Shown piece after piece: positions 1-64,000 of a stretch of 64,000 nt of DNA. The notes under the pieces were generated by a model. It did not search any database and had not been told where the DNA came from. It saw nothing but the letters and a program-made list of their open reading frames with translations. Source of the DNA: Nemophila menziesii. Lineage: Eukaryota > Streptophyta > Magnoliopsida > Boraginales > Hydrophyllaceae. Location of the stretch: contig JARWIR010000005.1 of NCBI GenBank assembly GCA_029959085.1, forward strand, positions 38,371,350-38,435,349. Reading direction: 5' to 3'. Position 1 is the first letter of the stretch. Every line of letters starts with the position of its first letter. The translations under genes were made by a program, and so were the position numbers.

Positions 1-677
1 TTAATATTCATTATAATTAAGTTGAGCATCTATTTTATAATTACATTATAAATTATTTAACGTATGATTACTAGTTCCTATATACCTATAGTTTGACCTA
101 ATTCTTTATAATATCACCTTGACACAGGGGGGGGGGGGGGGGTTAGGTACGAAAACGGTTCATAATCGTCTAGTCTGCGATAGTGATCCTGCCGGACTTG
201 CACAATTAAGTAGTCATTAGGGTTACATCTAACCACCGATCATTGCGTAAGGTCCCCTTACCCAATTCTCTTATTAGTGTTGAGGTTACCTTCTAAGCTA
301 CCCTGGAGGGAGTTAGCGGGATTATAGAATCCCGATTACCTATATTAGCTCAATTTACCCCTATAATTAGAATAGTGACTCAGTAAAATAAGCGAGTCCT
401 TACAACCTTAAGCTATTATACTTTGCATTCTTATTTAATTATTTTAAAAAAAAAACAAACATTTGTTCTTGTTTCATGTTTTAATTAAAACAAGTAAATC
501 CATCTATGCTTATATTAAACACGAGCTTGAGCTAACTACCTAAATCCCTGAGAACGAATTTTTACTTATTTACGGTTACTTGTGAATGATCCGTGCACTT
601 GCAGAGAGTTTCTCGTGGTTCTTTTGGGGTGTGTGTACTTTTGTTATCGTTATTTTATCACACCCTGGGCCCCACCA
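1..677 (+). mobile_element. Athila-like LTR, 3' part (element G0)
   Basis: This is the 3' portion of a long LTR entering from the left edge. It has the leader-type repeats of this LTR group (CCTGNCGG-like motifs, the phrase around 290-350 also seen at 9793-9830) and ends in CCCCACCA at 677. The next bases, from 678 on, read directly into copia RNase H coding sequence on the other strand, so the LTR was inserted into the copia element. No primer-binding site follows, so this is either a solo LTR or the 3' LTR of an element to the left. The upstream duplication is outside the window. Confidence 0.75.
127..142 (+). repeat. Homopolymer run of 16 G
   Basis: Sixteen consecutive G lie where related LTRs have only about six G (CTTGACGGGGGGTTTAGG in element A). 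The run is an expansion of the G arm of the conserved TGACGGG motif. A matching expansion is at 8667-8685. Confidence 0.95.
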
Positions 678-3615
678 ATGGCACTAGTGTTATCACAGCT
701 AATAGGAATAGATTCATATTTGAGGCCAAAATCCTCTAAGGTTTGTTTCATCTAAAGTATTTAGGCAACACAATTTCTGGCTGCAACATACTTGTCTTAG
801 GCAATAGAAAGGGCAACACTATTTTACTTTCTACTAGACCAAGATACAATAAACTGACCCAGTATTGTTAACTACCAATAGTACTCTTTCTATCTAGTTT
901 GCACCTGACATAGTCAGAATCGGTGTAACCTATAAGTTCAAAAAGTGTGATGTTTGGATACCAAAAAAGTCCTATGTTAATTGTGCCTTTAAGATACCTT
1001 AATATTTGTTTGAAGACACTAAGATGAGACTCAATAGGACAACATTGAAATCTAGCACAGAGACATACATAGAACATAATATCAGGTCTAGAAGTAGTAA
1101 GATAAAGCAGGCTACCGATCATACCTCTATACATCTTCTCATAAATATCATTTTATGCTCCTCTTTGTCAAGCTTAGTCGATTTAATCATTAGGGGTTCC
1201 AATCTCTTTAGCACTATCAAGTCCAAAGTTCTTAACGAGCTCCTTCATATATTTGGCTTGATTGACAAAAAAGTCAATCTTCCAATTGTTTAATTTGAAG
1301 TCCAAGGAAGAATTTCAATTGTCTCATCATGCTCATCTAAATTATTTGTCCATACTATTTTAAAAATACTTACAAAAAGATATATTAGTAGCACCAAAGA
1401 TAATATCACCAACCTAGATTTGAACAATAAGAACATTATCACATCTTTTTTTCTTGTTAAAAAGGGTAGTATATATTTTTCCTCTTTGAAAAACATGGGA
1501 CAAGAAAAGAACTTAATCTTTCATACCAAGCCCTAGGAGCTTGTTTTAAACCATATAAAGCCTTTTCAAGTTAAAAACATGATTTGGAAAACTAGGATAT
1601 TCAAATCCAGTTGGTTGTTTAACATAAACTTCCTATTTGTAAAACCATTTAGAAAAACACTTTTGTCATCCATTTGAAATAATTTAAAATCCTTGTAGCA
1701 AGAAAGAAAGAAGCATGCAAATAGATTCTTACCTAGCTACGGGAGCAAAAGTTTTATCAAAATAATACCTTCCTCTAGATTGTAACCTTGAGCAACAAGG
1801 CGAGCATTATTCCTTTTCACAATTCTGATGCATTTAACTTTTTTCAAAATACCCATCGTGTTCCAATAATAGTATTATCTAATGGATTTTCAACAAGATT
1901 CCATACTTCAATCGTTTTGAATTGATTTAATTCTTCATGCATAAAATTAATCAAATGATTATTTAAAATAACCTCTTTGATGTTCATGGGCTCTAATTGG
2001 GACAAGAAAGCATAGTGAAAACATAAAACATTTAAGATTGGAACAAGTTCTTACCCCTTTAAGTATTAAATCTTTGGAAAGTCCTCTAACATTTTCCCAA
2101 TATTTAGGGAGTTCCTTTGAAACTTCAAAGCTTTTATAAACCTTCTCTCCAATGATTTAAATTTGAGGAGGTTCTTGTTATTGTGATGTGGAGGGTTGTT
2201 CTCTTTCATTTTCAAGTAGGTGAAATGTGGCATACTCCAGGATACCTTCATATATTCTTTCGAAGGGATTTGTCTCATAAAAGTCAACATGCATTGATTA
2301 TTTTATGACACTAGTATGTTTGTTGAAGATACAATATGTTATAGTTTCGATAGAGTAACCAAGAAAGATTCCGTCATTGGACTCTGCGTCAAAATTTACT
2401 AAGTGATCACGAGTGCTCAGAATAAAACATTTACTCCTAAAAACTCAAAACTATGGGATACGGGGTAATCTATCATTCCAAAGTTCATATAGGTATTTGA
2501 GAAGGATTGGTCTCATTGAGACACAATTCAACATGTGGCATGCCATATTGACGACTTCTCCCCAAAATTTATGTAAGGTTTGGTTGAATATTTTTGGGGA
2601 TAAGTCATCAATACGGTGCCACGTGTTGAACCTTATGCTTTTTTTTTAGCATTCTTCATGCCATTTATTGTAAGGTCTAGTTTTTCCTTTCTACAACCCA
2701 ATATTGTTGGGGAGTTCTGGGAGCCAAAAAATTATTTTTAATCCCCAATTCATCACAAAATCACATAAAGGAGGATTAAAAAATTCGGTACCATTGTCAC
2801 TATGGATGCAAGTGATATAGTACCCTTTTCATTTTGGATGTGTTTGCAAAGTTTTGAAAAAGCGTTAAAAGCATGGATTTTCATGGCTAAGAAAAGTACC
2901 CATGTATATATTGTAAAGTCATCTACGATCACAAATGCATATTTGGATCCTACGACGCTAGTCACGTCTACGGGACCGAAAAGATTCTTGTGTAGGATAT
3001 ATGGAAAGATCTAGTTGTGAAAACACATGTAATATGTTCAAAAGAGGTTTTTTGTTGTTTACCAAATTGACACGTATCATATAATTCATCCTTAAAAAAG
3101 TTGAGCTTAAGTAAGCCTAATACAAGATATTTTCTAGATATATTACAAGCAACTCCATGTTAGCATGATCAAAACGCCTATGCCACAACGAAGGAGTAAC
3201 TTTAACAATGGTAAGGCAAGTAATGCTTTGACATAAAAGATTCTTAAAATTAACTTTGTAAACATCATCAAAATGGTTTCCACTACAAAGAATTTTTTTT
3301 TTGGGAAACGACACATTTAGAAGATCTAAATTTTACTTTGACACCATCATCACAAAATTGACTAATGCAAAGAAGATTAACCGAGAGACCATAAACAAGA
3401 GAGCATTACTAATAAAGATAATTTCCACAATTCCTTTTCCTAGAACCTTCATCGAGTGCTATTGGAAAAGGTTACTCTTCCTTCATTTCCTTATTTTATA
3501 AAGAGTTTGTAGTAGAAAGATTGATTTCTGGTCATGTGTCTAGAGCATCCACTATAAATAATATAAAAAGTTTTTATTGATGCTCTTTTCCTATAAAAGA
3601 ATACAATAGAGTTTT
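678..3615 (-). pseudogene. Ty1/copia Pol polyprotein relic
   Basis: A decayed copia polyprotein reads right to left. The protease motif SGCSRHMT is near 3500. GAG-pre-integrase follows at 3117-3314 with SLWHRRFDHAN. The integrase core at 2753-2965 has the VIVDDFT motif. Reverse-transcriptase scraps with QPTGFEYP lie near 1600. The RNase H region is at 868-1134 with MIGSLLYLTTSRPDI and then YTDSDY. The last part, down to 678, reads in the manner of VALSIA..KYVAA and SCDNTSAI. There are many stops and frameshifts, so it is not functional. The RNase H end is cut by LTR G0 at 677 and the protease end is joined to a gypsy gag fragment near 3615. Confidence 0.85.
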
Positions 3616-3980
3616 TGGTACCCAATTGGGGTCCATGAGGGTTAGTTTTACCCTTCAACATAGATTAGCTAGATGTCCTCTTAATGGTTATATTCCAGTA
3701 CTTCACTTATCAATGTTCTGTAAAGTGCTCAACGACAAGTCACGTTTGAGGGTAGACAACCTTGAAAGAGGAGGTTTTGTGTTCATGGATCCTACAGAGG
3801 CTGCATTTGGTATGAAGAAGATAGTAGAAACTGAGAGGAGTTGGCCACAGTCGAGGCTCATATTACTAATGCCAAAGGTACGTTGCGTTTAGATTAGTGA
3901 AACTACTGCGAAGGCTAAAATCTCTAGTAATTATCTATGTCGCTAGTAATTTTCTATGTCGCTAGTTAATAGTTCTATTG
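3616..3980 (+). pseudogene. Gypsy gag fragment (B-type)
   Basis: The translation of 3626-3892 matches part of the Gag of element B (RLARCPLNGYIPVLHL against RLARCPLHGYTPSLQL, then DPTEA, ERSWPQSR). Only the end of the capsid region survives. On the same strand as the LTR that begins at 5556, it is probably the remains of that element's internal region. Confidence 0.75.
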
Positions 3981-3984
3981 GCGA

Positions 3985-5197
3985 GTGGTGAATTTTGCAT
4001 TAGCCGGGATTCATCTATCCCTCTAAATCCTGTCGGTATCTTAGAAGGAAACCTTTACCCATTAGAGACCCCTCTCAGGTGACCCTAGAAATGATTTCCG
4101 ATGAATTAAGTTCCAACCCTATTAACTACCTGATTGGGTAAGACCTCCCGGTTCAATACCTCACACTAGGCGCCTATATGTTATATCCGCAATTAAGAAC
4201 CCCTGTCGGTGCCAAATTTAATAAATAAAGCTACCCACTACTTGTTTAGAGCATAGGTATAATTATATTAAATGCATAGTTAATGGAATAAATAATCAAA
4301 CAAACTCAATTAAACACTTTGTCCCAAATAAAATAAAGCATTTAACCAACTAAGCATAAATTCTTACATAAGCAACCTCAAGCAATGAGGGTTTAGTTCA
4401 TACAAAAATAAAAAAAAAAAAAAAATAATGACAAAATCATACTCAAAAGTAAAAAAAAAGATAAGTCACTCTTCAAGAAGAGTTGAAATGATGAACCGTT
4501 TGGGAGGAATCATTAGGTTTATGGACAAACCCTTCTTTTCTCCTCTCCAGCTCTTCTGCTCTTGCCCCCCTTGTAAAAATGCGTTTCTTGCTTGTGGATA
4601 ATGAGTTGTGTATCTTTTGGGGACTGCTAAATGACTTATATATGAGTTAAAAATGTTTGGGTCCCCATTGGCTCACTTAATTAGTTTTAGAAGGGCCCAA
4701 CTCGTTTTAACTTAGTAAAATTCCAGTTTTAGTCATGGTAATAACAAATGGCATAACTTCTTCATCTTAACCCTGAATTAACTTCCTCACTTCGCACACG
4801 ACTCTGACTTCAAGCTCTATCTGATTCAAAAGGAACCAGGTCCAAAGCTCTCATCAATATATTGTAGTGACTGAAACAACACGAAGCAAATGTTTCTCCG
4901 ACAAATGCTCCAACTTCCCAAAGTGACTCTAAGCTCAAATTCCGCCTTGGCTTGGGGTTTATCTTGACTTTTTGACTTCTTTCTTCATCTTGGTACCTTG
5001 TATCAAGAATGTATCTCAAAACCACACATTTAACACATAATTAAGGAACAAAAGCTCTATAAACAAGATTATGACCAAAACAAGAGGCAAAATTACAATA
5101 TGTAAAATATTAGGGAAAAATCCCTTAATTAGGCCTAATAAGCTCCTAAAGTAATGTCTCTTGAATTGATTAATCCACCACAAAAAGAGAGACATCA
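3985..5197 (-). mobile_element. Athila-like LTR fragment, minus strand (H)
   Basis: A reverse-oriented LTR piece. It has reverse complements of the repeated CTGACGGG-type motif (for example CCTGTCGG near 4030 and 4203) and ends at 5197 in GAGACATCA, the reverse complement of the TGATGTCTC start of this LTR group. The left edge is truncated and approximate. It lies between a gag scrap and a 3' internal segment of another element, so it is nested or rearranged. Confidence 0.6.
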
Positions 5198-5555
5198 GAG
5201 TGATTGAACCAAAAAAAAGTAGTTAGATGGACCATTAGAGACTATGTTGGACCGATTAACACCCTATAGCCACCATATCAAACTAAGAGAAAACCGACCC
5301 ATCGTGCATTGCAAAGCTAGTCTGATCTAATATTGAGCTTAAAACTGTGTTCATTGTTTTTATTATAAGTGTATACATATGATTTAGTTTGTAAACATTA
5401 TTACATGAAACCTTCTAGGTAGTTGCTTTAGGATTATTACTTACATTCTTTATTCTTCCTTTCCATGCGTACTTGACTTAGTGGATATTTTGGAGACTTC
5501 CATATTGTTCTTATTTCTTATTTATTGGGACGACAATTTTTTAAGTTGGGGGTAT
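5198..5555 (+). mobile_element. 3' internal end of element G4 with polypurine tract
   Basis: This resembles the last 300 bases of element A before its 3' LTR: the CACCCTATAGCCA phrase, the CATTGCAAAG region, a GGGACGACAAT stretch that looks like a broken version of the pre-tract hairpin, then the purine-rich AAGTTGGGGGTAT directly before the LTR start at 5556. It places the following LTR as a 3' LTR. Confidence 0.65.
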
Positions 5556-7659
5556 TGATGTCTATATGTTTGTGATATAATAATCTAGTCAGAAAACATC
5601 ATTTTATGTTATTATGTGCTTAGCTGATGGATTTTCTCCATTTTTTGATATGTTCTCGTTTCTTGCATTGTTTTGGAGATTTGTTACTTTTAGAGATATT
5701 TGTGTGTAATTTGTGTGTTAAGTTTGAAGCTCTTAGGTACAAGGATGATATTACATGTTAAAGAATGTATAATTAGTCAAGGAAAGGATATAAAATTGGA
5801 AAACAAGAGCTAAAGGACAAATAGGTCGTTTCTAGAAAGTGCAAGAGCTATGGACCAAAATTAAAAAGTGAAGTCTTTGAGGCACCACGTGAGATTGACA
5901 AATAATCTGAAGGAGCCCTTTGATATCCAGCTAGGATTTTGAGTTAGGAACACGTGACAGCTGAAGGTTTTTGATTTGGAGATGAAACAAATAATTTATT
6001 AATATTGCAGCTGGCAACTAGTCCACTCTTGGGAAGGAAACATTTCTGGGTTGGACTAGGTCATTTATATGAAGTCCATGACCCATAAAACGTCTATGAG
6101 TATATATATATATATATACACGTAGATTTGACTATAGAAATAGGTCCTTACTATTATTTTATTCATAATTTTATTAGAGGGGAGCAAGTCGATATAGAGG
6201 AGGAAACAACAGAAGCTGGAGCATCAGAACGACACTTCTACGTCATTCCACCGCTACCACTAGGGTAAATCGAATTATATTCTTAGCTTAACTATGGTTC
6301 TAATCTTTTTACTATTTAGCTTTAGTCTTGTGATCATGTAATAATCATCCCATAGTTTGGGTTTGCAATATGCATAACCCTTGACTATTATTTTTCCATT
6401 TTATATTATTAGAGATTTATTTTAATTGAGTTGAGAAATTTACTTTATAATTGTATTATGTTTTTGGCGTTAATTCCAGCCCTTGCTCTGGCCAAGTATA
6501 GGACTGCCCTTAGAAATGAGGACTATAATCCTGACGGGAGTTTGGTTACTGAGAATGATACATAATCGTCTAGTGTCTGGTAATTATCCTGATGGGCTTG
6601 CCCAACTAGATAGTCATTAGGGTTAGAAATTAATCACCAATCATTGCCTAGGTTCCCTTTACAAAAGTTCCTTAGTTGTGTTGAGGTTTCCTTCTAAGCT
6701 ACTGTTGTCTCCCTATTTGTGATATAATAATCTAGGTTAGAGACATCATTTTAGGTGTTTTTGATTAATTATATATTTTCATCAATTATTTGATATTTTC
6801 TTCTTTCTTGTCTTGATTTGATGATTTATTACTTTTAGAGCATATTTGGTTTAATTTGTGTGTTAATGTGAAAATCTTAAGGTTTATGGAATATATTTAG
6901 ATGCCAAATCGATTCTAAGAAGATAAGGAAAGAAGATATGGAAGGAATCAAGAGATAAAAGGAAGTAGATATCAAATAGGAAAGAAAAAGCTGGCATGTA
7001 AATCTGAAATTCTGCAACTATATCCACTAAAGTGAAGATAACTTCAAATTGGCTGCGAATTTAGACGAGCCTTTAAAATTTTTGATAGATATTTATTCTA
7101 CAGTCATTTCGATATCTCGTGGACGAAAATCGGCCTAATAACGAAGGAGATATGATCAAACAGTGAGTAGTGTTTATCCTGTCCTACTTTTTAGGAAACG
7201 ATTTTGAGTTGGACTTGGACTCAAATTATTTGCCTTCCACTCAAGATTTCGATCTAGGGTCTTCTCAACACCTATAAATACACCCTCTTATTATTGTAAA
7301 CATGTCCTTGCGTTTCTTTGCTCGGTTCTAAACCTTAGATAATTCCTTAGTCATTCAAGAGAAGCAAGTTGATAGTATGTATCTCTATTTTAGTTTTATT
7401 CTTTCCAGCATGAACTAAATTTCCCATAGCTTGGGTTTTGCATATGTATAATCTTTGAATTCTATTTTCTTCTATCTAAGTTTGTTTGAGAAAAACCTTT
7501 TTAAATTAATTCTACCTTCTTAGCCTTTATATTTGTTTTATGTGCTTTGATTTAATGACCATAGTTCTTGCTAGTGCACGAATATAGACTACCCCATTAA
7601 TAGCAGTTCGATGGTCACCCAGAAGGGGTGTCTAATTGTTGAAACATCACATAAACGTC

Positions 7660-9249
7660 TGATGTCTCCCTAATTGTTTTAAATATCATCCCTTAGGAGA
7701 CATCATTTTAGGTAGAAAATAGACTTATTAGATAAACTTTTATGCTTAATTCGTCATATTGCACTTTCTCCCCTTGGAATTAGACTATTTGCATTTTTAG
7801 AGCTTTTGTGCATTAATTTATTTGTTTTTAGTATAAAGTTCATAGGTTCATGGATTCTATGGAGAACTAATACAAGGAGGAGAAGTGATAACTAAAGTCT
7901 TAGATCAAGCGGAGGAGTTAAAGGCAAGAAAAGAATTTCCGAAGACTTGACTAAAGGAGTTGCAGATCTGGAAGGCTGTTACTAATTGCTATTTTTGGGT
8001 TACTTAGGAGCGGATTCAACCTTTGGACCGTGGAATAGGTTTTATTCCTTATTGAGTTAGGAAGATTTAGCAACTTGAATGAGTCCATTTGGAGTTGATA
8101 TGCAAAAGTTACAGTCGTTTTACTAAGGGTTGTACACCAGTTACAGGAATTAAAAAAGAAGATCGGCTAGGGCTTTTTATATTTTGACCTAATGCTCTTA
8201 ACCTAAGACCTAATCAGATTTTGAGAACTATATAAGCTCCTTTAGACCTCATTATTCAGTACCTTTGATTAAACCTTTAAATTAAATCATCCTTAGAGAG
8301 AGCGTCAAGAGGTGGAAGCAAGAGCAGGAGCTGGAGAATCCCTTTCCTCCAACAACAGCTCAAGTCAATTCCTCTATCTAGGTTCTTAATTTATTTTTGT
8401 TTTTAGGAACATGTTTATTATTAATTATTTATTATTTTTAATATCATTATGAGCTAAACTTTCATATACTTGAAAATCGCATTTTGGGGATGAACCCTAG
8501 TTTATTTAATTAGTGTATTTCAATTTGGTATTAGTTTCTAGTTTAATCTTAATTGGGAATTTTATATTGCTTATTGTTTTGCATTAACTTCACTATCAAT
8601 GAATTAGCTAATCAGAGATAGGTCATAGTAATTAGACTATTCACTAGTGGTGGTGATCATCTTGACGGGGGGGGGGGGGGGGGGGTGTTGGGGTGTTATT
8701 ACTGAACTTGATAATAAACGCGTGGTGTTCATCAATGATCCTGACGGGCTTGACTAACCACGTAGCCAATTGGGTAAACCTCTCAACCATCTGAACGTAG
8801 CTTATAATCGCCCTGACGGAGTTTGTAATACTGTAGGATAGTTCCTAAGTCTACCCTGACGGGAGTTAGGAAATAGTAGAGTCCCGACAAATACAGAAAT
8901 ATCAGTTCTGCCCTTAACGAAAGCATTAATTACGTAAGTTTAGGTGATTCCCTTGTGAGACTCAACTATAGCTCATATTTGTGTCTTAATCTTTTAGTAT
9001 TTACTTTTTGTTATTTTATTTGATTGCGTCTAGTAGTTTAATAGCTCGAAACAAAACAAATATCTTTTATATTTTATTTTTTGTATTAGCAATTACTACT
9101 ACTTATCTATTGAACACTTGAGTTGTACCAGTCCAATCCTTGAGAACGAAACCCTATTTATAGGAGTATTACTTGGACAACCATGCACTTGCGGTATTGT
9201 GGTTCATTTTATTTTAGTACTTAATTTTATAACACCCCAGGACCCACCA
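7660..9249 (+). mobile_element. Solo LTR G2 with perfect TSD ACGTC
   Basis: A complete 1590-bp LTR, TGATGTCTCC at 7660 to ACCCACCA at 9249, flanked by ACGTC at 7655-7659 and 9250-9254. The inner terminal copy GGAGACATCA follows the start as in all LTRs of the group. It carries several CCTGACGGG motifs and a 19-G run. It sits inside solo LTR G3, so it is the youngest of the three layers. Confidence 0.9.
8667..8685 (+). repeat. Homopolymer run of 19 G
   Basis: Nineteen G follow CTTGAC inside solo LTR G2, in the same motif position as the run at 127-142. Confidence 0.95.
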
Positions 9250-10209
9250 ACGTCTAGTGTGCGGTAGTGATACAGAAGGGCTTGCCTAACTAGATAGTCA
9301 TTAGGGTTTGAGATTTAAAAACCGATCATTGCCCAGGGTCCTCTTACCCAATTCCCCTGGTAATTGTTAGGTCGCCACCTAATCCACCCGGAAGGGGGTT
9401 AGGAGGAATATAGAATCCTGGTTACTTACTTTAAGAACTTTAATCACCATTATTAACTAGTAGAAAAAATAGAGGGATAAGTGCATACAAGCAAACCTGA
9501 GCTATATTTCTCATCTTATTCTTACATCCTTAATTTATTGTCTTGTCTTTAGTTAATCATTATTATCCCCAATTCTTCCGAATTTACCTTTCTTGTATTT
9601 TAATTCATTAAGCTAATTCTTATTACGCTTTCTTGTAATCCATTGGTATACCACACCAAGTCTCTGAGAACAAATCTAGCTTACCATTAAAACTTGAGTA
9701 CGACCGTGATACTTGCATTGAGTAACATGATTGGTAGGGTGATTAGTTGTCACATTTTTATCTATTATTTTATCATACCCTACCAGACACCATCTACCCT
9801 GATGGAAGTTAGAAGGATTATAGAATCCCGACTACTTATATTAGCTCAATTCGCTCTTATAATTAGAACAACGAATTAGTAATAGGTGCTTACCAACAAT
9901 CCTAAGCTCACATTCTTAATTATTTTGTTAATTGCATTCATTAGTTTAATATTTATTTCTTGCATTTAGTTCTTAATTATAAAAACCAAACAAATATTGT
10001 CTTTAATTTATGCTTTTAGTTTAAGCAAGTAAATCCAACTATGCTTAGATTGAACACGAGTTTGAGCTAATTAATTAATACCTGAGAACAAACTTAGACA
10101 CTTGATATTACTTGTAAATGATCCGTGTACTTGCGGGGAGACTTATCGTGGTTTCCTCGAGGTGTGTGTTCTTTTATATTATTTATTTATCACATCTTGG
10201 GAGCTACCA

Positions 10210-11306
10210 TGTACAAAATTTACGAGTTAAGGGAGCGAATACGAACCAAAAATATAATGGTTTGACTATGGTATCCTACAATCATCACCTAAGGTCTATG
10301 AACCCTTAGGATTAAAACATCCTTTACTAGAACTCCTTGTGTCTCTAGATGGTGAGAGCACAAAGCTTTAAAACGTTTTCAAACTCTCCCTTGAATGACC
10401 AAACTAGTTACATCACCAACATTAGGAAAACAAGTGGACAATCTCCACTCACGATACACCAATTCACAATCCCATGAAAACTTCTTCTTATGTATCACAA
10501 CACCCAAACTAGTAGACAATCTCTACTCATAATCTACCACTTCACTCTCCGTGGAGCCTTTAAGTTTTGTGTTTTTACCGCACAAGCTCTAACTCACCCT
10601 TGTCTAGTCTATGACATAACACCCTCTTCACTAGACAAAATTAAAATTCTAAGATTTATGATCACCCTTAATCTAAATAGCCTAACCTCTAATCTCCTAA
10701 ATGATTTGATACAAAAAGTGTTTTTTGGCTAGAGTATAAAAAACAATATGTATGGATATACACTTGATTCTTTGAGTCTTTCTTGAAGATAACTTTGAGA
10801 AACTTTATATTTTTATAGAGGAGAGCCATTTTTTGGAGTCCACAACGCCTTCATTTATTGGCAAAAATCCTTCAACGTTCTTTTCCATATGTCACCTTCC
10901 ACTTGGTTGATTTTTTTACATGCGGAAACCACTTCTTTTGATCGGACCCCAGATGACGTGGCACAAACGACTACTTGACAAATAGTACACTAACAACTCT
11001 ACTTTTGTCTTTTCTAGCCATTATACTTTCAACCTCTCGGATACCTGCCAAAATATGTCTTCCATACACTTGGATCTGATTCTTCAATTCTAGCGATAAA
11101 GTGTAACGGTTATCCGTTTGCTATAGATGTCCGGTCTTTGTCTTCTCTGGTTCTCAACTAATTGATTTAGGCATTCTACGTTGCCTCCAATTCGTAGGTC
11201 CGTTCTTCACTACTTTTCAACTCCATTGTGAAACAGGTTTACATATTTCACCTAATTTAATTTTGGAGAAGTAACATTCATTTATTCTTAGCTCCAATAT
11301 CCAACA
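10210..11306 (-). mobile_element. Candidate copia-type LTR (minus strand)
   Basis: Read on the minus strand, the segment starts TGTTGGATATTGG at 11306, a common start of copia LTRs, has a CTCTATAAAAATATA promoter-like stretch near 10820, and runs to the edge of LTR G4. It could be the 5' LTR of the copia relic at 678-3615, which has the same orientation, with the G4 complex inserted between. No second LTR copy is available for comparison, so this is an inference. Confidence 0.4.
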
Positions 11307-11645
11307 AGTTTAGACGTTCTATCTAATCTTCATTTCCAGAGATGTTGTCTTCTCTTTCTTCTTCGTCTTTCATAAAATCAAACATGTTCAAACTGTATTG
11401 TTTTTTTATTAGTTATAAATAAAAATCATAGTATTTAGTCTGATATTCTTTCTCATTTTGACGATTTGACAGCATGGATTGTTCTAAAAACTTTGATCTA
11501 TAAGACATAAAGGTAACCCTTCCCCCCTCGCCCCAAGTTTGTAGTCATTTAAAGATAAGGCATTCAAGTATGGCATAAACATAAGTATAAACATAAGTAT
11601 AAGCATATGGCCCGTCCATAATTAATCACTTTCTCGTACTTAATC
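11307..11645. other. Unassigned sequence left of element A
   Basis: AT-rich sequence with no gene or repeat that I recognise. It ends in the GATAT target site of element A. Confidence 0.5.
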
Positions 11646-11650
11646 GATAT

Positions 11651-11696
11651 TGATGTCTCCTTAATTGTTCGTATTTTCGACCCTTAGGAGACATCA
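11651..11696 (+). promoter_or_regulatory. Inverted repeat at the LTR start
   Basis: The LTR terminus TGATGTCTCCT (11651-11661) is repeated inverted as AGGAGACATCA (11686-11696), an 11-bp perfect arm with 24 bases between. The same arrangement is at the start of every LTR of the group in this window. It is a possible integrase-end duplicate or hairpin. Confidence 0.85.
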
Positions 11697-12202
11697 TTTT
11701 TGGTGTTTATTTGACTATCTAGATAGACTTTTGGACTAAATATGCAATAATATGATTTTCCTCTTTTATTTCTAGCATTTTTGATTTATTAAGCTTTTGC
11801 GCGTAATATTGGTATTTTTAGTGAAGATTTTACAGGTTTAGATGTTAGCTAGAAGAGGAATCCAAGGAGAAAGTCAAAGATCGCGATATAGAGTCAAAAC
11901 TTGAAGATAAAATCCCGAAGATATTATTTTTAGAGCTGAAAATCCATTTTCCAGGCTATAGATTGCTGATTTCGAGGTGCTTAAGAGATGATTTAGCCGC
12001 TGACCTTTGAAGAGAAAACATTCCTTATCGAGTTACGGAACTTTAGCAACTGGAATGAGGTCAATCGGAGTTGTAACGCATCGGGAAAAGCCGTTTTAGT
12101 GAAGGTGTATCAGCAGTTACGGGATTTTGGGCTTAGAATTTGGGCTTGGACATTTAATTATTGATTTATTCCTAAGTCCAAGCCCTAATCCGTTTTTAAC
12201 AT

Positions 12203-12210
12203 TATAAAAG
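12203..12210 (+). promoter_or_regulatory. Element A TATA box
   Basis: TATAAAAG lies 552 bases into the LTR, with the matching copy at 19371-19378 in the 3' LTR. Transcription would begin near 12235, in the CTCTATTTTTCAG region. Confidence 0.7.
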
Positions 12211-12652
12211 GGCTTTAGACCTCTATTTTTCAGACAAACTTCATATCTTTTTCATAATACAACATACGCTTAAGAGTCAGACACCAGAGAAGAAGCTAGA
12301 GGCAGGAAGAGAAGAAGCAAGAGCTGGAGACGGTCTATATCTCCACTTCTCAGCCAATTCAATTCCGTAATTAGGTTCTTCTATTTTATTCTGTAAAACA
12401 TGTTGAACCTATTTATTTCTTTAGTTTTTATCTTTTCAATTATTATGAGCTAAACTAATTTAATGCTTGAGAACGCATAATGGGTTAATCCCAATTTGAT
12501 TTCGTTTTATACATTTGGATTTGGGATTATTATTATTTAAATCAAATTGGGTGAATTGTATTTTTCTTTAATTTGCGCTTTATCTACTATAATTGACGTA
12601 ATTAACCAATCATAGGTCTTAGTATCTAGGCTATTCCAATTAGTGGCGATTG

Positions 12653-12845
12653 GATCACCTTGACGGGGGGTTTAGGTACCGAACTAGTTAATGAATGTAG
12701 GTTAGAAATTATTGACTCTGACGAGCTTAATTAAACCTATGGCCTATTGGGTAATTTGAACTTAAACACTTGAGAGTGGACTATAATCACCCTGACGGGG
12801 TTTGTAGCATTTGAGAGTTGCTCCTTAGTCCACCCTGACGGGGGT
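12653..12845 (+). repeat. Repeated CACCCTGACGGGG motif in the LTR leader
   Basis: Four spaced copies or near-copies (12656-12670, about 12716-12725, 12788-12800, 12831-12844) of CACCYTGACGGGG. Each can form CCC-TGAC-GGG. All lie downstream of the TATA box and hence in the RNA. Comparable clusters occur in all LTRs here. Confidence 0.8.
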
Positions 12846-13242
12846 AAGGAGATTATAGAATCCCGACCAATACAAATTTACCGATTTGTCCCTTAAACAA
12901 TGTATGAAATGAATGATAGTTAGGTAAACCCTTGCGCCTCTCAAGTACTACCTGCTCTTACTTGCGTATCACTTTCATTTACTTGCGTCTTAGCTTTTAT
13001 TTGTATTTTAATATTTGTCTTTCATTCATTAGAATTAATACAAAAACCAAACAAATATATTATTGTCTTTTATTTTCATAAGTGCATCAATCATTAATAG
13101 ATAAGCATTGTAGTCAACCATCCCGTCCTTGGAACGAATCTGTTTTATCAACTATATTACTTGGGACAACCGTACACTTGCGGTTGTGGTTCGATTATCT
13201 TTTGCATTTATTTTTAGAACACACAAAGGACCACCAAGTTTT

Positions 13243-13260
13243 TGGCGCCGCTGCCGGGGA
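13243..13260 (+). promoter_or_regulatory. Element A primer-binding site (tRNA-Asp type)
   Basis: TGGCGCCGCTGCCGGGGA starts six bases after the LTR. It is complementary to the 3' end of plant tRNA-Asp (as used by Athila elements) with about one mismatch. Confidence 0.85.
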
Positions 13261-13373
13261 CGGTAGCGTGTGACCACGGTGTTTATCCTTTAGTGATAGT
13301 TGCATTTATTTTTGTTTTTATCAGTTTTACGCTTTTTGCTTGTTTAGTTTTCTCAGGTTTTTAGGTTTGGTGT

Positions 13374-16112
13374 ATGCGAAGAAGGCTCAGATTTGAACCG
13401 CTAGTTCAAATCCTTGATAATCCGGATTCGTTAATCAGACTTGCAAATAAGGAAAGAAGAGAACAAGAGGAAAGAGAAATGGTGAATATTCAAAATCCAT
13501 GGTTTACTAATGGTCCACCAGAAGTTCCATTCCGTGCCCCTGCTATAGGAGTAGGTGCTCCAGATATAAATGTTCCGAAGTTTCGTCCAGATCCGGGTAT
13601 GATAGCTCAATTCCAAAACTTTGGAAATTTTCGTGGTAGAGTTGGAGAAGATCCTCTTAGAGCGATACAGAAATTCAAACAGATATGTGATTCTTACATC
13701 ACACAAGGAGTTTCAAAAGAACAGATGTACTACGCTGTGTTTAAATTTTTTGTTATTGATGGAGCAAGCGAATGGCATGATACACAAGATCCGACACAAA
13801 TAACCAATTGGGATCAATTAGAAGCTGCGTTCTTCGACAGGTATTATCCGAGTAATATGAGATTAGATGCTGAATTAGAGTTGACTAATTTCCGTCAAGA
13901 ATACGATGAAACTGTGGGTAAGAGTTGGACAAGATTTCAGATGTGCTTACGTAGAGTCCCCAATCATGGCTTTTCAGAACAACAACAATTAAAAATATTT
14001 TATAGAGGCCTTGATGGGACTTCAAGAGAGAAATTGGATATGCTATGTGGTGCAGGTTTTCTTCAAGTGCAACCCGCTCATGCAAAGATCATCTTAGAGA
14101 GAACAGTCAAGAATGAAGTTGGGTGGAGTTCAGTAAGAACACCAGTTAAAAGAGTGAATAATGTTGATATGGAAGAAAAGTTTGCTACGCTAGAGACAAA
14201 GCTTCAGACCACACTAGAACAACAATTGAGACAACTTACTCTAGCCGTGAAAGAAGGTTTCTCGAATAAAAGAGGTGAGGTAAAGGTTGCACAAGAGGTA
14301 TATGGATGTGAGTATTGCGGTGTTAATGATCATAGTTGGGAAAATTGTCAAAACAATCAAGAATCCGTGATGTTCGTGTCCAATAGAGGTAACTTTAATT
14401 CAAGTGGTAATGGATATCAGCCTAACAGAAACCATCCGGGGTTTCAATACTCAAATCCTGATGGGGCAGCAAATCCTACTTATGCGTATCAACCGCGTCC
14501 CCAAGGTAACAACTACAATCCAAGACCACACAACAATTATCAAGGAGGACAGAATCAAAATTATGTTCAGAGACAAGCTCCTCAAGACAATTATGATGAC
14601 ACAATGAATCAGAAAGCCTTACCTGCCCATCCACAAGAAGGAGTTAACCTTCAGAAAACAGTTGAAAGTTTAATCGCTCTTCAGACACAAGCTATGGAAC
14701 GTCAAAACGCAGCATGGGAACGTCAAAACGTAGTTGAAGCAAATATGAAGATATTCCAGAATCAGCTAAGTCAAATTAATAAACAGTTGAATCAACGTCC
14801 ACAAGGACAACTTCCTAGCGATACTGAGAATCCAATCCAAATCGAAGATTGTAAAGCTATTACTCTCAGAAGTGGTAAGAACCTTCCTCCACCTCCTTTT
14901 CCGATTATGAAAGAAAAAGAAGTTAGAAAAGAAAAAGAGGTGGTGACTGAAGATAAAGAAGTTGAAGTAGAAGAAGTGGAGAGGCCTAATGAAATTCCGA
15001 AGAAGAAAGATGATACTATAATAAGCCGTCCTCCTCCACCATTTCCATCAAGAGTCCAGAAGAAGGGTGATATGGCTGATTATCAAAAATTCTTTAACAA
15101 GGTAAGAGGTCTTAGCATAAATATTCCGTTGCTAGAAGCTATTCGAGATGTACCCAAGTATGCAAAGTTTCTGAAAAGAGCCCTCACCAACAAACGGCCG
15201 TATTGTGATAATGAAATGATTGGCTTACCTGAAGAATGTAGTGCTATTTGTCAAGGTAAATTACCTCCAAAGTTAGTTGATCCTGGGAGCTTTACAATTC
15301 TGATATCTATTGGTAATGAATGGAGAGGTAAGGCACTATGTGATTTGGGTGCAAGCATCAATCTTATGCCCAAATCAATCTTTGATAAGCTTAATATTAA
15401 AGCAAGACCCACTTCTATGGTCTTGCAAATGGCGGATCGATCTCTTGCACATCCGGAAGGCCGAATTGAAGATGTCCTCGTTAAGGCAGGTACGTTATTT
15501 TTTCCCGCTGATTTCGTTATACTTGATTACGACGCGGATAGGAATGTCCCCATCATTTTGGGAAGACCATTCCTAGCCACGGGGCGTACTTTGATTGATG
15601 TAGAAAACGGCGAAATGATCATGAGAATCCAAGACGAGGAGATGAAGTTTAATGTGTTTAGACCTATGAAGTTTCCGGATTCCAATGAAGAATGTTTTCG
15701 TGTAGATGTAATGGAACCGGTAAGAAAAGAGCCAATCAATGTGGTGGAAACCTTAGGGGTGGAGGAAAAAGAACTAAGAAAGAAACCACCGATCAAAGTT
15801 CCTCCAAATCCTAAGAGAAATCCACCACTCAATCATGCGAAGAAGAAAGAGAAAACACGTGTCACGAAAGTTCCAAAGGAACCTAAGAAGGAAAGGAAGA
15901 AAAAGGAGTTTAAAATAGGCGAAGAAGTTGCTATGAAAAAAACTAAACCTCCTCCAAAGACATGTGAATCAAAAAGCTCTTGGCTCGGACCATTCGTGGT
16001 TGCAAAAGTTATCTCAGATAAGTTAGTTGGAATAAAAGCCAAGGGATGTAAATTTCGAGTTGAAAATATTGACAACCTCACTCACTGCTGGGGAGGTTAT
16101 GTCAATGACTAA
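13374..16112 (+). CDS. Gag-protease polyprotein with integrase-C-terminus-like tail, 912 aa
   Basis: An intact ORF starting at the ATG that follows the leader phrase TTAGGTTTGGTGT, also found in element F. Residues about 40-250 are retrotransposon Gag capsid (FRPDPGMIAQFQNFGNF, then FFDRYYPS). A C-X2-C-X4-H-X4-C zinc knuckle (CEYCGVNDHSWENC) is near residues 315-328, and an Asn/Gln/Pro-rich linker and coiled-coil-like stretch follow. An aspartic protease domain at about 640-750 has DLGASINLMP as the active-site loop, with Leu in place of the usual Thr or Ser (common in Athila proteins), and the flap-side ILGRPFL. A Lys/Pro-rich spacer leads to SSWLGPFVVAKV...LTHCWGGY, which resembles the end of plant gypsy integrases. 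RT, RNase H and the integrase core are missing without breaking the frame. Gag would assemble the particle, and pol must come from a partner. Confidence 0.93.
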   Translation: MRRRLRFEPLVQILDNPDSLIRLANKERREQEEREMVNIQNPWFTNGPPEVPFRAPAIGVGAPDINVPKFRPDPGMIAQFQNFGNFRGRVGEDPLRAIQKFKQICDSYITQGVSKEQMYYAVFKFFVIDGASEWHDTQDPTQITNWDQLEAAFFDRYYPSNMRLDAELELTNFRQEYDETVGKSWTRFQMCLRRVPNHGFSEQQQLKIFYRGLDGTSREKLDMLCGAGFLQVQPAHAKIILERTVKNEVGWSSVRTPVKRVNNVDMEEKFATLETKLQTTLEQQLRQLTLAVKEGFSNKRGEVKVAQEVYGCEYCGVNDHSWENCQNNQESVMFVSNRGNFNSSGNGYQPNRNHPGFQYSNPDGAANPTYAYQPRPQGNNYNPRPHNNYQGGQNQNYVQRQAPQDNYDDTMNQKALPAHPQEGVNLQKTVESLIALQTQAMERQNAAWERQNVVEANMKIFQNQLSQINKQLNQRPQGQLPSDTENPIQIEDCKAITLRSGKNLPPPPFPIMKEKEVRKEKEVVTEDKEVEVEEVERPNEIPKKKDDTIISRPPPPFPSRVQKKGDMADYQKFFNKVRGLSINIPLLEAIRDVPKYAKFLKRALTNKRPYCDNEMIGLPEECSAICQGKLPPKLVDPGSFTILISIGNEWRGKALCDLGASINLMPKSIFDKLNIKARPTSMVLQMADRSLAHPEGRIEDVLVKAGTLFFPADFVILDYDADRNVPIILGRPFLATGRTLIDVENGEMIMRIQDEEMKFNVFRPMKFPDSNEECFRVDVMEPVRKEPINVVETLGVEEKELRKKPPIKVPPNPKRNPPLNHAKKKEKTRVTKVPKEPKKERKKKEFKIGEEVAMKKTKPPPKTCESKSSWLGPFVVAKVISDKLVGIKAKGCKFRVENIDNLTHCWGGYVND

Positions 16113-16127
16113 AGGAATGAGGTAACC

Positions 16128-16144
16128 CGTCGAGCTTAACGACG
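16128..16144 (+). other. Hairpin just after the gag-pro stop
   Basis: CGTCG-AGCTTAA-CGACG lies 15 bases after the stop codon. Equivalent hairpins follow or overlap the ORF end in elements B (38445-38463), C (54572-54588) and D (47799-47815). From memory, similar sequence follows pol in Athila-type elements. Confidence 0.75.
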
Positions 16145-16344
16145 TTAAACAAAAGCCATTTCTTGTATATTAGTTTAAGTATTTCAATTTCGTAGTTTAG
16201 TTTAGTTTGATTTTCGTTAATTTAGGGTTTATTATTAAGAAATGAGGAAGGGTAGTTGTTTTTGATGATTTCAGGGGTATAATGGTCATGAGTTTGGGGT
16301 CAAAACGAGGAGAAAACGAAAAATTATGGAGTCAACAGCAGGTT

Positions 16345-16680
16345 TGACCGGCTAGCCGGCGGATACGCAGGCATACCGGCCAAAACGCTGAAGACCCCCA
16401 AACTCTCTGACCACTGCGTCAGCGATGACGCAGCATTGCTGCGTCACCATTCGCGCCAGCGAGAAATCCACCGGCATGCCGGCGAATCCGCCGGCTAGCC
16501 GGCCAACTGGAGGAAGAGTTTCTGGTCCTTGCGTCAGCGATGACGCAAGGTTGCTGCGTCATCAATTGCGCCATCGAGATTTCACAGGCATACCGGCGAA
16601 TCCGCCGGCTAGCCGGTCAAGGATTTCAAATTCCCTGACCATTGCGTCAGCGACGACGCAATGCACTTGCGTTTTGAGGT

Positions 16681-16711
<31 letters not shown>

Positions 16712-16785
16712 GCCGACCTCTTGGCCGGCATACCGGCGGATCGGCCGGTATACCGGCGAATCCGAAGGCATACCGGCCAGCTGTT
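16345..16785 (+). repeat. Palindrome island of element A
   Basis: A GC-rich noncoding stretch with about three tandem units of roughly 110-120 bp. It holds perfect 12-bp palindromes of the form CCGG-NNNN-CCGG: CCGGCTAGCCGG (16348-16359, 16491-16502, 16605-16616), CCGGCATGCCGG (16471-16482) and CCGGTATACCGG (16745-16756), besides imperfect GCCGGCATACCGGC copies. A run of 26 A (16682-16707) interrupts it. Reading frames through it are not conserved and I do not call them genes. Confidence 0.85.
16414..16663 (+). other. Three GNRA-capped hairpins within the island
   Basis: Each unit has TGCGTCA-GCGA-TGACGCA or a close variant: 16414-16433 (8-bp stem), 16527-16550 (10-bp stem), 16640-16663 (9-bp stem, one mismatch next to the loop). 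Flanking pairs change together between units (C-G, T-A, T-A next to the core). Confidence 0.8.
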
Positions 16786-17114
16786 ACGAGAGGCGGTTTT
16801 AACTTCATTAAACCTAGTTTTTTGCATCTTTTCCAAGCCAAACCCTATAATCCGAATTCTCGCCTCCTACCACTCCTAAAATCATCATCAAAACAACATC
16901 ATACCACCAATCCTTCCCTCTAAACATCATCCAAGATCACAATCAAACCATTAAACTTCCAAAATACCAAAGCTTCACACTTTAATCCGAAGTTTTCTTT
17001 CACCAAAGCTAAAATTAATCCATAATTCAAACCCAAACCTTCAAGAACACTAAAATCACAATTTTATCCAAACCTTTTGAGGGTCTTGAAGCTTTGAGTT
17101 TGGGGTCATCGGAG

Positions 17115-17309
17115 ATGACCATGAAGGTTAGGAAAGGTACGAAGAACATGGTGAAGAAAGAGAATTGGGTATTGAGGAAGATTTTGAAAGAAGAGATGAT
17201 GCTTAGAGGGCAAGTAATAAATGAAAACGTGGTAAACGTGAAGAAGTTCGAGGTAATGAAGAACACTTTAAACGCAACCATCGATGAAGAATTCAAAACC
17301 TCAACTTGA
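17115..17309 (+). CDS. Short second ORF, Lys-rich, 64 aa
   Basis: It begins MTMKVRKGTKNMVKKENW and is rich in Lys. The start context, TTTGAGTTTGGGGTCATC then ATGACC, is shared with elements B, C and D, and D encodes a nearly identical start (MTMKVGKGTKNMMK). It sits where Athila elements carry their env-position ORF, and element B has a 321-residue ORF at the same place, so this is probably the truncated front of such a gene. No domain is recognised. Confidence 0.5.
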   Translation: MTMKVRKGTKNMVKKENWVLRKILKEEMMLRGQVINENVVNVKKFEVMKNTLNATIDEEFKTST

Positions 17310-17401
17310 ACGCAACACCGACACCAGCCTCGCGCTGGTTAAGATACGTTTTCTTTCCTTTCTCATTTAGTGTAAATTATTTTATTGCTTTGAGTCTTTT
17401 C

Positions 17402-17421
17402 GAGTCGTGGGGACACGACTC
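17402..17421 (+). other. GNRA-capped 8-bp hairpin (element A)
   Basis: GAGTCGTG-GGGA-CACGACTC is followed by TTTTTGAGTTTGGGGT. It is a perfect stem with a loop of the GNRA form, conserved at the equivalent point in elements B, C and D. Confidence 0.85.
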
Positions 17422-18078
17422 ATTTTTGAGTTTGGGGTGGGGTTCGTTGCCTCATCCCAGTTTTTATGTGTGTGTTTTAATTGCTTTCAATAAAATAATT
17501 TTCGGAGTTGCGTTTGACTATAGAAGATTTTAAATGTTCCTTTAAGCATACTTTTGATGAATTAATGATAGTAAATAGTGGACTTTAGGGATTGACATAG
17601 AACGCACTTACAATTGCATGCGAACATAGGTAATTGATAGGAAAAATTAATGAACAATGCAAATGAAGTAAGCTTGTACTTAAGGAATATGTTTGGTGTG
17701 TAGAACGTGAAATCCTAATTAGTAGAGAACCCACCTAGATATGAACTAAAGACAAGCTTTGTACTTAGGAAAATGATAGGGGCAGTTCTTTGTTAGCCAT
17801 TTGAAGCCTTTTAGCTTGCTATCCCTTATATTATAATTTTATCCGTCTTAGCCCAATTTTGAGCCTAAAGCCTTTTCTTTTGTAGCCACAATATAAGCCC
17901 ATTATCCTTTAGATTATTAGGCATGACCAAATGACCCGCACTTGAATCACAACCCTGAGACTTGTCTCGAGCTTGAGTTTGGGGTGGTGGGACCACATTT
18001 GGGAAATTACATTGGGAAGGGATTATATGTGTTTGTATTGAGGCACAAAAATGTAGATGATATGATTATTTTGTAACC

Positions 18079-18254
18079 CTTTGCCGGGATTTGAAAAGAA
18101 AAAAAAAAGAGAAAAAGAAAAAGAAAATTATAAGAGACATGACTTTTCACATCAAAACGAGGGTCATGGGTATCTTGTACAAAAAAAAGAAAAAAAAAAT
18201 GAAAAAAGAAGTGAAAAAGAAAATAAAAAGAAAGAATAAAATAAACCGGCAAAG
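18079..18254 (+). other. Stem-closed purine-rich domain (element A)
   Basis: CTTTGCCGG (18079-18087) is complementary to CCGGCAAAG (18246-18254). Between them lie A/G-rich runs and a conserved segment AGAGACATGACTTTTCACAT, with GGTCATGGGTATCTTGTAC further on. The same pair of blocks bounds a similar domain in B, C and D. Confidence 0.75.
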
Positions 18255-18782
18255 TGGAATATTTTTGGAAATCATCTTAGTTTTAATTGGGTTGACATGG
18301 GGATGCAACATTAGCGCGTCAATTGGGTGAGTGAGAACATTTTTGAGCGTAAACTCAAACTCGAGGACATTGTTGATGGTAAGTGAGGAGAGAGCCAAAA
18401 GCTCACTTCAAATTTACCAAATATACATCCATACCGTCCTTAAGCCATTATTAAAACCGTAAAGACCTCTTGATTCTTAAGTACATAGTGAATTTATAAT
18501 TCTGTTGATAGGGAATATACTAGGTGGAGCGTTCAAAGCAAGTTAGGATTAATGATCACCCTATAGCCATCATACAGAGATGAGTACAAGTGTAACCTTC
18601 AAGCATTGCGACTTTAATTTTATGATTGAGATTATTTATGTTTGATGTTGCATGATTAGTGTATGTATATGTTAGTTCTTAATGTTTGCTATATGAGATT
18701 TATCTTTAGCATTGCTTTAGGGTGTATTTGCTAGCTTCTATTTTCTCTTGCATCTACTTCACTCCCCTTGTTTTTAGTTTTG

Positions 18783-18818
18783 CTTTGTCGGGACGACAAA
18801 GGTTTGAGTTGGGGGTCT
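18783..18818 (+). promoter_or_regulatory. Polypurine tract with adjoining hairpin (element A)
   Basis: The hairpin CTTTGTCG-GGA-CGACAAAG (18783-18801) directly abuts GTTTGAGTTGGGGGTCT (18802-18818), the plus-strand primer tract that ends at the 3' LTR start at 18819. Confidence 0.85.
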
Positions 18819-20404
18819 TGATGTCTCCTTAATTGTTCGTATTTTCGACCCTTAGGAGACATCATTTTTGGTGTTTATTTGACTATCTAGATAGACTTTT
18901 GGACTAAATATGCAATAATATGATTTTCCTCTTTTATTTCTAGCATTTTTGATTTATTAAGCTTTTGCGCGTAATATTGGTATTTTTAGTGAAGATTTTA
19001 CAGGTTTAGATGTTAGCTAGAAGAGGAATCCAAGGAGAAAGTCAAAGATCGCGATATAGAGTCAAAACTTGAAGATAAAATCCCGAAGATATTATTTTTA
19101 GAGCTGAAAATCCATTTTCCAGGCTATAGATTGCTGATTTCGAGGTGCTTAAGAGATGATTTAGCCGCTGACCTTTGAAGAGAAAACATTCCTTATCGAG
19201 TTACGGAACTTTAGCAACTGGAATGAGGTCAATCGGAGTTGTAACGCATCGGGAAAAGCCGTTTTAGTGAAGGTGTATCAGCAGTTACGGGATTTTGGGC
19301 TTAGAATTTGGGCTTGGACATTTAATTATTGATTTATTCCTAAGTCCAAGCCCTAATCCGTTTTTAACATTATAAAAGGGCTTTAGACCTCTATTTTTCA
19401 GACAAACTTCATATCTTTTTCATAATACAACATACGCTTAAGAGTCAGACACCAGAGAAGAAGCTAGAGGCAGGAAGAGAAGAAGCAAGAGCTGGAGACG
19501 GTCTATATCTCCACTTCTCAGCCAATTCAATTCCGTAATTAGGTTCTTCTATTTTATTCTGTAAAACATGTTGAACCTATTTATTTCTTTAGTTTTTATC
19601 TTTTCAATTATTATGAGCTAAACTAATTTAATGCTTGAGAACGCATAATGGGTTAATCCCAATTTGATTTCGTTTTATACATTTGGATTTGGGATTATTA
19701 TTATTTAAATCAAATTGGGTGAATTGTATTTTTCTTTAATTTGCGCTTTATCTACTATAATTGACGTAATTAACCAATCATAGGTCTTAGTATCTAGGCT
19801 ATTCCAATTAGTGGCGATTGGATCACCTTGACGGGGGGTTTAGGTACCGAACTAGTTAATGAATGTAGGTTAGAAATTATTGACTCTGACGAGCTTAATT
19901 AAACCTATGGCCTATTGGGTAATTTGAACTTAAACACTTGAGAGTGGACTATAATCACCCTGACGGGGTTTGTAGCATTTGAGAGTTGCTCCTTAGTCCA
20001 CCCTGACGGGGGTAAGGAGATTATAGAATCCCGACCAATACAAATTTACCGATTTGTCCCTTAAACAATGTATGAAATGAATGATAGTTAGGTAAACCCT
20101 TGCGCCTCTCAAGTACTACCTGCTCTTACTTGCGTATCACTTTCATTTACTTGCGTCTTAGCTTTTATTTGTATTTTAATATTTGTCTTTCATTCATTAG
20201 AATTAATACAAAAACCAAACAAATATATTATTGTCTTTTATTTTCATAAGTGCATCAATCATTAATAGATAAGCATTGTAGTCAACCATCCCGTCCTTGG
20301 AACGAATCTGTTTTATCAACTATATTACTTGGGACAACCGTACACTTGCGGTTGTGGTTCGATTATCTTTTGCATTTATTTTTAGAACACACAAAGGACC
20401 ACCA
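18819..20404 (+). repeat. Element A 3' LTR
   Basis: 1586 bp, apparently identical to the 5' LTR, ending at GGACCACCA before the TSD GATAT. Confidence 0.95.
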
Positions 20405-20409
20405 GATAT

Positions 20410-21330
20410 CTAGATATCCTAGGGATTGTACATATTTTGTTAGGCTTGTTTTTTTAATTGTTCGTTTGTTCTTTTTTTATTATGGATTTTGACGTATGGT
20501 ATTTTTATTTTGGGTGAATGACATATAGGATTTTGGAGACTAGATTTCGTCCTATAGGAACTAGTAACAATCTTATTTCTTTAAAGGGACCTTTAGTATG
20601 ACCAAATATTAAAATATCCTTTCATATAAAACAAAAATCACTAAAAGGCAAAAATAAAGTGACAAGATTATTAATTCAATGAGTATTAAGTTGTTGAGGT
20701 TTGGCACTGTTCAATTTCGGCCACCAGCACCGTCCAACGCCGGAATTAAATATAGAGTATCGGGGAAAAAATATAGTATCGAAAAAAAAATATAGAGTAT
20801 CGGAAAAAATAGAGTATCAAAATTAAAATAATGAGTATCGGAAATTTGATAAATACCCAGTTAAAAAACACATAATATTATTATAAAATATGGAGTACTC
20901 TATAAAAACTGCGGAGTACTCAATAAAAATATAGAGTACTCAATAAAAAATATAGAATTCAATAAAACTAAGGAGTAATGTACAAAATAATTATATTTTA
21001 TTTACTTTTTAAATAAAAAACTATCACAATAATTAATACAATACCAAAAAAACTAGATATGGTAGATGCTTCTTCCCTACTCCTACCACTTGAAACAGAA
21101 GGGAGAAAAACTAGATCTGGTCAATGCTTCTTCCATTTACTCCCACCACTTGAAACAGACGGGTCTACTAAAGGACCTGACCAATTTTGAACCGGCTCTT
21201 TCATGTATGTACACGAGGTAGAGGAAAGAACTTTGAAAGTTAACCAAATATTCCTCAAACTTTGTTTTTTACCACCGTTTCCATCCATTACCTTTAAGGC
21301 CACGTGGTAGCAGTATTTACGTGATTATTA
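20410..21330. other. AT-rich unassigned sequence with degenerate repeats
   Basis: No gene seen. From 20745 to 20970 there are loose repeats of AAATATAGAGTATCGG and GGAGTACTCNATAAAAA. At 21055-21165 a phrase of about 60 bp (GGTNNATGCTTCTTCC..ACCACTTGAAACAGA) occurs twice in tandem. Confidence 0.5.
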
Positions 21331-21919
21331 TTAGGGGGAAATTTCCAAATGGTCCCTGAACTATCCATGTTTTGTCCCTGAACGGAAAAAATAAGTGAAT
21401 ATCTCGAACAGAGATCTTAAGCATGGAGTTTCTCCGGTGAAGCAAAGCGAAGCCGGCGCCATGGCTGGGTTCGAGGTTCTCCATCAGAGATCTACTTCTC
21501 ACGAACTTCTGTAACAATGGCGGCCTTTTCACGCCAGATTGGAGATCCAGCCATGGAACAGCTTCATCCTTCTCACGTCCTTCTTCTCCAGCGAAGATCT
21601 CACGGCCTTCTGCAACACGGTTACTTGACTTTTGAAGAAGGAGAGCGACTTGGCTTATGAGATCGACGGCTGAGCTACTGCAATATGGATCTGCCACCCC
21701 TTCACCACCTCGAAAATCGCCTAGATCTGCTACACTTCACCCCTTCGCCACCACTTCATGAGCGAATTTCATTAAAACCAGTGGGTCTCATGGAGCTTTC
21801 ATGAACGACTTTCATTGATGGAGCTCTGTTCAAATCCATCTGGCGGGATCGTGTATAAAGTGCTATCAAGCCCGATGGTTTTCATGAGTAAAGAAGAAAG
21901 AGAGATGAGAGAGAAAAAA
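21331..21919. other. Possible transposon terminus and leader-like sequence
   Basis: GGGGGAAATTTCCAAATGGT at about 21334 looks like the end of a MULE-type element, but I find no matching opposite end. Sequence to the right contains CGAAGATCTCACGGCCTTCTGCAA, resembling the leader of MULE X. An open frame on the minus strand (21317-21697) runs across the presumed terminus and has no recognisable domain, so I do not call it a gene. Confidence 0.3.
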
Positions 21920-22098
21920 GAGTAATGCTATATATCACCCGTTCACCTCTTCACCCCTTATGGAGCCTATGTGGAGATTTTAAAAACCAATCATGATGTT
22001 TCTCTTTCTTAAATAACTTTTTCTCTCTCTTTTATTTAATGCCACATAGGCTCCACATAAAGGATGAAGATGTGAATGGGTGATATATAACATTACTC
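21920..22098. mobile_element. MULE-type MITE (GAGTAATG family), 179 bp
   Basis: Inverted ends of about 55 bp begin GAGTAATGCTATATATCACC and GAGTAATGTTATATATCACC (reverse complement of the right end). Flanks GAGAAAAAA (21911-21919) and GAGAAAAAT (22099-22107) make a nine-base duplication with one mismatch, as expected of Mutator-like elements. It is non-coding and a relative is at 50846. Confidence 0.85.
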
Positions 22099-22289
22099 GA
22101 GAAAAATGTAGTGGATTTACGGGAAAAAAGAAAAGATATGAGAGAATGAGAGAATTGGATTGCTTTTAGGGTTTTAAACTGATAAAAAATAATATATAGG
22201 AAATAAAAAACAAAAAAAGATAAAAATGTAATTAAATTTTTGAATTATAGTATAAAATTTTATTTAAGATTTTTAATAAGAAAAGAAAA

Positions 22290-22593
22290 GGGTCAATGAC
22301 CCAAAAAATCAAAATAATATTATACTTGCCCCAAAGAATCATCCATTAACTTACTATTATAAGATTACATGTTTACCCGTCAAGGACGATTCCCGTCAAG
22401 GACGATTCCCATCAAGGACGATTCCCGTCAAGGACGATTCCCATCAAGGACGATTCCCGTCAAGGACGATTCCCGTCAAGGACGATTCCCATCAAGGACA
22501 AAATTTAGTTAATGATGTTATTGGGCAGAAATTTTGTCATTGATGTTATTGGGCTGAAAATAATATTATTTTGATTTTTTGGGTCATTTTCCC
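22290..22593. mobile_element. MULE-type MITE carrying a minisatellite, 304 bp
   Basis: The left end GGGTCAATGACCCAAAAAAT and the right end, reverse complement GGGAAAATGACCCAAAAAAT, form inverted repeats of about 35 bp. The flanking duplication AAAAGAAAA is perfect (22281-22289, 22594-22602). The interior is a 16-bp tandem array plus a twice-repeated GATGTTATTGGGC phrase. Confidence 0.85.
22376..22498. repeat. 16-bp minisatellite, about 7.6 copies
   Basis: Tandem ACGATTCCC[G/A]TCAAGG. The only frequent variation is G or A at one position. It has no spacers, so it is not a CRISPR array. Confidence 0.95.
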
Positions 22594-22602
22594 AAAAGAA
22601 AA

Positions 22603-23119
22603 TAAGGATGATTGAGAAAGAGCATAATTGAGTAAAAATCTTTTTTATTTGCATGAGTTATTTTGTATTATGTCTTTTATTAAGAAAAGTAAAAACCAGC
22701 TTATTAGATTTAAAAAGAATGAATAACGACGATAAATAGAAATAATCATCAAAGCTTCGATTATGATCTTGGTTCCTTCCTCAGAGGAGCATCTGACTAA
22801 TTATTACTTTTATTATTGTCATAGACTACTTATTACTTAAAATGTATGTAATACAATCATTTTGTGCATTATGAGTAGTTATATGATTAATACTCCAAGA
22901 TGCTCTATTTGGTTCAAACAAAAATGACTTAAACGGTCTAGAATCCAGGGTAGGCGTTGCTCGAAACGGAGAATAATTCAAAAAAGCAATTTTGATAAGA
23001 TTAAAGTTGACATGATTGGAAATTAAAATCTATTATCGAATCAAAGATGATTGGATTAGAGCATGATGAGTGAATAGAAAAAGATTAAAGTAAGAAAAAA
23101 AGACAGTTATCCTTTATAT
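22603..23119. other. Unassigned AT-rich sequence
   Basis: No gene, repeat or element end seen between the MITE and the hAT target site. Confidence 0.5.
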
Positions 23120-23359
23120 GTGGTCACTAGGGATGAGCATTGACCGAGTCGGTCAAAGGAAAGAAACCCAAGTCAACCCGGTCTGAGTTGGACTAACCCG
23201 GGCAATGTGCTAAGCAATTTATCGGATTAGTAGAATAAATATACAAACCAAATGGGTTGGGACCGGTTTAATGAAATGCAAAAAAAATTGCCAACCCAAC
23301 CCGTACACCCGGTATTAGCCCAAACCCATTTCTTTGTTTTATATATATGATATTATATA

Positions 23360-24664
23360 GGATTAATGCCCAAGAAACACCTCAAATTAAATTTAATGCC
23401 CCCTCACCCCTGCCGTTCTCCTTTTGCCCATAAAAGGCACCTCTTTTAATTTTTATCCTATTCTACCCTTTTCTATCGCCGCCGCTCTCTCTCTCTCTCC
23501 ACGAGTTCATAAACAAATAACTATGATAGCCGCTCTCTCTCTTTCGTTTAAATTATCAGCATATACACAAACACTGTGAATTATGAGAGCACCCATTAAT
23601 GACGAATTTAGCAAGAAAAATAAAGAAACAGAGAGAAGAATAAGAAGAAGAATGAATAAGAGAGGAAGAAGAGATGTTTTATTTCTTGTTACAGTTACAG
23701 TGTACAAAACTAGTTTATATACAATCATGTCTAACTAGATATAGCTGTAATCTAACTAATTTTTATGTAGAAGAAACAATTTGCATTTTGGTCCCTGCAT
23801 TATTTCTTTTTATCCAATTCATTTGCTGTATTCAAAGATAGATTGACATCTCCACTGAAACATGATATTTGAGTATTGGGAAAGTAAGAAATTATGATTG
23901 AATTGTGCGAAAGTTTGTATAGAATAAGTTGATTGATTAACGTTGAAAAACTAGAAGAAAAAAACAATTCAAATGAGTAATGGGAATCTCTCCCAGAACT
24001 CAATATTTAGTCCGCAAGTACAAAAATGTACTTGCTTAGCGTTTTCTGAGTTCTGGGAATTTATCCCAGTACTCAACATTTGCCACAAGTCCAAAAGTGC
24101 ACTTGCACAAGTACAAAAGTGGGCTTGCACAAGTACAATCCGAGTTCTGAGTAATGGGAATCTATCCCAGAACTCAACATTTAGTCCACAAGTACAAAAG
24201 TGAACTTGCTTAACCTTTTCCGAGTTCTGAGTAATGGGAATCTATCCCAGAACTCAACATTTAGTCCACAAGTACAAAAATGTACTTGCACGAGTTGTGG
24301 GAAACACTCCCATTACTCAACATTAGTCCATACAGTACAAAAGTGTACTTGCACGAGTTGTGGGAAACACTCCCATTACTCAACATTAGCCCATACAGTA
24401 CAAAAGTGTATTTGCACGAGTTGTGGGAAACACTCCCATTACTCGCCCTTGACAAAAATTGTACTTGCACAAGTCCACTACTCGCCCTTGGCAGCAGCAG
24501 TCGACAGCAGTAAGCATTAAGGTATATTTACCTTAAGTGCCTTTTATGGGCAAGTGGCTAAGGTGACAGGTGGTTATTGGGCTAAGGGCATTAAGGTATA
24601 TTTACCTTAAGTGCCTTTTATGGGCAAGTGACTAAGGTGGCAGGTGGTTAATGGGCATTCACCC
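23360..24664. mobile_element. MULE Z, 1305 bp
   Basis: The ends GGATTAATGCCCA and (reverse complement) GGGTGAATGCCCA share a longer inverted region that includes TTGCCCATAAAAGGCAC. The perfect nine-base duplication is TATTATATA (23351-23359, 24665-24673). It has no transposase. The interior carries a CT-rich tract, the array at 23973-24490 and a duplicated segment of about 80 bp at 24512-24660 (AAGGTATATTTACCTTAAGT twice). Confidence 0.85.
23973..24490. repeat. Palindromic repeat array in MULE Z
   Basis: About seven degenerate units combine GAGTTNTGGGA...TCCCAGAACTC with AAGTACAAAAGTGTACTTGC; both parts are imperfect inverted repeats. The last three units (24280-24440) are nearly identical at about 70 bp. 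Confidence 0.85.
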
Positions 24665-25336
24665 TATTATATATTACCTTTCCTACCAAAACTTACCTTA
24701 ACCCCAATCTCTCATTTTCGCCCCACCCCACTCATCATATCACACTATCTTTAATCCCTCTCTTCTGTCATTCATCAACTCTATGAAATCTAGAAACTCA
24801 TATTATATGTCAAATATGAAGCCTAATAATTGCTGGGGGCATTTATAAAAAAGAGCCCATACAACTTATACCTTAATAAAAAAAGTCCTCCTAGTTAGAA
24901 GACTAGTTACTAGTCCAACTGTGTATGGGTAAAGACAACCATGCCCCTCTATTAGTGTATGACGTGGACTCCAATTTAAAAACAAAATCCTATTATTGTT
25001 ATGAAACCAATTCACGCTCGTCCTCTTCTTTCTATGTTCTCTCTCCCCACCCTCTCTCTTTTCTCTCTTCTCTCTCCTCTCCATCACTCTTGCCCGCCTC
25101 TCATGAACCATTTCCAGCTTCTCATGAATCATCATCACTCACACCATTAGCCATGTCAAGCCTCTAACGAACCATTTCCACCCTCTCACGAACCACCATA
25201 AAAGGCACAACCTGCTGCACCACCGAAGATCTCACTGTTCTGCACCACCGAAGATCTCACCTTCCCTCAGTTTCATAGATAAGAAGACCACCACCACCAC
25301 AGATGAACAGATCTGTTTATCTTCATCACCAACGAA

Positions 25337-26066
25337 GGCATGCTCCATCACCAACGAAGGTGCCACTTCAGATCTGGATCCACCACCATGATCGCCGCCC
25401 ATGAAAACCGCCCCGTCACAGCACAGCACACCACCATCAACAACCCTCCAGCGAGTGTGAATCCAGATCGGGCGATGGGTACAGCCCCATCGCGGGCACT
25501 TCTCCACCTTTCAAAACTAATGGTGAGTTTTAGATCCGCTATTCTCCACCATCTAACCTTTAGGTTATTTCTTTTATATGTTGGTTGTGTTTTGCAGCAG
25601 ATGGAGATGGTGGTATAATGGCTGAAATGGGTATGTTCCCTTGTCCACATGAAATGGGTACATACCCTTAACCACACGAAATGGGTACAGCCCCTTCGTG
25701 GTCTCGCTGCAGCAAACCAGAGCCTACTCCTCCGCTGTGCAAGAAACTACTGCATGCTCCATCACCAACGAAGGTGCCGCTTCAGATCTGGATCCACCAC
25801 CATGATCGCCGCCCAAGAAAACCGCCCCGTCACAGCACAGCACACCACCATCAACAACCCTCCAGCGAGTGTGAATCCAGATCGGGCGATGGGTACAGCC
25901 CCATCGCGATCACTTCTCCACCTTTCAAAACTAATGGTGAGTTTTAGATCCGCCATTCTCCACCATCTAACCTTCAGGTTATTTCTTTCATATGTTGGTT
26001 GTGTTTTGCAGCAGATGGAGATGGTGGTATAATGGCTGAAATGGGTATGTTCCCTTGTCCACATGA
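25337..26066 (+). repeat. Duplicated leader-like segment with short intron
   Basis: A segment of about 315 bp at 25337-25652 recurs at 25751-26066, offset 414 bp. Each copy has a well-formed short intron (25523-25597 and 25937-26011): GTGAGT at the start, a pyrimidine-rich end and TTTTGCAG. Around it stand GGGTACAGCCCC and GGGTATGTTCCC motifs. MULE Y has the same exon-intron-motif order, so this is probably the 5' transcribed leader of the MULE family. Confidence 0.7.
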
Positions 26067-26231
26067 GTGAAGCAGGCTCGAGTGGCGGTTGCACTTTGAG
26101 TAGATGCTTTTTTTTTAACGTTTAATGCATTTTTTAATCTGAACAAACCAAAAATTGTTTTTATGTTATGTAATATTCAGATAATGTGGTATTTTATGAT
26201 GAATGTGTTTTTCGTATTCAATAGTTGTGTA

Positions 26232-26850
26232 TAAGGTAGTGGTAAAGTACATAAGGGAACATTCCCATTATGTGAGTATGGTCCTGGGTGCGTTCCCAGA
26301 TTGATATTAATATGGGCATGACTGTGTGGAATACTGTTTATTTGATAATAGGGAACGCACCCAGATTATTGTAACCATCTGTGTCTGTACCCGTCATGGT
26401 GTTGCAATGTTACATATGACTGGGGCTGTTCCCTGGAAGGTCATTTGTGTTGCAATGTTTCATTAGCTGTGTATAAGTAAATATTGGTAAACAACAAAAG
26501 GGAATATTCCCATTATTTGTGTAGTGAACTGGGTGCGTTCCCAGTACGGATAATAGGGAATGCATCCAGGACCGTGTAAGCAACTGTGTCTGTACCCGCC
26601 AGGTTGTTGACGTAGTACATATGTCTGGGGCTGTTCCCTGTAACGTCAACTTCAATTAAAAAAAAGGGTCTAGCGTGGTTGAAAAGGTAAAAGGGAACGC
26701 CCCCATCAGGTGAGTATTGAAATGGGAATGTTCCCAATGTGGTTGTCATATTATATAGTAGATAATATGGAATGCACGTAGAATGCGTATGACAATGTGT
26801 GTCTGTACCCGGGGAGTTGTAACGTGTTATTCTGGGTCTGTTCCCTTTAA
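26232..26850. repeat. About three degenerate 215-bp repeats in MULE X
   Basis: Each unit contains GGGAACATTCCC or similar, CTGGGTGCGTTCCCAG, GGGAACGCACCC, CTGTGTCTGTACCCG and GGGGCTGTTCCCT. Open frames through it are products of the repetition. Confidence 0.8.
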
Positions 26851-27096
26851 GTACGATTCAGTTAGCAAAATTAAAAAAAAGGAAATTAGTGATGTATAGG
26901 GTGTTGGGTGTTGGTGAGAACTGGTGAGGTTCGTAAACCAAAACTGTCAGGTTGCATCAGCAAAAAATCGTGTACTCTATTATGGGAAAAAACAATCTGA
27001 ATCACACATACGCATTAGCCGTTGTGGGAACGTTCCCATTGCGAATGTTTTAAATTTTTAAACCACGTGTTCCAAACCAAACACAAAAAAATAATG

Positions 27097-27672
27097 TTAT
27101 CGTGCAAAGTAAAGGGATAAGAATACAAGACTTTCCAACTCATTGCTAGCCCACCACATAATGTTATGTGATGTTTTGTACTCATAACCAGTCTCACAGG
27201 CGTATTTCCGTAGCGCGTGCCGGAACTGGATGGGGCCGTCAGCGAAACACGTACCAACTTTTCCAATGCTATCAGGACAGTCGTGGCTGAGAAGTTTCTT
27301 GACACGGTGAGTGTAGAATAGTGGAGGGATAACCGACTTATCAACGGTGACACCTATATCCCCGGTTTGGTCCGGCTGAATCACAAGCTTACAAACGTCA
27401 GCCGGAGGGGTAGAGGTTGGTTGCACATAAATAACGACTTTGGTGGTGGAATCGTGGCTTAGCAACCATTGAAGTGTGGAATAGTCTTCCTGTGTGCTTA
27501 GTATACAATCGTCATGTCCATTTAGGGAGTAGTGGTAGACAACATCGACATCGATTAGATTACACCACTTGCTAAGCACGTAATGTTTAATGTCGGTTAA
27601 CAGCGGATACTTAGCCATGGGGGACAGATACTTGTCCTTGCCGTTCTTGAATATACCAATAACATTGTCCAT
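27097..27672 (-). CDS. MuDR-type transposase N-terminus, truncated, 191 aa
   Basis: The frame from ATG at 27672 gives MDNVIGIFKNG. Residues about 10-75 resemble the PB1-like domain at the front of plant MULE transposases (DIKHYVLSKW...VVYHYSLNG). Residues about 140-175 (VGTCFADGPIQFRHALRKYA, then CETGYEYK) match the MuDR DNA-binding domain pattern of a hydrophobic Gly, Phe, and an Ala-Leu-x-x-Tyr-Ala helix. The ORF then stops, lacking the DDE catalytic region and SWIM zinc finger. It could at most bind DNA. The frame is open upstream to 27735 without an ATG. Confidence 0.65.
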   Translation of the reverse strand: MDNVIGIFKNGKDKYLSPMAKYPLLTDIKHYVLSKWCNLIDVDVVYHYSLNGHDDCILSTQEDYSTLQWLLSHDSTTKVVIYVQPTSTPPADVCKLVIQPDQTGDIGVTVDKSVIPPLFYTHRVKKLLSHDCPDSIGKVGTCFADGPIQFRHALRKYACETGYEYKTSHNIMWWASNELESLVFLSLYFAR

Positions 27673-27710
27673 GATGACCCTGAAAAAAAATTCCCCTTCA
27701 CAAGCAACGG

Positions 27711-28435
27711 GGACGTGCACGCTATCAGTAATCAAACTTATCGGGGGCGTGTAAAGATAGAAAGAAATGAAAGTCTTGGGAACGTGTACAATAAATGGTT
27801 AATATGGTGTGTACGTGCACATTACGCTACATGGTGAAGGGTACGTGCACAATAGGAAAAACAAGATGTTGGGGACGTGTACATTATCAAAGACAACACA
27901 ATCCTCACCCCCCACCTGTCATGGGGACGTGCGCAATATGTAATACAAATTAATGGGACCGTGCCCAGAAGCAATGAACAGCATGTATCATGTAAATCCA
28001 ACATATGGTAAAGGGAACGTGTCCATGAAGTAAAATAGTGTACTAGGAACGTGCACAATAGCAAAGAGCAACGTGTAGTATCTAACAAGAACAATGGTCA
28101 TGGGGACGTGCACATTAGGAAAAAAAAGCGTCCTGAAGCAACGAACATCATGTAGCATATAACACAATGGTCATGTGATGGGAACGTGGCCATGCATAAA
28201 ATAGAGTAATGGGAACATGCACACTATCAAAAAAACATCATGTAGTATCTAACAACAACCAATAGTCACGGGGACGTGCACAGTATGTAATACAAAGTGA
28301 TCGGAACGTGCCAAAAGCAATGAACAGCATGTATCATGTAAATCCAACTTACTGTAAACGGAAAATGCACACTAGAAAAGCACAACATGCAATACCTAAC
28401 AGCAACAAGTGGTCAAGGGAACGTGCACATTATCA
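27711..28435. promoter_or_regulatory. Array of about 16 GGGRACGTGCACA motifs upstream of the MULE ORF
   Basis: Copies start near 27711, 27779, 27809, 27839, 27874, 27922, 27957, 28015, 28044, 28101, 28180, 28211, 28270, 28303, 28360 and 28418. Most contain ACGTG, the core bound by plant bZIP and bHLH factors. The array lies directly 5' of the minus-strand transposase frame, so it could be promoter or leader, or a transposase-binding array. Confidence 0.7.
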
Positions 28436-29643
28436 AATACAGATTATGCCTAGAACAAATGACACTAAAAACCCCAACAATGTAAAGAATGTAACAATGG
28501 AGATGATGAGAGAAGAAATTGGGTTTCATATTTGAAGCTTACCCGTGCACAACAATGGAGATGATTTGAAGCTTACCCGTGCACAACAATGTTGGATAAT
28601 TTGAAGCTTACCCGTGCACAACAATGGAGATGATGAGAGAAGAAACTGGGTTTCATATTTGAATTTTGAATTTCAAAATTCAAAATCTGTGTTATATGAA
28701 GGAGATGAGTAGAGAGAGAGAATGAGAGGTACGGTCTTATTAAATGAGGAGAGAAGTAAGAAGAGAATGTTCTGTATATAGTAGGGAAGAGAGATTTATC
28801 TACCGTGAGAGAGTGAGCATATGTTGAGGGGTATGAATGTCATGTGGTGTAACTAGAAACTTAACAAAGGACTTAATAAGTAGTTGTAACTAAGTGGGCC
28901 TTTAAAAATAAGTTTTTAGATATTTGGGGTGGAATTTGTAATAACCTCTAATTGCTGTGCATATTTGCGAATCTAGTATATTTTTTGCATATATGGAATT
29001 AGGTATATTTTTCTTATCTTATTGTCTCTGATCCATAATTAGTTTTTACTGAATAAATTCAATATAATAATTGAATTTTTTTTGTTCCTCTTAATATTTG
29101 AATCTCATATAATTTTTTTGTCAATGATCCAGATCATTGTGCTCGGTCGCATTACTTGCTGTTTAAATCTGTGATGAACGGCTGCAATTTCATCCTTATG
29201 TGGACAATGTATATATGTTCCTATTCTCTTGTTCTATTAAACTCCAGTTTCATTTTTTTTGTATTGCTAATAATGCTAACAATATGGAAATGAACAAGTG
29301 TATTAACTTGACTAATATGTTCTTAAATATTACTTTTTAGTTACCAAGTGTTTATACGAAAATATAATCTTTAATGCAATCAAACTCGACTCAACCCGGT
29401 ACGTAATCTAAGTCAACTCGGTGTTTTGAATCCGGGAGGGTTTAATAAAAAAAGACAGGGTTGGGTTTTTCAAATCCCAACCCGGGATGTTACAACCTAG
29501 GGTTAGCAAAAACATAAACCTGGTGCTAACCCGGGTTATGCTCTACCCTAGTGGTCACGTTTCTAGACCGATTTCTCAGGCCAACACATTATTATTGTAA
29601 GCTATAATTAAAAAATTCAAGTGTCACAAAACTAATAATTATC

Positions 29644-30914
29644 GCGAGAATTATAAATCACGGCCCACACAACCGTCCACTTCTTATATAAAGTCCTCTT
29701 AGTAACTCGCTAGTTACAAAAGCTTAAAAAGATAAAAAATACCCTCTCCAGTAGCTCTTATTACAGCAAAACAAAAACCCAAACCAAAATGCTAGTAGGG
29801 TTACGGGAAACGTTTCCCATTTCATTCTCACCCACTTTTATCTCTCCTCTCTCTCCCTGTATGTTCTCTCTGCAACTTTCCCGTTTCCTCTTCTGCAGCA
29901 GCAATTGCTCCTCCTCTGCAGCAAACCAAAGCCTGCGGCTCGCAGTAGCAAAAGAGAACCACTCTCATGGTCTCAACATCCACCACCAACCCTGCAAACC
30001 ACCCTGTCGCCTCGTCTCCGCGTCCTCAATCTTGACCCAGCAACCCGCTCTGCTGCAGGTCCAGTTATCACCGCCTAGATTTCGCCGCCCCAGATCCGGA
30101 TCTCCACCATCTCGTAGTTCTCTTCTCCCGTCGTCTCCTGTTCGTGTAGCAGCGTAGGTCTACATCGTCGCCGGAGCCCTGCTGCGTCGCCGGAGTTTTG
30201 CCGTACCTTTGAGTCGGCATTCCAACGCTGGCCATTCCACCGAATATCTGAATCTCCAGCAACATACAGTCGTCGCCATTAAAAAACCTCCTTCTCTGCA
30301 CAATAAAAACTCCATATTCTCCATTATAAGTCAGATCCGCCGCCTAGGTCTCCGTTAGGTGAGTCTTCTCCGTTCAATTTTGTTTTCTAATAGTTTTTTA
30401 TGTGTTTTTTAATTTAATTTAAATGCTGTCTTTTGCAGAAACAGTATAATAGTAGGGGTACAACCCCTTGAACCCCGCAGTAGGCACAACCCCCTTACTA
30501 TCCAAAATGCGCAGTCTTTTGACCACACAAACGTATATGACTTTAGACCATTGAATCTGTGTATAGCCCCAAATGGGTACAACCCCAAAGGGTATAGGCT
30601 CAAATGGGTACAACCCCAATGGGAACAGCCCCAATTGATTGTGTACTTGATTTTGTGCCTATACTAGTGGACATACACTGAACGAATTATATTGTATAAA
30701 TAATGTTGTTTCGAGACGAACTTTGTAATGCAATTACACCACAAAATGAAGTTGTAAAAAAAAAAGACCGTGGGTCTGTACCCAGAAAAATTTAATTCAC
30801 ATGAACTTAATTAAAAGACTAGATTTGTAACTAAGGACTTTGTAAGAACAAGTAAGGAGGTGGGACTTAAAAAATAATGTTTAAGTTATTGAGGCTTCTT
30901 TTTGTAATTTCCTC
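29644..30914 (+). mobile_element. MULE Y, 1271 bp
   Basis: The left end GCGAGAATTATAAA and right end (reverse complement) GAGGAAATTACAAA are flanked by ATAATTATC (29635-29643) and ATAATCATC (30915-30923), nine bases with one mismatch. Subterminal AAAGTCCTCTTAGTAACT resembles the same place in MULE X. No transposase is present. The open frame 29789-30157 is serine/proline-rich leader-like sequence and I do not call it a gene. Confidence 0.75.
30359..30640 (+). other. Leader intron and GGGTACAACCCC array in MULE Y
   Basis: An intron-like segment at 30359-30438 (GTGAGT to TTTTGCAG) is followed by GGGGTACAACCCC at 30454 and further copies near 30576, 30606 and 30621. This mirrors 25523-25680 in MULE X. 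Confidence 0.65.
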
Positions 30915-30923
30915 ATAATCATC

Positions 30924-33020
30924 CCACCTTCGATTAATCAGGTTCCAGTTCGTTTGTTCGGACTTGTCCGTTCCAATTTGAGACTATGTGGAGCCTTTAT
31001 GATGGTTTGCAAGACCCGATTAATGAAAACTGAGACTTTGATCAAGCAGGGGGGAATCAATATTAAGGATATATAGGAACATATAACAGAGTGGAAGAAA
31101 AACGTATTGAGAGATATTAATCGCCATAAACAACTACAATCAACTAGATTTGGTGGTATCTAGATGACTCTTCCACGCTCTTATAATTTTTTTATTTTGT
31201 TTGAACAAACTGTTAGGAGAATGTCAAAGTGAACTTAGACATGATGAGATGTTATAGTTTCAGCAGTCCAACTTAGAATGGGTTCGATCCCTGGACCATT
31301 ATACTCGGTGCTTTAATCTATTTACGATCAAGAAATATAAGAAAACACGTTGTCTGAGACTCAAGGATATTAATACTTAATGGATTGAGGATCCAACCGT
31401 CTTGCAAGGTCATGTTTGAAACTACTCCATACAATTATATTCAGATCCCAATTAATTTATGGGTGTCTCTTCTCTCCCTATGCCAGTATTTATTGAGATA
31501 AGAGGGTAGCTCAAGAGCTGAAAGTCAACCTATCAGGCGAGTCCTTCAATGGTTAAGGATCATATGATATTTCCATAATCATTTTTCCAGAAATATTGGG
31601 CTTCCGAAGAGCCTTCTGTATGTCGTATTGTTCATGGTTCTATTTTTTTTGTCTTTTGCCACCGTTGGCATAAGACTCTTATTCACCTGATTCCCTAGGT
31701 AAGCGATCTTGAAACATTATAATATTTTCCCTATTAGCCCCATATATGTATGATGTAAAGTTATTATGAAAGCTACGGTGAACAGGTTGCATCTTTTGTT
31801 GGTTGTCCATATTGGACCCGACTAGAACAACTACCTACCAGGCGATCCACCATTTATAATATGGTGCTAGGGCAGGAGGTGGACCGTGAGATGACACACG
31901 ATGCGGTAATAGTGAGTTTATGCCGATGAAATTTGATCTTTATAAAACTTATGATAAGTTGAAATAGGAAATTATTGAAATTATGTTAAGGTGTTTTGGT
32001 TCCCCCCTTCATGGATTGCCCTTATTAAGTCGTCTATGCCTAGGGATGGCAGCGGTCCGGGTTTTAAACCGAAACCGATAGAAACCGAACCGATTAAAAA
32101 ACCGTTTATGTAACCGTGGTTATAATTATGAGGTTATGGTTTTAAAAATTGTAACCGTGGTTAAAACCGTAAGGTTATGGGTTTGTTTTAAAAAAAAATC
32201 CGAATAAACCGAAAACCGTTTTATTTAATATATAATATATTTATTCTAAATACAATCTGCTCACTTTTAAAATCCAATATTTATATTCTAAAGCAGCCCA
32301 AGAGTCCAAGAAGACCAAAAGTCCAAGAATACCAATACTAACTTTTAACATGTAGTTAGTTTAATTTGAAAAATGAATTAGCTTTTATAAAAACTAATTC
32401 TAATAAATGTAATAAAAATATATTGTTATATATCTAAAATTTTATTAATTTACAGAACTATTATATATATATATATATATATCTAAAATTATACTTTTAT
32501 CAGTTTATTTTATCATTATTAATTTTATTTTTGGATTATGTAGGCAAAAATATAGCATCGAACTATCTTAAAGCGTGTACAATTGAAGAAGAAGATATCG
32601 CTTGTTAATGAATTCTACACGTAGTATTTTTATGCGATTTTTGTTGAAACTCCGTTGCAATTTTTTTTGCTTTAATGTTATTTGGTGATGGATTGGATTA
32701 TATGGTTATGTATATCAAATATTTAAGAGTTTTTAGTTATTTTTAATCAATTTTATATGTCCATGCTAAACGGTTCGGTTCGGTTTTTTGCACGGTTTTT
32801 TTTACTTTAATCGGTTTCGGTTATGGTTTTAGATTTTCATTTCTAAACGGTTTCGGTTTCGGTTATGGTTTTTTCTAACTTAAACGGTTTCGGTTACGGT
32901 TTCTGGGTTTTTTGCGGTTAACCGAACCGTTGCCATCCCTATCTATGCCCAACAATTTAATGCATGTGTTGTTGGAAGAAGACCCTTTGTGATCCTTCAA
33001 CCCGTATAGAATTCGTCAAG
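30924..33020 (+). pseudogene. L1-type LINE reverse-transcriptase relic
   Basis: Frameshifted plus-strand coding sequence in LINE ORF2 order: EWKKNVLRDINRHKQL near 31090, FQQSNLEWVRSLDHYT near 31260-31310, RLKDINT.WIEDPTVLQGH near 31355-31405, YLPG with RSTIYNMVLGQEVD near 31830-31885, KFDLYKTYDKLK near 31930-31970, and FNPYRIRQGD near 32995-33025. A hAT MITE splits it at 32041-32941. It breaks off at about 33021 against LTR sequence of element C, and a further LINE fragment is at 60133-60466. Confidence 0.85.
32041..32941. mobile_element. hAT MITE, 901 bp
   Basis: The ends are TAGGGATGGCAGCGGT and (reverse complement) TAGGGATGGCAACGGT. The perfect eight-base duplication is TCTATGCC (32033-32040, 32942-32949). 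The interior is full of AACCG/CGGTT repeats with a (TA)n run near 32463. There is no coding capacity. Confidence 0.93.
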
Positions 33021-33093
33021 GAGATGTACTTGAGTCTCACAAGGGATTCACCTAAGTTCGTCTAATTAATGTTTCTGTTTAGGGCTAAGCCGG
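33021..33093 (-). mobile_element. Element C 3' LTR, piece 1
   Basis: GAGATGTACTTGAGTCTC to GCTAAGCCGG matches 57885-57954 of the intact C 5' LTR. About 290 bp expected to the left are missing. It ends at the GCCGG target site used by element B. Confidence 0.85.
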
Positions 33094-34642
33094 TGGTGTC
33101 GCCTAGGGTGTTAGAAAAATAAGATAAATATAAGCCAGAAAACAATGTACTATCACCCTAGACAAGCACGGTACTACAAGTATTACAGGAGGTATGCAAT
33201 TTTTAATGATAAGTGAAGTTCGTTCTCAGGGACTTAATGTGTTATACGAATGGGTAAATAATAACGAGTGAGAAGTAAATAATTAAAAGACAGGATAATA
33301 AAGAGAATAATTTCGAGATTAACAATTAAACTAAGGAAAATAAAAGACAATAAAATTAATACGAAGAAAAATGAGATGAGAAGTATAGCTTAGGTTTTGC
33401 TAGTATGCACTAATTCTCCTAATTCTTTCTATCAAATCTAGTTAATAAGGGAGATAATTAGCTCTTAGATACTTAGTCAGGATTCTAAATTCCCATACCT
33501 TAGACCTTGAGAGCGACTAAGGGGGCTATGGGCACATCATGAGGCAGTCTAAACTTAGGATTATCAAACGCTACTAAGGTCCTAAGCAATTCAATTCCAA
33601 ACATGATGATAGTGATTATATTATACCCTAATGACTATCTAGCTAGAATTAGTGTTGTCAAGACCAATATCGACACTAGACGTTATGTGGTGTTTCAATA
33701 ATTAGACACCCAGTTAAGGTGAACATCTAACTACTATTAAGAAAGCCTAAAATGATCAGTTCTAGGACAGGCAATAAATCAAAACACATAAACAAATATA
33801 TATGTAAGAAGCTAATATCAGATTAAAACATGTAATTCCCAAAGAAACTTAGATAGAAAGAAATTAGAATTCATAGTTTTTATATGATGCAAAACCCAAG
33901 CTATGGGAAGTTTAGTTCATACCTGAAGGAAATAAACTAAAAGAAATAATAAAAGACATCATCTTGCTCTCTACAATAACTTTGATGAATAAAACCCTAA
34001 GGACTAATTACTATGAGGCAAGGATGAACAAGGATGATTTTACAAGTGATATAAGGGTGTATTTATAGGTGTATAGAAGCCCTAATTCGTTTTCTTGAAG
34101 GAGAAGGTAAGTAGTGGACTCCAAGCCCAACTCAAATTCGTAACCCTAAAACATGGAATCAGGCCCATTTTTGTTTTGGTCCTAGCAGCTTCAATACGCA
34201 TCCGTTTGACGCGTATGAGTAGTTGAAATTTATCGTCTCGAAAAGATCTCCAACTTTGCTCTTGACCGTTTCTCCAAATTCCAGACCAATTTTGAGATAT
34301 AAGCTGATTTGTGGTCGTGGGTGATGAAATTCAGGATTATGACAGCTTTTCCTTTTCCATGATTTTAGCTTTTCTTTCCTCATCTCCAATTACCATGCTT
34401 ATCTCTTTCCATATATATCTTAGTATTTGACTTGGAATCTAATTAATCTCCATAATTATCTTTAAAGCTTCACACTAAATAAATAATTAAACCCAATATG
34501 CTCTAAAAATAATAATTTACTAAATCAAGACTCAAAATAGAAAAGTGTAGCATTTCTCAAGAAAATCGACTAATATGACTTCTAAATCACTAAAAATGAT
34601 GTCTCCAACTAGGATTGATTCATGACAAATAGGGAGACATCA
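33094..34642 (-). repeat. Element B 3' LTR
   Basis: 1549 bp, reverse complement TGATGTCTCC to GGCGACACCA. Compared with 41513-43061, differences cluster in the first ~230 bases in plus coordinates (the R/U5 end) and are sparser after that. Confidence 0.9.
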
Positions 34643-34678
34643 AGACCCCCAACTCAAAGTTGTATCGTCTCGATACAA
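34643..34678 (-). promoter_or_regulatory. Element B polypurine tract and hairpin
   Basis: On the minus strand TTGTATCG-AGA-CGATACAA (34678-34660) abuts TTTGAGTTGGGGGTCT and the LTR start. The stem has the same 8-3-8 geometry as in A but a different, still fully paired sequence. Confidence 0.85.
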
Positions 34679-35242
34679 TAAAGATAAAAACAAAAGGAAG
34701 TCTCTAAATACACACCTAGGTAATATTAACACAATAGGAAGAACATAGCAGAATATATAGAATAGACATAAAGCAAGTACTCATAAAATTTCATGCAGTA
34801 ATATTCACAAGCTACATACCTGTACACTTCTCATATCCATAGTCAACACGGTTTTGATTTCAAGATCAAATTAGTTTCGCAATGTAAGAAGGATTGGGAC
34901 TTTACTCAGTTCACCAAGGAAGCTATAGATTGTTCATCGAACTTCACTAGTATCTAAAGATCCATTTAACTACTCTCTATTGGCTCAATCACTTCTCAAT
35001 TACATAGCAAAGAATCAAAAGGTCTTTAAGGTTGTAATTTAGGCTTAGGGACGTTATGATAGTATATTTGGATAATTTAGAGTGAGCTTTTGGCTCTCTC
35101 CTCACTAGCCATCAACGAATCGCCCTAGAGCTTGAGTTACTCTCATAAAACGTCTCTCACTCATCCCAATGAGTTCTTTGATGCACAATTTAGCATCCCC
35201 AATAACCCAATTAAAGCATAGGATGTTCACATAAAAATTCCA

Positions 35243-35428
35243 CTTTGCCGGTCCGAATATATATTCTTTTCAAATCAATTTTTTTCCCTTTTGTATAGCT
35301 ATGACTCTCTTTTTAATGTTGAGATATCACGCTATTTTGTCATATATATATATTTTCTTTTCTTTTTATGCTCTTGTTGGCAAATTTAGCTCGTAGCTTC
35401 TTTTTCATTCACTATTACCCCGGCAAAG
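35243..35428 (-). other. Stem-closed domain (element B)
   Basis: CTTTGCCGG and CCGGCAAAG bound the segment, as in A at 18079-18254. The interior is less conserved. Confidence 0.65.
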
Positions 35429-36114
35429 GGTTACAATATAATCCTGTGAATCATCATCAATATAAAGAACAGAGCACAATTAATAAACTCAAAAAATCCC
35501 ATAATGGTGGACCCACCACCCCAAACTCAAGCTCTAAAACAATTGTCTATGCATCGTGATTCGAGTGCATGTCATATGGAAAAGTCCTATAATCTAAAGG
35601 GATATGGCTTATAATGTGTTTCAATATAAAGCTTTAGAAAGGCTAGAAAGGGCTGAGAAGGATATATCATATAAAATCAAATAACAAGGTGAGAAGGTAT
35701 AAAAAGGCTTCAAGTGGTTTCAATATGAAAGAACTGCCTTAATCATTTTCTATACCATGCAATTTCGTTATTTTCTTACCTTTAGCACTTTCATCAAATG
35801 GGTTTGTCAACTAGCTTGGATCTCACGGCCTACACACTTCTCAAGGGTCCCTGAGATCGAACATACTTTCTATCGCATTGTTTACTAATCTCTTCTTTAC
35901 TATCAATGTGTGTTTTCCTGCAAATACTCAAAGCATACAAATAGCATAGCTCATAAACATACTACTTACTATCATCAATTCACTGAGCTTATGCTTCCAA
36001 GCTATTAAACACACTCTACATCTAATTCCCATGTATCAAAAATTTTAATTTCTACCTAAAAACAGAAAAAATGGAGATGAGAGACAACGAATCCCCACAC
36101 CCCAACTCAAAAAT

Positions 36115-36134
36115 GAGCCGTGTCCCCACGACTC
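36115..36134 (-). other. GNRA-capped hairpin (element B)
   Basis: Minus strand GAGTCGTG-GGGA-CACGGCTC. One substitution relative to A converts a T-A pair to a G-U wobble, so pairing is kept. Confidence 0.8.
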
Positions 36135-36314
36135 AAAAAGACTCGATACAGAAATTAAAATTAAAAGATAAAGCATTTACAGAAATGGTAAGGAAGAAAG
36201 AGAACATACTCTCGAGGCTTATTGCCTTGCCTTATCGACATCCAAGATAGGATTTGCTTGATCTTTCTTTAATTGCTCAAGGAGTGTCATGATGTGCACT
36301 TGATTAGCTTTGAT

Positions 36315-37280
36315 TTATGCCACATAATTGGCTAAGGAAGGTTGAGCTGCATCGAAATTGTTTAAACGCTCCTCCATTTTCTCTTGCCAACTTTGCTCCT
36401 TTTCTTCTTTCGAGATTTGCGTAGAAACCGCTCCTCTCAAGACTTTCATGATCCAAGCATTATCAATATAACTCTTTTTAAATTCCAGATTCTCTTTTTC
36501 ACCCAATATTACATTCGCTTTTTGCATAAGACACGTGATCATAGTAGGATATTTAACATTATAAACTGATTTAGGAGAGACCGAAAATCGCATCACCTCC
36601 TTATAGATCAACTGTGCCACATCCACTTCTCCTCCTCTCAAAATACAGTCCAAAAGTAGAGCGTTCTTCTTAGTCACATCCAAAGTTCTTGTGTTTCCAA
36701 AGACATTAGGAATAAGGAAATTGTGCCAAACTCTAGCATCTGATTGAAGATATTTGTAAGGCCAAGGTGCCTTCAATTCTCCCTTATGTGATTGCACTTT
36801 CTCCTTGTCTAAAACATGCTCAAAAAGTAATTCCTCATCAAAGATTTTTCGTTTAGCCACCGCTTCACTGTACTTGCAAGGTCCAATTAATTTCTTAAAC
36901 TGGAAGTGGTTTCTAATCTCATCAACTGTGAAAGGAACTAACTTTCCTCTAATCGGAACACAACCTTCACTATCTCGGCTATAGAGGCCTAAATAGAAAT
37001 TTAAAACTAATTCACAACATAAATCAGAACGTCTTACCATGAACGTAGACCAACCCAATCTTTCACCTAGCTCCAAGAATCTCTTATACTCTCCTGTACC
37101 AACTTCTTCATCGAATACTTTCTCATAAGCAAAAGGTAGTTCCTTTAATTGTTTTTCTGCAGAAGCTATCAAGGCCTTTGAAGCTTCCTCTTTATAAACG
37201 GGTGTAGGACCTTTGAATAAAAGAGGTTGTGTTCTCTTCTTGGAATAAAGTTGAACCCTTTTTCCCATTAAATCAAACAT
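36315..37280 (-). CDS. Env-position ORF, plant-transposon-protein-like, 321 aa
   Basis: The open frame starts MFDLMGKRVQLYSKK. The segment at about residues 78-125 (RRSDLCCELVLNFYLGLY, then GCVPIRGKLVPFTVDEIRNH) resembles the domain found in the second ORF of Athila-type elements and in many 'putative plant transposon protein' entries, where a pattern EFYxNL...VRGxxVxFs..xIN is typical. No signal peptide or membrane segment is evident, so it is not a classical envelope protein. The conserved upstream start (ATGACT near 37415-37430, after TTTGAGTTGGGGGTC) is separated from this frame by stops, so the 5' end is decayed. Function unknown. Confidence 0.6.
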   Translation of the reverse strand: MFDLMGKRVQLYSKKRTQPLLFKGPTPVYKEEASKALIASAEKQLKELPFAYEKVFDEEVGTGEYKRFLELGERLGWSTFMVRRSDLCCELVLNFYLGLYSRDSEGCVPIRGKLVPFTVDEIRNHFQFKKLIGPCKYSEAVAKRKIFDEELLFEHVLDKEKVQSHKGELKAPWPYKYLQSDARVWHNFLIPNVFGNTRTLDVTKKNALLLDCILRGGEVDVAQLIYKEVMRFSVSPKSVYNVKYPTMITCLMQKANVILGEKENLEFKKSYIDNAWIMKVLRGAVSTQISKEEKEQSWQEKMEERLNNFDAAQPSLANYVA

Positions 37281-37865
37281 AGCCGGCTTACCTCCTTCCT
37301 AAACATCGATTTTACCCTTTGAATTGGAACTAGAACCTTTGTTACTTGATTTCTTCTCAATTGAACCCAATACCTTGCTTTTCTTCACCTCCCTCGTGTT
37401 AGATAATGTTTATGTTCTTTTAGTCATCTCAATTGACCCCCAACTCAAAGCTTTAACAACTCTTGAAATTTGAACTTTTGAATTATTGGTTGAACAAGCT
37501 TGATTTGGTTTAGGATAGGTGAATTGATGATGAATCTCTATGTGGGTAAGATGATTTCTTGATGGATTGGTATGGATTTAAGAAATTGTAGGATGAATTT
37601 TGAAACTTTGAGCTTTTGATTCTCCAATCTTATGTGTTTGGTGAGAATTGGATGATTGAATCTCCTTTGTAATGATGTGGAGAGAAGCTTTGATGTGTTT
37701 CTATGATAATTGGGTAGTGTTTTGGTGTTTGGGGAAGGTTTGAATGAGCTTCAATGGAGTTGGGAGAGGTTTGGAGAAGAAAGAGAGGCTTAAGGATCAA
37801 TAATTTCGGAATATACCCACCTCTTTCTCTCTTATAACCTAAAAACAAAGCTTGTTTCTCTCTCC

Positions 37866-38240
37866 AGCGGCGCTGGGCGGCATACCGGCCGTGGGGCCCG
37901 GCATGCCGGTGCTGGAGCTGCTGATTCCCGAGTTACGTCAAAATACCCAAGACCTAGACACGTGGGCACGGGTTTTCTTCTGGCCGGCATACCGGTGCTA
38001 GGGCCCGGCATGCCGGTGCTGCTGATGTTCGACTTGGGACCTCTCGGCAATGAACACGTGGTGATACCTGTGGGCACGGGTTTTGATCTGGCCGGTATAC
38101 CAGAGATTTCGCCCGACATGCCGGTGGTGACTTCTCTCGATTCTGGACCTCTCGGCATAAAACCCGTGGCTTACCCCGAGGACTCGGGTTTTCTGCTCGC
38201 CGGTATACCGGAAATAATGGCCGACATGCCGGTGAGGCAG
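37866..38240 (-). repeat. Palindrome island of element B
   Basis: Two to three units of about 130 bp, each pairing GGCATACCGG or GGTATACCGG with a GCCCGGCATGCCGG-like palindrome, and sharing the phrase GGGCACGGGTTTT. Position (between gag-pro stop and second ORF) and CCGGCATGCCGG core match the island of element A although the surrounding sequence differs. Confidence 0.8.
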
Positions 38241-38412
38241 TCTGAATATTCCATAAACTTGCGTTTTTCCTCCCAAACTCGATTTCTCTAACACCTAAAC
38301 ATCAAAAACACTAATACCTTTCTCAAATATGCAATATCAACTAAAAACAACTAAACTAAACATAAACTAAAAACGTAAAAAACGTAAAAAGCATAAAAAC
38401 ATAAAAGAATTG

Positions 38413-38463
38413 CGGGTTGTCTCCCGTACAACACTTTTATTTAACGTCTTTTAAAGTTAGACG
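38413..38463 (-). other. Post-stop hairpins (element B)
   Basis: Minus strand: CGTC-loop-GACG (38463-38445), then CGGGAGACAACCCG (38426-38413), whose outer C-G pair replaces the T-A pair of element D. Confidence 0.7.
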
Positions 38464-38474
38464 CATTACCTCTA

Positions 38475-41352
38475 TCAAGATTTGCGAATATAGCCTCCCC
38501 AACAACGAGTAAGGCTATGAACGTCAACTAATCTGCGTTTGATCCCCTTTTTGGGTCGAATTTCTATCACCTTAGCTGAAACAACCTTAGTGATAATGAA
38601 TGGTCCCATCCACGAGTCTTTGAAACTACGTGGCCTATTTTCACGTTTGTGAGCTTTCCATAGAACTTCATGGCCAACCCCAAACTCAATGTTTGGCTCA
38701 GTATCCAGTATCCACAGGTTTTACATGGATCTTCTCTGTAGGGACTTTATGATGTGAATGGTTGTGGATGACAGGAACGATTGGAACTAACTTCCTTGGT
38801 TTCTTACCCAAGACATAGAAGGTCTCGTATACGTTCTTAGCATGAAGGGTAATGGTCCCTTCTGGGAAGTTGATGACACTTTGACTTGTGTCCATGAAAG
38901 GCCGTCCAAGTATGATTGGAACCTGCTTATCTACATCAAACTCAAGTATAACAAAGTCAGTAGGGATGGCGATACTACCTGCTCGGACAAGAACGTCCTC
39001 CACTGTTCCCCATGTCTTGGTAACTGAGTTGTCAGCGAACTACAACTTCACTGGAGCTTTCTCTGATTTCTTAAGTCTAAGTCTCTCGAACACGGATTTA
39101 GGCATAAGATTCACACCAGAACCCACATCGTACATAGCTTTCACCTTGAGCATACCATTTATTTGAATAGGAAGGTTAAAACTTCCCGGATCTTTGAGCT
39201 TCATTGGTAACTCTCTTTCACTTCTTCTTGAGACTCTCAGGTTCTCTCTTGGGGTTTCTACACTCGCTTCTTTCTCAGGAATAACTTGCGTAAAAACTTG
39301 TTGCGGTGTAAGCCCTTTCTTCGCAATCTCAAGCATTTGGGCATTGATATTTTCAGGAGTGTATGCCTCTACAAATGTCTTGAGTTCAGTGTCATCCTTT
39401 GGATTTGTATTAGGGATAGTTGATGACATTGTTTGAACAACAGGTGGAGATTCCACCTTCTCTTCTTCTTTCTCTTCTTGCACAGCAGGTGCAACTTCAA
39501 CTTCAACTCTTGGTTCCTCCTTTGAGGCTTCTTCCTCTTTCTCTTTAGCCAACTCAGCTTAAAAATCCATAACCGATCTAATCTCCTCTTGCATATCCTT
39601 CAGAAGCTGTATAAATTTGGATTTATCTGAATCTTCCTCCACATCACTCTCAGAACAGTTAGAGTCCACGAGGCTAGACTTGGTTGGTTCTTCTTAGGTA
39701 CTTGGAACCTCCACGACACTAACAGCAGCATGTGGTACTTCCTTTTCTTCTTCAATTTCAAGGCAAATAGCCTTACAAGCTTCGAACCCAACATTGTCAT
39801 CACCTCATTCGATAGCCTTCAATTCTTTTTGTTCCATAATGTTTGTTAGAACTTTGTTCATTTGTTCTACTTGAGTATCTAAAATCTGAATTGAAGCTCC
39901 TTGTTCTCGTAACTTCTCGCTCTGAGCGTCCACCTTCGTGGTCAAAAGATCCATGATTTTTGTTAATTGTTGATTATCCGCAGTTCCCTCTTGAGGATAC
40001 TGTGGTAAGGCTTTCTGATCTAATGAATCGGCATAGGCATCTTGAACAGGTTGTTGTGGGGGAGCAGGTCTATTCTGATATTGATTTTGATACTGACCTC
40101 TTGGTTGGAAAAATTTGTTCTGGGGACGTGGTTATTAATGACCAGGATTAGCGGCCCCTTGAGGATTTGAATACTGCATACCCGGATGGTTTCGGTTACC
40201 AAATTGATAACCTCCTCGGTTGGATATGAAATATTAAGATTGTGGATTTCCTTCGCACTCTTCCCAAGTATGATTATTAACCCCAGATTGTTGACAACCT
40301 TGTGCTTCTTGCACTACATTTGCTGCGGCTAAATTTTCCTGCATCTCAAGCTTAAGTTCTTTGATTTGATTCTCTAATGCGGATATTTAAGTTGAGTTTG
40401 CAGTTTCCGCGTCTAAACGAAGCGTACCTTGGGTCTTTGCTACAGGAGCTCGCGAAGATGGCCAACTCCTTTCTTGTTCAATAATATTTTCTAAAACCTC
40501 GGTAGCCTCAGCAGGATCCATGGACACGAAATTCCCTTTCCCAATGTTATCCACCTTCAATCTACCTTCTCTGTTGATACCTTCATAAAATATAGCTAAC
40601 TGTAGAGAGGGGGTATAACCATGGAGCGGACATCTAGCTAACTTCTGTTGAAACCTTGTCCATGCTTCTCCTACTTCTTCTCCATCTTCTTGACAAAACT
40701 TTGCAAGCTCGCTTTGGTCTTTGAGTCTCATACTCTTCAGATGAAAACAATTAAAGAAAGCGGCTTGAAGTTCAGTCCATGAATTAATTTTCCCTGGTGG
40801 TTGCTTATCTAGCCACTCACCAGCTCTACCGTTCAGAAAAAACGAAAACATATGACAATACAGTTGCTCGCGTGTAATGCCTGAAGTAACATAAGCATCA
40901 CAAATCTGCATAAACTTCTGAATCGCTCTTACCAGATTTTGAATTGTTGTACCACTGTAGAGTCCAAAACTTTGAAACTGACTGAGCATTCCCGGATCGG
41001 GTCTAAATTTGATATTTTGGATCTCCGGAGGACGGTAACCTATCGGTTGAACATGAAACGACACTCTCAAGCCAGGAAGGTCTTGTTCAACTTGGTTCTG
41101 ATTAACATTGTTGTGCCCGTTACCTCTTCCTAGTGGTTGTTGTCCTTGTTGTTGTCCTCCAGGTGGGACAAGTGGAGGTGGTCCCCCTAGTGGAACGAAT
41201 GGTTGTCCTCCAGGTGGGATCAGTGGTGGATCTAACTACTCTTGTACGCCTGCCATAGCTCTTCTTAAGGCTCTTTCCTCTTGAACACGTTTATTGTAAG
41301 GTCTAAAGCTCCTCTTAGGCTCCAGTAACGGAGGCCAAGAATTAAACACTGT
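38475..41352 (-). pseudogene. Element B gag-protease with integrase-like tail, decayed
   Basis: The start codon has become GTG near 41352 and there are several stops. Capsid coding is at 40387-41070 (KFRPDPGMLSQFQSFG). The zinc knuckle has lost its second Cys (CQQSGVNNHTWEEC near 40260). An acidic linker is followed by the protease, split over 39040-39552 and 38698-39003 (DVGSGVNLMP, then IILGRPFM). The end reads SWMGPFIITKVV...LTRCWGGY and stops at 38475, the same tail as element A. No RT, RNase H or integrase core. Confidence 0.88.
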
Positions 41353-41488
41353 GAAACCTGAAAAAGACTACAGCAAACCACAAGCGTAAATCCGGAAAAA
41401 CAAAAACTAAATACTGAAAAATAAAAAATAAAAATTAACTAAAAACTACTACTCGAAATAGATAACTCATACGCTAACGAGACACAAG

Positions 41489-41506
41489 TCCCCGGCAGCG
41501 GCGCCA
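41489..41506 (-). promoter_or_regulatory. Element B primer-binding site
   Basis: Minus strand TGGCGCCGCTGCCGGGGA, the same tRNA-Asp-type site as in A and D. Confidence 0.85.
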
Positions 41507-41512
41507 AAAACT

Positions 41513-43061
41513 TGGTGTCGCCTAGGGTCCTAGAAAACTAAGATAAATATAAGCCAGGAAACTATGTACTTTCACCCTAGACAAGCACAGTACTGCAAGT
41601 ATTACAGGACGTATCCAAGTTTTAATGGTAATTGAAATTCGTTCTCAGAGACTTAACGTGTTATAGGAATGGGTAAATAATAACTAGTGAGAAGTAATTA
41701 ATTAAAAAACAGGAAAATAAAGAAAATAATTTCGAGATTAACAATTAAACTAAGGAAAATAAAAGACAATAAAATTAATACGAAGAAATATGAGATGAGA
41801 AGTATAGCTTAGGTTTTGCTAGTATGCACTAATCTTCCTAATTCTTTCTATCAAATCTAGTTAATAAGGGAGATAATTAGCTCTTAGATACTTAGTCAGG
41901 ATTCTAAATTCCCATACCTTAGACCTTGAGAGCGACTAAGGGTGCTACGGGCACATCATGAGGCAGCCTAAACTTAGGATTATCAAACAATACTAAGGTC
42001 CTAAGAAATTCAATTCCAAACATGATGATAGTGATTATATTATACCCTAATGACTATCTAGCTAGAATTAGTCTTGTCAAGACCAATATCGACACTACAC
42101 GTTATGTGGTGTTTCAATAATTAGACACCCAGTTAATGTGAACACCTAACTACTATTAAGAAAGCCTAAAGTGATCAGTTCTAGGACAGGCAATAAATCA
42201 AAACACATAAACAAATATATAGGTAAGAAGCTAATATCAGATTAAAACATGTAATTCCCAAAGAAACTTAGATAGAAAGAAATTAGAATTCATAGTTTAT
42301 ACATGATGCAAAACCCAAGCTATGGGAAGTTTAGTTCATACCTGAAAGAAATAAACTAAAAGAAATAATAAAAGACATCATCTTACTCTCTACAATAACT
42401 TTGATGAATAAAACCCTAAGGACAAATTACTATGAGGCAAGGATGAGCAAGAATGATTTTACAAGTGATATAAGGGTGTATTTATAGGTGTATAGAAGCT
42501 CTAATTCGTTTTCTTGAAGGAGAAGGTAAGTAGTGGACTCCAAGCCCAACTCAAATTCGTAACCCTAAAACATGGAATCAGGCCCGTTTTTGTTTTGGTC
42601 CTAGCAGCTTCAATACTCATCCGTTTGACGCGTATGAGTAGTTGAAATTTATCGTCTCGAAAAGATCTCCAACTTTGCTCTTGACCGTTTCTCCAAATTC
42701 CAGACCAATTTTGAGATATAAGCTGATTTGTGGTCGTGGGTGGTGAAATTCAGGATTATGACAGCTTTTCCTTTTCCATGATTTTAGCTTTTCTTTCCTC
42801 ATCTCCAATTACCATGCTTATCTCTTCCCATATATATCTTAGTATTTGACTTGGAATCTAATTAATCTCCATAATTATCTTTAAAGCTTCACACTAAATA
42901 AATAATTAAACCCAATACGCTCTAAAAATAATAATTTACTAAATCAAGACTCAAAATAGGAAAGTGTAGCATTTCTCAAGAAAATTGACTAATATGACTT
43001 CTGAATCACTAAAAATGATGTCTCCAACTAGGATTAATTCATGAAAAATAGGGAGACATCA
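41513..43061 (-). repeat. Element B 5' LTR
   Basis: 1549 bp. It has a TATA-type CTATAAATACACCC on the minus strand near 42480-42493. The U3 end has the TGATGTCTCC...GGAGACATCA inverted repeat. Confidence 0.9.
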
Positions 43062-43494
43062 GCCGGTATATATATACTAGTCAGGACTCTAGTATCTCCT
43101 AGCCCCCTGTCGGGTGGACCTAGGAGCTATCCTAAGGTAAGATAAACCCCTCTAAGGTAGTAAATTTACTTACGGATGTGAAGTTCTTTACCTCTTTGGC
43201 TATGTGATTAGTCAAGCCTGTCGGTCAATAACGGACATCACACAGATATTACCTAAGTCTGTAATCAAACCCCCTTGTCGGATGATCACTTCGCCACTGA
43301 AGTGAATAGCCTAATTACTCAAACTTATTTCTAATTGATCAGAAAAGAAATAATAAACAAGCGTAATATAATATCCAGTATAAAATACCCAACTTAGATT
43401 TAATCATAAATCCCAAATTCGGAAATATAAATCAATTAACCTAGGGTTTCAACGCATTTATTGCGATTCTAAAGTACTAAGAAATTTAGCTCAT
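43062..43494 (-). mobile_element. Element C 3' LTR, piece 2
   Basis: It continues piece 1 after the B insertion and matches 57950-58360 of the C 5' LTR. It includes motifs such as CCCCCTGTCGGGTGGAC. Ends at the CTCAT target of element D. Confidence 0.88.
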
Positions 43495-45079
43495 TGGTGG
43501 TCCTTTGTGTGTTCTAAATAAATGCAAATAATAATCGAACCACAACCGCAAGTGTACGGTTGTCCCAAGTAATATAGTTGATAAAACAGATTCGTTCCAA
43601 GGACGGGATGGTTGACTACAATGCTTATCTATTAATGATTGATTGCACTTATGAAAGTAAGTAAAAGATATATTGATTGTTTGTTTGTTTTTATTATTCT
43701 AAGTAATGAAAGACTAAATGGAAAATGCAATTAAATACTAAAATGCAAGTAAATAAATGTGAAACGCAAGTATGAGAAGGTAGTACTTGAGAACGCAAGG
43801 ATCCTCCCAATCTTATTTCCTAACTTATGTTGTTTAAGGGCTAAATTGGTCAATTACAATGGTCGGGATTCTAAATTCCTTATACCCCCGTCAGGGTGGA
43901 CTATAAGGCGATCCTAAAGTGTCACTAGTCCCGTCAGGGTAAATATGATCCACCGTTGGATGTTTAAGATTTAATACCTCATTGGCCCTAGAATTAGCTA
44001 AGTTCGTCAGAATCAATAGCTTCTATCCTAGATTAAATAAATGGTTCTGTATTTAAACCCTCCGTCAGGATGATCCAATTGCCACTAATTGGAATAGCCT
44101 AAATACTAACACCTGTTCCTAGTTCATGACGCTAAAAACAGTAAAATAATCTCAATTTATTGAAAAGAGTAAAAGCCCTAATCTAGTTTAATTTAACAGA
44201 AACCCAAATTCAACATTCGTTATTCAATAAAATTGGGATTCACCCATTGTTTGTTCTCAAGCACTATGAATTGTTTAGCTCATATTAAAAAGAAATATTA
44301 AATTAAAACAGAAAGAATTCATGTTCTTCAATTACAGAAATAAAAGATAGAACCTAATTAAGAATCGGGTTTGGCTGTGATTTGGAGAAGATGACTTTCT
44401 CCAGCTCTAAGCTTTCTCCTTTTCCTTACTTCTGACTTTCTCTCTGGACGCTCTCTTCTAATGATGATTTAATTTGAAGAATAAAATGAGAGGTACTGAA
44501 TAATGAGGTCTAAAGACCTATTTATAATCATAAAATCGGATTAGGGCTTTTACTTAAGGATTAAGTAAAAATTAGAAAAGCCCAAGTCCACTAATTAAGC
44601 CCAAATCCCGTAACTGCTGATACACCTTCACTAAAACGGCTTTTCCCGCTTCGTTATGACCCCGATTTACCTCATTCCAGTTGCTAAAGTTCCGTAACTC
44701 GATATGGAACATAATCTCTTCAAGGGTCAGCGGCTAAATCATCTCTTAAGCACCTCGAAATCAGCAATCTATGGCCTGGAAAATAGATTTTCAGCTCTAA
44801 AAATAATATCTTCGGGATTTATCTTTAAGTCTTGACTCCATATCATGATCTTTGACTTTCTCCTCGGATTCCTCTTCTAGCTAACATCTAAAACCTGTAA
44901 ACTTTACACTAAAAATACCAATATTACGCGCAAAAGTTTAATAAATCAAAATTACTAGAAATAAAATGGAAATTCCGGATTATTGCATATTAGCACCAAA
45001 AGTCTATCTAAATAATCAAATAAACACCAAAAATGATGTCTCCCAATGGCATAAAATTAGAAGATTTAGGGAGACATCA
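43495..45079 (-). repeat. Element D 3' LTR
   Basis: 1585 bp, minus strand TGATGTCTCCC to GGACCACCA. Inverted repeat at its U3 end extends to 11 bp (CCC with GGG). Confidence 0.93.
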
Positions 45080-45115
45080 AGACCCCCAACTCAAACCTTT
45101 GTCGTCCCGACAAAG
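45080..45115 (-). promoter_or_regulatory. Element D polypurine tract and hairpin
   Basis: Minus strand CTTTGTCG-GGA-CGACAAAG (45115-45097) followed by GTTTGAGTTGGGGGTCT, identical to element A. Confidence 0.85.
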
Positions 45116-45647
45116 CAAAACTAAATAAAACAAGGGGAATGAAGTAGATGCAAGAGAAAATAGAAGCTAGCAAATAAACCCTAAAGCAATGCTAAAGATA
45201 AATCTCATATAGCAAACATTAAGAACTAACATATACATACACTAATCATGCAACATCAAACATAAATAATCTCAATCATAAAATTAAAGTCGCAATGCTT
45301 GAAGGTTACACTTGTACTCATCTCTGTATGATGGCTATAGGGTGGTCATTAATCCTAACTCGCTTTGAACGCTCCACCCAGCGTATTCCCTATCAACAGA
45401 ATCATAAATTCACTATGCACTTAGGAATCACGAGGTCTTTATGGTTTTAATAATGGCTTAAGGACGGTGTGGATGTATATTTGGTAAATTTGAAGTGAGC
45501 TTTTGGCTCTCTCCTCACTTACCATCAACAATGTCCTCGAGCTTGAGTTTACGCTCAAAAATATTCTCACTTACCCATTCGACGCGCTAATGTTGCGTCC
45601 CCAATGTCAACCCAAATGAGACTAAGATGAATTCCAAAAATATTCCA

Positions 45648-45806
45648 CTTTGCCGGTTGATTTTATTCTTTCTTTCTTTTTATTTTCTTTTTCATTTCTT
45701 CTCTTTTTTTTTGTACAAGATACCGATGACCATCATTTTGATGTGAAAAGTCATGTCTCTTATAATTTTTTTTTTTTTTTTTTTTTAAATTCAAATCCCG
45801 GCAAAG
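45648..45806 (-). other. Stem-closed domain (element D)
   Basis: CTTTGCCGG and CCGGCAAAG bound a purine-rich interior (minus strand) with the AGAGACATGACTTTTCACAT segment. Confidence 0.7.
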
Positions 45807-46463
45807 GGTTACAAATAATAATATCATCTACCTTTTTGTGCCTCAATACAAACACATATAATCCCTTCCCAATGTAATTTCCCAAATGTGGACCCTCCAC
45901 CCCAAACTCAAGCTCGAGACAAGTCTCAGGGTTGTGATTCAAGTGCGGGTCATTTGGTCATGCTTAATAATCTAAGGGATAATGGGCTTATATCGTGGCT
46001 ACAAAAGAAAAGGCTTAAGGCTCAAAATTGGGCTAAGACGGATGAAATTATAATAACGGATAGCAAGCTAAAAGGATTCAAATGGCTAACAAAGAACTGC
46101 CCCTATCATTTTCCTAAGTACATAGCTTGTCTTTAGTTCATATCTAGGTGGGTTCTCTACTAATTAGGATTTCACGTTCTACACACCAAACATATTCCTT
46201 AAGTACAAGCTTACTTCATTTGCATTGTTCATTAATTTTTCCTATCAATTACCTATGTTAGCATGCAATTGTAAGTGCGTTTTATGTTATTCCCTAAAGT
46301 CCACTATCTACTATCATAGATTCATCAAAAGTATGCTTAAAAGGGACATTTAAAATCTTCTACAGTCAAACGCAACTCCTAATTATTTTATTGAAAGCAA
46401 TTAAAACAAATAAACACATAACAACTGGGATGAGGCAACGAACCCCACCCCAAACTCAAAAAT

Positions 46464-46483
46464 GAGTCGTGTCCCCACGACTC
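46464..46483 (-). other. GNRA-capped hairpin (element D)
   Basis: The same 20 bases as in element A, on the minus strand. Confidence 0.85.
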
Positions 46484-46704
46484 GAAAAGACTCAATATAG
46501 CAATTAAACTAATATACACTAAATGAGAAAGGATAGGAAAACATATCTGTATCGGCACTAGGCCGATTACGTGTAGTCTCATGTTGAAGTTTTGAATACT
46601 TCTTTATCAAGCTTAAAAGATCATGTTTGTTGCGTTCATCTTGCATAAAGTGTTCTTCATTACTTCGAACTCTCATGTCATATTTTCCAAGTCTTCATCT
46701 TTTC

Positions 46705-46806
46705 CTAACCCTCTAAATCATCATCTCTTCTACGAAAATCTTTCCTCAACATCCAACTTTTTATCTTCATCATGTTCTTCGTACCTTTTCCAACCTTCAT
46801 GGTCAT
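46705..46806 (-). CDS. Short second ORF, 33 aa
   Basis: MTMKVGKGTKNMMKIKSW matches the start of the 64-residue ORF of element A, as does the upstream TTGAGTTTGGGGTCATC. It then stops early. It may be a degenerate env-position remnant or a short peptide. Confidence 0.4.
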   Translation of the reverse strand: MTMKVGKGTKNMMKIKSWMLRKDFRRRDDDLEG

Positions 46807-47339
46807 CTTTGATGACCCCAAACTCAATTTTTCACCTACTTAAAGATTACTTGCAAAATATATAATATTAATATGCTCAAACAATTCACAATTCCTCCGC
46901 TAAATAACTAAAATAAATCTTAATTCCCAACTGGTAATAGAAATAAAAGAATAGTTCTAGCTATTTTACCGGATTGGCCATGGAATTTATGATGATTTGA
47001 TACCTTGCACTTGCAATCTCCAACCTTCAAATTACCAAAGCTTTTGATGAAATTTGTGTCTCTTGATATTGTTGAAAGTGGCACAGTAGTGGAATTTGTG
47101 ATTTAGTTGAGATGGGTATTTAATATCTATGGTGTTGGAAAGGTTTAAAGGATATAATTTAAGCTTTGGTGAAGAAATTTTTGGGTTAAAACTTGAATTT
47201 CTTGGTGTTTTTGGAAAGATTTGTGATTGATTATGTGTTGGGATGATGTTTAGAGGTAAGGATTGGTGATATATTGGTGTTTTGATGATGGAATTTAAGT
47301 GTTTTTGGAGCTTTGGTTCGTCATCAATGGTGCTAAGTG

Positions 47340-47590
47340 GAGACGCAACCACGAGACGCAACTAATGCCGGGCCTCAAAACGCTGGGTCAGAAACTTTTA
47401 GCTGTTCATACGAAATTTTCGACTTCACCATTGGATAGAGCTCGAAAAGTTATGCGGTTTAGGCTCAAGAAAAAGTTAATTCCGACCTCCGAGCGTCAAG
47501 TTATGATCTTCCGAAGTTTTGATACCTGGGGTACAACACCGAAAACGGGTACCCGCATTCTACAAACCGGGTACCCGGTTTCTACTGTAT
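47340..47590 (-). repeat. Palindrome island of element D
   Basis: In the same position as the islands of A and B. It holds CGGGTACCCG (47546-47555) and the perfect 18-bp palindrome AAACCGGGTACCCGGTTT (47564-47581), besides GAGACGCAAC repeats near 47340. The palindrome core is GGTACC-based, unlike the CCGG-NNNN-CCGG of A. Confidence 0.75.
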
Positions 47591-47764
47591 TGGAACCCAA
47601 AATTTTCATTCTTTTTCGTTCTAGGTATCCCAAACTCGTGACCTTTACTCCTGTAATCATCAAAAACACCAACCTTTCTCATTTCTTAAAAATAAACACT
47701 AAATAAATAACCATTACTCTAATTCACACTAAGAATTTAAAAGACATGAAAGCAATTTAAAACA

Positions 47765-47815
47765 TGGGTTGTCTCCCAAGAAGCACTTTTGTTTATTACG
47801 TCTTTAAGTTCGACG
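47765..47815 (-). other. Post-stop hairpins (element D)
   Basis: Minus strand: CGTC-GAACTTAAA-GACG (47815-47799), with the ORF stop codon inside its loop, then TGGGAGACAACCCA (47778-47765). Confidence 0.7.
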
Positions 47816-49045
47816 CGTTACCTTCCATGAAGATGGTATTGAGGCCCTTGCTGTGTTCCTCCGCTTAAACTCGCCTCTCCCTTGATGTGAAATATTTAGA
47901 ACCTTCCCCTTTAGAATATTATTTAATCGATCTCTGAAAGGGGGAGGGTAGTATCTCCGTTTCGCCTTCTTGCTTTCATGGCGAAACTCGTTCTTCACCA
48001 CACGATAGTAGATAACCGTTCTCGACGGTATAAGCTCATTTGTATTTTCTTTAATCTCGCGTTCCTCTTTAAAGTGTGGTGGGTAGGTGCTTCTCCTTGC
48101 CGCTTTACTCTCGCGGTGTAGCACCTTTCTTGCGTAGCTCCTATTGATCATTTTTAATAATAGAGGTGATTCCGATATTTTATCTCTAATGATGACTAGT
48201 GGTGGAGATAGGGATTGGTGAACTTTTTGTGGTGGGAATTCGATTTCTCTTTTATTATGAAGCTTTAACTCTTCAATTGATTTCTCAACCACTTCACATT
48301 CGTCTTCGCTTTCAATCCAATCTTCCACTATTACTTCATCATATTCTCGATGTGGAATCTGAATCTCGATCACCTCTTCTTCTTGTTTGCGTTCAGTATC
48401 TGGATCATGTGCACGCACCATAGGAATAGCAATCTCAGCTTCAATTTCTAGGATTTTTGTTGCTACTCCTTCTTCCACCATGCTAATAGGATTGTTAACC
48501 ACATGGTGGTCTTCATTTATAACCGGCATGATGGTCATATCACTATCAATAGTATCTTCCTTTAACACCTCCTCCTCAACTACTTCTTCCAGTTGATTTC
48601 TATCCCTCGGGGGAGTGGAATCTTCATAAGACATACTACCAGTTTCAACTAAGTTAGGAGGGTTGTTTCGGGCAGCCATTTCATCTAGGCTCTGTTGTAT
48701 GAGTGCATGGGTGGCTTTGAATTCCTCATCTCTTGCCTTACGCTCTGGTTCTCCTGCTTGAAATTCCTCGCGTAGGCGATTAACTCTCTCTAGTAGTGTC
48801 TCTTGCTGATAGTGTTGAGGTGAAGGTTGTTGAATGTTTTCAACCCAATGGTTGTTCCATTCTTGCTCGTGTTGATAGTGATATGGTGTTTGTTGTTGAG
48901 TACTTCCGATCCATTGATTGTTCCATCCTTGCTCTTGCGGGTATTGATAAGGTTGTTGGTAGAAGTTACTACCCCATTGTTGTTGTCCCGAAGAGTCTTC
49001 CCAATAGTCATATGGATCGGGATCTGGGTAATGTCCTCTATACAT
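47804..49045 (-). CDS. 413-aa ORF of unknown function replacing Gag (element D)
   Basis: It is intact and begins MYRGHYPDPDPYDYW. Residues 1-80 are Gln/Asn/Tyr/Trp-rich with an imperfect repeat (EQGWNNQWIG.., EQEWNNHWVE..), prion-like in composition. Residues about 82-125 look like a charged coiled coil (LLERVNRLREEFQAG). Residues 135-270 are strongly acidic and 275-413 strongly basic, the latter with an internal repeat of the form HxESKxAxRRxxYPPxF. I see no capsid domain, zinc knuckle or protease motif. The N-terminal part could correspond to the linker and coiled coil that follow the knuckle in Gag of A. It occupies the gag position after the shared leader. An RNA-binding or particle-interacting role is only a guess. 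Confidence 0.75.
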   Translation of the reverse strand: MYRGHYPDPDPYDYWEDSSGQQQWGSNFYQQPYQYPQEQGWNNQWIGSTQQQTPYHYQHEQEWNNHWVENIQQPSPQHYQQETLLERVNRLREEFQAGEPERKARDEEFKATHALIQQSLDEMAARNNPPNLVETGSMSYEDSTPPRDRNQLEEVVEEEVLKEDTIDSDMTIMPVINEDHHVVNNPISMVEEGVATKILEIEAEIAIPMVRAHDPDTERKQEEEVIEIQIPHREYDEVIVEDWIESEDECEVVEKSIEELKLHNKREIEFPPQKVHQSLSPPLVIIRDKISESPLLLKMINRSYARKVLHRESKAARRSTYPPHFKEEREIKENTNELIPSRTVIYYRVVKNEFRHESKKAKRRYYPPPFRDRLNNILKGKVLNISHQGRGEFKRRNTARASIPSSWKVTRRT

Positions 49046-49181
49046 CTTTAATTAAATTTATTGATCATTACCTGAATAAAGCACCTGTAAAAACAAAACA
49101 AGCAAACACAAGCGTAAAACTGAAAAATAAAAATAAATGCAACTATCACTAAAGGATAAACACCGTGGTCACACGCTACCG

Positions 49182-49199
49182 TCCCCGGCAGCGGCGCCA
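49182..49199 (-). promoter_or_regulatory. Element D primer-binding site
   Basis: Minus strand TGGCGCCGCTGCCGGGGA, identical to A and B. Confidence 0.85.
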
Positions 49200-49205
49200 A
49201 AAACT

Positions 49206-50790
49206 TGGTGGTCCTTTGTGTGTTCTAAATAAATGCAAATAATAATCGAACCACAACCGCAAGTGTACGGTTGTCCCAAGTAATATAGTTGATAAAACAG
49301 ATTCGTTCCAAGGACGGGATGGTTGACTACAATGCTTATCTATTAATGATTGATTGCACTTATGAAAGTAAGTAAAAGATATATTGATTGTTTGTTTGTT
49401 TTTATTATTCTAAGTAATGAAAGACTAAATGGAAAATGCAGTTAAATACTAAAATGCAAGTAAATAAATGTGAAACGCAAGTATGAGAAGGTAGTACTTG
49501 AGAACGCAAGGATCCTCCCAATCTTATTTCCTAACTTATGTTGTTTAAGGGCTAAATTGGTCAATTACAATGGTCGGGATTCTAAATTCCTTATACCCCC
49601 GTCAGGGTGGACTATAAGGCGATCCTAAAGTGTCACTAGTCCCGTCAGGGTAAATATGATCCACCGTTGGATGTTTAAGATTTAATACCTCATTGGCCCT
49701 AGAATTAGCTAAGTTCGTCAGAATCAATAGCTTCTATCCTAGATTAAATAAATGGTTCTGTATTTAAACCCTCCGTCAGGATGATCCAATTGCCACTAAT
49801 TGGAATAGCCTAAATACTAACACCTGTTCCTAGTTCATGACGCTAAAAACAGTAAAATAATCTCAATTTATTGAAAAGAGTAAAAGCCCTAATCTAGTTC
49901 AATTTAACAGAAACCCAAATTCAACATTCGTTATTCAATAAAATTGGGATTCACCCATTGTTTGTTCTCAAGCACTATGAATTGTTTAGCTCATATTAAA
50001 AAGAAATATTAAATTAAAACAGAAAGAATTCATGTTCTTCAATTACAGAAATAAAAGATAGAACCTAATTAAGAATCGGGTTTGGCTGTGATTTGGAGAA
50101 GACGACTTTCTCCAGCTCTAAGCTTTCTCCTTTTCCTTGCTTCTGACTTTCTCTCTGGACGCTCTCTTCTAATGATGATTTAATTTGAAGAATAAAATGA
50201 GAGGTACTGAATAATGATGTCTAAAGACCTATTTATAATCATAAAATCGGATTAGGGCTTTTACTTAAGGATTAAGTAAAAATTAGAAAAGCCCAAGTCC
50301 ACTAATTAAGCCCAAATCCCGTAACTGCTGATACACCTTCACTAAAACGGCTTTTCCCGCTTCGTTATGACCCCGATTTACCTCATTCCAGTTGCTAAAG
50401 TTCCGTAACTCGATATGGAACATAATCTCTTCAAGGGTCAGCGGCTAAATCATCTCTTAAGCACCTCGAAATCAGCAATCTATGGCCTGGAAAATAGATT
50501 TTCAGCTCTAAAAATAATATCTTCGGGATTTATCTTTAAGTCTTGACTCCATATCATGATCTTTGACTTTCTCCTCGGATTCCTCTTCTAGCTAACATCT
50601 AAAACCTGTAAACTTTACACTAAAAATACCAATATTACGCGCAAAAGTTTAATAAATCAAAATTACTAGAAATAAAATGGAAATTCCGGATTATTGCATA
50701 TTAGCACCAAAAGTCTATCTAAATAATCAAATAAACACCAAAAATGATGTCTCCCAATGGCATAAAATTAGAACATTTAGGGAGACATCA
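49206..50790 (-). repeat. Element D 5' LTR
   Basis: 1585 bp. TATAAATAGG near 50220-50235 on the minus strand. Confidence 0.93.
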
Positions 50791-51773
50791 CTCATGTTCG
50801 AATTAAAAACTGAAAATAAATAAATAACATTCATCATTCTCAATTGAGTAATGATATTTGTCACCCTTTTTGTATCACCCATTTATCACCTCCTACGTGT
50901 ATGCCTACATGGACCAATGAATTGATTTCTCTATCCTATTTAATTTTTCTCTATCTTCTATTCAAGGAAATCAATACATATATATAGAAGGGTGATAAAA
51001 GAGTGACATGAAAAGGGGTGACATATATCATTACTCTTCTCAATTGCATAAAAAAATGAATAACCTAAGGATTTGATTGACTGTTGTTGGAAAAATGTAA
51101 ATCCTCCAACTCTATCTTTTTACTGTCTTTTTGCTCTGACTTGAAAATAATGAAGCGTAATGTAAATATAATGAATTGTGTGTAAAAAGGAGGTCTAAAA
51201 GCCTATTTATAATGTTATAATTAGGATCGGGCTTTTACTTTAGAATAATAAGTTAAATGATGAAAAGTCCAAGTCCATCTTTAAGAATCCCCTAACTACT
51301 GTATAGCATGTAGTAAAACGGCCGTAACTTTTGAGTCTCACGTCCAAATCACCTGATTCCGGTCCTCAAATCTTGCTAACTCAAAGGCGCAATTTTATAT
51401 TGTAGATCTCCAGGCCTGAATCAGTGTCGATGTGGTTCGAAATTAACAATTTGTAACAGCTATCCAAATTTCCATCTCTTTTAGTCATCTCTTCGGGTGA
51501 TTCTTCCTTGCTTTTGACCTCTCCGCTCGATCTAAGACTTTAATTCTCACTTTTCCTCCTTGTCTTGGTGCTCCATAGCCTTCATGGACCTGATAACTTT
51601 ATACTAAAAACTAACAAATTAACGCACAAAAGCTCTAAAAATGCAAATAACATAATTTCAAGGGGAGAAAGTGTAATATGACGAAATAAGCATAAAAGTC
51701 TATCAAATAAGTCTAATATTCACTTAAATTATGTCACCTAAGGTCATATATTTAGAAAAAATAGGAGACATCA
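50791..51773 (-). mobile_element. Element C 3' LTR, piece 3
   Basis: It resumes after the D insertion and runs to GGAGACATCA at 51773, next to the C polypurine tract. It matches 58362-59140 of the C 5' LTR apart from the MITE. Confidence 0.88.
50846..51036. mobile_element. MULE-type MITE (GAGTAATG family), 191 bp
   Basis: The ends are GAGTAATGATATTTGTCACC and (reverse complement) GAGTAATGATATATGTCACC. The perfect nine-base duplication is TTCTCAATT (50837-50845, 51037-51045). The C 5' LTR (about 58402-58420) lacks it, so it is a clear insertion. Related to 21920-22098. Confidence 0.93.
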
Positions 51774-51790
51774 CGACCCCAAACTCAAAC

Positions 51791-51809
51791 CTTTGTCGTC
51801 CCGACAAAG
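51791..51809 (-). other. Pre-tract hairpin (element C)
   Basis: Minus strand CTTTGTCG-GGA-CGACAAAG, as in A and D, directly next to GTTTGAGTTTGGGGTCG. Confidence 0.85.
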
Positions 51810-52339
51810 TAAAATAAAAACAAAGGCCTTAGGGTGAAACGCAAAAATGCAGAGTCTAGTGAATAATACTCAAAGCATAACTTAAAAAAATCTCATATAG
51901 TATGACCTAGGAGTTAATACACATACACATGTCATGCAAAATCAAAATCAAACATAAATAATAGCAATACAAGATTAATTTCACAATGCTAGAAGGTTAT
52001 ACTTACTACTAAGCTCAAGATGGTGGCTATAGGGTGTTCATCGATCCTTACTCGATTTGAACGCTCCACTTAGCTTACTCCTTATTAGATAAATTATAAA
52101 TTCACTACGTATCTAGGAATCACGAGGACTTTATGGTTTTAGCATAGACTTAGGGACGGTGTGGTATGTATATTTGGTAATTTGAAGTGAGATTTTGGCT
52201 CTCTCCTCACTTACCGTCAACAATTGTCCAAGAGCTTGAGTTTACACTCGGATATGTTCCCACTCAACCCATTTGATGCACTAATTTAGCATCCCCAAAC
52301 TAACCCAATAAGCACTAAAGATGAATTCTAAACTTCCAC

Positions 52340-52447
52340 CTTGCCGGTTAATTTTTTTCATATATATATTGTATAAGATATCACTTTATTTTGATGTGAA
52401 TGGTCATGTCTCTTAATTTTTTTCTTTTTTTAAAGACCCCGGCAAAG
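52340..52447 (-). other. Stem-closed domain (element C)
   Basis: The closing blocks are CTTTGCCGG and CCGGCAAGG (minus strand). The single change keeps pairing as G-U. The domain is shorter (108 bases) than in A, B or D. Confidence 0.6.
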
Positions 52448-53122
52448 GGTTACAAATAATATATCATCAACAATTGCGCATAAATACAAACACATAAAAA
52501 TTCTCTCCCAATGTAATTTCTCAATAATGAAACCCACCAACCCAAACTCAAGCTCAAGACAGGAAGTCACATGATCGTGATTCAAGTGCGGGTCATGTAG
52601 AAATGCCTAATAAACTAAGGGGATATGGATTATATTGTGGTGTCAAAATAAAGGCTTAAAGGCTAAAAATGCGGCTAAGAAGGATAATATTAATCATCGG
52701 TTAGAAAGCTAAAAAGTCTCAAATGGCTATCAAAGAGCTAGCTCTATCATTTTCCTAGTTATACAGCTTGCCTCTAGTTCATAACTAAGTGGATTTTCTA
52801 CTCATTTAGATCTCACGTTTACAAACCACTCATTTTCCTTAAGTACAAGCTTACTTCTTTTGCATTGTTCATTAATTTTTCCTATCAATTATCTAATGTT
52901 TGCATGCAATGAAAAAGTTTTTTATACTAACTCCTAAGGTCTACTATTTGCTATCATAAACTCATAAAAAGCATGCTTAATGGGAACATTTAAAAACTCT
53001 ATAGTCAAATCATTTCTTAAATTAATTTTTATTCGATTTTACTTTTTTTTTGAAAAACAGTAAAAACACATAACACATAAAATTGGGATGAGGCAACGAT
53101 ACCCCACCCCAAACTCAAAAAT

Positions 53123-53142
53123 GAGTCGTGTCCCCACGACTC
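53123..53142 (-). other. GNRA-capped hairpin (element C)
   Basis: Identical to the 20-base hairpin of A and D, on the minus strand. Confidence 0.85.
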
Positions 53143-53379
53143 GAAAAGAATCTATAAAGCAAATAAAAATAATATACACTACTGAATGAGAAAAGGTATA
53201 AGGAAACGTATCTTAATCGACACTAGGCTGATTTCATGTAGTACCGCATCGAAGTTGAGAAGTATTCTTAACAACGATGTATAGATCATACACCGTTGAA
53301 TTCATGTTCTATAACGCAATCTTCATTAACTTGAACTCATATTTCCCTTTGCGTAATCATTGCTTCCTGGCCATCTAAA

Positions 53380-53577
53380 TTACATCCTCCTTGAAAAGCC
53401 TTCCTCAACACCAAACTCTCTTTTCTCTTCATGTTCTTCGACTTCTCCAACCTTAGGCATAAAACTTGAATCTGGAATCTCAATAAACTTGCCTGGAGTA
53501 GCTCCAGGAGTATTTCTAGTTCTAGGATTGCTTCGTGTTTTCCAATTGTAGCACAAGGAATCAGTCCTGTTTGTCAT
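53380..53577 (-). CDS. Second-ORF remnant of element C, 65 aa
   Basis: It starts MTNRTDSLCYNWKTRSNP in the shared context TTTGAGTTTGGGATCCATTGAG. Apart from the start it does not resemble the A and D peptides. Probably the front of a decayed env-position gene. Function unknown. Confidence 0.35.
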   Translation of the reverse strand: MTNRTDSLCYNWKTRSNPRTRNTPGATPGKFIEIPDSSFMPKVGEVEEHEEKREFGVEEGFSRRM

Positions 53578-54059
53578 CTCAATGGATCCCAAACTCAAAA
53601 CTTCAAATATTCAAAAACTGGAGAAAAGTTTTGAACTTTGATGTTTTGAGGATATAGGAAGAAAGTATGTGGTGTTATATGAGATGGGTAATGATTATGG
53701 TATTGGTTAAGAGAGGTTTAATGGGCAAGATTATAGTTTTGATGAAGAAGGACTTAGGATTAAGGTGAAGATTTCTTGGTGTTGGAAGGATGTGATGTTT
53801 GATGATGTGTTTGGAATGTATTAGAGGGGGATTTGATAATATTTTGATGTTTTGATGGTGGATTGTATGTATTATCCCTTTGTTTCGATGACGCACCTTA
53901 TAGTTGCGTCTAAGTGTGCAAATTCCAGTAGATTTTTTGCTGTATGAACGGTATTATGACTTCTTCATTGGACAGATCTTGAAAAAATACGCGGTTTAGG
54001 CTCGAGAAAATGTTAATTCCGACACTCGAGCGCAAAGTTATGACCTTCCGAAGTTTTAG

Positions 54060-54225
54060 TTGCTTATATGCAACTCTTTTCAGAGAGTTGGGTCGGCATA
54101 CTGGGCGTGAATAGCCAACTCTCGTTGACGCACCTTGTAGTTGCGTGTAGGCAACTCCATTCCAGAAGTTGGGGCGGCATACCTAGCGCGAATAGCCAAC
54201 TCGCTGAATGCAATGGGGTACGTAT
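54060..54225 (-). repeat. Inverted-repeat island of element C
   Basis: Two units of AGTTGGGNCGGCATACNNGGC...GAATAGCCAACTC (about 54085-54123 and 54167-54203). Each can fold as GAGTTGG with CCAACTC. They lie at the position of the palindrome islands of A, B and D. Confidence 0.6.
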
Positions 54226-54571
54226 TCACGTTGAGAGTTTTCATCTTATTTTCTCGATTTCTCTTAGCCTACACCTCTGATTCTTGCAAAATTTATACTC
54301 ATTTTAGTTGAAAATTGTGTTACCCATCCGCCAGACTACTCAGAGTTTCCATTGGGGGCTCTAATTTTCTCAAATTTATGTTTTTTTCATTTTACCCTCC
54401 GTTTATTCTCGAATCCTTAACAAAATTTACCTGTAAACATAAAAACACTCTAACACTTCTCAATTCTAAAAAATTAAACACTAATAAACAACAATTACTC
54501 CATTTCACACTAAGAATTTAAAAGACATGAAAGAAATAAACTAATATACACTTGAAATGGTTTTTGTTTAA

Positions 54572-54588
54572 CATCGTTAAGCTCGACG
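54572..54588 (-). other. Post-stop hairpin (element C)
   Basis: Minus strand CGTCG-AGCTTAA-CGATG. The one change from A gives a G-U wobble pair. Confidence 0.7.
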
Positions 54589-54602
54589 GGTTGTTTCTGA
54601 TA

Positions 54603-57456
54603 TCATTTCTTAACATAACCTCCCCAACAGTGAGTGAGGTTATCAGTATTTTCTATGTGTAATTTTCATCCCTTGGCTCTAATTTCAAATAGATTCTCAG
54701 AGATAATCTTTGTGACCATAAATGGTCCCCGCCAAGAACTCTTGGATTCACGCGCTTTTGGAGGAGGGGCTCAGACTTATTCATTGCGACTTCTTCGCTG
54801 ACTCTGAACTTCTCCTTCTTTCTTTCTTTCTTGGGTTATTTTGGAACCCTTGCAGCATGTTTATTGTCCTTTTTATTTTCATGATTGAGGTGTGGACTTC
54901 CCTTAGGATATGGAGAAGCTTTATTTGGTGGTTTCTTTCTTAGCTCTCTTTCCTCCATTCCTAAGGCCGCGACAACCTTAGTTGGCTCCTTTTCTACCTG
55001 TTCAATTGCATCCAACTAGAAGCATTCCTTCTTGGAATCCGGAAACTTCATTGCCCTAAACACGTTGAACTTTACCTCCTCGTCTTGGATACACATGATT
55101 AATTCTCGATTCTCTACATTAATAAGAGTACGCCCCGGAGTACGCCCTGTGGCTAGGAATGGTCTTCCAAAAATAATGGGGACATTCCTATCCACGTCTT
55201 AATCAAGTATAATAAAATCAACATGAAAAATTAAAGTACCTTCCTTGACGAGGGCATCTTCTATTGATCCCTTTGGATGTGCGAGGGATCTATCAGTCAT
55301 TTGCAAGACCATAGAGGTTGGTCTTGCGTTTCCTATCCTCAACTTCTAAAAAATCGATCTAGGCACGAGATTAATACTCGCACACAAATCACACAAAGCT
55401 TTCCCTTGCCACTCATCACCAATAGAAATAGGAATAGTAAAACTCCCAGGATCAAGTAATTTAGGTGGAAACTTACTCTGGCATATTGCACTACATTATT
55501 CTAGCAAACCTATCATTTCATTCTCAAGATATGGGTGTTTGTTGGTGATAGCTCTTTTCAAGAATTTCATGTACCTTGGTACACCTTTGATAGCATCCAA
55601 GAATGGCAAATTAATGTTAAGCTTACTCACCACATTCATGAATCTATGATATTCAGCCATATCTCATTTCTTCTGAACTCTTCAAGGGAAAGGTGTAGGA
55701 GGATGGTTCACTTCCACCACAACATCTTTCTTCTTTGGCTTTTTCAGAATTTTCTCAACTTCCACCTCTTCTACTTCTGGTTCACCTTCTTCCTCAACCA
55801 TATCCGTCACCGTTTTTGTTTTCACAGTTTTTTCTTTTTCTTTCATAACGGGAAATGATGGTGGTGGTAATTGCTTACCGCTTCCAAGTGAAATCGCCTT
55901 GCAATCTTCATACTAATGAGAAGTCTCTGTGTCACTGGGTAGTTGTCCTTGTGGACGCTGATTTAATTGTTTGCCATTTGAGCCACTTGATATTCTAACA
56001 TTTAAAACGCTGCGGCAGAAGCTTGTTGATCTTGTTGTGCTTTTGTTTGAAGAGCGATTAGTGTTTGTAAAAGTTTGTTGAATATCTAATTCACCTTCTT
56101 AAGGTTGAGCAAGTAGAGCTTTCTGATTCATAGTATCGATATAGGTGTCTTGAAAAGGTTGTCTCTGAGCTTGATTTCCGGAATCTTGTCCCCTTTGGTA
56201 GTTGTTTTGTGGTCTCTGTTGATAGTTATTTCCTTGGGGTCGTGGTTGATACGCATAAATCGGATTCGCGGCCCCGTTCGGATTTGAATATTGGAAACCC
56301 GGATGGTTTTTGTTTGGATGATAACCTTGACCACCTGCATTATAGTTCCCTCGGTTGGAAACAAACATCACGGGTTTTGGGTTGCTTTGACAATTCTCCC
56401 AATCACGATCTTGTACACCACAGTTTGAACACCCATATATTTCCTGTGTAATATTCACATCAGCTCTTCTACCTGAATACCCTTCTTTAACAGCTAAAGT
56501 AAGCTATTTCAATTGTTGCTCAAGTGTGTCCTTTAATTTATTCTCTAAGGAAGAGAATTTCTCATCAAGTCCAGCACTACTTTCTCTATGACTTGTACCT
56601 TGGATAGGTGCTCTCACAGTACTCCAACCCATCTCATTCTTCACTGTTAGTACCTGTAGGAACCCTCTACCACAAAGTAAGTATAGATCTTTCCTTGCAC
56701 GTCCTCAAAGCCTTTATTAAATATTGACATCTGTTGTTTTTCTGAAAGACCATGATCTGGAACTGTTCTCAAACACCCTTGAAATCTTGTCCAACAAGCA
56801 CCCGTGGACTCACCTTGCTCTTATTTGAATGATGTCAACTCGATTTCTGCGTCCAACTGCATGTTCTCCAGATAATAACGGTCAAAGAACGCTATTTGTA
56901 GCTCATCCCAATTATTGATCGTACCTGGTTTTTGTGAGTCATGCCATTCACTCGCTGCGTCATTTACAAAAAATCTGAAGTTTGCAAAGTACATTTGTTA
57001 TCTTGTTACACCTTGCCTTATATATGCATCACAAATCTGCATGAACTTATGTACTGCACGAATTGGGTCTTCTCAAGCCACTCCTCGAATATTTCGGAAG
57101 TCTCGGAATTGGTTTAGCATACCCGGATCGGGTCTGTATCTTGCGACATTAATATCTGGAGGGCCAACACCAGTAGCAGGAGCACGATACGGAATTAGTT
57201 CAGGACCTTGCACGAACAATGGATCATAAAAGAATTGAGGTTGAGCTTGTCCTTCAGGTGGAGGAGGAATTCTTCGATTTTGATTGTTTTGAATTGGAGG
57301 GTCATGGATTACTGGGTTTCCTTCATTATCCAATTCCACAAGAAGATCATTAATATTGTTGTTGTTTACTACGAGCCTCTTTTTTTCTCTTGCTAGTCTT
57401 TCTTCCTTCTATCTTTTGTTTTTAAGTCGGAATAATATCTCAGGATATGAGAGCAT
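54603..57456 (-). pseudogene. Element C gag-protease with integrase-like tail, decayed
   Basis: The frame can be followed from ATG at 57456. Gag N-terminus at 57073-57339 (ARYRPDPGMLNQFRDF). Capsid with stops at 56500-57070. The knuckle CSNCGVQDRDWENC near 56420 has His replaced by Arg. Protease pieces with SINLVPRSIF and FGRPFLATGRT lie at 55130-55420. The tail SSWRGPFMVTKII...LTHCWGGYVKK stops at 54603. Gene order and tail equal those of element A. Confidence 0.85.
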
Positions 57457-57568
57457 ACACCAGACCTGTAATACCTGAGAAAGACAAAACAAAACAAAAA
57501 GCGTAAAACTGAAAAATAAAATATCAATTAAACTACTAATGGATTAACACCGGGGTCACACTCTACTG

Positions 57569-57586
57569 TCCCCGACAGCGACACCA
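57569..57586 (-). promoter_or_regulatory. Element C primer-binding site, decayed
   Basis: Minus strand TGGTGTCGCTGTCGGGGA. It differs from the A site by C-to-T changes, as expected from deamination of methylated cytosine. Confidence 0.75.
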
Positions 57587-57592
57587 AAAACT

Positions 57593-59140
57593 TGGTGGGT
57601 CCTGGGGTGTTATAAAATTATGCAATAAATAAATGATCAATAGACCTCAAGTGTACGGGTCATTCAAGTAATAACCAATAATCAGGATTTCGTTCTCAGG
57701 GACAGATAGTGATAAATCAGGTATTAATCAACTAAGTAGAAGTAATTGCTAAAACAGAAAAGTAAAATATAAAGATATTTGTTTGGTTTTGATTTATAAC
57801 TAAAGATGCAATAAAATACAATACTGAAATGCTTATCTGAAAAGAATACTGAAAGTAAATAGATGTAGACACAAGGATGAGAGATGTACTTGAGTCTCTC
57901 AAGAGATCCACCTAAGTTTGTCTAATTAATGTTTCCGCTTAAGGGCTAAGCCGGTATTTATATACTAGTCGAGACTCTAGTATCTCCTATCCCCCTGTCG
58001 GGTGGACTTAGGAGCTATCATACGGTAATATAAACCTCTCTAAGGTAGTAAATTTACTTACGGATTATGTGATTAGTCAAGCCTGTCGGTCAAGAACGGA
58101 CATCACACGGATATTACCTAAGTCTGTAATCAAACCCTCTAGTCGGATGATCATTTCGCCACAAAAGTGAATAGCCTAATTACTCAAACTTATTTTTAAT
58201 TGGTTAGAAAAGAAATATTAAACAAGCGTAAAATAATAGCCAATATAAAATACCCAACTTAGATTAAATCACAAATCCCAAATTTGGAAACAAAAAATAA
58301 TTAACCTAGGGCTTTAACCCATTTATTGCGATTCCCAAGTACTAAGAAATTTAGCTCATCTTCGAATTGAAAACTGAAAATAAATAAATAACATTCATCA
58401 TTCTCAATTACAGAAAATAAATGAATAACCTAAGGATTGGATTGGCTGTTGTTGGAAGAATGGAAATTCTCCAGCTCTAGCTTTCTCCTCTGCCTTTTTG
58501 CTCTGACTCGAAAATACTGAAGAGTAATGTAAAATGTAATGAATTGTGTTTAAAAAGGAGGTCTAAAAGCCTATTTATAATGCTCTAATTCGGATTCGGC
58601 TTTTACTTAAGAATAATGAGTTAAATGATAAAAAGCCCAAGTCCATCTTTAAGAATCCCGTAACTGTTGTACAACCTGTAGCAAAACAGCCATAAATTTT
58701 GCGTCTCACGCCCAAATCACCTTATTCTAGTCCTCAAGTCTTGCTAACTCAAAGGCACAACTTTCTCTTTCAAATCTCTAGGTCTGAATAAGTGTCGATA
58801 TGGCTCGAAATCAACAATCAGTAACAGCTATCCAGATTTCCATCTCTTTTAGTAAACTCTTCAGGTGATTCTTTCTTGCTTTTGACCTCTCCGCTCGATC
58901 TAAGACTTTAATTATCACTTGTCCTCCTTGTCTTGGTGCTCCATAGCATCCATGGACCTGAGAACTTTATATTAAAAACAAACAAATTAACGCACAAAAG
59001 CTCTATAAATGCAAATAACATAATTCTAAGGGGAGAAAGTGTAATATGACGAAATAAGCATAAAAGTCTATCAAATAAGTCTAATATTCACCTAAAATGA
59101 TGTCTCCTAAGGGAATATATATAGAAAAAATGGGAGACAT
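57593..59140 (-). repeat. Element C 5' LTR
   Basis: About 1548 bp. The U3 end reads GGGAGACAT and then flanking sequence, so the terminal CA is lost or mutated. Partner of the interrupted 3' LTR at 33021-51773. Confidence 0.88.
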
Positions 59141-60132
59141 AAACTATCTAGTTAGGCAAGCCCTTCCGGATCACTACCGCACACTAGACGCTATGTGATG
59201 TTTCAATAATTAGATTCCCCTTCCGGGTGACCATCTAACTACTATTAAGACAATCCTAACATGATCAAAATTAAGACAAGCAATAAGTCAAAGCACATAA
59301 AATAAATATATGGCTAAGAAGCTAGAATCAATTAAAAAAGGTTTTCCAAAATAAACTTAGATAGAAGAAAATAGAATTCAAAGATTATACATATGCAAAA
59401 CCCAAGCTATGGGAAAATTAATTCATGCTAATAGATATTAATAAAATAAAGATACATACTGTCAACTTGCTTCTCTTAAAATCTATTCTATGATGAATAA
59501 TACTAAGGACTAGGCAAGGAGAGGCAAGGACCTGTTACAATGATAAGAGAGTGTATTTATAGGTGTTAGGAAGACCCTAGGTCGAAATTGGTGAATAAAA
59601 GGTAAGTAATTTGAGTCCAAGTACAACTCAAATTCGTTTCCTAAAATTCCGGAGAGGATAAACACTGATGTCTTGTTTTGATTGTTATCATCTTCGTTAT
59701 TGGTTCGATTTTCACCTACTTTATATCAAAACGGCCGTAGCGAAAAGATATACGTTTACTCTTCGTATTTCTCATCCAAATTCCCAGCCTATTTGAAGTT
59801 ATCTTCACTTTAGTGGACGTAGCTGGATAATTTCAAATTAGCTTTTTCTTTCCTATTTTATCTCTGTCTTCCTTTAATCTCTTGATTTCTTCCATATCTT
59901 CTTTCCTTATCACTTTAGAATTGATTTGACATCTAGTTATATTCCATATATCTTTAAATCTTCACATTAACACTCAAATTAAACTAAATATGCTCTAAAA
60001 ATAATAAATAATCAAATCAAGACAAGAAATAAGAATGTCAAAATGTGAATAAAAATCTATAATTAATTAATCAAATACACCTAAGATGATGTCTCCAACC
60101 TAGATTATTATATCAAAAATATGGAGACATCA
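59141..60132 (-). mobile_element. LTR fragment E (B-type), host of element C
   Basis: It matches the LTR of element B from about 33650 to its end, ending GGAGACATCA at 60132. The other part, expected left of element C, is absent at 33020, where LINE sequence is found instead. Confidence 0.75.
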
Positions 60133-60466
60133 GCTATTAATTGTAATATCTGGGATTTTGTACGGGTATCTTCCGAAGGGGATAGGAAAATATAGTAAGT
60201 ATCATAGGACAAGATTTGTAGGCTAAAATTTGAGGGAGGCATGGGTCTGCGTGACATCTTTTGCAAGGTTGTTGATTTTTTATGACATAACAATCAATAA
60301 TTTTATGGGTACGAGGCATAATAAATTTCATTATTTTTACTCCTCTTACCTCTACGTGATTTTAAGGGCCGATACAGTGAATATTGGGATAGCTTATGTA
60401 ATATCTAGGTCCAATTATGTTAAATTGGGGGTTTCTTAGATGAGATCTATAAAATTAATAAAGACC
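60133..60466 (+). pseudogene. LINE relic, C-terminal part
   Basis: DKICRLKFEGGMGLRDI (about 60206-60257) matches the K.GG.G.R segment near the end of plant LINE reverse transcriptases. Same strand as the LINE at 30924-33020, and possibly the same copy. It ends at the F target AGACC (60462-60466). Confidence 0.6.
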
Positions 60467-62038
60467 TGATGTCTCCCTAAATGTTCTAATTTTATACCCT
60501 TGGGAGACATCATTTTTTGTGTTTATTTGGCTATTTAGATAGACTTTTGGTGTCAATATGCAATAATTCAATTTTCTTCTTTAAACACTAGTATTTTTCA
60601 TTTATTAAACTTTTGCGCGTAATATGGTTTGGTTTTAGTGAAATGTTTATAGGTTTTAAATACTATCTTGGAGAGGAACCAAAGAGTAAAGTTAAAGACC
60701 GTGTAATGAAGTCAAAGGCAAGAAGAAAAATCCCGAAGAGTTGACAAAATTCAAGCTGCAAATCTGGAAGGCTGATGATAATTACTGATTTTCGAGCTAG
60801 TTAAGCATGGATTCAGCCTCTGATTTGTGAAGACGATTTATTCCTTATCGAGTTACGAAGATTTAGCAACTGGAACGGAGTCATTCCGAGTTAGAACGGA
60901 AAAGTTACAGCTGATTTAATGGAGGTTGCACATCAGTTACGAGATTTGGACTTAAGTTATGGACGGGACTTTCTAATTTTCATTTAATCCATTAAGAAAG
61001 CCCTAGTCCGAATTTTATATCATAAAAGGGCTTTTAGACTTCTATTTTCACACAAAATTCATTATTCACAAAGTCAGACAATCAGAGAAGAAGCAGAAGC
61101 AAGGAAGAGAAGAAGCCAAGAGTTGGAGAAATTCAACTTCTCCAATTCGCAGCCGAATCAACTCCTCAATTAGGTTTCTTATCTTTATTTCTGTAAAACA
61201 ATTATGAATTCCTTTATCTTTAATTTCTTAGTTTTTACGATTATGAGCTAAATTCAATTGGTACTTGAGAACGCATTAATGGGTTAAACCCCAATCTATT
61301 TCATTCTATGTTTTTGGATTTGGGATTATTTTAATTGAAAGCGAATTGGGTAATTAATATTTTTCTTTAATTTGCAATGATTGACTATTATTGAAGTCGC
61401 GAATCAACAATAGACTTAGTACTTAGGCTATTCCATTTAGTGGCGAATGGATCACCTTGATGAGGGGTCTAGGTACGGAACTAATTAATGAATGTAGGAT
61501 AGAAATTATTTGACCTTGACAGGCTTAATAAATCCTATGGCCAATTGGGTAATTATGATTTAATTATTCGAAGGTGGACTATATTCACCCTGACGGGGTT
61601 TGTAGCACCTACGAAGAGCTCCTTAGTCCACCCTGACGAGGTAAGGAGAATTCGGAACCCCGACCGATATTATTTACCGATTTCGTCCCTTAAACAATAC
61701 ATGGAATGAATAGTTAGGTGAAATCCTAGCGTTGCTCAAGTACTACCTCTCATACCTTGCGTCTTGCTATTTTATTTACTTGCGTCTAGCTTAATATTTG
61801 CATTAATTCAGTCTTTTAATTTATTGTATTAGTTATAGAAAACAAAACAAACAATCTTAAAATCATTTACTTGCTTTTACGTGCAATTAATTACTACTTG
61901 ATAAGCATTAAAGTCAACCAATCTGTCCCTGAGAACGAATCTGTTTTATCTCATATATAACTTGGGACAACTGTACACTTGCAGTTGTGGTTCTCTTTAC
62001 CTTATTACATTATTTTTAGAACACACAAGGGACCACCA
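60467..62038 (+). repeat. Element F 5' LTR
   Basis: 1572 bp, TGATGTCTCCC to GGACCACCA. The U3 inverted repeat has an 11-bp arm (TGATGTCTCCC, GGGAGACATCA). CATAAAAGG near 61021 takes the place of the TATA box. Confidence 0.88.
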
Positions 62039-62044
62039 AGTTTT

Positions 62045-62062
62045 TGGCGCCGCTTCCGGGGA
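62045..62062 (+). promoter_or_regulatory. Element F primer-binding site
   Basis: TGGCGCCGCTTCCGGGGA, one base different from element A. Confidence 0.85.
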
Positions 62063-62167
62063 CGGTAGCGTGTGGCCCCGGTGTTTATCCTTTAGTGTTA
62101 GTTGCACTTTTATTTTTCAGTTTTACGTTTTGTTTGTTCATCTTTTTCAGGTTTCTAGGTTTGGTGT

Positions 62168-64000
62168 ATGCGAAGGAAGCTTAAGGATCTTGAGACACTA
62201 CCTCCGATCCTTGAAAATCCTGAATCATTAGTCAGACTTACTAACAAGAAAAAGAGAGAAGAAAAAGAAGCGAAAGAGTTAGAGGAGAGATTAGCTAGAG
62301 ATATGGACGAACTTCCGATTAATAATAATGGTCAGAACAATGGCCAAATTCCACCTCCTAATCCTCCAGTTCAAGCCCAAGTAGCTGACCCATGGTTCAT
62401 TAATGGTCCAGAACAAGAACCGTTCCGTGCTCCTCCTCTTGAGATTGGCCCATCCGATATAGATGTTCCAAGATTCCGTCCAGATTTGGGTATTTTAGCT
62501 CAATCTCAGAATTTCGGAAATTTTCGTGGCAAGCCCAGAGAAGATCCTATTCGCGCGGTACAAAAGTTTATGCAAATCTGCGATTCTTACATCACTCAAA
62601 GAGTAACAAAAGAGAAAATGTATTTTGCTACATTCCGATTTTTCGTAATAGATGGAGCGAGTGATTAGCATGATTCGCAAGAACCTGGAAAGATTACGAA
62701 TTGGGAACAATTACATACATCGTTTTTTGACAGATACTACCCATCCAACATGAGTTTAGATGCTCAACTCGAATTAACACATTTACGACAAGAATCTGAT
62801 GAAGCTTTGGGTAGAAGTTGGTCGAGATTTCAGCTTTATTTGCGAAGAGTCCCCGATCATGCCCTTTCAGAACAACAAATGAAAATCTTTTACAAAGGCC
62901 TTGATGGACAATCGAGAAAGGATTTAGATTTGTTATGTGGTGGTGGATTTTTACAGGTTCAACCCGTTCACGCGAAGATCATCTTGGATAGAACGGAAAA
63001 TAATGAAGTGGGTTGGAATACTGTAAGAACACCTGTTAAAGGGGGAGTTAATAACGTAAATATTGAAAAAAAATTCACCTCCTTAGAGAACAAAATACAA
63101 ACCACATTGGAACAACAATTGAAACAACTTACGTTAGCCGTGAAAGAAGGTTTTTCGAGTAAAAGGGTTGAATTGAATGCTACGCAAGAGGTCTATGGTT
63201 GTTTTTATTGTGATGTGTGAATGATCATGAATGGGAGACTTGTCAGAATAATCAAGGGTCTGTGATGTTTGTCTCCAACAGAGGTAATTACAATTCGAGT
63301 GGTCAAGGATATCAACCAAACATAAACCATCCTGGGTTTCAGTATTCAAATCCTAATGGGGCAGCAAATCCGACATACGCGTATCAGCCGCGTACCCAAG
63401 GTAACACGTATCAACCTAGACCACAAAATAACTATTAGGGAGGGCAAAATTATTGAAATCATGTTCAAAGGCAACCTCCTCAAAATAGTTATAATGATAC
63501 AATGAATCAAAAAGCTTTACCTGCTCAACCTCATGAAGGAACAAAATATCTTCGTGTAACGGTGGATTAATTATTGGTACTTCAGGCACAATCCATGCAA
63601 AATCAGCAAGCTAACAGAGCTGCACTGAAACTATTAGGGAATCAAATGGAACAAATTTCAAAACAATTAAATCAGCGTCCACAAGGAAGACTCCCCAGTG
63701 ATACTGAAGTCCCAAGACAAACCGAAGATTGTAATGCCATATCGTTGAGAAGTGGTAAGAAACTTCCTCCACCTCCATTTCCGGTCATGAAAGAGAAAGA
63801 AGTGACAAATAAAGAAAAACCAGTAGTGGAGGAGGAAGAGAAAGAGAATGAACCTGAAGTGATAGAAAGGGAGGAAATTCCAGAAGTTCAGAAAAAGAAA
63901 GGAGACATGAACTACCCCACAGGTTATGAGAATTTTCTCACAACTAATAAAATTGACAAATTAAGTCTATATGTTTGTAATCTACCTTCTTCATCCTATT
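62168..64000 (+). pseudogene. Element F gag-protease, decayed and cut by the window edge
   Basis: It starts MRRKLKDLETLPPILENP, collinear with A. Breaks: an in-frame TAG at 62666 where A has Trp, a frameshift inside the knuckle (CFYCDV, then NDHEWETC) at about 63215, a TAG near 63436 and a TAA near 63568. The reading can be followed to about 63910 (KKGDMN), after which it no longer matches A, perhaps because of another insertion. No protease is reached before the end. Confidence 0.85.

Follow-up and report, generated by a model that had tools for sequence, protein, structure and literature searches.

Element D, an LTR element on the minus strand of the window (the whole stretch of 64,000 nucleotides of Nemophila menziesii DNA that was analysed), appears to belong to a numerous, recently active and non-autonomous family whose gag-pro slot is filled by a different gene. 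As judged from the variants among its copies, the reading frame in this slot is held by purifying selection in replicating lineages. By the linkage between their parts, the copies of the family behave as a recombining population. Furthermore, it is strongly indicated that in many rounds the R-U5 strong-stop DNA came from the RNA of another element, so that D RNAs would have been packaged together with diverse RNAs.

Structure of element D and its relation to element A

The sequence confirms that D is an LTR element, and a young one. Its near-identical TG...CA LTRs of 1585 bp each (5' LTR at 49206-50790, 3' LTR at 43495-45079, minus strand) differ by 6 mismatches and 0 gaps in a pairwise alignment, and the short target site duplication ATGAG was read at both flanks (50791-50795 on the 5' side, 43490-43494 on the 3' side). 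This agrees with the first-pass annotation, which had described a young insertion with about six LTR differences. The 1586-bp self-match of the LTRs is the 1585-bp LTR plus one chance A. A primer binding site (PBS) 3' of the 5' LTR and a purine tract 5' of the 3' LTR were read in the sequence. The former, TGGCGCCGCTGCCGGGGAC (49181-49199, minus strand), is identical in element A of the same window and presumably is of the tRNA-Asp type. The latter, GAGTTGGGGGTCT (45080-45092, minus strand), adjoins the 3' LTR, and we take it to be the polypurine tract from the role of such tracts in LTR elements in general. A presumed promoter TATA box, TATAAATA, lies at LTR position 554 (50230-50237, minus strand). 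An Rfam search of 43400-50900 gave no match at E≤0.1.

The PBS and a leader of ~120 nt (49083-49205, minus strand, ending at CAGGT) are common to D and A, at least the first 60 nt being identical. D 46827-43477 matches A 17094-20422 with 85% identity, including the 3' LTR; the common 3' region (45080-46827, minus strand) is without a long ORF on the strand of the element. The earlier claim that primer site, leader and 3' cassette of D are those of A was thus borne out. A block of 58 nt of PBS and leader sequence (49143-49200, minus strand) recurs in 2439 exact copies across the genome, upstream both of A-type gag and of D-type ORFs, and is a candidate packaging signal. The single long ORF of D encodes 413 aa (47804-49045, minus strand). 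Its stop codon and last ~20 nt are homologous to the post-gag sequence of A. Since the ORF ends within this sequence, the swapped part is a D-specific cassette of ~1.26 kb (47824-49082, minus strand), which takes the place of the gag-pro ORF of A.

A post-stop hairpin and a second-ORF start had also been described as common to both elements. A lacks the post-stop segment GGGAGACAACCC, the alignment having a gap there, and the segment folds no better than its shuffles (z -0.53); a role as a special signal is thus not supported. The short inverted repeat TTGGGAGACAACCCA 3' of the stop (47765-47779, minus strand) is absent from A and unexceptional in its fold. At the supposed second start, the ATG of D runs straight into TTT TAA, and no such start was found in A. 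Only one same-strand frame of at least 90 codons lies 3' of the D ORF, comprising 109 codons of low complexity.

The ORF of A matches Retrotrans_gag (PF03732) and, weakly, protease. Neither RT nor integrase was found in the long ORFs of D or A, the ORF of A giving no match to either, and no further ORF of A reaches 150 aa. Thus, A cannot be the sole helper of D. The Gag of A and the PBS suggest that the lineage of D is Ty3/gypsy and Athila-like.

The D protein and selection on its reading frame

The first-pass layout of a 413-residue protein with a Q/N/Y-rich front, a coiled coil, an acidic middle and a basic end fits both composition and structure model. Residues 1-83 (48797-49045; all parts of the protein on the minus strand) contain 30% Q/N and 19% Y/W as well as repeated motifs, and resemble prion-like Gag domains, as judged from composition and model. 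Residues 84-127 (48665-48796) are the sole confidently predicted, helical and coiled-coil-like part of an AlphaFold model with a mean pLDDT of 39, in which residues 1-81 have no confident structure. Most of the protein is predicted to be unstructured or disordered. By composition, residues 129-262 (48260-48661) are acidic with a net charge of -30, and residues 292-413 (47807-48172) are basic with a net charge of +21 and a duplicated 24-residue basic motif.

Pfam, blast and profile comparison revealed neither capsid nor zinc knuckle nor protease homology in the D protein, as anticipated in the first reading. The protein matched 0 Pfam families at E≤10, and tblastn against the window returned only the ORF itself and four matches of E 2.0 or worse. 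It was unrelated to the Gag of A in every one of these comparisons, and no clear homology to any Gag emerged from them. PDB and PHROGs searches with its sequence gave no match at E≤1, and no relative was found in IMG/VR. A protein database search examined 1866 candidates with 0 at E≤0.001; since not even the ORF of D was returned, this absence of matches says little about other plants.

A count of copies, suggested earlier as a check, placed the D-type ORF at at least 256 loci in this genome (101, 7 further, and 148 of 150 further). In 79 of the 101 loci of the first set the ORF has no internal stop. D itself (L001) was dropped from the counts, and L051-L062 and L071, which are without usable flanks, enter the ORF counts only. 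Variants in 60 ORF copies were split into singletons (185 N, 76 S, 13 stops) and variants shared by several copies (99 N, 71 S, 0 stops). For the shared variants, N/S was 1.39 versus a neutral expectation of 3.12, derived from the non-coding DNA in 28 of these copies (P 4e-7 for N), and 0 of 170 were stops versus 13.6 expected (P 7e-7); the singletons were nearer to neutrality. Neutral decay of the ORF was rejected on N/S and stops. A dN/dS near 1 across copies was not found: with this depletion of shared N and stops, pairwise dN/dS drops from 0.77 to 0.37 with growing dS; when sites are weighted for transitions, the drop is from 0.81 to 0.50. Pooled dN/dS was 0.72 in the acidic middle versus 0.34-0.44 in the rest of the ORF. 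The suggestion that the protein may do something for the element is in line with the purifying selection to which N/S, stops and declining dN/dS point.

In 28 copies, shared variants amounted to 0.0475 per site in the ORF and to 0.0385 in the non-coding DNA on its 3' side, so that the ORF shows no deficit of them. As the ORF is not slower overall, the case for selection rests on N/S and stops. The copies were chosen by ORF similarity, a criterion that tends to pick intact ORFs in which few amino acids have changed. This sampling also lowers the singleton N/S, so that the comparison of singletons with shared variants is conservative, though not bias-free.

Linkage within the LTRs and between LTR and ORF

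Over the 1225 pairs of 50 copies, median identity was 82% for the LTR, 97.4% for the leader and 97.7% for the ORF, the middle of which is near uniform (99.1% median DNA identity). A separate leader comparison covered 47 of the 50 D-type copies, L002, L005 and L015 being dropped for a PBS one base off. LTRs were cut at fixed offsets from the ORF, which with leaders of 157-176 nt gives an error of a few bases. The 14 pairs with ORFs of at least 99.5% identity had a median LTR identity of 81.5%, and the 93 pairs with LTRs of at least 95% had a median ORF identity of 97.6% versus 97.7% over all pairs.

Mantel comparisons comprised 49 copies; L039, with a broken 5' LTR, was left out of these and of the switch scans. 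The U3 side of the LTR was linked to the 3' region with r 0.72, as opposed to r 0.07 for U5, which gave 0.05 with the leader and -0.08, -0.01 and 0.10 with parts of the ORF. Within the LTR, the middle was linked to U5 with r 0.83, and the U3 side with 0.16. The linkage switches at LTR positions 600-760, just 3' of the TATA box; these positions (~50031-50191, minus strand) probably represent R. The low r of U5 with the ORF is partly due to the fact that the ORF varies little. The contrast between U3 and U5 is unaffected by this low variation. R-U5 unlinked to leader and ORF, with U3 tracking the 3' region, is the pattern that intermolecular first-strand transfer leaves behind when different RNAs are packaged together. 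Weak links are left between U5 and the first 180 nt 3' of the ORF (r 0.19, P 0.006) and between mid-LTR and the 3' region (r 0.17) or post-ORF sequence (r 0.25; P 0.002 each); they count against a full R-U5 exchange, since this would give no such links.

The two LTRs within each of 20 elements were 98.0-99.75% identical. Perfect 5-bp target duplications were present in 11 of 11 copies with both ends readable, including L038, whose LTR ends CTACCA. Of 10 other copies, 9 run beyond their stretch of sequence and L039 is without a readable 5' start.

U5 was compared between nine copies of A type, namely A and 8 from a list of 50, and 46 of the 50 D-type copies; L028, L031, L041 and L048 were left out for an altered cutting motif. 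U5 of the nine A-type copies was clonal within Gag groups, and 2 of 414 A-D pairs reached 95% and 0 of 414 reached 97%. These values do not support the earlier view of D as a satellite of A, nor do they support A as LTR donor to D or as its partner. No R-U5 donor of the D-type copies was found among the nine A-type copies. The R-U5 exchange partners of D-type copies probably form a larger pool than these nine.

Possible role of the D protein and known systems

On balance, we lean towards a reading in which the D family is non-autonomous, retains a selected ORF, undergoes intermolecular R-U5 transfer and encodes a disordered, capsid-less, Gag-like protein that gathers RNA. Minus-strand strong-stop DNA (R-U5) would be copied from another element's RNA before its transfer to D RNA. 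The D RNAs would enter particles along with diverse other RNAs, and the invariant PBS/leader block would be the likely common packaging signal. From its composition, the protein may be a Gag analogue that is disordered and has no capsid: its coiled coil and Q/N/Y-rich front may self-associate, and the basic end may bind RNA. The protein may thereby gather the RNA that encodes it and aid its entry into particles of other elements' Gag, RT and integrase. That selection acts at all suggests that it favours its own RNA (cis preference). A bolder version, which we hold to be rather doubtful, is a multipartite, sexually reassorting retrotransposon community. Here, Gag-Pro (A type), D-protein and Pol RNAs with one identical packaging leader (the 2439 exact copies) would enter particles jointly and swap R-U5 in almost all rounds. 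The D protein would then be a retrotransposon protein of a new kind, namely a scaffold without a capsid that admits its own RNA to the particles of many helper families.

It is unlikely, though worth weighing, that the protein derives by strong divergence from the part of Gag that separates nucleocapsid from protease (Q/N/Y-rich, coil, acidic, proline-rich PPPF motif), this part having been kept when capsid and protease were lost. The linker of A's Gag has, by eye, a similar composition order, the ORF sits in the gag slot and ends in A's post-gag sequence, and a PPPFxxR likeness is seen by eye. However, low-complexity layouts are easily convergent, the best blastp match has 18 bits (E 1.2), profile comparison gives a probability of 0.1% (with a profile of only 5 Gag pieces), and 0 Pfam matches were found at E≤10. 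We give an equally low probability to an action of the protein on the host outside particles, e.g. as a silencing suppressor or nuclear factor. Selection on the ORF is silent on the site of action, and an acidic middle with a basic end is compatible with many roles, but a diffusible benefit common to all copies would not be selectable in a satellite unless it acted in cis or early.

Somewhat less probable still is that the long 5'-proximal ORF is retained because it benefits the RNA, through escape from nonsense-mediated decay, cover by ribosomes or RNA signals in the coding region, and not for its protein. This accounts for the 0 shared stops and the near-uniform middle of the ORF (99.1%), but alone leaves the shared amino-acid depletion (N/S 1.39 versus 3.12) unexplained. 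An ordinary dead non-autonomous family with a merely young ORF would fit the young copies, the close-pair dN/dS of 0.77-0.81 and shared variants per site no rarer in the ORF than in non-coding DNA; the drop of dN/dS with distance and the depletion of shared N and stops make it very unlikely. We attach the least weight to gene conversion between inserted copies, instead of reverse transcription, as the source of uniform ORFs and diverse LTRs. Although it would likewise unlink ORF from LTR, the LTR pairs of 20 elements agree at 98.0-99.75%, target duplications are perfect in 11 of 11 readable copies, and the breakpoints near R and at the PBS are the ends of strong-stop DNA.

As a family with a selected, possibly Gag-like protein, D differs from several known groups. 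LARDs are long non-autonomous LTR elements with a conserved internal region, defined as without coding capacity, whereas D encodes a selected protein. TR-GAG elements have an internal ORF encoding Gag only; this does not apply to D, and A is nearer to them with its Retrotrans_gag and weak protease matches. A 2010 article in Plant Cell, going by its title, reports that autonomous and non-autonomous elements of soybean swap their LTRs. The gag-only or gag-env Athila elements described from Arabidopsis are non-autonomous, have LTRs and contain an ORF that purifying selection maintains; recombination between distant families is described as well (PMC2410132). D is likewise non-autonomous with LTRs and a selected ORF, but the ORF of these Athila elements is Gag (or Gag and Env), whereas no sequence comparison identified that of D as Gag. 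RLG_Quinta/RLG_Cereba and RLG_Sabrina/RLG_WHAM/RLG_Wilma of Triticeae, as described, share with D a non-autonomous member, an identical PBS, conserved LTR ends and template switching (PMC11302176; PMC9744471). Unlike D, RLG_Quinta still encodes Gag beside a domain of unknown function, and the descriptions compared contain no linkage break at R (PMC11302176; PMC9744471). tRNA-Asp is given as the predicted primer for wheat RLG_Wilma and its partners (PMC9744471). LTR recombinants of Arabidopsis Onsen were ascribed to a first template switch that takes place in R, from one co-packaged RNA to another (PMC5668417); these arose in experimental bursts in one family, whereas D offers a record in standing copies of a non-autonomous family. 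In Ty1 Gag, a prion-like front is reported as required for transposition and particle assembly (PMC10372613). The D protein shares with it a disordered prion-like front, by analogy only, and Ty1 Gag has a capsid, whereas none was found in the D protein. Among titles and abstract starts in open-licence PMC we recognised no description of a plant LTR element whose gag slot holds a selected ORF other than Gag, which does not prove that there is none.

The usual view of non-autonomous LTR elements is that they are passengers that encode nothing, or that they supply Gag. A numerous family with a selected protein in which Gag homology is undetected indicates that a satellite retrotransposon can own a gene, and it raises the question of how cis preference persists. 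Furthermore, the linkage break at R, seen in a static genome, makes intra- versus intermolecular first-strand transfer readable from population data and may serve as a means of telling which elements share particles.

Structure of element D and the protein in its gag slot

Element D (43495..50790, minus strand) is bounded by LTRs which comparison placed at 49206-50790 (5') and 43495-45079 (3'). They differ by 6 mismatches and the target duplication is 5 bp (ATGAG). Assuming 1.3e-8 substitutions per site and year for plants, the insertion is roughly 0.15 million years old. The flanks of D (43061-43494 and 50791-51771) are one repeat with a second copy at 57949-59140; D within this repeat represents nested insertions of related elements.

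According to the first-pass annotation, D shares LTRs and RNA signals with its comparison element A but carries an unrelated protein. PBS, LTR and leader are common to both elements, but of the listed features the hairpin and a second-ORF start are not. The PBS of D, TGGCGCCGCTGCCGGGGAC, is that of A. For comparable wheat elements, section 2.8 of PMC9744471 gives tRNA-Asp as the predicted primer. A 58-nt PBS/leader block common to A and D has 2439 exact copies in the genome, its reversed control none; among 100 places listed, coordinate matching located 6 ahead of D-type ORFs (those of copies carrying the D ORF) and 7 ahead of A-type ORFs (those encoding the Gag-protease of A) and left the other 87 unassigned. 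In A as in D the leader is predicted to fold more stably than most of its shuffled versions (z about -2.5), and its end (49046-49090; TTTTTACAGGT ahead of the D ORF, TTTTCTCAGGT ahead of that of A) appears splice-acceptor-like. Similarity covers LTR and leader up to CAGGT at 49083 and resumes at 47823, 20 nt ahead of the end of the D ORF, leaving a cassette of about 1.26 kb private to D between two A-similar stretches. In A the corresponding slot is filled by an ORF of 912 aa that matches Retrotrans_gag and, with scores short of the curated cut-off, protease.

The D ORF (47804-49045) encodes 413 residues. By composition the front (residues 1-83) contains 30% Q/N and 19% Y/W; a predicted helical part (84-127, pLDDT ~67-86), an acidic part (129-262, net charge -30) and a basic end (292-413, net charge +21) follow, the last with a 24-residue basic motif duplicated at 305 and 350. 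Searches of Pfam (E<=10), PHROGs, PDB (by sequence), a large protein set and IMG/VR all came back without a match to the protein. It shows no similarity to the Gag of A (blastp E 1.2, profile-profile probability 0.1%), which bears out its description as unrelated.

Copy number and selection

In the genome of 1.517 Gb (361 contigs), the D protein matched at least 101 places, each covering residues 1-413 at 91-100% identity; 79 of the 101 places listed lacked an internal stop. A second query, the copy L060, contributed 7 new places among 101 listed, and a 101-aa piece of the sister copy L061 yielded 148 new among 150 listed (83-100% identical), many L061 places sitting in frames of 382-431 codons. 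The copy L071 found at least 150 places, 84-89% identical except L071 itself. The first three queries together give at least 256 distinct loci with a D-type ORF, and the true number is probably higher. Some elements are evenly spaced by about 5.6 or 7.4 kb (G000:C201:65694 and 71340; C1:36709388, 36716820 and 36724236; C1:19804266, 19809906 and 19815546), as though they formed tandem arrays sharing LTRs.

Minor alleles in the ORFs of D and 59 other copies (60 in all) were classed by the number of carrier copies. Singletons, which are mostly changes after insertion, comprised 185 nonsynonymous (N) and 76 synonymous (S) alleles and 13 stops, as against 99 N, 71 S and 0 stops among alleles in at least two copies, most of which must have gone through replication (Fisher, P 0.009 for N/S and 0.002 for stops). 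For 28 of the 60 copies, the non-coding DNA downstream of the ORF supplied the mutation spectrum from which the neutral expectation was derived. The 170 shared alleles had an N/S of 1.39 versus 3.12 expected (P 4e-7) and 0 stops versus 13.6 (P 7e-7), which puts the relative rate at about 0.45. The P values involving shared alleles are optimistic, as recombination and descent keep these alleles from being fully independent. Singletons also fell somewhat below neutrality (N/S 2.43 versus 3.12, P 0.04; 13 stops versus 22.0, P 0.02), as would be expected of copies chosen by ORF score. The ORF has no fewer shared variants per site (0.0475) than the non-coding 3' DNA (0.0385); the case for selection therefore lies in N/S and stops.

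In comparisons of 62 ORFs, pairwise dN/dS declines as dS grows, being 0.77 where dS is <0.02 and 0.37 where it is >0.12 (from 0.81 to 0.50 with transition-weighted sites and L071 added); a value near 1 across copies, which would have spoken against a selected protein, was not seen. Pooled values were 0.34 for residues 1-83, 0.35 for 84-128, 0.72 for 129-260 and 0.44 for the C-terminal part. These values amount to moderate purifying selection on the ORF and lie at or beyond the upper end of the range given in PMC2410132 for Athila gag (0.19-0.38).

Exchange among copies and the linkage break at R

Among 50 D-type copies with flanks (1225 pairs), the LTR (its last ~1.3 kb) had a median pairwise identity of 82%, the leader 97.4% and the ORF 97.7% (99.1% in the middle part); downstream of the ORF the medians were 82-87%, and some pairs dropped to 46%. 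Where ORFs were at least 99.5% identical (14 pairs), the median LTR identity was 81.5%; where LTRs were at least 95% identical (93 pairs), the median ORF identity was 97.6%, versus 97.7% for all pairs. One copy, L039, combines the D ORF with an A-like 3' region (94%). Since each of 20 elements has its own LTR pair at 98.0-99.75% identity and the 5-bp duplication was perfect in all 11 copies with both ends readable (among 21), the chimaeras were inserted as such. Two copies (L033, L043) carry, 3' of the ORF, repeated units reading GTRICKCGYPV or VPAFANAGTRF in several frames, a local repeat in an alternative 3' region. At L040:7273-7542 a D-type ORF piece (97%) directly adjoins the 3' LTR end of a second, oppositely oriented D-type copy, an arrangement that looks like insertion of one into the other.

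Mantel tests on 49 copies linked the U3 side of the LTR to the 3' region (r 0.72, P 0.002) and the middle to the end of the LTR (r 0.83). U5 showed no linkage to the leader (r 0.05) or to ORF parts (r -0.08, -0.01, 0.10) and almost none to the 3' region (r 0.07, P 0.05). In a window-by-window scan the linkage switched at LTR positions ~600-760, just 3' of TATAAATA at position 554. Thus, the exchanged block runs from R to the PBS, matching the span of minus-strand strong-stop DNA in reverse transcription, an explanation that PMC5668417 also gives for the majority of Onsen LTR recombinants. This linkage change at R strongly indicates that D RNAs were co-packaged with other RNAs. Several weaker links would not be expected if exchange were complete. 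They join U5 to the 180 nt that follow the ORF (r 0.19, P 0.006), mid-LTR to the 3' region (r 0.17) and to these 180 nt (r 0.25; P 0.002 each), and the U3 side to U5 (r 0.16, P 0.01) and to the ORF front (r 0.24, P 0.004). Some copies therefore retain their own R-U5 or have donors in common. ORF front and end are unlinked (r -0.09), implying further switches inside the ORF.

Possible partners and described relatives

A-type elements as R-U5 donors of D are unsupported: in nine A-type copies, a small sample (A and 8 of 50 listed), 2 of 414 A-D U5 pairs reached 95% identity and none 97%, compared with 35 and 3 of 1035 D-D pairs. The U5 of these nine form two groups about 79-82% identical to each other, one a pair with frames of 908 codons (99.8% identity), the second made up of the remaining seven (93.5-100%); A-type elements look clonal. 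In the window, Gag and protease matches occur in A and in E, an LTR element with LTRs at 33094-34642 and 41513-43061, and the Gag of A has matches in two more elements; RT families were absent among the matches of the five window ORFs scanned. The ORF of A (13374-16112) begins with Gag, continues with protease and finishes in a tail ending WLGPFVV...; E has this tail as well (43% identity), and we take it to be the GPY/F end of integrase. RT and integrase core of A seem to have been deleted in frame, possibly long ago. A 321-aa ORF of E (36315-37280) matches PF20167 Transposase_32 (E 1.8e-22).

The closest described cases retain Gag: RLG_Quinta (PMC11302176) has Gag and an unknown domain, and the Athila gag-only elements (PMC2410132) keep Gag, whereas the selected ORF of D is non-Gag. 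D belongs to a numerous young non-autonomous family with a coding, selected, non-Gag ORF. Selection maintained in an element dependent on others argues for a benefit in cis. By analogy with the prion-like front described for Ty1 Gag in PMC10372613, the D protein may serve as a scaffold or in RNA gathering.
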